From Sipunculus nudus (lineage: Eukaryota > Annelida > Sipuncula > Golfingiida > Sipunculidae), in NCBI GenBank assembly GCA_026874595.1, contig CM049316.1:15441839-15505838 (forward strand): a DNA stretch of 64,000 bases. The letters are read 5' to 3'. Below the pieces are notes generated by a model that searched no databases, was not told the origin of the DNA, and saw only the letters and a list, made by a program, of their open reading frames with translations. Shown here piece after piece: positions 1 to 64,000 of the stretch (its first letter is position 1; each line of letters opens with the position of its first letter). A program made the translations under genes and the position numbers.

Positions 1-37
1 TGAATTTCCAATCCCACTGGATTTTAATCTCCACTGT

Positions 38-152
<115 letters not shown>

Positions 153-241
153 CTGTGTGACACATTTCAAATATATTACATTTGAGTGTAAGGTTTTAAA
201 AATTAAGGTGTAATGTTTCATGTATAGGTCACTTCTTTTAC

Positions 242-380
242 TTGCCCTTTTATCTGGATCTCCCTTTTCTATCTAGATCATCCTCTTCATCTAAATCCCT
301 CTATCTGGATTTGCCCCTTTATCTGAATCTGTCCTTTTATCTGGATCTTCACCTTTATCTGGAACTGCCTCTTTATTTGG
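242..380 (+). repeat. Degenerate ~20-bp tandem repeat (CTTTTATCTGGATCT-like)
   Basis: Roughly seven imperfect units of a C/T-rich motif resembling CTTTTATCTGGATCTGCC run head to tail. The open frame across it repeats Leu-Asp-Leu-Pro and Tyr-Leu only because of this periodicity, so I do not call it a gene. Confidence 0.8.
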
Positions 381-1661
381 TAAGTCATTTGTCATATCCC
401 ACCACCTCCTTAAACTTTCACATAAATCAGTTCAGCAATCTATTGTAATCCTGCAATAGGCCAACAAACAAAAAGAAAATGGTTAAAAGATAACTTTTTT
501 TGTAGAGGTACATGGAACAGGTGAAAACAGAAACATAACTGCATGATCATTGATTTATTATAACCCTTAACCTGTGAGAGACAAGCCAAAAATTCTACCT
601 CTTCTTAATGTCTACAGCTTCACTAACAAGGCCATCAGGAACACTTTAGTATGCACACTGCAAAGTTACATATGTATTTATATGTAGGCCTATCAGACAC
701 ATGGAAAGGCCAACAGTTCTAGGGTTAGATATCTTTTTATACAGGTGTGATAAACCAAATGCTGAACAGATGAGAAACAGGAACACAGAAAAAAACTTGA
801 TAATAATTTTCCCCCATTCCAAACTGGATGTTTACTTGTGTCCTAGTTTTGTAACAGTCAAACCCTTCTCCACTATGAGGTGATTCATTGTATCATATTG
901 TCTTGTTTATTATGAAGCAAGTCTGGATGACTACAATGAAAAGCAGGCATCCAATAATTATTCTCAACAAACTAAACCTGGGGACTAATATAAACATGGT
1001 GTAAAGGGGTCATGTTATGTGAACCTGTGCTGTGGCCTCAAGTGTTTTGAGTGCTACCTGAGAAATAACAATAACAACAAGTAACAATTAGTGCCACATT
1101 CAATATGTGCCTGGTGATAACATAATGTCTGCAGGTGACACAAACTAGCAGCACTCTGTCTGTGTTGATTATATCAGCCATTCAGAACTAAATCCTTATA
1201 ATGAAGATATATCTATGTTCAAGATCTATATATAGCTGATAATAAAAGAAATGTTTGATATGCTTTATAAACCTGGCTTCTCAGCAATTACTTTTTTTAG
1301 GTGGGGAATGAAAAACTCAAAAAGCTATGTATAATAGCCAATCATGATCTTTTGATTGACTGTTATGACAGAAGTCAAAATATAACAATCTTGATATCTG
1401 TCTGATCTGAGGAATTTTTCTTTTAAATTCCCTGACTTTTCCAAGACAGAAAAAATGGTTGGGAACTCTGTAAAGCCACCCCTCACAGAACACTTTTTTT
1501 TATATATTCATAACCAATTAATGCAAATGAACCAATATTGCTTTTTATTGCTCTGACATAAATGAATACCTTACAGAAACATGTAAAACTTTGAATTTGA
1601 CCTAAATAACCTCATTTTATGGTTAGTCTGTGTTCAACACATAAGAAATTTCTTTTAATTT
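381..1661. other. Anonymous AT-rich DNA, no gene seen
   Basis: No long open frame, RNA gene or clear repeat. A short TTCCCTGACTTTTCC-like stretch near 1425-1445 resembles copies near 19340-19770, so the right part may be an old dispersed-repeat fragment. Confidence 0.6.
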
Positions 1662-2289
1662 TATCCCCAGACAAAGTCAGGATACTATGGTTTCAAGGTG
1701 GTCCCGCCGCCGGCGCAGTAAAATCTTGTGAGGAGGATAACTCAAAAAATATTTCACTGATCTTTTTCAAACTTTATATTTGTATAGATATAGGTAAGAG
1801 GACGAAGCCTATTAAAATGGGGTCATGACCTTTGCTAGGAGAGTGAACCTGACCTTGAATAGGTCCATTTTTTCTGAAAATAACACAAATTCTTAAATAT
1901 CTCAAGAAGGCTTGAATGGACTGGCCCAAAAATCAAGGTGACCGAAGATCTTGGATAGCCTTGTGATATGCTGGGTACTAGTGGCACCACCTATTACCCT
2001 TTTCTTGTTTTTACGCCTTTTAATACCCCCATAATTGCCACTTGACAATACTGTGAGCATTATAAGTCAAAAACTAATTGACAGATTTCTTTCATATTAT
2101 GAACATGTAGAGAGATGGGTTATGGGATGAGGTTTACCTTTACCATGAGAGTGGCCTTGACCTTTAATATTTCTATATTTGGCGAAAATCACACACCTCT
2201 TATGATGTCTCCAGTGTTGATAGCCATATGGATTTCAAACATGACTTATGTATGGCCCACCACTAAAGTAAGAACCCTATTGGTTCTAG

Positions 2290-4520
2290 GGTCATGAGGT
2301 CAAAGGTCAAGGTCACTGGACTCACATCTTTAAAGATATTGTGGATGCATTTTAAGTCAAACTTTTCATTCCAGGTCTTCCATCCATGTCAATTTTGGGG
2401 TCACAAGGTCAAAGGTCAAGGCCACAGGAGCTATCTGTCAAAAAATTAGTTTCCAGATGATAATTCCAGTTTTTCTTATGTTTGAATTTCAAACTTTTCT
2501 TATATGTGTCCCATTAAAAAAGCAAGATCCCAATTGATTTTGGGGTCAAGAGGTCAAAGGTCAAGGTCACAGAACACATCTTTAAAAGATTGTGGATGCA
2601 TTTTCAGCCAAACTTTTCATCTCAGACCTTTTATCTTGCAAATATAGTTCACCAGACAATAGAGGAAAACCCCTGTCCATTTGAGGGTTCAAGGTCAAAG
2701 GTGAAGGTTAAAGGAGCCCTCTGTCCAAAAATTAGGTTCCTGGATGATAATTCCAGCTTTGACTGATATATAGATTTCAAACTTGACTTATATATGGCCC
2801 ATCAATAAAGCAAGACCTCTACTGAATTTGAGGTCATGATGTAAGAGGTCAAGGTCACAGGACACACATCTTTGCAAAGATTGTGGATGCATTTTCAGCC
2901 AAACTTTTCATCTTAGACCTTTTATCTTGCACATATAGTTCACCAGCCAATAGAGGAAGATCCCTGTCCATTTTGAGGGCACAAGGTCAAAGGTGAAGGT
3001 CACAGGAGCCATCTGTCCATAAATTAGGTTCCAGCATGATAATTCCAGCTTGGACTGATATATGGATTTCAAACTGTGACTTATATATGGCCCATTAATA
3101 AAACAAGACCTCTATTGATTTCGAGGTCATGATGTCAAAGGTCAAGGTCACAGGCCGCACATCTGTAAAAGGTTGTGGATGCATTTTCAGCCACACTTTT
3201 CATTTCTGACATTTTATCTTGAACATATAGTTCACCTGCCAATAGAGGAAGACCCCTATCAATTTTTAGGTCACTAGGTCAAAGGTGAAGGTCACAGGAG
3301 TAATATGTCCAAAAATTTCCTGATGATTACTCCAGCTTGGAATGATATATGGGTATCAAACTTGACTTATATATGGCCCATCAACAAAGCAAGATTCCTA
3401 TTGATTCTGAGGTCATGAGGGCAAATGTCAAGATCACAGGACACACATCTTTGAAGAGATTGTGGATGCATTTCAGCCAAACTTTTCATTTCAGCCCTTT
3501 TATCTTGAAATATAGTTCACCTGCCAATAGAGAAAGACCCACTCTCCAATTTAAGGTCACCAGGTCAAAGGTGAAGGTCACAGGAGTTATCTGTCCAAAA
3601 ATTAGGTTCTGGGATGAATATTCCAGCTTGGACTGATACATGGATTTCAAACTTGACTTATATATGGCCCATCAATAAAACAAGACCTCTACTGATTTTG
3701 AGGTCATGAGGGCTAAGGTCAAGGTCACAGGACACACATCTTTGAAAAGATTGTGGATGCATTTTCAGCCAAACTTTTCATTTCAGACCTTTTATCTTGA
3801 AATATAGATCACCTGCCAATAGAGGAAGACCCACTCTCCAATTTAAGGTCACCAGGTCAAAGGTGAAGGTCACAGGAGTTATCTGTCCAAAAATTAGGTT
3901 CCGGGATGAATATTCCAGCTTGGACTGATACATGGATTTCAAACTTGACTTATATATGGCCCATCATAAAACAAGACCTCTACTGATTTTGAGGTCATGA
4001 GGGCTAAGGTCAAGGTCACAGGACACACATCTTTGAAAAGATTGTGGATGCATTTTCAGCCAAACTTTTCATTTCAGACCTTTTATCTTGAAATATAGAT
4101 CACCTGCCAATAGAGGAAGACCCACTCTCCAATTTAAGGTCACCAGGTCAAAGGTGAAGGTCACAGGAGTTATCTGTCCAAATATTAGGTTCCGGGATGA
4201 ATATTCCAGCTTGGACTGATACATGGATTTCAAACTTGACCTATATATGGCCCATCAATAAAGCAAGACATCTTTCGATTTTGAGGTCATGAGGGCAAAG
4301 GTCAAGGTCACAGTACAAACATCTTTGAAAAGATTGTGGATACATTTTCAGCAAAACTTTTCATCTCAGACCTTTTATCTTGCACATATAGTTCACCTGC
4401 CAAAAGAGGAAGACCCCTATCCATTTTTAGGTCTCAAGGTCAAAGGTGAAGGTCACAGGAGCCACCTGTCCAAAAATTCATTTCCTGTTGATAACTCCAG
4501 CTTGGACTGATATATGGGTT
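2290..4520 (+). repeat. ~291-bp tandem repeat, about eight copies, rich in AGGTCA
   Basis: The anchor GTGGATGCAT recurs at 2341, 2592, 2883, 3175, 3462, 3753, 4044 and 4336, a spacing of 251 then 287-292 bp. Each unit has one block close to AGGTCAAAGGTCAAGGTCA and a second close to AGGTCAAAGGTGAAGGTCA, about 140 bp apart. Copies around 3460-4200 are nearly identical and the outer ones are more diverged, the usual pattern of unequal exchange. Short open frames here are shadows of the repeat. Confidence 0.93.
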
Positions 4521-4540
4521 TCAAATTTGACTTATGTATT

Positions 4541-4895
4541 GTCCATCCATCTTGGAAAGTTTTTTCATAAACCATACAGGTGGTGCCACCTACCTTCCCA
4601 TTTTTGTAGAATAAATTAATACCCTTTTCTGAGGAGTGATTTGCTCTATTGGCCTAAAAATGGGCATATCCATAAATCTTGGACTCCTACATTTTGTACT
4701 CAAGACTGGTGGTACCATCTGCAAACGTTTTAGCGTGGCGTCCATCTGTACATATGCTTTTGGTGAAAAATGCTCATATCTCAGGATTTGTTCAAGGTAT
4801 TGGTCTGAAATTTGGCATGTCCATCCATCTTGGAAAGTTTTCACGTAAACCACACAGCTGGTGCCACCTACCTAACAGTTTCTGTAAAATAAATT
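4541..4895 (+). repeat. 278-bp module, two diverged copies
   Basis: GTCCATCCATCTTGGAAAGT starts at 4541 and again at 4819. Both copies continue into a GGTGCCACCTACC motif and an AATAAATTAAT stretch. The second copy is cut short near 4950. It looks like the right-hand part of composite repeat E. Confidence 0.8.
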
Positions 4896-5099
4896 AATGC
4901 TCTTTCCTCAAAAGAGATTCAACATATTGGCCTCCATATTTGGTGAAAAATATTGTTTTTCACATTGATAGATGGAAGAAACCATGGTCGCTTGCTAAGT
5001 GTCAGTATATGCTGATGAAGATGGGGTGGCCTATTCTTAAAGGGAGGGGGCATTTATTGTCTGGGGATACTATGGTACCTGTGGTGCCAAGAAATATCT

Positions 5100-5704
5100 A
5101 GTTAAATCTGCATATACTCCAGAACCTGAAATAACTTTGGACTGGTTGAATGCTGGATCTTAAAGCAAGGGAAGCAATACCAGTACCTTAAATAATTAGC
5201 TATGGTGACCATAGCTATCACAAAATTCCTTGAATTTTTTTGATATTCCTTAAAAATCACAGAATCCTATAAATCTTGAGGCATGCCAAGATTTTTCACT
5301 GACCAAAATGAAATAATTTTTCTTCTGACCACTGGCAACCAATGCCCCTGGCATGTTTCTCATTTTCATATTACATGAGACCAGTTTCAAAATGGTTTGT
5401 AGTTGCTCTCAGACAGGTCATGTATTACTCTCCTTTCATTATTTATTGCCTCCTCAAGGAGGGTATGCATTCAGTCCCATTTGTGTGTTTGTTCAGAATA
5501 TTACTTGCACAATCATGAATGGAATCCCATGGAATTTCCAGGGCATCTTGGAAATGGGCCAGAGAAGACTCAATTAAATTTTGGTGTGGGTGCAGCTCAT
5601 GATTGAGATCCTGGAAGAACTTCCAGGAATATTTACAATTGTGCAGTCACATATGCCCAACTGAACATGGGAATACTGGCCGAATACATGATACAAAAAC
5701 ACTA
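5100..5704. other. Anonymous DNA with weak dispersed-repeat similarity
   Basis: No gene seen. Around 5220-5345 the sequence resembles the inverse of the CCCTGACTTTTCC / TGGCGACC text near 19670-19810, suggesting an old dispersed-repeat fragment. The remainder is not recognised. Confidence 0.5.
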
Positions 5705-6326
5705 TAGTCCGTTCCAGCACCCCTGTCCACCTGTTTTTTCGCGATTATCTCTACATAAGACAAACTTGCAAAATAATATTTGCACCAATGGCATGAAGAG
5801 GCAAAAGCGTAATTTTTGGTACCTTACCTACTAAAAATATAAATATTATTCACTTTAAGGCCTGGCTGACATATCTCATATATATCCGTGGTTCATGGCG
5901 TCCCTAATAAGTGGCCATTGTTTATCCTCCTTGGATATGGATATTAAGTAATGTGACATAACAGTGAAGCGCGTGCATGCGGAGAATACAAGTCACGCTG
6001 TAAACAGGGGTCGGGAGCTCTTGATTATTGGTCCCATGAATATGGGCACCTCTTTAGTAAGTCACGTCTATTATGATGTCATCACTAATCCCTGATATGC
6101 CCATTTCACAGATTAGTGGCACGATGTCGCTACAGAATAGACTTGTTACTCATAAAATGCTTTTAAATTGTTTATAGGAAAATGATATAAGGTACGCTAT
6201 TATTTCCATAACAGTTAATTACGCTTTTTCCTCTTTCTGCCCTAAGATCAAAAAGTTTGGACGTTCTTTGATTATCAAAAAAATAATCACGAAAAATCAG
6301 GTGGACAGGGGTGCTGGAACGGACTA
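5705..6326. mobile_element. 622-bp MITE-like element, TA target duplication
   Basis: The left end TAGTCCGTTCCAGCACCCCT is matched by its reverse complement at the right end, and the match runs on for about 45 bp with two or three differences. Weaker inverted similarity (GAAGAGGCAAAAGCGTAA) continues to about 140 bp inside. TA is present immediately outside both ends (5703-5704 and 6327-6328). There is no transposase frame. The TA duplication suggests Tc1/mariner-type or another TA-targeting transposase supplied in trans, which is inference. The 66-codon minus frame over the right half is not a gene. Confidence 0.88.
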
Positions 6327-6329
6327 TAG

Positions 6330-8040
6330 TTGGGGCAACATATGCATCAATGAACTTTGGAATATGGGCCATAAAGTTAATGAAAACTTAGCGTGCAGAA
6401 TACACCATTTTAAGGACTGCCCACATGATGGAGGACTGCATTCCTGAGAATGCATATTTCTTGTTTACATATATTAAATCCTGATTACAGGATTCAGTTT
6501 ACTCCTGAGAGGTGTAGAATCTGTTTACTGAATATTAAAATAAGCTCTCTTCAAAGCATCTTCCTGTAATTAATACAATATTGTTAAATGTTAAGTTGTA
6601 CAGTAATAAACCAAGTACTATCAGATAACTGTTCATAAGGAGACTTAATTTAGTGACAATCGTTAAAATGACAGAATTTGATCTTTGACCAAATTTAAGG
6701 CCAGTTCTAGCCATGCTAGAGTATTCTTTACCACACAGCTGTCAGCAATAGGCAGCACAGCCTCAGCTGCTGCAGAGAGATAAGGAAACAATAGTTCTTT
6801 TGATGCAATTCCCTAAAGATTCAATAAAATTTACTATGATATCATTTCATTCAGAAAAGTGCTTACATACAGAATATGTACTTTATAAACCCCTGTCTTG
6901 AAACCAAACAGAATCACAGTGAAAGATACCTTTCAACTAGATTACATAAAGATGAAGAAATTTTACATGTTTCCAACAAATATTACTTGAATGCACTTAG
7001 TGACTCCAAAAGCAGTAAAGCTTAATTTGAATCTGTATGCTGACAGGCCTCTATTATAAAATAAAGTTTTTGCAAGCTTTGAGCAGCTTCAACTGGGAAT
7101 AAGAATGGAGCAAACAGTCACAGGGTTCCAGCTGCTGTTCAAGATAACCTCTTGACATCCTCATGGTCAGCTCATCATTAATAATCTGCATCTGGGCTTC
7201 CCCATCTCCTAATCTTGAGCTTCTACATTAAATGTAAGTCCACAGTCTACTGAAAGGATCAACAACTGACACAGGCATCTAGGTATGACATCTGACTAAT
7301 AATAGGGTGTTAGTAGAAGGTCAGAAACATTTCAACGATGAATTCCCTCAAGTTTCTCTGAGAAATTTGACAAAAAGTTCCCAAAGAAACCAATCATGCC
7401 TCCTCACACTCCCAGCACGAGCATGTCATATATGTCAATTACTGCTACCATTAAGTTATACATCCGAGATATTCAAAACCAAATTGTGGCTTCCCAAAAA
7501 GTCCATTTGGTTTCAATACTTGTATATCTTTACAGTACCACCTACTGCATAAAGCTGTTCCTTCTTGGTCATTTATAATGCTCTGTATTTTCCAGATATT
7601 TAATTAATAGTCCAATATCAACAGCTTGCACCATGGAAAACTGATTCTCATCTTCATGCTATCACTCATCTCACGATTGTTCAATAAGGATCAAATCTTA
7701 TTATCTTATACAAATCATACTCCCCTTCTGCACCTATTTTCTTTATTCTACATCCACATGGCCAGGGGTGGTTATTTAATATAAGCTGCTTAATCTATGG
7801 CTGCTAATCTTGAAGCCTGAGGTGTTGCTGCTGGATCCTGAAGCTCTGATACCTGTAGGTTTTTTTCCTGATACAGACCTACAGAGACAGCTGTTTTAAC
7901 CATCCCACATCCTGTTCTCTCCTTTGATAGCCTGGAGATTACTAACACCTGGCAGGCCAGGATGCTGCCCTTGTTTTCTTATTGCATCATGTGAATATTA
8001 CATAATAAATAAAAAGGAGACAACTAGTATAGCACTCAGT
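6330..8040. other. Non-repetitive DNA, no gene seen
   Basis: No convincing open frame or RNA gene. Stretches at 7080-7230 and 7840-7980 are less AT-rich than their surroundings and look like ordinary unique sequence. The open frames at 7307-7578 overlap each other and have no recognisable domain. Confidence 0.5.
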
Positions 8041-8566
8041 ATAGATAGAGCCTGGGGGAAACTATCCCACTGGATTGATCCATTCATCTGAACCTCCACG
8101 TCATTCCACAAAATTTTGGGGGGATTGGTTCAGTAATTTATACATAATCGTGCTAACAGACATACAATCATGGCTGAAAACAAACCCTCCATTGTGGAGG
8201 TAAATGTATTAGATAAACAATTAATATCAAGCAAATTTGTGGAATTTTCTATCCCCTGCTTCCGCCTCTTATTGTCCCCTGCTTGCCTTTTCAATAAGTT
8301 TAGTTTTATTTTTTCCCTGAAGATGTCTCCACATGTAATAAGATTTGTTGTGAATTAGGATTTTTTTTTGGAGCTGGTGATAATAAATTTTCAGACAGAC
8401 ACTCCAAAACCAATCCCAACCTAGGATGCATGAGAGCAATCACTGACCCAAATTTGAATGAAATTGGATAATATTATTTAGGAAAGTTATCACACAGAAA
8501 TGAAAACCTGACGGACAGACAAACCAAATTCAATGTTCCCTGTTTCGCGGAAGCGGGGGACAAAAA
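8040..8566 (+). mobile_element. Dispersed element F, 3' part with terminal hairpin
   Basis: The block ends in ACCTGACGGACAGAC, a hairpin at 8535-8561 (an 11-base stem if G-T pairs are allowed, loop CGCGG) and AAAAA. This is the same tail layout as families A, C and D in this window. The left limit is not defined; similar degenerate text reaches back to about 8040. No coding capacity. Confidence 0.5.
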
Positions 8567-8716
8567 GTTGGAGGTCTATGTGCATGAATCAAGGCCTCTG
8601 ATCTGATCCCAGTTCAATAGCAAACACATTCAACAAGGACATCTGTTGGGCAGGCCAGGTGAACCATAGTTTTGCAAATGTCATTTTGCAACAGTTTCCA
8701 TTAAATTTCTGCTTAT

Positions 8717-10298
8717 ATATGGGTATTTCTACAAAAAATGTCGCATTTCATGTCCCGAAACTATATTTGTTACTGAGAAATTAGCAAATGCTAAAAATGA
8801 TATGAATAACTATTCAGATTGTTGCTAAAGATATAACCATTATTATGAGATAAAAATAATTTAAATCAGGGCAGAAATACATAAAGAAAAAAAGCTGCAA
8901 ATGTTACAATACCCTTAAATTTCCGTTGTCCCTTTCTCTCGGATCTTAAATTCAAAACAGCGTTTTTCTGTAACCACTGTTCCATTTATATAGATTTTGT
9001 TTTCCACGTTGTAACAGCGATGAATGTTTATTAAGATGATATTTTTGCTTGATTTTTCCTGACCGTTTTGTTTTTAATACAAAAATTTGGATATAAAAAG
9101 TAAATATTCTCGGCACCGTTACCTGACCTTTTGACCTTGGAGCGCGTGAACAGAAATCACTTTGCTGATGCAGGGAGCAGCGTTTATTAGAGTTCAGGAA
9201 ATTTTGTACACATAATCCACAATTAAATTTAGTAACTGTCATATCAGTGTTCTCTGTTAATCATTAAAGGGTTAAAAAAATCACTGTATGTTTATTTGGA
9301 CTCGACACCGTTACACCTGCGAAAAATAAACTGTCACATATAACACTTCGAAAATGGCTACCTCTTGTTGTTCTAGTAGTGATAACTTGTGCTGCCCTCT
9401 TAGGCACGGTATGGAAGTAATTTTTGTCCTGCATTTAATGTATAGATGAAAAAAACTCAGCACCGTTACCACTCGAAACCGTTACCTGCATGAAAAATAA
9501 CGGTGTTGAGAGCAAGGTAACGGTGTCGAGAACTTGGTATTAAAACAAATTATTGAAATAGAATTTGAAACATATTTTGGGCTAAATATTTTAAACATTT
9601 GCGTTTCTTCTATTCAAACAGGCATTTGCTTGTTTTATTACATAATACTGGTATTCAAGTAGTCACTACGGTTATTTTTACTTCAGAAGCTTGACTCCGT
9701 TACCTATGCTCAACACCGTTATCTATGCTCAACACCGTTACCCAGAGGATTTAAAACCATGTTTAAATTTTATTTTTTGTGGATTCAAAAAAATTATCAA
9801 GGTATTTCGACTTAAATTCTGAAGGTAGATGTACCAAAGTACTTTGTCCAGTAAATCCCTGCAAATGCACCCCTCTGGAAGCAAAAATAGGAATAGAGAC
9901 AATTTTTGTTTTCAAAAGTTAATTAAAAAGAAGAAAATATGTTCTTTTTTACACACTTTTTTTTGTTAAATTCATAGCTGAAATTTATTTTTTTATTTTA
10001 TCAAAGGCTATTAATTTTAATTTTATCGAAAATCACAAAAAAACCTAGTCAAAACAATGTCTGAAATGTGCAAGTGAGATTTTACTGCGTGTCACGGTGT
10101 CGAGAAAAAGGTTCATATTTTCCCCTTACCTGGACTATTTAAAAAAAAAAGGAAACTGAAAAGTGCACTACTTGCATTATTTTACAATTCTAACGATATT
10201 TTTCTACAAATTAAGTATTGTTATATTTAAATCAAGATTAAAAAAAAATCACCAAGAGAACCCTTGAAATGCGACGTTTTCTGTAGAAATACCCATAT
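8717..10298. mobile_element. 1.58-kb inverted-repeat element with internal CTCGACACCGTTACC motifs
   Basis: ATATGGGTATTTCTACA at 8717 pairs with its reverse complement ending at 10298. The inverted match covers about 35 bp with roughly three differences, through GTCGCATTTCA. Between the ends lie ten copies of a 12-15-bp motif close to CTCGACACCGTTACC, in both orientations. No clear target duplication is visible. The 96-codon minus frame at 8952-9242 is unrecognised and has no transposase hallmarks, so the element looks non-autonomous. Confidence 0.75.
9109..10104. repeat. Ten interspersed copies of CTCGACACCGTTACC-like motif
   Basis: Forward copies start near 9109, 9301, 9456, 9472, 9691, 9709 and 9728. 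Reverse copies (GGTAACGGTGTCGAG) lie near 9499, 9516 and 10093. ACCGTTA is the most constant part. Two forward copies face two reverse copies between 9456 and 9530, so this stretch could fold as a cruciform. Multiple short sites of this kind are typical of protein-binding arrays, but no binder is known to me. Confidence 0.85.
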
Positions 10299-10304
10299 GC
10301 AACC

Positions 10305-13300
10305 AACCACCTTATGTTATGTGGTTTTTCTGTTGCAATCAGGGCTGTGTTTACAAATAGCTTGTTGATAAACAAGTCCACAGTTCCATCACAGAAGTGT
10401 GATAAGAATTTATCCTAAACGTAATCACCAATAGATCATTAACATGTAAGCTGAGCAATCACACACGAAAAAAAAGGTAAATGTGGCAGCCTGTTCATTC
10501 TTGTAGCTTGTCTCTGCTTCCTGGGAGCAACAACCAAGCAGCCACACAAGGCGCTAGAAGGGTATTTGATCTGTATTTGCCTACTGCCCATGGCATGACC
10601 AGTATCACACAAATTCTATAGAAAAGGCATGTGAACAGCTGGCTATAAACATCACAGGGACCACAAAGCTGCCACTAATGACATGACACATACACAGAGG
10701 TTCACTGATTATGCCTGTAAGCAGTTGTTGTGTTGTGTCTTGAGGTTTAGACACAACTGATTAAGTACACATACCTTATATAAATTGGTTAGAAACAGGT
10801 GTACAGGCCTAGTATGTAACCACATAAACAGAAATAAACATCTTAAGGTGCATGCAGGCCTTAATTATTAGTGCACAACCCTAAACTTCAATCTCAGGAC
10901 TCAACTAATGCATGAGAACTAAAAAGCCTCCAGAAATCTGGTACCTGGTAATGGTATCCTTTAATAATATACTCAGGATATTTCAATTATGACAAATGAC
11001 CAGTGCACCTTCAATTACTGGGCAAATAACATGTTGTTAATATTATACAAAGACATGGAGAATAAACAATGTTTCTAATTATATGTCAGGCATAAACATA
11101 TTATACAACAGAAACAAAGAGTTTAAGGCAAAATCACCTTTACTGCCCTTGTCTTTGCTATATACAGAATGTGATTAAATTCATGATGACTGTATATGTT
11201 TATAGTTATATACAAACCTTTTACACAAATTTACAACAGCTCACACAGGTTACACAAATCAGAATCAGAAATTCATTATTTCTGATACCTTGATATCCCT
11301 AATTTACAAATTTTATGGTGTACTTTATTCAATTTACATAATTTTTGCATTAGACCATATGATTATCCTTTAAGGAAAAAAAAAACCAATTGGTGATTGG
11401 ATTTAGTTATATAGCTGTACATGAAAATAAGAAATTCATTATTTTTCCAGTAATTGTATCTCTAACATTTTGCTAGTTTACTTTTTTTTTAAATTTTATA
11501 TATTGGTGGCAATTAACAGATGAATTAGGTCATTCAATTATAACATCAAACAGTATTAATTAGGCTTAAAATCTACATGCTCCAGGTGCACCTTTGAAAT
11601 AAAACCTACATGCACCTAAAGATTTCAACATGCACCTTGTAAGACTAGTGAGAAAATTTGCTTGTTATGGAGTTTATGTTGCTCAAAGAATAGAAATGCT
11701 AATTTATGATTGTGATGTTTGTGAATAGTGAAAAAATAAGATACTGCACCAACATTTTTTTCATTGGTTATAAAATGTGAGCATGGTGCACCCTCCGTAT
11801 GATTTCTACCTGCAAAAAAAGAAAATGTACTTGCAAATGTGTACATGTTTATCCTCTATTTTGCATACTGTTAAAATGAAATCAGGAATATTCTTTTTTC
11901 AGATACATTGCATCCTGCAAGCAGCTTTCAGCTTACAGTTATCTGAATTCTTTAATTAACATGAATGCATTGGTGCGCTAAGAGTTTGGTCAATGTTTAA
12001 TAAGAACAATAAAGCCATATGACTAAAGTTTAAATTGCTGAATGATCCTTCCTTGATTTATATTTTAGTTATATTTCAATAATAGTCATGGCTGACATCT
12101 TTAAAAATCATATTTAAATATAGATTAGATATATCATTATGCTTCAGATATTGTCATTATCATTAATATTTATTGTGATATACTAACAGTTTTTTAGTTT
12201 TTTAATTTCTTGAAAACATAATGTCAATAAAGTTTTTCCGAATGTGTTGCAACACTGATTTTTTTACTTCTATATTAAGAGAGAGAGAGAGGATGACTTC
12301 ATTAATTAAGATGCCTGACATAAAATAGCATCTGATGTACTTGGCCTCTAGCAGCCATAGTGCATTCTCCCGAAATAATCCTTATAAGAACTGAAATTTC
12401 CTTGACAGGTATTATTTGTTTCTATTTTTATGTACCACATGATATCAGGTCCAATCTTCCTGAAAAGACTTTAACTACAGTCAGTCAAGCTGGATGTTTT
12501 TATGAGTGTGTCCGAAATTTCTGTAAAACGCCATGCACTCAAACTTCGCAGTGAACAATGATAGCAGTCATTTGTTAAGATTAACCAGCTTTATAAAAAC
12601 CTTGATCAGAAATGTCAAACGTACACAGCAGGCTAACCATCAGGCATGTGGTCCCCACCCACTCTCACTTTCAGGGGCCCTCAGGGTACCCAGCAGAACG
12701 ACAATGCAGCAGCCCACAAAAGCGGAGACCTCTGGCAGAGTGTACTAATGTGGCATAATACCAGTGCCCTCTGGATGTCTGCTAATTGACTTCAAAGGGA
12801 CTGTGTCCTGTTGACGTTATGCTTATTGCAAAATTTCATTATCTGCTTGAAAATTATTTCTTAATTAGTTATTTTCCTGTTCAAAATTACCACCAACCCC
12901 TTATTTTACAAGTTATTAATTAGACTTGATGATCCTGATTTGCACCATATTTTTAACATAATAATCATACAGGATTTGACATTACCCCAACCCATGGAGA
13001 CAACGCCTTTGCATTTTGTTGTAACAGACCTACCTTATGATTCAATGTGTGATGTTCTAGGTAACTTATGTTTGTAATGGTGTATTTAGGCTTCTTATAT
13101 TGGAATTCATGGTGTCTCTTAGTGTAATAATGATGTGTTTTTTTGCATGAACATTCAGCCATTAATCTATGGCACTTATTTATGTGAAAATTAGTGGTTA
13201 GGTTAATGGCAGCTGGACTGAGAACAGATAATTAAAGCTTCTACATGTTAGATTTTGGAGTCATAGAGCTTTGTACATTTAATTAAATAAGTTATGAAAT

Positions 13301-13360
13301 ACATTTGAAAAAATGCTTAACTAATGTCAGAGAATACCTATTAAAATCGCTATTCCTTGG
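10305..13360. other. Non-repetitive AT-rich DNA, no gene seen
   Basis: No supportable gene or RNA. A short (GA)n run occurs at 12279-12292. Frames at 11625-11959 and 12360-12748 are low in information and overlap on opposite strands or in adjacent frames. A block at 12600-12740 is less AT-rich than its surroundings but not identifiable. Confidence 0.5.
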
Positions 13361-13367
13361 TTTTCAG

Positions 13368-13508
13368 GAAGAATTAGAAGGTGAAGAAATAATCAGCACA
13401 GAAGCACTACAAACATCTTCTTAAGCTTGACACGTGGAAAATTGAAGGACATGTCTAAACTGCTGGGAAACAAAGTTCAAGTGAATTACATAAGCTTGTA
13501 GAGTCAAG
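13368..13508 (+). other. Candidate non-coding or UTR exon
   Basis: A pyrimidine-leaning tract ending in TTGGTTTTCAG precedes position 13368, and a strong donor, CAAG followed by GTGAGT, follows 13508. The 141-base interval is bounded like a vertebrate or mollusc exon. All three frames contain stops, so it would be a UTR or long non-coding RNA exon rather than coding. Chance pairs of splice-like motifs are common, and there is no independent support. Confidence 0.22.
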
Positions 13509-13699
13509 GTGAGTTTAACATTTTGGTCATGTTAGTCTAGTACACTGAGTGCTTATTTCAAGATTTTAATTGAATTTGCCTGTTTTCAAAGCTAAAAAAA
13601 GATGCATCTTTCATTTGGCCAGTCTCCAGGAATGACGTATCAAAGAAATGATTTTCTGCATCAAAATAAATAGATCATATTTCGACCCCTTCCTCATTT

Positions 13700-13956
13700 A
13701 GACATTAAGATTTGATTAAGTTTTTTTTAGTTTCTTAATTTTTAAATTAATAAAGAACTATTATCAACCTCAATGAAGATTTCATTAAATTTTGGAGTTC
13801 ACAACTTACATGTATTTTCAGCATCATTTAAGATTTGATTAAATTTTGGAATTATCTCTATTGTCAGTATCAATGAAGATTTGATTAAATTTTGGAGTTC
13901 ACTATTTTCAATATCAATAAAGATTTCATTTGATTTTGAAATTCATTCCAATTCAA
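13700..13956 (+). repeat. Degenerate minisatellite, left part (AATGAAGATTTGATTAAATTTTGG)
   Basis: Four to five imperfect copies of AAGATTTGATTAAATTTTGG, each followed by AGTTCAC or ATTCATT. Spacing is irregular, about 43-65 bp. The same repeat resumes at 16790 on the far side of element B1. Confidence 0.8.
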
Positions 13957-14149
13957 ACAAGGCCTACAGGCCTAATGCGAATCTGTGCAAATTTTGGGAG
14001 TATGAATGGAGGTTCATTTTTAAAATTTATTTTTGATCCTAATGTCCTGCATATATCTACCTTAGTCATTATGATTTCAGCAAAATGGATGTTTTGGACC
14101 TGCAAGTTTTGGACTAGGACATTTTAAAACTAGAATATAGGTAGTCGAA

Positions 14150-15420
14150 AAGCGACTATGTGTATCCACCAAAAAACAGAGTGGGATGGGTGAAGTGAGG
14201 CATGGATTGAGTGGCAAGGGGAAATAGAGTGAGGTGTGTTGCATATTAGCATGGATGTCTGCAGCCAAATTGTGTATGTAGGTTGCCCACCTACCACAAA
14301 ATCCAGAAAGCTGTCCAAGCTGTATAAAAATGCAAAATTTCAGGCAGATCAGTCAAACCACTACTTGCATATGAGTAAACTTATCCCACAGCAGAAAACA
14401 GAAGGACGCTGTGCAAAAATGGTGGCACCACCAATCTTGTGTATGATTAAGAGCTTTGTGAGATCTATACACATGCCACATTTCAAAGGGGATATGTTAA
14501 ACCAGCCCTGAGATATAAGCCGGAATGTGTGCGGCGTAAACATAAATGTAGTTGGCCCCACCTGCCCCAAAATCCAGAAAGCTATCCAAGATGTATAAAC
14601 CTGCAAAATTTTAGGCAGATAAGTCAAACCACTGCCGAGATATGAGTGATTTTATCCCATGGCAGACAAACAGATGGACACTGTGCACAAATGGTTGCAG
14701 AAGGCGCCACCAGTTTTGCATATGATAAAGAGCAATGTGAGATCTATACACATGCAAAATTTTGGCCCAATCGGTCAAACGATTCTTAAGATATGAGCTT
14801 GGATGTCTGCAGTGTAAACGTGAATGTAGGTGGCCCCACCTGTCGTAAAATCAAGAAAGCTGTCAAGGATGCATAAACCTGCAGAATTTCAGGTGGATAA
14901 GTCAAACCATTGCCGATATATTTGTGATTTTATCCCAAGGCAGATGAACAGATGGATGATGTTGCAAAAATGGTTGCAGATGGCACCACCAGTTTTACAT
15001 ATGATGAAAACCTATGTGAAATCTATACACATCCTAAAGTTTGGCCCAATTGGTCAGATGGCTCCCGAGATATGAGCTTGGATTTCTGCAGTGTTAACGT
15101 GAATGTAGGTGGCAACTACTGTAATAAAATCAAGAAAGTTATCCAGGATGTATACACATGCAAACTTTCAGGTTGATAAGTTCAACCAATGCACAAATAT
15201 AAGTGATTTTATTCCAAGGCAGGTGAACAGTTGGATGCTGTGCAAAATGGTTACAGGTGGCGCCACCATTTTTAGAGTATGTTATAAAGCTATCTAAGGG
15301 CTACATTTGTGCAAAATTTATAGCCTGATCGGTCAAAAGGTTCCCAAGGTATGTGGGTTTATGTGTGGAAACAGACGCACAAATGGACACTGGGCAGAGA
15401 GGAAAGGTCAGAGGACAACC
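14150..15420 (+). repeat. ~278-bp tandem repeat inside B1, about four copies
   Basis: AATGTAGGTGGCCCCACC-like text recurs with start points near 14270, 14543, 14822 and 15100, a spacing of about 273-279 bp. Each unit also has a GTCAAACCA motif, an ATCCCA-GGCAGA motif and a GGCACCACCAGTTTT-like motif. Copies differ at many positions, so the array is not young. The open frames here are shadows of it. Confidence 0.85.
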
Positions 15421-15499
15421 AAAAATGAGGGCGCAGCAGTTCACATGTGACCTGATCATAATCCTAAATTTAAAAAAAATCTGCCCAGTGGTTATGAAG

Positions 15500-15867
15500 G
15501 AGTTCTCAAACCTATGCAGCGGCAGCAGCATCCGACTGAAAACATACTATCCGCAAAACTCTGTTTTGGCGGATACAACTAGGATGTATCAGTCAGGGTG
15601 GATTATTTGGACAGATGAACGGACAATTTGGCAGCATGGTTTCAGAGAAGGACATTTTTGAATGTTTTAACTACTTTCCTATAAAATCTAAGAAAATGCA
15701 GTTAGCCAAGAAATAAGCAAAATCCCATAGAATTTTTAGATGACAAATTTTTAGCAAAAAATTTGGTGATGTTAGCTCCTACCCTTTTTGAGATAGCTAT
15801 GACGCACGACAGAGGATGGAAGACAGACAACGCCACACCAGTGCATAAGGTCACAGATTCGCTAAAA
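15500..15867 (+). mobile_element. First 3' domain of element B1
   Basis: It carries the landmarks of the B family tail: GGACAATTTGGC, CTATAAAATCTAA, TTAGCTCCTACC and a terminal CATAAGGTCACAGATTCGCTAA. The same order of landmarks occurs at 16420-16789 and 29570-29927, which shows that these three stretches are homologous. Confidence 0.72.
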
Positions 15868-16419
15868 TGGCAAACCCAGTTTTTTCAAACAGTTGAAAGA
15901 TATTGTTCTAATAGTTCCAATCTGGGCATTCTGCGTATGTCCATACGCTGTGTCAAGATGTCCAAACACCTTGTCTAGACACCAGACAGAGCCAGGTCAG
16001 TTGCCATGATGATGTCTAAATCCCATCTGGTTGTACTGAGCAATCTCTTGACTTGGCTGCTGAAACTGGGCATGTTGTCAAATCTGTTCTCAAACACAGA
16101 AAGCGTTTTTTCGATTGGCTACACTGCTTTTTTAAAGCTGCATTTACCCAATCTTTTCTTATAAAACTGGCAGAACCCTACCATAGCATAACTCTTGTAA
16201 AGTTTGAACTGATCAGCTTAACGGTTTCATCATAAAAACAGTGTATAAGCTAGAAGAGTCTAAAATTAAATTTTCGCTTGTAAAAAACAGGTCAATGTAG
16301 GTGGTGCCACCAACACCTCAATTTCATATATGACTTATATTACAAACATTGGCATAATATTTGGGGATGATAGCTCCAGCCATTTATGAGATTTTAATTT
16401 TAGTGTGCTTTTTTGGACA

Positions 16420-16789
16420 GATGACTAAGTTCAACCTCCTGTAACAAAAATCACTGAACTGGAACCATTTGAACAAACTTGAGAGATATTGTTCCAGGGA
16501 ACATTTCTGTGAAATATGGGACAATTTGGCTGGACAGTTTCGGAGAATAAGGTTTTTAAAGGTTTTTTAGCTTTTTCTCTATAAAATCTAATTTAATGCA
16601 GATACCCAATAATAAGCTCTAAGGCACCAATTTTCACATGTGACTAATTCTTACATGTAATTTTGTGCTGCTAGCTCTGACACTTTCTGACTTACAGCCA
16701 TGGACAGCAGACAGAAAAGCCCTGGACGGCAGACAGCAGACGGCGAACAGAAGACGCCGCGCCATCGCATAAGCTCACAAGTTCGCTAA
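16420..16789 (+). mobile_element. Second 3' domain of element B1
   Basis: Related to 29570-29927 over its whole length: AACAAACTTGAGAGAT, ACAATTTGGCTGGACA, GCTGCTAGCTCT and ATAAGCTCACA. It contains a GACGGC/ACGGCG-rich stretch at 16715-16755, the equivalent of the GACGGAC block in other families, and ends at CTAA. Confidence 0.75.
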
Positions 16790-17410
16790 CAATGGTAGAA
16801 GAGTATTTTCAGCATCAAGGGAGCTTAGGTAATAAAAGTTTGCAGATCTTTCTAATTTAGGAATAAAAGATCATATTCAGCATAAAATAAGACCTGGTTA
16901 AAAAAATTTGGAGTTCACTCTACTTAAAACTTTAAATAAAGTCTTTAATCAGCCTCACTGAAGATTTGATTAGATTTTGGGATTCATTCTAATTCAAACA
17001 TTGGTGGAAGACGATTTTTAGATTCAAAGATTTGGTTATTAAATATTTGAAGATCATTTTGATTCAAACATTGACAGAAGACTATTTTTAACATCAAAGA
17101 AGATCTAATCAAATTTTAGTAAAGTTGTGTTCTAAACTTTTTTCAACATCAATGAAGATTTAATTAAATTTAAGGAACTCATTCAAATTCAAACACTGAC
17201 AGAAGACTATTTCCTTATTATTAATAACAACTGGAGACCATTCTATTTCAAACACTGAAAGAAGACTATTATTTTCACCATCAATGAAGATTTATTACAT
17301 TGAACAAGGGCAATTTTTAACATAAAACACCTTAAGTCATATATTGATAGAGGACTTTTTTCAAGATCTCAGGAGATTTTATTGAATTTCAGAGCTCATC
17401 CTGATTCAGA
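16790..17410 (+). repeat. Degenerate minisatellite, right part
   Basis: It continues the repeat interrupted by B1: AATGAAGATTTAATTAAATTT, ATTCATTCTAATTCAAACATT and GAAGACTATTTTTAACATCAA recur several times with irregular spacing of about 65-80 bp. Copies are well diverged. Confidence 0.8.
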
Positions 17411-18904
17411 CATGGAAATATAGAGGTTTCCAAACTCCCGTTTTTAATGCATACAAACCAATCAGAATTGGCAGCAAGTACATCATTTTTAAAAGCTCCT
17501 CAATGGGATGCATCAACTAAATTGGTGCATTAAACACTCCCAAATGCCAGTAGTTCCCCTGGAAGGGCGAGCCATACTAATTACAGGCTGCTGTCTCTAG
17601 TCCACCAGTTACACGACAAACAAGTGTTCAAGATTATGCCTGGAAGAAGCTTGGTACCAGAGAAACGACCTGCACACTTTTGTGACATCAGACCCCACAC
17701 CTGGATTGTGCTGCAGCTTTGTTCATGGATCCACTGACTTCACACCCACTTGACTGGTCAAGGACACTCTTTTACTTTTTTTATCTATTTTCTCAAATTT
17801 ACAAAGACCATTGTGGAATAAAGCAGCAAAATGTTTAGCCCATGCAGGATGTTTACATGTGATGGTTGCATGCACATGGAACCTCTGTTAATTGTTATGT
17901 GACCAAGGTGAAATGCGTTATTTCTATAATGACGGGTCATACCAATGGAGAGTAATCGATAAACTGAATATTGTCATAAAACAATTAAATAAATCTTGCC
18001 TAACAGTGGTGTGACCTCCAATGGAACCATACTAATATATAACAATATAACATACATTTTACTTTATGATGAAGTACAAAATAAAAAACAAATTCATAAA
18101 AGACCACTTTCAATTATAAAATGAAATTAACAATTAGTACAGTGCTTCCTCCTATAAATTTTGTTACAGTATTGTTACTAGGGGATTATGGGAAATCAAT
18201 CAGACAGAAAGGCTTTGATTATATTTGTTGTGTCTATACTCTGAACGATACTGTAAATATTTTAGTATGTAATACAACCTCAACTGAATGACAGTAAAAG
18301 ATTTCCCAAGATAGGCAATTCATACTGTCTGACATGAACCAGACAGGATCAGTTGGTTGTAAATTTATAAAGTTACAAGTTTTGCTGATGATCTGTCATT
18401 AGCATCAGTATAGCAGTAACACTGTCCCTCCCATGATAATTATTACAGACATCAACTGGATTTCCTCAAGCATCTGCAACCTGTTCTGTGTATAATATGT
18501 TACCCACTGGTAATGGTAATGTCCTTAATTTCTCAGGACATTTACTGAAGTCTGGATCTGAGGTTTCAAAATGGTTTCTGTAAAAAAGTCCTGTAAACAC
18601 CTCAAGTTTGAATACCCTAAGTGTTATAGTTCAAATATTACACTGTTAATAATGAAATGGGTGCTGGATGCCATGTTAAGCTGTGATGACAGAACATGAA
18701 CAACTGATGGGCAATGTCCTGTTAATTCCTGCAACATTGACAACTCTTTGTCAAATGAGCTGCACACACTACCTCAACTGTCTTATAGATCTTAGGATGG
18801 CAGTATCTGTCAGTAACAAGGTTAACACATTAAGAACATGGAGAGAATTACTCATTTATCCCAAGTACATTACTTTATTGTTTTATAAATATTTTATGAA
18901 CATC

Positions 18905-18980
18905 AATCCATAAACACAGGGATTATCAGAGAAAACTAGGATTATTAATCCATAATACAGGGATTATCAAAGAAAACTAG
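18905..18980 (+). repeat. 42-bp tandem duplication
   Basis: AATCCATAA...GGGATTATCA...GAAAACTAG occurs twice in tandem, offset by 42 bp, with a few differences. Confidence 0.9.
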
Positions 18981-19309
18981 CTAACCAGTGTCCACTGCTG
19001 ATACATGCATATTGTAATTAATTTATCATAAGGCATACAACTACCACTCAGTAGCAAAGAATAATGGAACAAAAAAGATATTTACATGTAAGGATATAAA
19101 TCTGACAAATATCAATCATATCATTTATGAAAACAGTCTTAATCCCATAGATATAGCAAAATCTCTACCCAGCTTAGCTCACTCAGGTCTATAACAAAAA
19201 TTAATGAATACAAGAATGATTAGGTCTAGTGGAAGGACGCACAAAAAAAGAAAATATTTTCCATCAAGATAAACGCTAAATAGGCATGTGAAATGAGCCT
19301 GGGATCAGG

Positions 19310-19820
19310 GTTGCCAGCAGCAAACTCTGAAAATGTTCCCTGACCTCTCCCTGTGTATTTCCCTGACTTTCAGTTGGTTTTCAAGGATAAATCATTGCAT
19401 ATTTTTTTAAATTTGATCTCAAGAATGTCATTTTACAGCCAACACAGGTCAAACCTTCACTGGAAAAGTGTATGGAACATTTGAAATATACATCAGATCC
19501 TGCTTTTTTATGTAAATGCTCAGTAACAGAACTGGTCCATCATAAATTGTTGGTGTAAAATCATCAACCTTGGATTTTTATACAAGAATTAATAGAAAAC
19601 AAGATTAGATCTGCAAACCTACTACAATTTTATAAGAGAAGCCAAACTTTATCAACCTGATTTCTAACTGCGATCGCCATAGCCATTAAAATTCCCTGAA
19701 TATTCCCTGACTTCCCAAAATATCAAAGAATTTCTTGATTTTTTATTAAATTCTCTGACTTTTCCCTGACCTTGAAAAAGTAATTTTTTCCCAGACCATT
19801 GGCGACCTTGGGGAAATACA
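19310..19820. repeat. Dispersed repeat remnant with TTCCCTGACTTT motifs
   Basis: TTCCCTGAC-like text appears about six times, and GGTTGCCAGCAG near the start is answered by CATTGGCGACC near the end. Related text occurs near 1420 and, inverted, near 5220-5345. The remnant is probably an old interspersed repeat of unknown class. Confidence 0.45.
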
Positions 19821-19915
19821 AACTCCCGTCATCTGGGACCAGGCCTACTCTCTGAATTTAACCTAATGTATTCCTTACACTAATATCATACATTATTATT
19901 ATTAAATAAAAAAAC

Positions 19916-19935
19916 AATAATAATAATAATAATAA
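19916..19935. repeat. (AAT)n microsatellite
   Basis: About seven uninterrupted AAT triplets, preceded by an interrupted ATT/AAT-rich run. Confidence 0.95.
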
Positions 19936-20033
19936 AAGTTTACCATTATTATAAATTAATCAGTTTATGTAAAGTTACTCCACGATCATGACCATTCACT
20001 AGATTCTAGTAATGTATTCACATCAACAGATTG

Positions 20034-20113
20034 GTCAGGTCCAGTCAGGGGGGTCAAGTCTGGACAGTAGGGTCAGGTCCAGTCAGCAGGGTCAGGTCAG
20101 GTCAGCAAGGTCA
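20034..20113 (+). repeat. ~20-bp tandem repeat GGTCAGGTCCAGTCAGCA
   Basis: About four imperfect units of GGTCAGGTCCAGTCAGCAGG. They contain GGTCAG but not the regular AGGTCA spacing of the 2290-4520 array. Confidence 0.8.
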
Positions 20114-20478
20114 GATCTGTCATCAGTCTAGACACTGGTGCAACTAGGGGCTACATCTGGCTGTTGTGTGATATCATATTGCAAAACATTTTGACTAATA
20201 CACAATTTACATGGCAAGACACCAAACCTTATGTGTAGAAATATTGACATCAATTGTTCATTCTACATAAAATGATTATTATTGATGATTATGTCATTAA
20301 TTATATCAGGGTTCATACATTTCAGATAAAATTTTCATCACTTTTTGAGGATTTTTCTGGTGGTCCTTAAAAAACTCCAGAGCTTATTACATACTTGTTT
20401 ATACATTAATAGAGCCCTACACTAAAGCTTTTTGATATTTAAATTATTTAGACAAAAAGTCCATTCAATTAGTGATTA

Positions 20479-20764
20479 GGCCAAAGAAAAAAAAGGTATG
20501 GTTCTCAGGCACCACCCGCGTCAGTTTTAACCCCCCGCATCAAAACATTTTATTTTGTTTTTATCTTTAAAGAAGAAAAATGAAACAATTTATGTAGTTC
20601 TTTTACCTGTTTAGCAATTTATTATCTATTTTCATGATTTTCCTTGATTATATGACATTTTAATTGAAACATTAAATAAAAGGTCAAAAATAAAATACTG
20701 CCCGCCCGCACTGATTTCTGGAGACACTGAGTGCTTGAGAACCATACCTAATTTTTTTTTGGCC
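20479..20764. mobile_element. 286-bp MITE, TTA target duplication
   Basis: The left end GGCCAAAGAAAAAAAAGGTA and the right end are reverse complements through GGTATGGTTCTCARGCAC, about 36 bp. TTA lies directly outside both ends (20476-20478 and 20765-20767). A 3-bp TWA duplication with GGC-starting ends is characteristic of the PIF/Harbinger superfamily; that assignment is inference from the ends alone. There is no coding frame. Confidence 0.85.
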
Positions 20765-20767
20765 TTA

Positions 20768-22600
20768 TTAATAAATTTTGTTAAATGTATACTGCTTCAT
20801 ACATTTTAACTATATGTAAGTGATAAAAAATAAATTTTATCTAATTAAGTACTGTAAAAATATATGGCCATTCCATGGTGGCCATAATAAATATACGGGT
20901 CAAATGGCCAAATAAAAATTTTTTCACTCTTCAAAGCCACCATTTTCCCTAAACTGGCACCAACCAGTGCACATGTACCATTTATTATTTATTAAGAACC
21001 TGTAGATAAATCAACTCATGTATCCATCAGATACATGTCAGGGCCTAATAAGAACTTTTCCCATCAGGAATGTCCTTCAGTTCATTTATATGTGTGTAGA
21101 AATCACATACCTTCTACAGATATGGCATATATCAATCACCCAATGATGTAATATCTATATACATGTATGAGATTTAACAGACCCAGGATCTATGTCCTCA
21201 GTGTTCCAGGGAGACAGCAGTGTATCTTTGCTGAAAATAAGTGCCAGGAGATACATTTGAAATTTGCCAGATAGCTTTTCCCTTTGATCACAGCTGGACT
21301 TTGTTTGATGTATTCCTGTTTATAAATTACTGCATCACTTTTAGAGTACCTATAAGAAATGTACCTTGTCACATTTAAATAACCTTGGACAGTGCATGCA
21401 GTCAGAGGGTTTTATATTTACAGTTTCCTTTATTTTGCCATCTTATATGTGCCACTCACACAGAGTTATAGTCACGTTTAAATGTGTGAAGCTGATTACA
21501 AAAACACCAAACTAAACTTTTCCAAGATGAAAATGCATGGTAAATTTAATAGGAATCCATGCCATAACTATTAAGTATAAAATCTGACTCTCACAATAGT
21601 TAGACCAGTTGCAGGAAACCAACAAATTTAAGTAACATTACTGAAGCACTAGATGGGCCTATTAGATTTTTTTCCTTAAATGTAGCATGCAGACAAGGAC
21701 TTATGTATGAATGAAGTTTTCTTCAGCAACTATTATCAATAAAACAGTCCTGATTTTCATGGTGATCAAAAGCATATTTTTTCCTGTATTTCCATGGAGA
21801 ATTCATCAGGAATATCTGTTTCTTATGCAAGAATATTAAGGCCAAAGGTTTCCATTAGTGCCCTGCTTATTTGGAACAAACATCTAATCAAAGGACAATT
21901 GAAAGACAAAATCCTGGTGCTATACTTCATTATAACAGAGTTCAAGCTGAGCTAAAACTAGGCATTGACCCTGGATTCGTACACATAAAGACATTAAAAA
22001 TAGCTTACTTAAATATGCTCTGTTTTCTCAATAAAAGAAGGAACATTCCAGAGAAACATGTTGGCTGCCTCCCAGGCAATGAGGATAGGTTGATCATTTC
22101 TATGGTATCAGAAATGCAGTCATCATGCAGGTTTCTTAATAACATAACTGATATCCTATGGTTTCCTGATATCTAGACATTAAGAAGAATGTCTGCATCA
22201 TAGAATCTGAGTGAGACACACACCACTCTCATCTGTTAATGAAAGTTCATGTTTTCTAACAAATATATAACAAGTCCCATATGAAAGTAATCTTATTCTT
22301 ATATAGCTGAAGGTAATGTTCAAATTTTTACTCATATAAGCTGGTTTACTCTGTAATGATTTTGCTTGTCAGTATCTTTGTTTGTTGTTCATTTTACTGC
22401 AAGTAAACTGATCAAATCTGATGAAATAGCTACATAGTGATGGCAGTGTACAACAGTTTTATATGGAAATACTGTGCCACCTTATGCCACTTGACTTGAT
22501 TTCCATAAAATGTAAAAGGACATGATTTTAAAACCCAATATGCAGCAGCAGATAACAGCCAATGCACAATGTCATAGGACATAATTTTCACAGAATTTGT
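20768..22600. other. Anonymous DNA with one unidentified open frame
   Basis: No gene is supported. A plus-strand open stretch at 21871-22176 (101 codons, first ATG only about halfway) has a protein-like composition but no domain I recognise, no clear splice sites and no neighbours. I treat it as probable noise. Confidence 0.45.
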
Positions 22601-22767
22601 AAGGACTAAAGATCATAATGCTAAAAGACAAATTGATATAGGGTATGTATTGTTATGTACAGTACTTACATAAAGTTCACAAATGCAAAGACAAAGTGCT
22701 ACAGGACAAAATGCCCGCAGACCAAATGCTACTTGACATAATGCCCACAGACAAAGTGTTAGAGTAA
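22600..22767 (+). repeat. Degenerate minisatellite (ACAAAATGCCCACAG), left of element C
   Basis: Repeats of AAAGACAAARTGCTACAGG and GACATAATGCCCACAG continue on the other side of element C from 24159, which suggests that C inserted into this array. The repeat is related to those at 52390-52815 and 56026-56270. Confidence 0.65.
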
Positions 22768-24158
22768 AACTAGATGTGTCGGAACGACACAAATGCCCCC
22801 GCCTGGGGCAAATTAGAAACATTTGTTAAATTTTGTAAATTTTTTTAAGTTCAGGAGATGTCGTATGGTCAAAAGTAGGTCAACAAGGGCAAAATGCAAA
22901 CTCGATTTGTAAAGGGTCATTATCAAGCAACACACCAAAATCAGGCCATTATCTGCAGGCATTGTGAAAAAAGTCCATACATGTGCATTTTACATAAAAA
23001 TTTCTGTCTTTCATGAAATTTTCTATGTTCAGGATCTGTCATATGGTCAAAAATAGGAGCCGTAAAATGGTCAAAAGTAGGTCAACTGGGAAGAAACGCC
23101 AACTCGATCTGTAACTGGTCATTATCTGCCCACACACCAAAAATCAGGCCAATATCTGCAGGCATTGCGAAAAAAAATCCGTACATGTGTATTTGTCATG
23201 AAAATTTCTATTTTTTCATGAAATTTTCTAAGTTTAGGAGCCGTAAAACAGTCAAAAGTAGATCAACTGGGACAAAACGCAAACTTGATCTGTAACTGGT
23301 CATTATCTGTCAACACACCAAAAATCAGGCCAATATCTGCAGGCATTGCGAAAAAAAGACTGTACATGTGTATTTGTAATGAAAATTTCTATTTTTCATG
23401 AAATTTTCTAAGTTTAGGAGCTGTAAAACAGTTAAAAGTAGGTCAACTGCCACGAAACGCTAACTCAATCTGTAACTGGTCATTATCTGCCCACACACCA
23501 AAAATCAGGCCAATATCTGCAGGCATTGCGAAAAAAAAGTCCTTACATGTGTATTTGTCATGAAAATTTCTGTTTTTCATGAAATTTTCTAAGTTAAGGA
23601 GCCGTAAAACGGTCAAAAGTAGGTCAACTGCCACGAAACGCGAACTCGATCTGTATCTGGTCTTTATCTGCCCACACACCAAAAATCAGGCCAATATCTG
23701 CAGGCATTGCGAAAAAAAAGTCCTTACATGTGTATTTGTCATGAAAATTTCTGTTTTTCATGAAATTTTCTAAGTTAAGGAGCTGTAAAACGGTCAAAAG
23801 TAGGTCAACTGCCACGAAACGCAAACTTGATCTGTAACTAGTCATTATCTGCCATCACACCAAAAATCAGGCCAATATCTGCAGGCATTGCGATAAAAAG
23901 TCCGTACATGTGTATTTGTCATGAAAATTTCTATTTTTCATAAAATTTTCTAAGTTTAGGAGCCGTAAAACGGTCAAAAGTAGGTCAACTGCAACGAAAC
24001 GCGAACTCAATCTGTAACTGGTCATTATCTGTCCACACACCAAATATCTGCAGGCATTGCGAAGAAAAGTCCGTACAACTGTTTGATTTCGGAATGACGG
24101 AAGGACGGACATGGGTAAAACTATATGCCCCGGCCACTTTGTGGCGGGGGCATAAAAA
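22768..24158 (+). mobile_element. Hairpin-capped element C with 181-bp tandem core
   Basis: Near its start GTGTCGGAACGACAC (22776-22790) is a perfect hairpin, followed by TGCCCCCGCCTGGGGCA, another short stem. The end has a 14-bp stem with one mismatch around TTT (24124-24154, TATGCCCC...GGGGCATA), followed by AAAAA. Before it is a GACGGAAGGACGGACAT block. The core is a tandem array. It has no coding capacity; minus-strand frames up to 136 codons here follow the repeat. The ends TGCCCC and GGGGCA make it inverted-ended as well. Confidence 0.83.
22860..24075 (+). repeat. 181-bp tandem repeat inside element C, about seven copies
   Basis: AAAAGTAGGTCAAC recurs at 22871, 23073, 23254, 23434, 23615, 23796 and 23976. 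Spacing is 202 for the first interval, then 180-181. Each unit carries GTAACTGGTCATTATCTGCC and AATATCTGCAGGCATTGCGA. Inner units differ at only a few positions. Confidence 0.95.
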
Positions 24159-24750
24159 TGCCCAAAGACACAGGAGATAAATTCCACAGTCAAATTAAGT
24201 GTAATAACTGGGATATAATGTCCACAAGAAAAATGTAAAATTTCATGTAATAAAATATGCCTTTCCAGAGTGAACATGGTCCTTTGACATTAAGTCCATG
24301 AACATTGTCCTGTGGCATTTTGTTCATTATAATTGACCTGTGGCAATGTGTCCATGATCATCCTGTGGCAATGTGTCCATATGTGAACATTGTCAAGTGG
24401 TACTTTGTCCATGAACATTGTCCTGTGACACTGTTCATAAACATTGTCCTGTGGCATTATGTCTATAAATTGACAAGTGGCATTGTGTTCATGAAAACTG
24501 TCCCTTTCTCTCAATGAATACAGTCCTGTGGCACAGTGCCCAAGAAACTTTGTCCTGTTGCATTTTGTCCATGATTATTGTCCTGTGTCAATGTGTCCAT
24601 GAACATTGTCCTGTACCAATGTGTCCATGATCATTATCCTGTGGCAATGTGTCCATGACCATCCTGTGGAAATGTGTCCATATGTGAACACTGTCATGTG
24701 CATGGCATTCTGCCCATGAACATTGTCCTGTACTGGCACTCTTTTCATGA
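24159..24750 (-). repeat. ~28-bp minisatellite (CATTGTCCTGTGGCAATGTG)
   Basis: About 15 imperfect units of CATTGTCCTGTGGCAATGTG plus TCCATGAA run from 24270 to 24740. Read on the minus strand they become CCACAGGACAAT and ATGGACAAAATGCCAC, matching the plus-strand repeat left of element C. The two flanks of C are therefore mainly in opposite orientation, with a short same-orientation piece at 24159-24235. Confidence 0.85.
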
Positions 24751-25576
24751 TGAGGTTCTTGCAGCATTGTGAATACCAGAATGTGAGCTTGGAAGGCAAT
24801 TTTGTTTTAAGAAAGCTGTACCAAAGCTAGAGCAAAATAACAGTGTGGGGTCAGTCATTACAGAAAGGCAGAACCTTGGCTAATCAGTATTTAGTACTAG
24901 TTTCATCAGGACAGGTGTTCACCAAGTGATGAAATGGCAAGGGTCAGCACAGACTGGCCTCCCCCGTGGGCATCTTTATTATAAGAGCTGTATCAACGCC
25001 AATTGGCAGGTTGCTAGGGTTGGGGCTGAGGGCAGTTCACTGGAGTACATCAGGATGATACCTTGGGCTTAATTAAACCTGGACAGGTGGTCATTTTATG
25101 GGTCTGATGATACAAGAACTTTCACAGCTTCATCCAAAGATTAATCTTAAATTGGTAATTAAGCCTTAATGACGCAAGACTGCACTGATGCCTTACAGCC
25201 TACTATACCAATATCAGTCATTCAGAACTAAAAGTGAAAATATAGCTTCATCTAATAAAAGTTTATAATAATTTTACTGAGATAATTTGAAATAAATTCC
25301 CAGCATAGTACCTGGTGGTTAGATACTTAGACACATTTTGTTTAAGAGTTTGTGTGCCTACTGCTGGTATGGCAGAACTCAAGTATTAAATTGTGTATAA
25401 GTGACAATGCAATGTTTTACGAAACTGAGGCTTCTCTCTGTGATTTGTTGAAAACAGGAAAATTGAGATGTGATAAAGAAAACTGTCTGATACTAAGAAT
25501 GGGCAAGATAGGGATAACAGAACCAAGGGTATTTTACTTTTGTTTCTGTCACCTTTGATTTAAAATGACTGTTAAA
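24751..25576. other. Anonymous DNA, no gene seen
   Basis: Non-repetitive sequence. The plus frame at 25352-25558 has no recognised domain. Confidence 0.5.
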
Positions 25577-28190
25577 ACAAGGGACCCATGGGTCACGGTG
25601 CTCAGCTGTTAAATATGATAAAAAATATGATTTGGAAATGAGGCACATGCTGGTTTTGTGTGGTAATAAATAAAAGCTTTATAATGAGTTGTTGGTGTTT
25701 AGCTTATGTATGATTTTGATAGTATCTTTAGAGACAGGGAAGAGGATTGATTTCATTTATTTTATTGACAAATGGAGTGCTATTGTCACACAGATTTTGA
25801 CTTGGCCATATAACTTATAAGCAGCACATATAATATAAGAGCTTAACTATTTATTAAAATTTAATAACAAATATTGTGCCAAATATAATTTTTATCAATA
25901 ATCATAAGAAAATCATGATTTTTTAAAATAAAATATAACTGAAATGATTATTAAAATGATATAATAGAATATATTCATGAATGCATTCATGAATACATTT
26001 TGAAAGTATTTGCACTGGTATTCAAATACTTTCATTTTTACCTGAATTCCCATTCTTATGCAAGAAATTTTATAATGATTCATATTCGTATTCAAATACA
26101 TTTGCAAAGTATTTGCACCATGTCTGGTATTTAATCAGTTTTAGCCAAACAATGATGTTGAGAATCCAGAATATACAAATTTCACAAATTTAAATGATGA
26201 TCATAAGTATCTGGTTTTATGGCTTTTATTTATATATAAAAAAAAAATAAATGTAATATATTCACTTTGGACAACTTTCACATCAATCTACACACTAGAC
26301 ACAGCAGGAATCTAGATTAATATTATCAACTGCATCTTTGTCTGTCATTAATTTCCTTCATATGATCCCTAATGATTGGTAATGAATAATATGATTTATT
26401 TTTGTTATCATTAAAAAAACTGAACTGAAAAATACCATAGGTGACTGCATGGTGTTATTTGGAATACTTTACATTCTATCCATCCATACAAGATTCTTAC
26501 ATCATCAGTAACTGCAAGTTAATTTCCTGTTACTCATCAACTAACATATTCCTTTTCTATTAATTTTTCTTAAATTTGTTATTAAAAACCAATAAAAATT
26601 TATTAATTTATAGTTTCTTGTTATGTTGTTGGTCAAAACAACTACTAGATAAGTTGGGTGGACACCTGGATTCAACTGTGGCTGGCCATAAGCTGCCTGG
26701 CTGCCCCAGTGTATGCCTCCCTCAAGCGTGCATAATTTGTTGAAAGGTTAATAAGGTCAATATACAGGTGACTGAAGAGTGGCTTGGGAGAGCCTGGTTC
26801 TGACATGGTCTCATAAAAACATTAATAAACGCTACAATTTTTGGCCATTTTCTTTCAGCTTTCTAAACTAAAAAGCTGAAATCCTTATGTATGCATGATA
26901 TGAAAATTATATCAACAGTGCGCACAGGAAACAAACGTGCATTGCATGGTCAAATTTGGGAAAAAATTTAAGGTACTAATTTTATATTTATACTAATAAC
27001 TTATAAAATTCAGAACTATTTTTGGGTATTCAATTGAATCTTGATTAAATAATGTTACATCCCTGACAAAAAGTCTCCAGCTTCAGCAATCCTCTTGTAA
27101 AGGGAGTAAATATATTTCTTGATTTTTTACAAAGTGCATTATGTTTGGGCCCATAACTTAAAACAATTACGCAATACTGACAACATTTCTGGCATGTGCA
27201 TAGCGAATGTATAGGAAAATATGTATATTATATATGATCAAAGTTAGATCAGCGGTTTTGATATTAGGCAGTCTTAAAGTGTAATAATGGGTTTTTAATA
27301 GAAAAATGAAGTTAATATCTAAAAGGAATTAAGTTCCAGTGACCAAAATCTTGGCATGGTGGGGGATTATGGAGAAATCTAACTGTATCTAAATTTTAGG
27401 AAGTGAGAGCTGAAGCTGGGGAGCTGAGCTCTAGCAAACTGCATAACACTAGCTTGATGTAAATAATATGTGACATGGTGCTTGAAAACTTGAATAAAAT
27501 CTACAGTTTTTGATCAACTGGTTTCAAATTTTTGGTGTTAACTGATGAAATACTAACAAAAACATGCTGTGAAAATTAAATCTACAGCAGTTATAGGAAA
27601 AAAATGTGCCATGGTCAAAGTTGGGCAAAATTTAAGGTACCAATTTTTTATTTTTGCTAATATTTTAAAAAATTTAAAAGATTTTGATCTAATTTTGGGT
27701 ATACAATTTAATTCTTATTAATTAAAGTTATATTACTGGAAAAAAAGTCCTTAGCCTTAACATGTTTTGTGTAAAGTGATCAAATATCTTTCCTGATTTT
27801 TTTTACAAAATGCATTATGTTTGGGCACATAACTTTTTCAAATTATATAATACAGACCTAATGTCTGGCATGTACATAGGAACTATATTGAGGAATATTT
27901 ATGGTAAATATGAGGAAAAACAGATTAGTGGTTTTGATATTAGGCGTGTAGTGTGAAAATAGGTTTTTAATACAAAATTGAGGTTTTTCCTAAATTTCTC
28001 AAAGGATCTAAGTCGCAAAGACCCAGTTTTCAGCTTGGTAGGAGATCTTGGGGACATCTAACATTACGCCGAATTTTGGATTCCTAGGTCTTACGGTTTC
28101 AAAACGTTCCAGTTTAACGGACGGACGGACAGCTGACGGACAAAGGACCACGACTATAGCTCAGATGACTTATAGTCAGCTGAGCTAAAA
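25577..28190 (+). mobile_element. Hairpin-capped element A, copy 1 (A1), 2.61 kb
   Basis: It opens with ACAAGGGACCCATGGGTCAC, in which GACCCATGGGTC is a perfect 12-bp palindrome, then GCTCAGCTG. It closes with an ACGGACGGACGGAC block and the hairpin AGCTCAGATGACT-TAT-AGTCAGCTGAGCT (one mismatch), ending CTAAAA. The two ends also share the inverted sequence GCTCAGCTGA. The core has two ~670-bp modules (26830 and 27500) with many matching landmarks such as AAATTTAAGGTACYAAT and GGCCCATAAC. The CTAA end and adjacent hairpin recall Helitron-like 3' ends, but no 5' TC is evident. No coding capacity. Confidence 0.85.
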
Positions 28191-28992
28191 AACAGGAATG
28201 CTGCTAGCTTTTATTTTTATTTAACTGTAGATGATTGCATAAATGTAAGGTAAAATCGAAGCAAGACCATTTTTGGATCACTCAAAGTGTCACATGAGTA
28301 TGTGTAACCTCTTCAGTTTGTTCATAACTGCTGATAAAGAAAACTGTAGTCATGTGACCGGAAAATTTTTGAGGTCAGAGGCCACACTCGCAAAGTTTTC
28401 AGCGAGCATGGTATCTTAGTTACGTGCAAGGTTTTTATTTGAAACTGTAATTTGTAATTTCATAGGTATATATGTTGGTTCAGACTAGGTAAATGATAAG
28501 CTTTGTGGATTGTGTGTATCTAAGAGGCTAAGGCCTGACAATAAAAATTTCAAAAGTCAATGTGACATAAGTTTGTTAAAACTTTTTTTATAATGTTTTA
28601 GCTTGTTAGTGTTCCATGATTTCTTAGCGGCCATTATAAATATTAAAGGTCATGTTACTGTGAATCATGTGACTAGTCTTGTGACAATATAAACCGAACT
28701 AAGCCTGCCTTGAAGGTATGAAACATGACTGATCATCTAAGTATTGCTCATCAACTAAGTATTGAGCAAATAACTAAATATTGACCAATTCACCTAAATA
28801 CTGCCTGAGTCTGCCAATGCATAAATCTGTAGTGTTTATTTGACACAAAGATGTGGTTTTTTTTTACCTGGACTGAAACCAATTTCACTTTTATGATTTT
28901 ATCTATTATATTAATCATTATTTTTATATTATCATTATCATATTAGATAAAATTTTTGTTTCAAAAATAAAAATTAATGCAGTTAAAAATGA
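28191..28992. other. Anonymous DNA between elements A1 and B2
   Basis: No gene or repeat recognised. Three short ACTAAGTATTGA-like phrases at 28735-28805 form a minor local repeat. Confidence 0.5.
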
Positions 28993-29930
28993 ACAAGGCC
29001 TTCAGGCTTAATGCAAAAGTGTGCAATGGGATATAAATCAAGCATAATGCTTCCATGGTAACATGCTTGACCATTATTGGAAAAGTACTTGACTACTTTT
29101 CAAGTACATGTGTGACATGTACATGTACAAAACAAGTACTAAACATTTTGAATCCACAATTTCAGGCTGATAAATCAAATCCCTCATGATATAAGCAGGG
29201 ACATACACTGTGCAACAATCACTGTAGGAAGTGACACCAGTCTTGTGTACAAGAAAGCCATCAAATATGCATGGACATGCTAAAATTTCAGGCCAATACA
29301 TCAAACTTGTCTTGAGTTGGGTCCACTCAGTTGACCAAGCTCAGCTGATGAAGGCAGTTGACCCCTAAGCCAACTATGGTTTAGTGCTAGGTGTAGCTCT
29401 ATACGGAGTGAACTCTTGACCTGTACCTGGGTGGGCTGACTGAACTCTTTACCTGTTGCCTTATCTGATACAGTTGGCAGTCTGACAAAGCTATAAATAA
29501 ATATGGACTGAAACTTGGCCTGTTGCCAAATCTGAAATAGCTGGCTGTCTGCCAAGCTATTTATAAATACAGAAAAGGAACAAAAGACTAAGTTCAGCTT
29601 CCTGTTACTCAGCCAAAAATCACCAGACTGGGACAATTCGAACAAACTTGAGAGATTGTTTCTGGGATTATTTCTGTAAATATACTGAACAATTTGGCTG
29701 GACATTTTAGAAGAAGAAGATTAAATTTTTTTTTAGCTTTTTCCATATTAAATCTACGCCAATGAAGATAGCAAAACAATGAGCTCAATCTGATAAATTT
29801 TGACATGTGACTGACTCTTCCATAATATTTGGAGCTGCTAGCTCTAACTCTGGTGGTTATTGAGATAGCATGGTTTAACGTAGAGTGGACGGACGACATG
29901 CCATCACATAAGCTCACAGCTTCACTAAAA
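28993..29930 (+). mobile_element. Element B, copy 2 (B2), 0.94 kb
   Basis: It starts with ACAAGGCCTTCAGGCTTAATGC and ends with GGACGGACGAC...CATCACATAAGCTCACAG...CTAAAA, the same termini as B1 with substitutions. The middle retains about one and a half diverged copies of the ~278-bp unit (TTTCAGGCTGATAAATCAAA), against about four in B1. Core copy number explains the threefold length difference. Confidence 0.82.
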
Positions 29931-30600
29931 AAATTTGAAATTATTAGGAAAATTCTGGTAGTCAGTTACTTTATTAGGAGGTTCAATGTTTAGAATATAT
30001 AAAGCAATGCTTTATTTGGTTAACTGAAATCAACCCTTTTGTCATTAAAACCCCCCTGAATGTGATTGAAATTAAAACATTCATTTTTCTCTTTTAAAAA
30101 AATGAAATTAAAAAAGAAAACAATATAGATCTGTTGAAAAGTTCAATACGGGCTTAATGGTACCCTATACGGAATGACAGCTAAATGGAGTATTTTCAAC
30201 CAACATGTACCAAGTTACCCAGGTAAATCACTTCATAGGGACCCTAATTCCTTCATGACAGTGCCTCATTACCAACAGAGATCAAATGCATTTCTACATA
30301 TTCCAGCTATAATGGCCAGTCAGTAGGTATGAATGATTACACATGCTGACTATAATGTACAGAAACGTCTGCTCTCTCTGAATTTGGTAATTACTGATTT
30401 CAGTGGTCTTATGTGAATCAAGGTATGTTACTCAGCCTGAATCCCAGCAAATAAGACCACTGCATGCAGACCTGAATTCTGCATGTTTAAACTTGTATCA
30501 TACATGATATTTATTAAATGGAACGAGAGAGTTTAAAATATTTAATAATTTTTAACTTAAGGTCCAAAATCTGTCTGTGACAATGTTAAAAAAATTAAGA
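29931..30600. other. Anonymous DNA, no gene seen
   Basis: Unique-looking AT-rich sequence without a supportable frame. Confidence 0.5.
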
Positions 30601-30855
30601 GGAGGTGGCATAATGGTTAAGGTGCTAGACTTGGGGGACCCCAAGGTTGTGTGTTCGAGTCAGGACTGTTCTGTCTACCTTCTGTGCTAAGACCCCTGGC
30701 CAAAGTCTTTACCACAAGGGTGCATCCTTTCCACCCAGGAGTGAAAGGGTACTTGCAATGCAGACAAGGTACAGAATGAAGAACCCTGTGGCACCTTTTT
30801 TTTGTGGAAAAGCTTCAAGATTTGACAGGCCCTAAGACCGGGAAGAAGAAGGTAA
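30601..30855 (+). mobile_element. tRNA-derived SINE
   Basis: An RNA polymerase III A box (TGGCATAATGG, 30606-30616) is followed 35 bp later by a B box (GTGTTCGAGTC, 30651-30661), as in a tRNA gene. The body has a CCACCCAGGAGTGAAAGGG core (30731-30749), a T8 run at 30797-30804 and an AAGAAGAAGG tail. A tRNA head with this kind of central domain resembles the MetaSINE superfamily described across animals; that naming is from memory and not confirmed. Two opposite-strand frames across it (62 and 63 codons) are not genes. Confidence 0.8.
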
Positions 30856-33109
30856 ATGAGACATTGTGGAGATATCAACGATTATACACTGTACACCCAA
30901 CCTTTATTTATTTTTTAGATTTTCTTCTAATATATAATGACAGATAGATACTGCATTGGTAACATTACTTTAAGATTTCATAAAGGTATATCAGGCAAAA
31001 TTAATGCAACTGAAATATGTAGCTGTTAAGTCTAATAATTTAGTTCTCTGCAGACTTGAAGTCCATATATATGTTGTATAATTATAAAAAGAAAAGAACA
31101 TGGAAAAAAATATTACAAATGCTGTAAATTTTTCATATGAATACACATGTAAAATCATTTGTAATAGAATAAGTTATTATATGGAGCAGAGATTTATATT
31201 TGTGGGGGTCTGTGTGTTTAACATGTTGTGTTTTTAGACAGGTGAACATGTGAAAAGGAACTCCACATCAAATGAAAGGGTCGTCATGCACCAATGTATG
31301 CCCCTGAATGATACTGCCAAGGAACCCTGAGGGACAAGTCAGGGTGGCTAAGGAGAAGTAGTCAACAAAAGATATGTATAATGGGAGAAAAAAAAGTGAC
31401 AGGTCTGCTAAAAGAGTATGAGTCACGTGAAGCCTCAAATAAGATTTAAAGACCACATAAATACACTGCCATAGAATTGCCAAGTGGGGCTATAATAATA
31501 TTTGTCGTAACAATAAAGTAGGGAAGACATGGTATCTCTGTATCACCGGTGGATATGTTTTTTTCCCAGGACATGGGTCTCCTTGGGGAAGTCTCTGTAC
31601 TTCAATTTACTTTAAGATGTTAAAAAATTATTGTTATTGTGTCCTGCTTGACTTTACAATTGGAGCTTCAATTTGACAAAATTATGGGAAAATTTCTATT
31701 GAATGAACTTGGAATCAAGATACTAATATCTCATAAGATTATTTAAACTCTTTTTATTATTTATACCAAGATAAAATATGTTTATAAGTTCAGGCATATC
31801 CATTTCATCATGGAGCCAGTAATGTTATCTTCCAATGGAAATTGTATGCAAATGGTGTGAGTAATGCTCTTTGGATCTGGTGGATTGACTTAAAGGTCAA
31901 TATGTTACTCAATAAAAATCTGTTGGTTCAATTTAAAAGACAGAGTCTAAGGGTATGTTTGTATGTATATTTGTATCCCCTCAAAAGACCACCTCAGGTT
32001 TTCAACCACCTCATAATAAGATCCACTTTTTCATGATCCCAATTATCAACATGATGTCATAACAGTGAATACAGGGCACCTGTATTTTCCTATTTTATGG
32101 GGCACTGTTTTGGTCAAAACAGTCGACGTGAACATTCATCATGTGCCTGCCAAGTACTCATTTTACACTTACTTTCAATGATGGGTGCAAACCAATATAT
32201 TAATTGTAACACCAATAAGGGCACCATATCAAACACTTATGAGGATTGCCATTAATTATAAACATGGCAACATAAATCCCTAGATTTTTTTAACTTACAT
32301 TTATTGATTATTTTTCAATATTGCTATTTATTCCTTGATATTTAATAAATCCTTGCCAGTCAGTCAAACTGCTCATAGCCACTGTTTTACTGTATATACA
32401 AGTAAAAGCTTCCTTTCCACTTTGATGTAGGTAAAAACCATTCTATACTGAAAAAAAAAACCATAAAAATTTTTACATAGTATAAATCCTGCGTTTCTTT
32501 ATGAAAAGAAATAGAGAGATGATAAAACAGGAGTACTGATATAATACTGAATGACAGGTAGCACTAAAATCTACATCAGTAAAAACATACTTGGATGACA
32601 CAAACATCAGACACAAGTTATATGTAGCTAATGCTGTGTTTTTTCTGACACAGGCAGGCTATTTGCAGCCCTGTCATATGTCCTATGAATGTTTTCCCAT
32701 CACCCTTTTCCATTACTATCAGCCATGGCCTGAGCTAACCTGTCACTTACCAGATCGATCTGACATCTTTCAGTGTATGTGTGCCCTCTTGTTGCTTGCT
32801 GAAATCAAAATTAGGCAAGCATATTGATCAGTTCCATATGTCTGTTTGTTATTTTGTACTGAAAATTTTACTGAAAGTATATATAGTAAAAATTCAGTCT
32901 ATTTTATTCCCTGAAATTGTTAAAAGATCAAAGTCATAAAAAAATCTAATATTATTTTAACAGAGTGATTTTATCAAATGTTCATAAAGTTGGACAATGA
33001 CTTGGCTAAAGGTCAAGGTCAGCGAAATCCATAATGGCAAGTACTTGGCCTCTTGTCTTCTAGTATGGTCTTGTATTTTTGTTGGGGCAATCTTAGCTGC
33101 TTTAAAAAA
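30856..33109. other. Anonymous DNA, no gene seen
   Basis: No repeats or genes recognised. The 78-codon plus frame at 32591-32827 has several Cys and aromatic residues but no domain or splice context. Confidence 0.5.
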
Positions 33110-34805
33110 ACAAGAGCACCGCAATTGGTGCATAATATGCCCGTTGCATTAATATGTGTGAATCTGCGGAGAAAGTAATTCAGATGAGAAACTGTATTGA
33201 TTATTAATCATCATGATACATAAGTAACATTATATTAACATCCATAAGATTTTTGGTAAGTCAGGGTGGTAAGTATGGTGATCCCTGACCTCATTTGATA
33301 TGCATAGATTATTTGAAGGAAATAAAACCTAGGTGTATGAGATATTATATTGAATAATATTTCTATTGAGTTTTTTAACAAGTGACCCATGGGTCATGAA
33401 GCTCAGCTGACAGGGAAGAGATTCGCAAAAGGAAATTTTATCATCCGAATGGTAGTATATACCCATTCAACTGAAGCATCAAACAGATTAACCAACAGGC
33501 CAAGATTGTGTCTGTATTAATATATCTCAAAAATAGAGAAAAAATGTGTAAACTTAAAAAAATACAGATAGCTCCATAAGTCTGCAGAAACTAATAAAAA
33601 CACTTAATGGTCAATGTCCATGCAAAGAATCATGGTGATCTCTGCATTAGTTGTTCAGATACTTCAGCTTTTGCATCAAATTTTCCATTATTCTAAGGTA
33701 TACTTGGGAGTCCTATAGCTTAGAGGATATGGGTAACAGGGACCTAATTTCAGGTTTCCACAGACACTTTTCATGGGCCTCCTTGCATGACAAGAATGAA
33801 GATTCTGGGTCCAGTTGTTACAATTTGTGCCATGTTAACAGATGACAGCATCCTTACAGGTCTCAAAAATAGAGAAAAAAATTTGAAAAACTGAATAAAA
33901 TAAAGGTGGCACCACCAGTCTGCAGAAACTGATGAAACACTCCATAATCAATATCCATGCAAAGAATTATGGTGATCTCTGCATTGGTTGATCAGATACT
34001 TCAGCTTTTGTATCAAATTGTCCATTATTCTGAGAGATACTTCGGAGTCCTATAGCTTGAAGGATATGGTAAACAGAGACCTAATTTCAGGTTTCCACAG
34101 ACACTTTTCATGGGCCTCCTTGCATGACAAGAATGAAAATTCTATGTACAGATGTTACAATTTATATCCTGTTGACAGATAACCACATTTTAAAAGGTTT
34201 AAAAATAGAGAAAAAAATTCGTAAAAAATCTAAAAATACAGATGGTGCCACCAGTCTGCAGGGACTGATGGTACATCTCATGATCATTTTGTATGCCAAA
34301 AATCATGACCATCAGTGATGTAGTTAATAAGATATTGAAGTTTTTGTATGAAATTTTTTACTATTCTTGGGGGTATTTTGGGGCCCCATAGCTCAAAGGA
34401 TATGGGTAACAGAGACCTAATTTCTGGTTTCCAAGGAGATATTTCATGGACCTCTCAGAATGTCAATTTACAAGTTTCTAGGTCCAAGGGTTACGACTTG
34501 TGCCAGGTTAACAGACGGATGGACAGACAGACAGACGACAGACAAAGGGTGATCGCTATAGATCAGATGACTTACAGTCAGCTGAGCTAAAAATCCATTA
34601 TATTCCTTGTACATGCATTACCTGGGCACCACAAATTGGTCTCTACAAAACAGCCTGGTGACCTCTGACCTCATTAAATATGCATGAATTTTGCTGAATA
34701 TTTAATTGAGGAGTAAGTAATCAAGGCGACACTAAAAAAATTAAGTTAAAAGATGGAAGACGGTGGGTATACCATAATGTGCTGTCATAAACGGTCGTAT
34801 AAAAA
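33110..34805 (+). mobile_element. Hairpin-started element D, interrupted by A2
   Basis: It starts ACAAGAGCACCGCAATTGGT with the stem GCACC...GGTGC (33116-33131). The right-hand piece (34594-34805) ends in GAAGACGGTGGGTATACCAT and CGTATAAAAA. The phrase GACCTCATTTGATATGCAT near 33290 and GACCTCATTAAATATGCATG near 34670 show that the two sides are related repeats of one element. Element A2 occupies 33378-34593. No coding capacity. Confidence 0.65.
33378..34593 (+). mobile_element. Element A, copy 2 (A2), nested in D
   Basis: It has the A-family ends: GACCCATGGGTC (33384-33395) plus GCTCAGCTGAC at the left, GACAGACAGACGACAG and TCAGATGACTTACAGTCAGC...CTAAAA at the right. Its core differs from A1 and A3: three ~337-bp units anchored on TCTGCAG at 33581, 33919 and 34255. 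Open frames at 33651, 33988 and 34348 are the same position in successive units and are not genes. Confidence 0.85.
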
Positions 34806-34973
34806 TTAAGAGCTCAAGATATCCTATTTGTGTGATATTCTGACTGCCTATAAAAGCAGTTTATGGAGATATTCTACATGCATGTCGTATAAAAATTAAG
34901 AGCTCAAGATATCCTATTTGTGTGATATTCTGACTGCCTATAAAAGCAGTTTATGGAGATATTCTACATGCAT
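34794..34973 (+). repeat. Perfect 90-bp tandem duplication
   Basis: GTCGTATAAAAATTAAGAGC begins at 34794 and again at 34884. The two 90-bp copies, each ending in CTACATGCAT, appear identical. The first copy begins inside the last bases of element D. Confidence 0.95.
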
Positions 34974-37018
34974 CTGATCTTAAGTTAAAGGCTGATATCA
35001 TTCAATACATTTTTATCATCCCATTTAAACATCTGTTAATTTATAGTTTTCTTGCAATATTTTAACTAAAACAGTAGTTTATTCAGTGCATATTTTTAAA
35101 ATCTAGATAAATATTATGTTAAATTAGTCCTGCCTCTTTACACATGCTTTTAGCTGTTTCTTCAATTGGCAATTTCTTGGTTTATTTTTATAGTCTTTAT
35201 GGCAGATTTCGCACTATTAAACTTCAAACACACTGGCTGAATATTATCATATATGAAAGGATATCATGCATACTATGGGTTGTTAATGCTGAATTATAAG
35301 TATATGTGGTAAAATGGTATGAAGCATTTTTCACTAATAGCAATTTAGCCAGAAGAGACCAGATACAAACAGTGGCAATTCCTACAGCTCAGCTGACTCA
35401 CAAAGAGGTAATTAAGCTATGAAACTCTGGGAGTTCATCGGACCACACCCATATCTACCTTGTGTACCCACCATCTCAGTGTATTACAAGCATTGTAGTA
35501 AAGGGAGCTGCATGGTGTACTTGTCACAGTGTGAACCAAGGTCTCCATGATAAATATGGCCACCTGAAAAAATAACTGCTCAATAAATATGAAACTGTGA
35601 CTCCCTATTCTTTACAGATTTTTTTTTAAGATAACTTGATTAAACGTTACTTACTGTGGCTCTTGGGTTGATTAATTCAAAGACATATTTACTTGTTTTA
35701 ATTAAGAATGCAAAATATTAATTCCATCAAGATAAAATTGAAAACTTTGATTTGTTCAAGAATATGCATTTTTTCAGGAAAATTTGTACTTTTTTTTAAT
35801 TGTTCCTACTATTTGGGGCAAAAAATGAGATATTTTGTCTTGACCACTAAAATTTGCCTGCTCTCAGGTCCTAGAGTCTGCAGAATAATCTATAATTTTT
35901 CTTTACCTGGCCTTACTGTTTCTAATGGCAGACATTTCACAATTGCTTGCTGTACAAAAAGGTAATCATAAACAGTGGTACAAATGCCCTGAAAGTACCA
36001 AGTCTGCAGCTTTGAAGTCACCATTAAATCTCCAAGTATGCATCAGTCCACCGACCAAGAAACTGAACACCTAGCTGGAAACCCTAGAAACGTGTGCGAG
36101 TTCCATAAGCCCACTGAAGGGGGGCCTCGCATCTTTGGAGGCGTGATGAACTCTTACATTGACTGATCATTCTGATTCTCGCACAAAGAATGTACGAGCA
36201 CCAAAGGATTAGATACTCATAGACAGCTAAGAGTATTGTCTCATAGTCCTATCATGGTATTCTAATCAGGTCCCTGCTGACAATTTGCTGAACATAACAT
36301 TTTCAATAAGCTTACAACAGTTACTGACCATTCTCCTATTCCTGATAATAAGCCCTCAATCCTGTTCCCCAGCATGTTACTTTAACACTGTTATCCTATT
36401 CTGCACTTGAATTTTATCCTGGCAACTATTGTTTATCTCACCATTTTTTTTATTATTTTATGCAATAACACTACTGTATAAGAGATTTTTTTAGCAATGT
36501 TTCAGTCAAGATCATGATGATCAAATTCTTATTATGCTATATTAAGTTGAAACTGGAAGTAAAAGTGAAAAGTGAATAGGACAGCACTCAGTTTAGAGTA
36601 AATACCTCAGCTATAGAAGAACATTCAGAAAAGAATAAAAGAGGAAGTACATTATTTTAAAGTTGCCTATTCTGATATATGTGACATCTATTAACTAAAG
36701 ACAATCCCTTTAACCTTTCTCAAAGATAGGCCAGGCTCTTGATTTATTTATAACCCATTGTTTATAACAGGTTGGGCCCCCCCAAAAATAATCCAAACAT
36801 GCACAACAAGAATATCAGGCAATAAGTAAAGACAAACCATAGTTTTGCAAAGGGCATTTTGCATCATGTGACCTTTCTACTTCCACATATTATCAACCAT
36901 ACACCTTAGGTTACAAGATTTTCCCCTTTGTCAACACTGTTGTGTATAATAACCCATTGTAGAAAAACAAGCTCAAACCACCATTACAGAGGCTTTATCA
37001 GAACTTTCTTTACATGTA
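34974..37018. other. Anonymous DNA, no gene seen
   Basis: No supportable gene. A less AT-rich stretch at 35990-36230 is unique-looking but not identified. The 85-codon frame at 35708-35965 has no recognised domain. Confidence 0.5.
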
Positions 37019-37097
37019 TTACCTGTAAAGATTCAGTAATATGTATTAATATTACCTGTAAAGATTCAGTAATAAGTATTAATATTACCTGTAAAAA
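37019..37097 (+). repeat. 33-bp tandem repeat, about 2.3 copies
   Basis: ACCTGTAAAGATTCAGTAAT starts at 37021 and 37054, and ACCTGTAAA recurs at 37087. Confidence 0.93.
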
Positions 37098-37636
37098 ATA
37101 ATTAATCTGTATTCAGAGTGAGCCAGAAATTACATAAATTCAATAGAAAAAGTATATGAAAAGCTTTCTTTAAACAATCCATCAAGCTGTGTGGGAACAT
37201 GAACTTTAATCTTACTGTCTGCTGGCCTATCTGCACAAAACAGCAAAAAAACTTACAAAAGAGCCATCAGATTTTAAGAACTCTATAATCTGAGTGCTTT
37301 TGAGGTGACAGTAATAGGAAAGAGAAAAGTGATATGCTAAGGTAAATAAATACTGCATCTACATTTTGTTAAACTTTATACTTAAACTTAAATGACGATT
37401 TAAATTTTGAATTCCTAATACTAGTACCAGAAACGTAAGACCAAGTTTCTTGAAACATCCGATAATACTTAGTCATGCTGATGACAAGGAAAGCAAATTA
37501 TTAAAATAAAATGGGTTATACCCTCCATGGTGAATGCAAAACATCTGGTTTTATATAAACATATCATGTCACCTGAGCAAAATAACATGTAAATTTCAGA
37601 ACCATATTCCACTTGGTCAACAGAAAGATGGGTTCA

Positions 37637-37983
37637 TTTTAATCTTACAGCTTACTTGAACCTTTTTTTTTTATCTTACAGCTTACTTTAACTTTTTTTT
37701 ATCTTACAGCTTACTTTAACCTTTTTTTAATCTTACATCTTACTTTTACCTTTTTTTAATCTAACATCTTACTTTACCTTCATTTATCTTACAGCTTACT
37801 TTAACTTTTTTTTAATCCTTCAGCTTAATTTTACCTTTTTTATCTTACATCCTACTTTTACCTTTTTTAATCTCACACCTTTTAACTCTTTTTAATCTTA
37901 CAGCTTACATTTACCTTTTTCATTCACACAGCTTATACTTTTACCTTTTTAAAGCTGTAATCGTAGAGCTCACTTTTACCTTT
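37637..37983 (+). repeat. ~30-bp minisatellite of T-tract plus CTTACAG
   Basis: About a dozen imperfect units of TTTTTTTATCTTACAGCTTA plus CTTTAACC. Each unit has a pyrimidine tract ending in ACAG and a CTTAC/CTAAC-like heptamer, so each resembles a 3' splice acceptor with a branch site. Units degrade toward the right edge. Confidence 0.85.
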
Positions 37984-38171
37984 TGTTAGCTGCTTTATCT
38001 GAGAGCAAAACCTATGGAAAAATACAGATATTTTATGATGGTAATAAGAGAGAATGGATACAGATGATTAACTGCCAGGATAACCTGGAATGTTGTCACA
38101 GTGATGAACTGGCGGGTCATATTTTGAAGGGATCAGCAAGTAAATGGAAAGCAGATGACCTGTGCATTTGA
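37983..38171 (+). CDS. Weak candidate exon or ORF after acceptor-like array
   Basis: A 62-codon open stretch starts right after the T-rich minisatellite, with TTTTGTTAG just before it as a possible acceptor, and ends at a TGA. The translation is mixed and protein-like (several Asp, Glu, Lys and three Cys) and not repeat-derived. I recognise no domain, and there is no conserved start context. It could equally be chance or non-coding. Confidence 0.15.
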   Translation: MLAALSESKTYGKIQIFYDGNKREWIQMINCQDNLECCHSDELAGHILKGSASKWKADDLCI

Positions 38172-38483
38172 CATTTACATCAAATTCCAGCAGGACTCAG
38201 GGATGACCTCCCAGAATCCCTTACCTCAGATCACGTGGGTCATATCTTTCTGACAATTATCAGACACCTGTGACATTCAGAGCCACATTTTGTCTCTGCC
38301 TAGGAAAGCTAAATGTCATCTGAAGAAGTAATGCAAAGGAAAACCATGGCCTGTCTGCCCCTGTAAATGTCTCAAAAGTTGGCAGAGTAGCTGCCCTATT
38401 ATACATCAGATTCAGAGAAAAATATGTCATGCAATACTTTATTCACTACTTGATCCCCCTTAAAATACCTGCTGTCTATGATG

Positions 38484-38512
38484 CCCCCCCCCCCAAAAAA
38501 AAAAAAAAAAAA
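38484..38512. repeat. C11-A18 homopolymer pair
   Basis: Eleven C residues followed directly by about eighteen A residues. Length here is likely to be unreliable in sequencing. Confidence 0.95.
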
Positions 38513-41500
38513 TTTTCATCTCAATAATTCATCATTGTGGCCAGGGCCAATAGTTGAAACAGATTTTAACTGTTGTGTGATATATACTGATGGAAGGTGC
38601 TGTTTGACAAAACTTATGACTACTTAACGTGGCCATGACAATGGCAGGGAAGGCAATGAATATACACTTTCCACAGCAGCAGAACAAATACCAATTAAAG
38701 AAATGGGGATTTTAAAGGCTCAGTAATCTCCTGAAAAAATGACAGAAAAAAATGTTGTTAGATACTGGGGGATTTCTAGCAATTGCTGTTCGTATGAATA
38801 AATTCCTCACTTGAATTTTTTATCTTTCTAAAGACATAAAATTTGGCATGGATTACAAATACAAAGTGTAAATTAAAAACATAAACAGAAAATTCAATTC
38901 GGAATTCAAACTTACATACTGTTTAAGAAAATTTATGATTTGCTATTATGAAGTTGTTAAATTTATTTGCACAAGGTACTTATATTGTTTCTATCATTTC
39001 CTGTAAAACACTCCCATTGGGTTAATGTCTAATCATCAAACACTATCAACCAGTACTTAAATATTTTCATGTTTTCCTGTCATGCATATAACTAAAAATT
39101 TAATTTTAGGTTTTAAAAAGCATGAAAGCTCATAAAAGCCTATCCATGAAGAAACAGACTTCTTCTGTCCCCTACATTAACATCCATTATATCTTGAAGT
39201 CCTTTTTTCATTTTAATTCTTGTGGTATTTTGTCCATTACAACCCATGCCAATTATTACCTTAATATGTTGAGTCTTGTAATGTTTTATCTGGCTCATAT
39301 TTTATGACAAAACAAATGTCCTGATCCATTATGTGAGCATATGTGTGCATATGTACAGAGAAGTCTAATAATACCTGGAAGCTTCAATGCAATTGCTGTA
39401 TGGAGGCATTCTCATACTGCCATCCTAATTGAAAATTGTGTGATGCATTTTACAGAGTGACATACATGAGAGCTCTGTATGGCTCTACTGTCCAATCAAA
39501 TATCATTGTATATTGAGACATGATTCCCTTAAAAGCAGACACAACAATCATCACTAAATTGAAGCACGGCCTTTTGTTTTATTCAGGTCAGTTCATGCCT
39601 AGTCTTGCAAACCATTGTGGTCATCACTGGGATGATTGCTTTTTTTAATTACCCCCAAAAATGCAATATATTCATTTTTGTCTGACATCCCATGGAGAAG
39701 AAAAGGATTTGCAACATATCATAATTAGAAAATTATGAAAAGCAGATAAAACCTTAATTATAATTTAAACTTTTAAATAATATTAAAAAAATATTTCCAT
39801 AGTAAAAAGGTTTATACACATCTCACAAATATTAAGGATTTACTAATAAACTTTCAATATAGTGATTTCTTATTCTGGAAATGGGGAACTAGTGTCATCT
39901 GTTATCATTTGATCCTTATTTATAACATAAAACAAACTGCCTTTCCCAGTTAATATTATATATTTACTGGAAATATTTATATAATAGATAATATTATCTG
40001 GGAATAGATATATAAGTATATTTCATAGTATGTAATATTCATATGCTGTTAGATTTTATCTGAATTTTTCTGCATAATTTAAATTTAGGTATAACTTTTG
40101 AAAATTAGGGAATTAGTTGGAGTAAATTTAATCTATGAATGTTTATTATATGTATATATTTAAGTAACACTTGAATATATAAAGAAAATAAAAATAATGA
40201 AATTTACAACATCACAATAAAAAATAAATAAAAAAGTAATTACTTTTATAATTATGATGATATTATCATTTTTATCTAACAGTTTACATAAGTTTCTAAA
40301 TGACAGAAGCATGAGAATAAACAGGAAGAAAAGGTCATATATTTGTTACTGTTATGGCTGATGTAACATATTATGCAGCAACATCTTTCAAGGTCCATGA
40401 AAAAGTATAGTCCAAGTTGACTGTGAATGTTCAACTATTGATCCTTGAAACCAGTTAAGTGGATGCAGTCTTTAAAGTGCAGTGCCTGGTTTATCAAAAA
40501 CAAGTGCTGAGAGGCAACAAGCTCCATAAAGATTAATGTAACACAGCTAGGCTAGGATGCTGCAAGGGCCAGTCACCCAAGTAATCCCCAGTAAAGGTGT
40601 GGTCTTATAAAAAAAGTACTGTAGAGAACTTACCAAGAGATCGAGACTGGCCAGGTATCCAGGCTGCTAGCCACAGCCCTGTGTCTGAGTAACAACACCA
40701 GCAAGTCAACAGTTCAGCAGGGACAGGTAGCCACACACCTAGTCAAGCTGGTTATAGCATTACTGTCAGTCTGTTGCTGATAAGGGTAGTGAGCCTGAGA
40801 CCTAACTGACAAGGCTAGCAGTACTGAGAGAGCGCTAATATCCCTACTGGCTGCCTCAGCCTCCTCAAGTGCCTACCTTACTGATAGATGCTGCCAGTCT
40901 TAGACCCCGCAGTGCTGCAGCCTGTCACACTACTTCTGTGGTTAATGCTGTTTTATTTGATATATATACATACAATATGACAGCTGCTTTTTTGATGGGG
41001 TCACTCTATGAGAAGAAACCTCTCATTATAGACTCCTACAGCTTGTACTTAATGCTGTTCATAATGTTAAAGGTCTGATCTGGGGCTTGTAAAAGCACCT
41101 GTCTGTACCAGGGGTCATGTCTAATTACAGTTTGTTAAGGAATGTATGCTATTTAAAAACTGGCCTTCAAATCAGATACAATATAATTTAAAGAATCATT
41201 AAAGCCCTCATGACATTGAGTGAACCTGCTCTTCCTAATAGTATCTTGGTGGTTCAGTAGTCATGTTACAGGCTGCAGCAGAGGCAAAGGGTTAGCCCTA
41301 GGGACAACAAATTGTCATCACAGGGTAACAAGAACCCTGGCTGATAGACTAGTGTGGTATATTGACCTTCACTATGAAGGATATGTTTTACACCTGTCTA
41401 TATGTTTGCCTGTTGGTTTGTTGGCAGGATTACATAACAACTTTTGAACTGATTTCAAACAAATGCTGAAAACTGGATCTAAAGTATACATAAGGCAACC

Positions 41501-41533
41501 TTAAAGTGATTACCATGTATCTTCACCTTGAGC
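38513..41533. other. Anonymous DNA, no gene seen
   Basis: Very AT-rich between 39700 and 40280. A less AT-rich stretch at 40580-40960 carries a 69-codon frame (40869-41078) without a recognised domain. Nothing else is supportable. Confidence 0.5.
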
Positions 41534-41589
41534 ATATACATTTGCCAGCATTGAATCTGCACTGCGAGTCAGTACATGAATGTCAACCT

Positions 41590-41760
41590 GACTGGTCTCT
41601 GTGGTCTACAGGTAAAAGTGCAGGTCTTAAAGCCAGGAAATCTTGAGTTGGAATCCCAGCCAAGAAGAAGTGAGATATTCTAAGTTATCCCCCACCCAGG
41701 ATGAATGGCCTGCTGGCTTAATGACAACATTGTGCCTGACAATCAGGTTTCACACAAATA
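41590..41760 (+). mobile_element. tRNA-headed SINE-like segment in unit 1 (repeated in every unit)
   Basis: TGGTCTACAGG (41602-41612) fits a pol III A box, and GTTGGAATCCC (41647-41657) fits a B box with one change from GTTCGAATCCC. Spacing between them is 34 bp, as in tRNA genes. CCACCCAGGATGAATGG (41693-41709) matches the core of the SINE at 30731 (CCACCCAGGAGTGAAAGGG). The same segment recurs at +1663, +3326, +4989, +6652 and +8687. Confidence 0.65.
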
Positions 41761-41762
41761 TG

Positions 41763-44700
41763 AGTAAACCTCTCAGGGGTTCCTTGGTGTTAAATAAGTA
41801 CACCTTTCATGGGTCCCTTGGTGTTAAACAAATACATCTTTCATGGGTTCCTTGGAGTTAAACAAGAACATCTTTCATGGGTTCCTTGGTGTTAAACAAG
41901 AACACCTTTCATAGGTTCCTTGGTGTTAAACAAGTGCACCTTTCATGGGTTCCTTGGTGTTAAACAAGTACACCTTTCATGGGTTCCTTGGTGTTAAACA
42001 AGTACATCTTTCATGGGTTCCTTGGAGTTAAACAAGTGCACCTTTCATGGGTTCCTTGGTGTTAAACAAGTACACCTTTCATGGGTTCCTTGCAGTTAAA
42101 CAAGAGCACCTTTCATGGGTTCCTTGGTGTTAAACAAGTACACCTTTCATGGGTTCCTTGATGTTAAACAAGTACACCTTTCATGGGTTCCTTGGTGTTA
42201 AACGTGTGCACCTTTCCGGAGTTCCTTGGTGTTAAACAAGTACACCTTTCATGGGTTCCTTGGAGTTAAACAAGTTCACCTTTCATGGGATCTTTGAAGT
42301 TAAACAAGTGCACCTTTCATGGGTTCCTTGGTGTTAAACAAGTACACCTTTAATGGGTTCCTTGGTGTTAAACAAGTACATCTTTCATGGGTTCTTTGAA
42401 GTTAAACAAGTACACCTTTCATGGGTTCCTTGCAGTTAAACAAGAGCACCTTTCATGGGTTCCTTGGTGTTAAACAAGTACACCTTTCATGGGTTCCTTG
42501 ATGTTAAACAAGTACACCTTTCATGGGTTCCTTGGTGTTAAACGTGTGCACCTTTCCGGAGTTCCTTGGTGTTAAACAAGTACACCTTTCATGGGTTCCT
42601 TGGAGTTAAACAAGTTCACCTTTCATGGGATCTTTGAAGTTAAACAAGTGCACCTTTCATGGGTTCCTTGGTGTTAAACAAGTACACCTTTAATGGGTTC
42701 CTTGGTGTTAAACAAGTACACCTTTTATGGGTTCCTTGGTGTTAAACAAATCCCCTGGAGTTAAACGAGTGCACCTTTCGTGGGTTCCTTGGAGATAAAC
42801 GAGTGCACCTTTCATGGGTTCCTTGGAGTTAAACGAGTGGGTTCCTTGGTGTTAAACAAGTGCACCATTCATGGGTTCTTTGGTGTTAAACAAGTACACC
42901 TTTCATGGATTCCTTGGTTTTAAAGAGTGCACCTTTCATGGGTGTCTTAGTGTTATGACCCAGCAAATGTGGCAGATTACACGTACAGTCCCACATGTGT
43001 GAAAAGTTTGGTTGACATCAGCTGGGTAAACAATGTGTCACCATGGATTCCTTAGTGTTAAACGAGTGCACCTTTCATGGGTTCCTTGGTGTTAAATGAT
43101 TGCCTTCTCATGGGTTCCTTGGTGTAAAACAAGTGCACCTTTCATGGGATCCTTGGTGTTAAATGAGTGCACCTTTCATGGGTTCCTGTGTGTTAAATAT
43201 ACATTTGCCAGCATTGAATCTGCACTGCGAGTCAGTACATGAATGTCAACCTGACTGGTCTCTGTGGTCTACAGGTAAAAGTGCAGGTCTTAAAGCCAGG
43301 AAATCTTGAGTTGGAATCCCAGCCAAGAAGAAGTGAGATATTCTAAGTTATCCCCCACCCAGGATGAATGGCCTGCTGGCTTAATGACAACATTGTGCCT
43401 GACAATCAGGTTTCACACAAATATGAGTAAACCTCTCAGGGGTTCCTTGGTGTTAAATAAGTACACCTTTCATGGGTCCCTTGGTGTTAAACAAATACAT
43501 CTTTCATGGGTTCCTTGGAGTTAAACAAGAACATCTTTCATGGGTTCCTTGGTGTTAAACAAGAACACCTTTCATAGGTTCCTTGGTGTTAAACAAGTGC
43601 ACCTTTCATGGGTTCCTTGGTGTTAAACAAGTACACCTTTCATGGGTTCCTTGGTGTTAAACAAGTACATCTTTCATGGGTTCCTTGGAGTTAAACAAGT
43701 GCACCTTTCATGGGTTCCTTGGTGTTAAACAAGTACACCTTTCATGGGTTCCTTGCAGTTAAACAAGAGCACCTTTCATGGGTTCCTTGGTGTTAAACAA
43801 GTACACCTTTCATGGGTTCCTTGATGTTAAACAAGTACACCTTTCATGGGTTCCTTGGTGTTAAACGTGTGCACCTTTCCGGAGTTCCTTGGTGTTAAAC
43901 AAGTACACCTTTCATGGGTTCCTTGGAGTTAAACAAGTTCACCTTTCATGGGATCTTTGAAGTTAAACAAGTGCACCTTTCATGGGTTCCTTGGTGTTAA
44001 ACAAGTACACCTTTAATGGGTTCCTTGGTGTTAAACAAGTACATCTTTCATGGGTTCTTTGAAGTTAAACAAGTACACCTTTCATGGGTTCCTTGCAGTT
44101 AAACAAGAGCACCTTTCATGGGTTCCTTGGTGTTAAACAAGTACACCTTTCATGGGTTCCTTGATGTTAAACAAGTACACCTTTCATGGGTTCCTTGGTG
44201 TTAAACGTGTGCACCTTTCCGGAGTTCCTTGGTGTTAAACAAGTACACCTTTCATGGGTTCCTTGGAGTTAAACAAGTTCACCTTTCATGGGATCTTTGA
44301 AGTTAAACAAGTGCACCTTTCATGGGTTCCTTGGTGTTAAACAAGTACACCTTTAATGGGTTCCTTGGTGTTAAACAAGTACACCTTTTATGGGTTCCTT
44401 GGTGTTAAACAAATCCCCTGGAGTTAAACGAGTGCACCTTTCGTGGGTTCCTTGGAGATAAACGAGTGCACCTTTCATGGGTTCCTTGGAGTTAAACGAG
44501 TGGGTTCCTTGGTGTTAAACAAGTGCACCATTCATGGGTTCTTTGGTGTTAAACAAGTACACCTTTCATGGATTCCTTGGTTTTAAAGAGTGCACCTTTC
44601 ATGGGTGTCTTAGTGTTATGACCCAGCAAATGTGGCAGATTACACGTACAGTCCCACATGTGTGAAAAATTTGGTTGACATCAGCTGGGTAAACAATGTG

Positions 44701-47700
44701 TCACCATGGATTCCTTAGTGTTAAACGAGTGCACCTTTCATGGGTTCCTTGGTGTTAAATGATTGCCTTCTCATGGGTTCCTTGGTGTAAAACAAGTGCA
44801 CCTTTCATGGGATCCTTGGTGTTAAATGAGTGCACCTTTCATGGGTTCCTGTGTGTTAAATATACATTTGCCAGCATTGAATCTGCACTGCGAGTCAGTA
44901 CATGAATGTCAACCTGACTGGTCTCTGTGGTCTACAGGTAAAAGTGCAGGTCTTAAAGCCAGGAAATCTTGAGTTGGAATCCCAGCCAAGAAGAAGTGAG
45001 ATATTCTAAGTTATCCCCCACCCAGGATGAATGGCCTGCTGGCTTAATGACAACATTGTGCCTGACAATCAGGTTTCACACAAATATGAGTAAACCTCTC
45101 AGGGGTTCCTTGGTGTTAAATAAGTACACCTTTCATGGGTCCCTTGGTGTTAAACAAATACATCTTTCATGGGTTCCTTGGAGTTAAACAAGAACATCTT
45201 TCATGGGTTCCTTGGTGTTAAACAAGAACACCTTTCATAGGTTCCTTGGTGTTAAACAAGTGCACCTTTCATGGGTTCCTTGGTGTTAAACAAGTACACC
45301 TTTCATGGGTTCCTTGGTGTTAAACAAGTACATCTTTCATGGGTTCCTTGGAGTTAAACAAGTGCATCTTTCATGGGTTCTTTGAAGTTAAACAAGTACA
45401 CCTTTCATGGGTTCCTTGCAGTTAAACAAGAGCACCTTTCATGGGTTCCTTGGTGTTAAACAAGTACACCTTTCATGGGTTCCTTGATGTTAAACAAGTA
45501 CACCTTTCATGGGTTCCTTGGTGTTAAACGTGTGCACCTTTCCGGAGTTCCTTGGTGTTAAACAAGTACACCTTTCATGGGTTCCTTGGAGTTAAACAAG
45601 TTCACCTTTCATGGGATCTTTGAAGTTAAACAAGTGCACCTTTCATGGGTTCCTTGGTGTTAAACAAGTACACCTTTAATGGGTTCCTTGGTGTTAAACA
45701 AGTACATCTTTCATGGGTTCTTTGAAGTTAAACAAGTACACCTTTCATGGGTTCCTTGCAGTTAAACAAGAGCACCTTTCATGGGTTCCTTGGTGTTAAA
45801 CAAGTACACCTTTCATGGGTTCCTTGATGTTAAACAAGTACACCTTTCATGGGTTCCTTGGTGTTAAACGTGTGCACCTTTCCGGAGTTCCTTGGTGTAA
45901 AACAAGTACACCTTTCATGGGTTCCTTGGAGTTAAACAAGTTCACCTTTCATGGGATCTTTGAAGTTAAACAAGTGCACCTTTCATGGGTTCCTTGGTGT
46001 TAAACAAGTACACCTTTAATGGGTTCCTTGGTGTTAAACAAGTACACCTTTTATGGGTTCCTTGGTGTTAAACAAATCCCCTGGAGTTAAACGAGTGCAC
46101 CTTTCGTGGGTTCCTTGGAGATAAACGAGTGCACCTTTCATGGGTTCCTTGGAGTTAAACGAGTGGGTTCCTTGGTGTTAAACAAGTGCACCATTCATGG
46201 GTTCTTTGGTGTTAAACAAGTACACCTTTCATGGATTCCTTGGTTTTAAAGAGTGCACCTTTCATGGGTGTCTTAGTGTTATGACCCAGCAAATGTGGCA
46301 GATTACACGTACAGTCCCACATGTGTGAAAAGTTTGGTTGACATCAGCTGGGTAAACAATGTGTCACCATGGATTCCTTAGTGTTAAACGAGTGCACCTT
46401 TCATGGGTTCCTTGGTGTTAAATGATTGCCTTCTCATGGGTTCCTTGGTGTAAAACAAGTGCACCTTTCATGGGATCCTTGGTGTTAAATGAGTGCACCT
46501 TTCATGGGTTCCTGTGTGTTAAATATACATTTGCCAGCATTGAATCTGCACTGCGAGTCAGTACATGAATGTCAACCTGACTGGTCTCTGTGGTCTACAG
46601 GTAAAAGTGCAGGTCTTAAAGCCAGGAAATCTTGAGTTGGAATCCCAGCCAAGAAGAAGTGAGATATTCTAAGTTATCCCCCACCCAGGATGAATGGCCT
46701 GCTGGCTTAATGACAACATTGTGCCTGACAATCAGGTTTCACACAAATATGAGTAAACCTCTCAGGGGTTCCTTGGTGTTAAATAAGTACACCTTTCATG
46801 GGTCCCTTGGTGTTAAAAAAATACATCTTTCATGGGTTCCTTGGAGTTAAACAAGAACATCTTTCATGGGTTCCTTGGTGTTAAACAAGAACACCTTTCA
46901 TAGGTTCCTTGGTGTTAAACAAGTGCACCTTTCATGGGTTCCTTGGTGTTAAACAAGTACACCTTTCATGGGTTCCTTGGTGTTAAACAAGTACATCTTT
47001 CATGGGTTCCTTGGAGTTAAACAAGTGCATCTTTCATGGGTTCTTTGAAGTTAAACAAGTACACCTTTCATGGGTTCCTTGCAGTTAAACAAGAGCACCT
47101 TTCATGGGTTCCTTGGTGTTAAACAAGTACACCTTTCATGGGTTCCTTGATGTTAAACAAGTACACCTTTCATGGGTTCCTTGGTGTTAAACGTGTGCAC
47201 CTTTCCGGAGTTCCTTGGTGTTAAACAAGTACACCTTTCATGGGTTCCTTGGAGTTAAACAAGTTCACCTTTCATGGGTTCTTTGAAGTTAAACAAGTGC
47301 ACCTTTCATGGGTTCCTTGGTGTTAAACAAGTACACCTTTAATGGGTTCCTTGGTGTTAAACAAGTACATCTTTCATGGGTTCTTTGAAGTTAAACAAGT
47401 ACACCTTTCATGGGTTCCTTGCAGTTAAACAAGAGCACCTTTCATGGGTTCCTTGGTGTTAAACAAGTACACCTTTCATGGGTTCCTTGATGTTAAACAA
47501 GTACACCTTTCATGGGTTCCTTGGTGTTAAACGTGTGCACCTTTCCGGAGTTCCTTGGTGTTAAACAAGTACACCTTTCATGGGTTCCTTGGAGTTAAAC
47601 AAGTTCACCTTTCATGGGATCTTTGAAGTTAAACAAGTGCACCTTTCATGGGTTCCTTGGTGTTAAACAAGTACACCTTTAATGGGTTCCTTGGTGTTAA

Positions 47701-50700
47701 ACAAGTACACCTTTTATGGGTTCCTTGGTGTTAAACAAATCCCCTGGAGTTAAACGAGTGCACCTTTCGTGGGTTCCTTGGAGATAAACGAGTGCACCTT
47801 TCATGGGTTCCTTGGAGTTAAACGAGTGGGTTCCTTGGTGTTAAACAAGTGCACCATTCATGGGTTCTTTGGTGTTAAACAAGTACACCTTTCATGGATT
47901 CCTTGGTTTTAAAGAGTGCACCTTTCATGGGTGTCTTAGTGTTATGACCCAGCAAATGTGGCAGATTACACGTACAGTCCCACATGTGTGAAAAGTTTGG
48001 TTGACATCAGCTGGGTAAACAATGTGTCACCATGGATTCCTTAGTGTTAAACGAGTGCACCTTTCATGGGTTCCTTGGTGTTAAATGATTGCCTTCTCAT
48101 GAGTTCCTTGGTGTAAAACAAGTGCACCTTTCATGGGATCCTTGGTGTTAAATGAGTGCACCTTTCATGGGTTCCTGTGTGTTAAATATACATTTGCCAG
48201 CATTGAATCTGCACTGCGAGTCAGTACATGAATGTCAACCTGACTGGTCTCTGTGGTCTACAGGTAAAAGTGCAGGTCTTAAAGCCAGGAAATCTTGAGT
48301 TGGAATCCCAGCCAAGAAGAAGTGAGATATTCTAAGTTATCCCCCACCCAGGATGAATGGCCTGCTGGCTTAATGACAACATTGTGCCTGACAATCTGGT
48401 TTCACACAAATATGAGTAAACCTCTCAGGGGTTCCTTGGTGTTAAATAAGTACACCTTTCATGGGTCCCTTGGTGTTAAACAAATACATCTTTCATGGGT
48501 TCCTTGGAGTTAAACAAGAACATCTTTCATGGGTTCCTTGGTGTTAAACAAGAACACCTTTCATAGGTTCCTTGGTGTTAAACAAGTGCACCTTTCATGG
48601 GTTCCTTGGTGTTAAACAAGTACACCTTTCATGGGTTCCTTGGTGTTAAACAAGTACATCTTTCATGGGTTCCTTGGAGTTAAACAAGTGCATCTTTCAT
48701 GGGTTCTTTGAAGTTAAACAAGTACACCTTTCATGGGTTCCTTGCAGTTAAACAAGAGCACCTTTCATGGGTTCCTTGGTGTTAAACAAGTACACCTTTC
48801 ATGGGTTCCTTGATGTTAAACAAGTACACCTTTCATGGGTTCCTTGGTGTTAAACGTGTGCACCTTTCCGGAGTTCCTTGGTGTTAAACAAGTACACCTT
48901 TCATGGGTTCCTTGGAGTTAAACAAGTTCACCTTTCATGGGATCTTTGAAGTTAAACAAGTGCACCTTTCATGGGTTCCTTGGTGTTAAACAAGTACACC
49001 TTTAATGGGTTCCTTGGTGTTAAACAAGTACATCTTTCATGGGTTCTTTGAAGTTAAACAAGTACACCTTTCATGGGTTCCTTGCAGTTAAACAAGAGCA
49101 CCTTTCATGGGTTCCTTGGTGTTAAACAAGTACACCTTTCATGGGTTCCTTGATGTTAAACAAGTACACCTTTCATGGGTTCCTTGGTGTTAAACGTGTG
49201 CACCTTTCCGGAGTTCCTTGGTGTTAAACAAGTACACCTTTCATGGGTTCCTTGGAGTTAAACAAGTTCACCTTTCATGGGATCTTTGAAGTTAAACAAG
49301 TGCACCTTTCATGGGTTCCTTGGTGTTAAACAAGTACACCTTTAATGGGTTCCTTGGTGTTAAACAAGTACACCTTTTATGGGTTCCTTGGTGTTAAACA
49401 AATCCCCTGGAGTTAAACGAGTGCACCTTTCGTGGGTTCCTTGGAGATAAACGAGTGCACCTTTCATGGGTTCCTTGGAGTTAAACGAGTGGGTTCCTTG
49501 GTGTTAAACAAGTGCACCATTCATGGGTTCTTTGGTGTTAAACAAGTGCACCTTTCATGGATTCCTTGGTTTTAAAGAGTGCACCTTTCATGGGTGTCTT
49601 AGTGTTATGACCCAGCAAATGTGGCAGATTACACGTACAGTCCCACATGTGTGAAAAGTTTGGTTGACATCAGCTGGGTAAACAATGTGTCACCATGGAT
49701 TCCTTAGTGTTAAACGAGTGCACCTTTCATGGGTTCCTTGGTGTTAAATGATTGCCTTCTCATGGGTTCCTTGGTGTAAAACAAGTGCACCTTTCATGGG
49801 ATCCTTGGTGTTAAATGAGTGCACCTTTCATGGGTTCCTGTGTGTTAAATGAGTGCATCTTTCATTGGTTCCTAAGTGTTAAACAAGTACACCTTTCATA
49901 GGTTCCTTTGTGTAAAACAAGTACACCTTTCATGGGTTTCCTGGTGTTAATTAAGTACACCTTTAATGGGTTCCTTGGTGTTAAACAAGTACACCTTTCA
50001 TGGATTCCTTGGTGTTAAATGAGTGCACCTTTCATGGGTTCCTGTGTGTTAAATGAGTGCACCTTTCATGGGTTCCTTGGTGTTAAACAAGTACACCTTC
50101 CATGGGTGTCTTGGTGTTATGACCCAGCTTCTCATGAGTTCCTTGGTGTAAAACAAGTGCACCTTTCATGGGATCCTTGGTGTTAAATGAGTGCACCTTT
50201 CATGGGTTCCTGTGTGTTAAATATACATTTGCCAGCATTGAATCTGCACTGCGAGTCAGTACATGAATGTCAACCTGACTGGTCTCTGTGGTCTACAGGT
50301 AAAAGTGCAGGTCTTAAAGCCAGGAAATCTTGAGTTGGAATCCCAGCCAAGAAGAAGTGAGATATTCTAAGTTATCCCCCACCCAGGATGAATGGCCTGC
50401 TGGCTTAATGACAACATTGTGCCTGACAATCAGGTTTCACACAAATATGAGTAAACCTCTCAGGGGTTCCTTGGTGTTAAATAAGTACACCTTTCATGGG
50501 TCCCTTGGTGTTAAACAAATACATCTTTCATGGGTTCCTTGGAGTTAAACAAGAACATCTTTCATGGGTTCCTTGGTGTTAAACAAGAACACCTTTCATA
50601 GGTTCCTTGGTGTTAAACAAGTGCACCTTTCATGGGTTCCTTGGTGTTAAACAAGTACACCTTTCATGGGTTCCTTGGTGTTAAACAAGTACATCTTTCA

Positions 50701-52150
50701 TGGGTTCCTTGGAGTTAAACAAGTGCATCTTTCATGGGTTCTTTGAAGTTAAACAAGTACACCTTTCATGGGTTCCTTGCAGTTAAACAAGAGCACCTTT
50801 CATGGGTTCCTTGGTGTTAAACAAGTACACCTTTCATGGGTTCCTTGATGTTAAACAAGTACACCTTTCATGGGTTCCTTGGTGTTAAACGTGTGCACCT
50901 TTCCGGAGTTCCTTGGTGTTAAACAAGTACACCTTTCATGGGTTCCTTGGAGTTAAACAAGTTCACCTTTCATGGGATCTTTGAAGTTAAACAAGTGCAC
51001 CTTTCATGGGTTCCTTGGTGTTAAACAAGTACACCTTTAATGGGTTCCTTGGTGTTAAACAAGTACATCTTTCATGGGTTCTTTGAAGTTAAACAAGTAC
51101 ACCTTTCATGGGTTCCTTGCAGTTAAACAAGAGCACCTTTCATGGGTTCCTTGGTGTTAAACAAGTACACCTTTCATGGGTTCCTTGATGTTAAACAAGT
51201 ACACCTTTCATGGGTTCCTTGGTGTTAAACGTGTGCACCTTTCCGGAGTTCCTTGGTGTTAAACAAGTACACCTTTCATGGGTTCCTTGGAGTTAAACAA
51301 GTTCACCTTTCATGGGATCTTTGAAGTTAAACAAGTGCACCTTTCATGGGTTCCTTGGTGTTAAACAAGTACACCTTTAATGGGTTCCTTGGTGTTAAAC
51401 AAGTACACCTTTTATGGGTTCCTTGGTGTTAAACAAATCCCCTGGAGTTAAACGAGTGCACCTTTCGTGGGTTCCTTGGAGATAAACGAGTGCACCTTTC
51501 ATGGGTTCCTTGGAGTTAAACGAGTGGGTTCCTTGGTGTTAAACAAGTGCACCATTCATGGGTTCTTTGGTGTTAAACAAGTGCACCTTTCATGGATTCC
51601 TTGGTTTTAAAGAGTGCACCTTTCATGGGTGTCTTAGTGTTATGACCCAGCAAATGTGGCAGATTACACGTACAGTCCCACATGTGTGAAAAGTTTGGTT
51701 GACATCAGCTGGGTAAACAATGTGTCACCATGGATTCCTTAGTGTTAAACGAGTGCACCTTTCATGGGTTCCTTGGTGTTAAATGATTGCCTTCTCATGG
51801 GTTCCTTGGTGTAAAACAAGTGCACCTTTCATGGGATCCTTGGTGTTAAATGAGTGCACCTTTCATGGGTTCCTGTGTGTTAAATGAGTGCATCTTTCAT
51901 TGGTTCCTAAGTGTTAAACAAGTACACCTTTCATAGGTTCCTTTGTGTAAAACAAGTACACCTTTCATGGGTTTCCTGGTGTTAATTAAGTACACCTTTA
52001 ATGGGTTCCTTGGTGTTAAACAAGTACACCTTTCATGGATTCCTTGGTGTTAAATGAGTGCACCTTTCATGGGTTCCTGTGTGTTAAATGAGTGCACCTT
52101 TCATGGGTTCCTTGGTGTTAAACAAGTACACCTTCCATGGGTGTCTTGGT
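41763..52150 (+). repeat. 34-bp minisatellite (TTAAACAAGTACACCTTTCA...)
   Basis: The unit is TTAAACAAGTACACCTTTCA followed by TGGGTTCCTTGGTG, 34 bp. Variants (GTGCACC, ACATC, GGAGTT, GCAGTT, GAAGTT, TTAATGGG, TTTCCGGAG) occur in a fixed order, so the array is organised rather than random. A 340-bp block of ten 34-mers is repeated inside each unit, for example GCAGTTAAACAAGAGC at 42092 and 42432. Confidence 0.97.
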
Positions 52151-52162
52151 GTTATGACCCAG
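48093..52162 (+). repeat. 2035-bp tandem duplication with defined breakpoint
   Basis: Block 48093-50127 is repeated as 50128-52162. Both begin CTTCTCATGAGTTCC and end GTTATGACCCAG. The ATGAGTTCC variant is at 48098 and 50133, while units 1, 2, 3, 5 and 6 have ATGGGTTCC at the matching place, which marks the copied edge. Both blocks also share AAGTGCACCTTTCATGGATT where earlier units have AAGTACACC. Block 1 has one private change (AATCTGG for AATCAGG). Confidence 0.93.
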
Positions 52163-52389
52163 CAAATGTGGCATATTACACATACAGGTCCCAAAGGTGT
52201 GATACAAAAAGTTTGGATGACATCAGCTGGGTTAACCATGTGTCACTGCACTGTCAAATTAGTCCAACTGAAAATCAAATGGAATGGAAACCCAAGACAA
52301 TATGCTGATCTAAATATAAGGACTGTGATAACTTTGACTACAGTACCAGTAATGAGTGAATGATTACAATCCAGGTCATCATGAGGGCA

Positions 52390-52815
52390 ACAAAATGTAA
52401 TATATACAAGCAAAATGCTACAAAACATAACATCCAAAGATTAAATGGCAACAGACTGTAATAACTACAGCAAAATGCCACAAAACATACCAGTAGTGGC
52501 AAAAGATCAAATGCCCCTGCAATAATAATCACTGAGAAAATGCCACAATATACATTATACCCAAAGATAAAATGGCAGCAGAATATAATATCCATACAGA
52601 CAAAATGTCACAAAACATAATGGCAAAAGACAAAATGCCACTGACTGTAATAGGTATACTCACTGACAAAATGCCAGGGTATACATTATGCCCAGAGATA
52701 AAATGGCAGCTGAATATAGTATCTATACAGACAAAAAATGCCACAAAATATAATGGCAAAAGACAACTGACTGTAATACCCACAAGGTGCCATAGTAAGT
52801 AATAACCACAAAGAA
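52390..52815 (+). repeat. Degenerate minisatellite (GACAAAATGCCAC), left of A3
   Basis: Imperfect repeats of AAAGACAAAATGCCACAAAA, with TAATATCCATACAGA and TAATGGCAAAAG phrases, about 38-45 bp apart. The array resumes immediately after element A3 at 56026. Open frames on both strands (52243-52828) follow the repeat. Confidence 0.82.
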
Positions 52816-53810
52816 ACAAGGGACCCATGGGTCACGGCGCTCAGCTGATCATGATTGGACTATACATGTTTCTCCACTGTGATACTATATCAAGTCGATA
52901 AGCTCATGAATATCATGGACATGTTGGGCTATTATAAAGGAATGTAATGTAATATGTGAGTAAATGATAAATGAAATTACCTGACTGATGGATTAATAGA
53001 GTAAAATATAGTGGTTTATGTTTTACTTATTAAGGAGGGGTTGAAAATTGTGATATATTTGAGCAAATATGAATGCATTGACAGCAGAAATAAGCAGTAG
53101 TAGAATGATGAGAAGGCTATTTGTTGAAGGATCTAAAGTGTATGGTAGTCTGCAAGCTTTCAATTTGACAGATATGATGTTATGATTAATTATGCTGATG
53201 AAGTGATTTATGAATTTGCGACTGTATGACACAATATCTCTTTAGTCTTGACAAGGTACATTATTGTGATGCCCACTATGTCTACATATTACACAATATT
53301 GACATAATTTCTGGCATGTACATAGGTACCTATGGACGAATAGTTATACAAAATATTAAAGTATGAATATATCTGATTCATCTTGTTCTTGCTTACTGAG
53401 GCTGACTTTGGGATGGGGTTCCGAGAAGGGAAAAGTGAAGGCAGCACGAAGGTGGATGTAGAAATATTCTATTGTAATGTTATTCATTTATATAAGAATA
53501 TGAAAAGCTGAGAGGAAAGGGGCCCTCCTACTTGGTAATAGTAAAGTTCTAAATATATGATTGCAAACTAATACTCTGACAAGACTGTCATGAAGAAAAA
53601 CAGTAAAATTTTGAGATACTGTGATGCATATGAAAATTTACAGATGGACAGGCAAGTGGACAGAATGGACTAATACCTTTATTTCACTTTCAAGGGAATA
53701 ATGCATTTAAGTTTATATATGAGCCTATTTTTTTAGCATATCCACTTTTTCCATTAAGAAGTTTTTATCTGAACCATTTTTTTTATTTACAGGTTTTATA
53801 AATTTTTAAT

Positions 53811-53950
53811 AAAAAAAACTGAAACTATAAGTTAAAATATTAGAATTGTTGCAAAAATTGCAATCATTATATATACAGAGTAAAAAAACTGAAACTATAA
53901 GTGAAAATATTAGAATTGTTGCAAAAGTTGCAATCATTATATATCCAGAG
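53811..53950 (+). repeat. 70-bp tandem duplication inside A3
   Basis: AAAAAACTGAAACTATAAGT starts near 53813 and 53883. The two copies differ at about five positions. Confidence 0.93.
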
Positions 53951-54502
53951 TGTAGCTCATATTGGGTCATATTATGCATACACATATATTTTATTATTTT
54001 TAAATCATAAATGTTTAATCTGAATTTAAAAGAAAATAATGCCACAACATGGCATCCACAAGAATATTCCTTGAATCACTAATAAAAAGTTTTGCACCTG
54101 AGATTTCAGTACATGCTTAATTTTATTCACCAAAATAAAATAAGAGATTCAGTAAATTTGATAAAAAAAAACATTTTTTCAAATAAAGTATACACACTGT
54201 CAGTTGAATGGGGGACAAACAATATCATTGTGCTAATAACTATTCCAGTTTTAATTTATTACTGGAATTAATAGTCAATTTCACACCTGGTGAAGTTTTT
54301 ACTCTTCTGAAGTAAGGAATTGCTTATCTGATGAACATCCACACTTTCATAGCAATACACCACCTTGTGGACACAATTAAATGTACACTTTAATCATTGT
54401 AACCCTGGTGGTACAATACAAAATCTAAAATGTAGCATAGCCTAGAATAAGAATGAATCATATACAGAAAATAATAACATTCTACTAGTTTATGCACCAT
54501 CT

Positions 54503-54517
54503 GGGGGGGGGGGGGGG
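54503..54517. repeat. G15 homopolymer
   Basis: A run of 15 G residues inside element A3; the exact length is likely to be uncertain. Confidence 0.95.
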
Positions 54518-56025
54518 AGTGCAGGGCAGAGGGGATTAGCCTGCTAGTAGTGGCCAAGCTGGGGTGGGTTACATAATGCAAGTGAAGGCTACACTACTAG
54601 GTGGGCTAGATGTAAACAACACTTGACAGGGTGTATGAAAACTTGAATAAAAGCTATTCTTTCCAATTTCTTTGAAATTTCAGATTTTAAAAGATTAAAT
54701 CCTTATGTATATATGCTGTGAAAATTAAATTAACAGTGCTTACAGGGAAAAAATGTGTCATTGCCAAAGTTGCACAAAATTTAAGGTATTGATTTTTTAT
54801 TTATGCTAATAACTTGAAAAATTTACAAAATTCAGATCTAATTTTGGCTAAACAATTGAATCTTGATTAAATAAAGTTATATTCCTGAAAAAAGTCTCTA
54901 GGTTCAGCAATTCTCATGTTAGGTGAGTAATTATATTTCCTGATTTTTTAAAAATTGCATTATATTTTGGCCCATAACTTCAAAATAATACCTAATACTG
55001 ACCTAATTTTTGGTATGTTCATAGAAAATGTATTAAAGAATGTGAATACTAAATATGATCAAAAACAGATCAGTGGTTTTGATATTAAGCAGCCTTGAAG
55101 TGTAACAATGGCTTTTTTTATGGAAAACTGAGGTTTATCCTTAATATCTCGAAGGAACAAAGTCCTAATGCCCCAATTTTCGGTATGGTAGGAGATTTTG
55201 GGGACATCTAACATTATGCCAACAGCCTGGGGAGCATAGAGATGTGCAATGAATGACCTACAGTCATCAAAGTGGACTGCTTGACAATGTAAGGGAATAC
55301 AACAAGAGCCTCCAAAAAATTCAATAACTAGCCTAATTTTGCAGCTTTTATTTTCAAATTTCAGATTTTAACAGATTATATCCTTATGTGTACATGCTGT
55401 GAAAATTAAATCCACAGTACTAACAGGAAAAAAACGTGCCGTGGCCAAAGTTGGGCAAAATTTAAGGTACCAATTTGATATTTTTGCCAATATTTAAAAA
55501 ACTTTAACAGATTTTGATCTAATTTTTGGTAGCTACAATTAAATTTTGATTAAATAAAGTTGTATAACTGAAAAAAAGTCCCGAACTTTAACACTTTTGG
55601 TCTTAAGTGACCAAATATCTTTCCTGATTTTTTTACAAAGTCCATCATGTTTGGGCCCATAACTTTTTTAAATTAAATAATACTGACTTAATTTCTGGCA
55701 TGTACATAGGAACTATATAGAGGAATATTTAGGGTAAATATGAAGAAAACCAGGTGAGTGGTTTTAATATTAGGCAGTCCTGAAGTGTAAAAATAGATTT
55801 CTAATAAAAAATCTCGAAGGAACAAAGTCCTATTGACCCAATTTTTGGCATGGTAGGAGATTTTGGGGACATCTAACTGTATGCCGAATTTCAGATTCGT
55901 AGGTCCAATGGTGTCAAAATGTGCCAATCTTACGGACGGACATCCGGACAGACGGACGGACAGACAGACGGACGGACAATGAACCACGACTATAGCTCAG
56001 ATGACATAGTCAGCTGAGCTAAAAA

Positions 56026-56270
56026 TGCAACAGAATGTAATATCCGTAGACAAAATGCCACATGCATGTCCAAAGATAAAAATGCCACTGTATATAATAT
56101 CTACAGACAAAATGCCACATGCATGCTCAAAGGGGCCCAATTACCTATAAAGCATGTTGAATTAACACAAAAAATAGCTTCTTCCCTTTAAAATAAATTT
56201 GTACCTGCCAAAATATGCCACCAGATGTAATATTCACAGACAAAATGTCACAATTAAGACACTATGTTCA
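56026..56270 (+). repeat. Degenerate minisatellite, right of A3
   Basis: GACAAAATGCCACATGCATG and AATATCCGTAGACAAAATGC continue the repeat found at 52390-52815, so the array was one before A3 inserted. Confidence 0.8.
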
Positions 56271-57480
56271 TAGATAAAATACCAGAAGAAAAATATGGAA
56301 AAAGTTGGCACATGTAAAGTAGTGCAGAATATAAAGAATATAAAGTGGTGCACTGTGAAATAAAAATTGGCCCTAATTAATACAGAGGGTGCAAAAATTC
56401 TGGAAAAAAAACAGTCAAGTAATTGTTCAGAAAAGCTGCTAAGTTGCACAGCATGACGGTGAGATGATAAGGCACAGATATAATAGCAGATTGTTCAGTT
56501 GAAAATACATAACTATTTGGCAAGATAATACATTATTCTATATAGCTGATAACACTGATGGGCACAACTTTTCCAATGTAACTAATAAGCTATACTGATA
56601 CAGAAAGAAGTGGTTACATACAGGATGCCAAAACCCCATTTAACCTAAAATTATACAAATTGCTTTTGTGATCTTTTCCTTTCTTCTTACTAGTACATTT
56701 GCTAACTAAAGATTCTGAGTGAAAATATGTGCAGATATGATGTAAAAGTATAAATAACTCTGTTCTACCCTGAACATATAAAACTTGGGTGTTTCAATTT
56801 AGATGGTGAAGCTTTTGGATGTGAATGCAAGATTGAACAAAATCAACCTGTCTGTCTCTCTCTCTGTTTATATTTCTGCCTCTCTCTCTCTCATTATTTC
56901 TGTTTGTCTCTTTCTCTATCTTGTATCATGCATGTTCAACCCATATTGATATAAACCTATATCCAATATATTGTTACAATATTTAACATTTCCAAGCATT
57001 TAATTCTCACCTTGGACATTCAGTATGTATCATTTGCAAACTATTTTCAATTTTAATCAAACAGAAGTTCACAAACTGATTAAATGAAAACAATCAGGTT
57101 TAGTTTTTCTACAATACAAATAAGAACATTCTGAAACAACAAACCTTAATTATATTTATTTCATTAATGGATAAGAAGTAAACATTGGATGAAGTCTCTA
57201 CATATTTATTTCAGCAAAGATGCCCCCAGAAAATACATTTGATATTTACAAGTGGCCTATCAAACATTTCAAAAGTGATAATTTAAAGTATAAATACAAA
57301 GAAAAATGCACAAGATATAGCAGAATAAATCATTTAGTAAACCAATTCTAATGAAAGCTTCACTGAAAAATGTCTTCAGTTTAGATTTGGAAACTAGCAA
57401 ATTTTTACTTGATCTCAAAAAGGGAATTCTCCATTAGCTCCAAGTTAAACTTATAAAATTTGTAGTCATGTTAGCCATGG
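56271..57480. other. Anonymous DNA with (TC)n tract
   Basis: A (TC)n-rich tract spans about 56852-56925. No gene seen. The region is otherwise unique and AT-rich. Confidence 0.55.
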
Positions 57481-57659
57481 TGGTCCTCTTGCTGGAGTGG
57501 TTGTAATGCAGGACATAACCGAGTGGGTAGTGCACTGTTATTTTCTTGTATATTTAATCTTGTTCATTCTTACACTTGAGTCTAGCACATCTAGGTCTAG
57601 TAACAGGATGAGAGCATTGTTAGATCAGCCCTCCACAGGAGAGTGAAATTACTGATATT

Positions 57660-57790
57660 ACACCCACTAAAATTGCACCTGAGCAGAGCTGTGGTGGTCT
57701 GTACCTTACACAGAATGCTCAGACAGGAAGTCCCATGGTTGAGTCTGATTTTCAACGGAGACCAGGTGATACTTTTAACCCGAGACGTTT
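57660..57790 (+). mobile_element. Possible old SINE remnant
   Basis: TGGTGGTCTGTACC could be a decayed A box, GGTTGAGTCTG a decayed B box about 45 bp on, and GACCAGGTGATACTTTTAAC a possible core. Each match is weak; I list it only because the order agrees with the two better SINEs. Confidence 0.22.
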
Positions 57791-60700
57791 CCGATCATAA
57801 GATATCATGAGCTGCTGTCTAGACGTGGCACTTTCACAGAACACTATCTCTCTTTAAGCAGCTTGCCTTATCATGAGAAAATTTGACGGGAGTGTCATTA
57901 CACACCCCTATCATGGAGATTTCACTGATTTCTGAGCTCTGTAAGTGAATTTAGATGAACCTAATACAGCAAACAATTAGTAACACAGCTGCTGACTGCA
58001 AGCTGGCATATGTATGCGACTGCTTGCAGAAAGATGAGAAAAATACTGCATAATCTGGTTAGTCCTGTTTACCGATACTTCCAAATAAAGTTTCAGCCGA
58101 TTCTTTGGAACATTTTAACAGATTTCTGCATTTGTATGCAATATAATGTTCCAGGATTATTGTTAGTTTTACCCATGTTTTCTGCAATGAAGAGAAGTGT
58201 AAATTTTAACTTTTTTAGATTATTTTTGCACTTTAGGCAATACTAGTTCCAGGGACTTTTGACTTTTTATAAGGCCTTTAGAAAGCATATACCATGCAGC
58301 ACTTTCAGGTGTCTTCTAGGATTTTTCATTTGGTTTAAGCTTCTCTTGGTGGTAAAAATTTCAGATATTTCCATGATATCTGTGGATTTGTATTTTGATT
58401 ATTTGTATATTTTTGAGGACCAGAGGGATGTATTATAGAAAGGTCATGATCATTAGGAGTTATTTAGCAGAAACCAGAACTAAGCTAGGGGTCAATACAC
58501 ATTTATGCTAGAAGCCCTATTTATCATTGTGTGCAATATGTTGCTGATCTAAGGGTAAAGCATGGTTTCATCATATTACTTTAAAATTTGAATAACAGAA
58601 AATAGCAAGGAGACATAAAAAGAGAGAAAAAAAGTTACCAATTAGAACTTGAGTCCAAGCCTATAGAGAATTTAACCATCATGTGGGTACACAATGCCAA
58701 GCTTCAGTGACAGATTCTCCTGGTGAATGGCAGAGCAAAGCACTGGCCCTTATTCCTATCAATGGGTGGCTTGAACTTGGGGACAAGGGAATCACCCTGT
58801 CTCACAATGGGAAAGAAATCTTTGAATGAAAAACATATGACGGTGATCAACCCAAAAATTTATTGGATTGTTCCTTGTGTGTTATCCTAATTTTCAAAAT
58901 GTGCTTTTTGCATTAAATTGCCTACAGCAAATCAATAACATATTAGCCATGATAAAAACGCTCAGATTGAAGGTATAATGATTAACAGTGACCATGATAT
59001 TCTGCTTCAACTATACACCAATTGATTAAGAAATTTACATCAGCGAATAGAATATAATGCAGAGAAACACTAATAAGGAACTAATTTGTCATGATCAGTT
59101 GAATATAGAAAAAGGTTGACTTATAATTCTACACCCATCTATGCTCAGGGAGACTGGCACTGATGAAAGAAATTATATCTAGACAAGGAGTGTGAATCCT
59201 TTCATTTATCATTTCTTCTCCTTGTCTCAGGGAAACCTGTCTAGAAAGCCATTTTCTTTTCCCAAGATCTTCATCTAAGGGATTACTACTTTATTTTCTC
59301 AGTGTTTATTCTATCAGCTCTCAAGGAAGCATGTATAAATACCACACCTAAGTGTTAGGAAAGGATGAGAATTATTTTCTGTACATATTTCTGTTTATAA
59401 AACCAAGGGAAAAGTTTGATGAGCAAGTGCCATGCATGTTTGGCAAAACTGATATTTTGTTTTGGTGAAAATGATATTTTGAAGTCAAGTCTGAGAAACA
59501 TTACATGGTCACTATAATATGGCACTAACAGCAAGAGTGTTGCAGCTTTTTAAGAGCAGAGGTCATATGTTAGAAAATAAAATAAGGATGAGTCAAATAA
59601 ATTGAAACTGTTTATTTAACAGTTTTGATGGTAGGAGACAGGACTTGCCCACCCAGCAGCACATGATTTTATGTTGTATGGTTTCACAAGTTGGATTATC
59701 AACTCTGACATTTGAGGTAGGCTGGAGGCCCTCAAGACCATTAAAATTACATCTGATCACTGCCAGTGAAGTTTTTGTCATACCTTAGATATATCCTCAG
59801 GTGTTTTACATTATGGCCTATACCTGTTGGCAAACAAGACATGCTTGTATCGGTTCTGGTTCAGGTTTTAAATGAGTATTGCAGACACTGATGCCCTGGA
59901 AGGTATAGTCCTGCAGTATATACTTTCACCTGACTAACTGCTTTGTTAAAAACAGCCCAGAATATAAAATATTACAAATTTTGTAGACATTTAATAGAAA
60001 GTTATATACTCCAGGCATCTCATATGACTGAACATTTAAGAAACAATATAGTTTGCCTAATAAACAGAAAATAATCAAGTGCATCTTTGATGTGAAATGA
60101 TATAACAATGACCAGCTTCAAATATCTGTGACAGTCTGGATATTACATTTTGTCTAACTGCATACTGTATAGTGACAAATGTCACTGACGTGACCTACAA
60201 AAGACCAATGGAAACTTGAAAGATTTTCCCAATCTACCATGAAAAAAGAGGAGAAAGTTAATTGCTATCTTTTTATCATCAACTCAACACACTAAGGCAG
60301 TCACATACATAAAGCCCACACTGACCTCCAGGGAGATCCTTATAAATTGATAAGTTTAGATGTTTCCTTGCACTATGTACAGGAAGATGTTCCACCTATT
60401 GCTTCAAAGTGTCCCATGATGGGGGATATTAGAAAGTCTTAATTGGTTTCTTTAACTGAAAATAACCTTTTCTTAACTATATATTTACTGAAAATGGCAA
60501 AGTATATTAACAGAAAGATTATTTCCTCAAAAAATTTCAATTAACTTAAAGACAATATAGCAGGTACAGTTTCAATATTTTAAAATGAAATGCATTTGAT
60601 ATATGCAAATCATGCTAGCATATCGTAATTTGACAATTACGTGTCCCCTTACACTTCACTGTTTTTGGTTTTATCCTTAACTAAGCATGATATCTGCGGA

Positions 60701-60880
60701 GAAATCAATCCCCTCATGTTAATGTAAACTACCTATTTCAGTGATTAAGGCATGAACCACTTTTCTGTAAAGCTGCAATTCCTGACTCCAAATAGCTTTG
60801 TCCCGGCTAAGATCCAAAATGCATAAAACATAAAATCTGTTTTACCAATGGTTGTAAAAGAACCACTTTGCCATGCACTT
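57791..60880. other. Anonymous DNA, no gene seen
   Basis: Unique-looking AT-rich sequence. The frames at 58010-58246, 59593-59781 and 59926-60108 have no domains. No repeats recognised. Confidence 0.5.
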
Positions 60881-60939
60881 GTAACAGGAATTGCCTTACA
60901 ACTGTCTCAGGCAGCAACTGATGACAGGAGATGATGAAT

Positions 60940-61140
60940 AGATAGCCATGCGGCAGGCCGTTACTTTCTGGCGGCGGCAGGACTTCATGCTGACAATTAC
61001 CTGCCGGTAGGGGATGGCTTTATCTGGTGGGGGCTTGATTTACCATCCATCTCTCTCCCGGGACCGGCCTGAGGAGAGATCACGTCCCTTTGATCATGAT
61101 TTACCTAAACCAATGGACAAAACCTTTGTCAGGCAAAATC
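60940..61140. other. GC-richer island, possible conserved or regulatory element
   Basis: Base composition rises sharply against the AT-rich background, with GGCGGCGGCAGG, CTGCCGGTAGGGG and CTCCCGGGACCGGCCTGAGG. A plus frame covers part of it (61014-61298) but degenerates into a hydrophobic, AT-driven tail and has no recognised domain. It may be a promoter, enhancer or exon; the sequence alone does not decide. Confidence 0.3.
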
Positions 61141-61299
61141 TGCTGCTGGTATTACTTGAAGGAAGCTCTTGTTTTCCATCTCTATCCATAATCCTCCATC
61201 ATTTGCTCTTAGTGTTTACTACTTTTCTCTGTTGCGTAGTATGTGACGGGAATTCCCTTCTTTTTTATTACATTTATGATCACCACTTAATTACTTGAG

Positions 61300-62240
61300 T
61301 AATATTTGATCTGACTGACTATCATTTAATGAATTATTGGAAATAAGAGGAAACTGAATATATATATGACAGACCAATGACAAGCACTAAATAAACAAGG
61401 CTGTATAAAAATTATAAGTGAAACAGTTCACATCATCAAGACCTTTACTAAGTACTGAAAGAGAGACTGTCAATTAATCATGTTTAATTATAAGACAAGA
61501 CTGGCACTAAACTGGGAGAGATCAAATAATATATTTAAAACAGGACTGATACTAAAAGTATCAGAGAAAGTGCCATTTAAGATTGGGACAAATTTTACTT
61601 GAGATCTGTCTATTTTATCAATTAACTGGAATGAAAACAAAAATATACCGAGTAAACTATGTTAGTAATTCAATAAAAGCAATATTTGAGATAACAGTCT
61701 CCATTTCACATTTCCTACCCACTAGGGAAGGTCAAGGTGACTGGTCACATGCTAATACAACTACATTTATAAGCTGACTGGTTGTTTAGTGTCATAAATA
61801 ATTAAATATTTTAGTGAAAAATTTAACTACCAAATAGAGGCTGGCACCTCATGGAAGATGCCATATTTCATTTTTAACAAGATCCAGCACCAGAAGGTAA
61901 AATATAAAGGTTGTTTTAATTCATGAGATTTTTTGTCTCGTAACAGCTAGGCCTTCAGGCCCTAATCAAATTTTAGCGTCAAGTTGAGTGATCATATTTA
62001 AGTTTAATTTAACAAATTTTAATCAGAGGCCACTGATGGAACAGACTATAGACATGTTCTGGTGGGTAATGACCAGTTCTCTGGAAGGCTTCAGCCAGCG
62101 GACTGTAAGGGGAGAACTGATGGGGATGCTGAAAGGATATTACGGTCTGCTCCAATAATAGTTGTTGTCCAGCTTGGCTTTGTGTGACCATCAGCAGTAT
62201 TCATATACTGGTCTGCTGCAGTGAAAGCTCTGAAGTACAG
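61300..62240. other. Anonymous DNA, no gene seen
   Basis: A palindrome GGCCTTCAGGCC near 61951 matches the 5' palindrome of family B, but the rest of B is not present. The minus frame at 62009-62191 is unrecognised. Confidence 0.45.
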
Positions 62241-62256
62241 CCATCAAGTACAAGAC

Positions 62257-62463
62257 CTGTCCCTCAAGGTAACAGGGAAATATTTCAGTCTTGGTTGCGT
62301 CACATGTATTCTGATCATGTCCTCTGGCTCAGCTGGATAGCACCAATCTTGTTGAGATGCTAATGGCTCCAATTTCCAGTGTGTAACAGATCCATGCATT
62401 TCCTGTCCAGATGTTCTAACGGCCTGCTTTACATGATCCCAGAGTTTGTTCAGGACACTCTCC
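62257..62463 (-). CDS. Weak candidate internal exon, unrecognised
   Basis: Read on the minus strand, TTTTTGTTCTGGCAACACACACATTTAG could serve as an acceptor before 62463, and GGGACAG followed by GTCTTG as a donor after 62257. The 207-base interval is open for 69 codons with a varied, protein-like composition (several Trp, Pro and Glu) and extends an open frame that reaches 62537. No domain is recognised and no partner exon is evident. It may be a chance open stretch. Confidence 0.2.
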
Positions 62464-62539
62464 CTAAATGTGTGTGTTGCCAGAACAAAAAGACAGGAGA
62501 TACCCTTCATCCTAATATAAATTACAAATGTCAACACAC

Positions 62540-63350
62540 TGCATGTTGATAGCAGTTAATGACCACTGTAAATAAAGCTCTCAATTAAGCAAAGAGGAAA
62601 CTATTTTAACTTGATGGATTAAAACAAATGTGTGGTTTTCCTGTGTAGGTGGAAGCTGACATGTATTTGCAATTAATCTTAGATGATTAAATTGATTCTG
62701 AAGTGTTTTGTTGTTGTTTCAGGGGAAACAGGTCCTTATAATGTTGTAAAAAATCAACAATTCTTAATTAGCTCAGCCTAGGTCATAAACAACAGTCCCT
62801 TTAAGATATGCAGTGTTCTTTTGACCAAATTTCCTTCTGGTCATGGACTTGCCATGAGTATTCATGAGAAAGGTCATGAAGCCATGATGATGATGTAAAG
62901 CAGTCAATGGACTGGTTACTTCTGATTGGCCGTAGACAATTTTCTCATCTGTTTTATAAAAGCTCAGTTAACTATGTTTAGCATAATATCTCATAAAATG
63001 GACATTGATTATTACTGGTATGTGGAAAATAAAAAAAAAACAAACTAAAAATGGTTTACAAATATGAGTGGTCATAAAAAGGTTTGTTTTTTACCTGTTG
63101 GTACCTTATTTAAATACTCAAAGGTATTGGGAAAAAACAACTTGTGAATAAAATGAGAATTTAAAGGGTATTTTCATCTTAATATATATTGTGACTTTCT
63201 TCCCTCTTGTGCTTAGTTTCCTGTGACTTTTCCCCTGTGGAATTAGAAACACTCAATTTCATACCCATATTTGTGACTTTTCCTACCCAAATTTGTGACT
63301 TTTGCATTGTATTTTTTCTCTCACTAAATTCTTTTATAGATACATCTTTT
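62540..63350. other. Anonymous DNA, no gene seen
   Basis: AT-rich, unique-looking. GTGACTTTTCC phrases at 63220-63300 repeat three or four times over a short span. Confidence 0.5.
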
Positions 63351-63353
63351 CAG

Positions 63354-63496
63354 GAGGGTACACCCTGCAAGAACATGAACCCAAGGAGTTACCATGGGCC
63401 AGCCAACCCTGGTCTTCACACTTAGATACAACTGGCTCCTTCCAGAGAGATCAGCCTTGTCTATCACACAACCTATCATCTCAAGTGTCCAAGTAA
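63354..63496 (+). CDS. Weak candidate terminal exon, unrecognised
   Basis: A pyrimidine-rich tract with TACATCTTTTCAG ends at 63353, a good acceptor. The following frame is open for 47 codons and stops at TAA (63494-63496). Its composition (Gln, Glu, Pro, Ser, Trp, His) differs from the AT-driven noise around it. An AATAAA lies 300 bp downstream. If real it would be the C-terminal end of a gene whose other exons I cannot find here. Confidence 0.25.
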
Positions 63497-63795
63497 CACA
63501 ACAGACCATATGCCAAACTACGGTAAAATTCCAAACATAAGTCGCATCCTTATTACCAGTCACACCCTAACATTATAAATCCACCAGGAGAACAGTCATA
63601 CAAGTTAACATTATCACAGTTCTCTCTCATAATATCCTCATTTAATTGTGAAGACTGGGTTAAAAGTAGTCAGTGATATTTTTTATATATCAGTATACAA
63701 CGATACAGGAATCTGCAGATTATGTATCACCATACTGTTTTCCAATATTACAATTTTATATATTATGTGAAAGGTAACAAGCTGATTTATACAGT

Positions 63796-63801
63796 AATAA
63801 A
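63796..63801 (+). terminator. Possible polyadenylation signal AATAAA
   Basis: One AATAAA hexamer at a sensible distance after the candidate terminal exon. In AT-rich DNA this hexamer is frequent by chance, so it adds little weight by itself. Confidence 0.15.
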
Positions 63802-64000
63802 ACTTGACCATTTTGGTTACTACTGTGTCTACAAATACACCTGATGATGTAGAGTAGAATATGTTGAAGTAGGCTTGATGACCTCATGGTCAATGGTGGC
63901 AAAGGCTGTCAGTCTATTTAAAATAATAATATATTAATAACATATTAAGCTACCATATATCACAATACTGTAATTATAATAATGCTTCTGATAACCTATG

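Follow-up and report, generated by a model that had tools for sequence, protein, structure and literature searches.

We found a tandem array of 10,630 bp at 41534-52163 of the window (the whole 64-kb stretch of DNA that was analyzed); a sequence-only reading of the same DNA had placed its bounds at 41536-52162. We interpret it, with a probability of about 80%, as a non-coding compound tandem array that would have grown in place, stepwise, from a single locus of about 1.9 kb consisting of a head, a minisatellite and a tail. The kind of array is ordinary, its history is unusually readable, and it points to no new mechanism. Coordinates of its features are collected in Table 1.

Table 1. Features of the compound array (positions are those of the window).
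Feature	Position	Strand	Remarks
Head of unit 1	41534..41777	+	244 bp, no minisatellite, SINE-like motifs; copies start at 43197, 44860, 46523, 48186 and 50221
A-box-like and B-box-like motifs in head	41602..41655	+	starts 41602 and 41647, 45 bp apart
First minisatellite block, unit 1	41778..42956	+	34-bp monomers, some of 23, 30 or 33 bp; from wrap-around parse
340-bp (10-monomer) internal tandem duplication, unit 1	42061..42720	+	exact 320-bp run, 42061-42380 vs 42401-42720
Tail1 (internal segment resembling right flank), unit 1	42957..43046	+	85.7% identity over 91 columns to 52156-52246
Unit 1	41534..43196	+	1663 bp
Unit 2	43197..44859	+	1663 bp; 1 difference vs unit 1
Unit 3	44860..46522	+	1663 bp
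Unit 4	46523..48185	+	1663 bp; A at 48102, absent from same column of other units
Unit 5	48186..50220	+	2035 bp head to head
Unit 6	50221..52163	+	continues into right flank
2035-bp tandem duplication, first copy	48094..50128	+	2034/2035 identical to 50129-52163
2035-bp tandem duplication, second copy	50129..52163	+	joint at 50128/50129, 1-bp microhomology
Tail2 (right boundary segment, leads into right flank)	52156..52246	+	

Each unit is made up of a 244-bp head, a block of 34-bp monomers, the 90-bp tail1 and a few further monomers. There are six heads, and their starts bear out the 1663-bp spacing that the sequence-only reading had counted four times; the next head follows after 2035 bp. 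We compared the six units without gaps over 1663 columns and found 11 variable columns and no indels, which upholds the earlier claim of recent expansion or homogenization. Any two units differ at 1 to 8 positions (15 pairs; mean 4.67 bases, 0.28%), and five of the six head copies in the window are identical, the copy at 48186 having one change. In comparison, the 28 monomers in the first block of unit 1 have a mean identity of 90% (minimum 76%). Since the monomers are this diverged and the units are not, the minisatellite looks old and the units look young. Multi-monomer units that are more alike than adjacent monomers are what defines a higher-order repeat, and this is what we found.

Minisatellites are tandem repeats with units of roughly 10-100 bp, and TRF reported a period of 34 across 41763-52154. 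One passage of PMC6947457 describes minisatellite unit size as having no agreed limit. A wrap-around parse of 41760-52170, which takes in heads, tails and shortened monomers too, gave 308 segments of 56 distinct kinds; 227 of these segments are exactly 34 nt (5 of the 227 are head sequence), and the order of the monomer variants is repeated from unit to unit. A degenerate 30-mer of the monomer has 53 matches in the window, all within the array, and none in 100 shuffles. TRF, the parse and the 30-mer together confirm the 34-bp minisatellite in fixed variant order. The exact 34-mer had no match in viral contigs, a collection in which an animal repeat is hardly expected.

Monomers of unit 1 that lie ten apart are 94.6% identical, compared with 89.5% for adjacent ones. 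The 340-bp block previously noticed inside each unit is indeed found in 6 of 6 units, and because all of them carry it, the 340-bp duplication most simply predates the units. The longest exact run at a shift of 340 is 320, 320, 194, 251, 342 and 342 bp in units 1-6, respectively. The breaks in unit 3 (45559/45899) and unit 4 (47279) fit private changes at columns 1040 and 757, and the shorter run of units 1-2 fits a tract at columns 508-527. This pattern is the trace that one 10-monomer duplication would be expected to leave. Minisatellites (VNTRs) with internal variant repeats likewise have such a 34-bp unit, ordered variants and growth by in-register duplication; unlike in those, head and tail DNA appears to have been caught in the duplications here, giving a 1663-bp compound unit.

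We found the joint TTAA/ATATAC directly before heads 2-6 (five times), and head 1 is preceded by left-flank sequence. A matching monomer that is unjoined, behind the same neighbor monomer, is kept at 49833 and 51868. Because the same joint recurs before five heads and the unjoined monomer survives, one founding event most likely made the 1663-bp unit, with the joint then copied. Read by eye, this joint has a 2-base overlap (AT).

At the right end, the 2035-bp duplication reported earlier was verified, with 1 mismatch in 2035. Identity of the two copies stops at once on both sides (on the left it extends by a single base, the C common to the joint). The left copy starts within unit 4, eight bases to the left of the private A of this unit at 48102, and the same A recurs at 50137, beyond the 2035 joint. 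Since the duplication has its own breakpoint and has carried over the unit-4 variant, the 2035-bp period reads as a single late offset tandem duplication and as no fourth nested level; 2035 bp is not a multiple of 1663. Of the four-tier organization proposed by the sequence-only reading, the 34-, 340- and 1663-bp levels nest, but the 2035-bp period does not form a further tier.

Repeats this similar are hard to assemble (there is 1 difference in 1663 positions between units 1 and 2, and 1 in 1943 between units 5 and 6), and an assembler could have inflated or compressed the copy number. However, pure assembler looping would yield identical copies, whereas 15 of 15 unit pairs differ, by substitutions alone and without an indel in 6 x 1663 columns. 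The 2035-bp block, with its separate breakpoint and its unit-4 variant, also argues against such an artifact, which we consider quite improbable. Near-identity without indels is consistent with an accurate assembly and is no proof of it.

Growth in place is consistent with what lies at the edges of the array. The tail1 copy at 44620 has 84.6% identity to the right border, and the last unit extends past the joining point of the first four. Because the right flank resembles tail1 and the last unit overruns this point, the borders on either side of the array appear to be its original ones. Undoing the joints leads to a single-unit ancestor of about 1943 bp, as a matter of arithmetic only.

A single 20-bp tract (columns 508, 522, 526 and 527) sets units 1-2 apart from units 3-6. 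Over this tract, units 3-6 carry the monomer that is found in the second 340-bp copy, so conversion probably affected units 1-2. In a test of unit order, 72 of 720 orders were at least as good (208 of 720 with the tract counted once). Neighboring units do not clearly appear to be the most similar, contrary to simple in-situ exchange.

In the proposed history, old growth of the minisatellite and duplication of the tail segment would have come first, followed by the in-register 340-bp duplication of ten monomers. An end-joining-like duplication with a 2-bp overlap would then have fused a monomer to the head start and created the 1663-bp unit. Unequal homologous exchange may next have brought the number of these units to five, accompanied by at least one conversion tract. 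Last would have come the 2035-bp offset tandem duplication at the right end, with a 1-bp overlap. The DNA shows directly that the joints exist and recur, that a variant was carried over, and that tail1 resembles the right flank. We infer how the early steps were ordered, which repair pathways acted, and that unequal exchange, not replication error, multiplied the copies. Overlaps as short as those at the joints (2 and 1 bp) are no more than chance would give and hence identify no repair pathway.

If the array grew in this stepwise manner, its copy number should differ between individuals, and the array would be a good candidate for a locus that is variable among them. In large satellite arrays, the traces of how the array began are usually gone. 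Here the founding joint, the matching unjoined monomer, the offset duplication that came later and both flanks are still present, so the succession of events can largely be read, and the array offers a clear example of the earliest stages by which a minisatellite becomes a higher-order array.

The longest stop-to-stop frame within the array is 76 aa, and the four stop-to-stop frames of at least 110 aa in the window all lie outside it. Hence, a coding function of the array was rejected. We expect the array to have no function. For the surrounding DNA, six-frame translations of 26601-41530 and 52201-64000 gave no Pfam family at E up to 0.01 in 12 of 12 translations.

The head had been called SINE-like, and this description is possible. 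Motifs like an A box and a B box are present, matching short consensus sequences at 6/6 and at least 6/7 positions, but neither ARAGORN (0 tRNAs) nor Rfam (0 matches at the gathering score, and 0 at E up to 5 on 41400-43250) identified a tRNA or another known RNA. Diverged SINEs can escape both programs. In the 55,033-base collapsed window, the short consensus sequences give 4 box pairs on the + strand and 7 on the - strand; of 2000 random 244-mers drawn from it, 29 contain such a pair. When a longer consensus is used, a different pair, at 41613/41646, scores best within the head; it is equaled in 31 of 400 head shuffles, and four other + strand sites outscore the head.

A SINE-like element at about 30597-30830 (+ strand, ends estimated) has clearer tRNA-like boxes (TGGCATAATGG and TGTTCGAGTCA) and the motif CCACCCAGGAGTGAAAGG. 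Allowing up to 3 mismatches, the longer, degenerate motif CCACCCAGGANTGAANGG has 1 match in the window, at 30731, and none in the head (42 of 100 shuffles have at least one). The head and this element have CCACCCAGGA in common; their alignment is weak, with 33 of 500 shuffles scoring as well. Taken on its motifs, the head is possibly SINE-derived. We regard it as very unlikely that the head works as a Pol III SINE promoter and that the unit is a dispersed SINE family with its own minisatellite, moving and seeding satellite arrays; if this were true, the locus would have captured a SINE on its way to becoming a satellite.

A broader form of this idea is that the array belongs to a dispersed family of mobile elements or satellites (a Helitron, a pearl-like element or a SINE-derived satellite) that carries a tandem array. 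The box-like motifs of the head and the CCACCCAGGA that the head has in common with the more convincing SINE-like element at 30.6 kb are consistent with such a family, and such elements and satellites are described for molluscs in portions of PMC5139131 and PMC11121367. However, BLAST of the head, the tripled 34-mer and the tail against the 64-kb window found no further copy beyond 41534-52246, the array is bordered by a single left and a single right flank, and the weak alignment with the 30.6-kb element is a further point against membership in such a family, which we judge unlikely. Short arms near tail1 are visible by eye (GACCCAGC and GCTGGGT); folded as DNA, the 110-nt stretch holding tail1 is no better than shuffles (112 of 200 at least as good; z 0.18).

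Among known systems, bivalve pearl-type and Helitron elements with internal tandem repeats, as treated in part of PMC5139131, resemble the array in having a tandem array between constant segments and differ from it in that neither terminal features nor, in the 64-kb window, a second copy of the array could be demonstrated. The satellite PcH-sat of the limpet Patella caerulea is related to Nin-SINE and abundant, at about 10% of the P. caerulea genome, according to sections of PMC11121367. Similarly, SINE-like origins are tabulated for Xenopus satellite 1 and a salamander Pol III satellite in PMC6947457, which also describes satellites that arose from SINE-like elements, and minisatellites that arose from Alu and B1. 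The likeness to these satellites derived from transposable elements is that a possibly SINE-derived piece was multiplied in tandem; in contrast to the abundant PcH-sat, the array comprises six units at a single place, and its head is putatively of SINE origin. Microhomology-initiated end joining and non-allelic homologous recombination are proposed for satellite growth from mobile elements in a portion of PMC12628747, and the array fits this published picture.

The likeness to centromeric alpha satellite suggested by the sequence-only reading did not extend beyond higher-order periodicity: as in alpha satellite higher-order repeats, the units are more alike than the monomers. Alpha satellite has AT-rich monomers of about 171 bp. 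In contrast, the monomer here is 34 bp, and the array is only 10.6 kb, with non-array DNA on either side. It is also less AT-rich than its flanks, with 41-42% GC in the 1-kb bins of 42001-52000 vs 29-39% in the bins of 35001-41000 and 53001-64000. CENP-B-box-like sites (1 mismatch to the consensus) have 2 matches in the window and none in the array, with a shuffle mean of 1.04; the CENP-B box is not required by every centromere. Alpha satellite was rejected on monomer length, size, composition and the absent CENP-B box, and a centromeric or pericentromeric higher-order satellite is, in our judgment, extremely improbable.

Beyond the array, we found that 23 tandem arrays with a period of at least 18 (hand-picked from 61 TRF rows, with overlaps merged and periods of 16 or less excluded) cover 27.7% of the window, 7,348 bp of this outside the main array. 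Hence, the region is rich in tandem duplications. One of them, at 34794-34973, is a perfect two-copy 90-bp tandem duplication, and since TRF gives 100% matches, it is probably very recent as well. Further tandem arrays were reported by TRF at 2392-4547 (292 bp), 14243-15273 (279), 23054-24048 (181) and 33525-34454 (337). The segments 26801-28191 and 54624-56025 form a 1.4-kb dispersed repeat pair with 75% identity, and each is internally repetitive. To the left of the array, a 26-nt inverted repeat (40913-40938/41255-41280, 85% complementary) surrounds a 368-bp block that could be a MITE. To the right, degenerate ACAAAATGCCAC repeats occur at 52409-52778 and again about 3 kb on, at 56020-56132.
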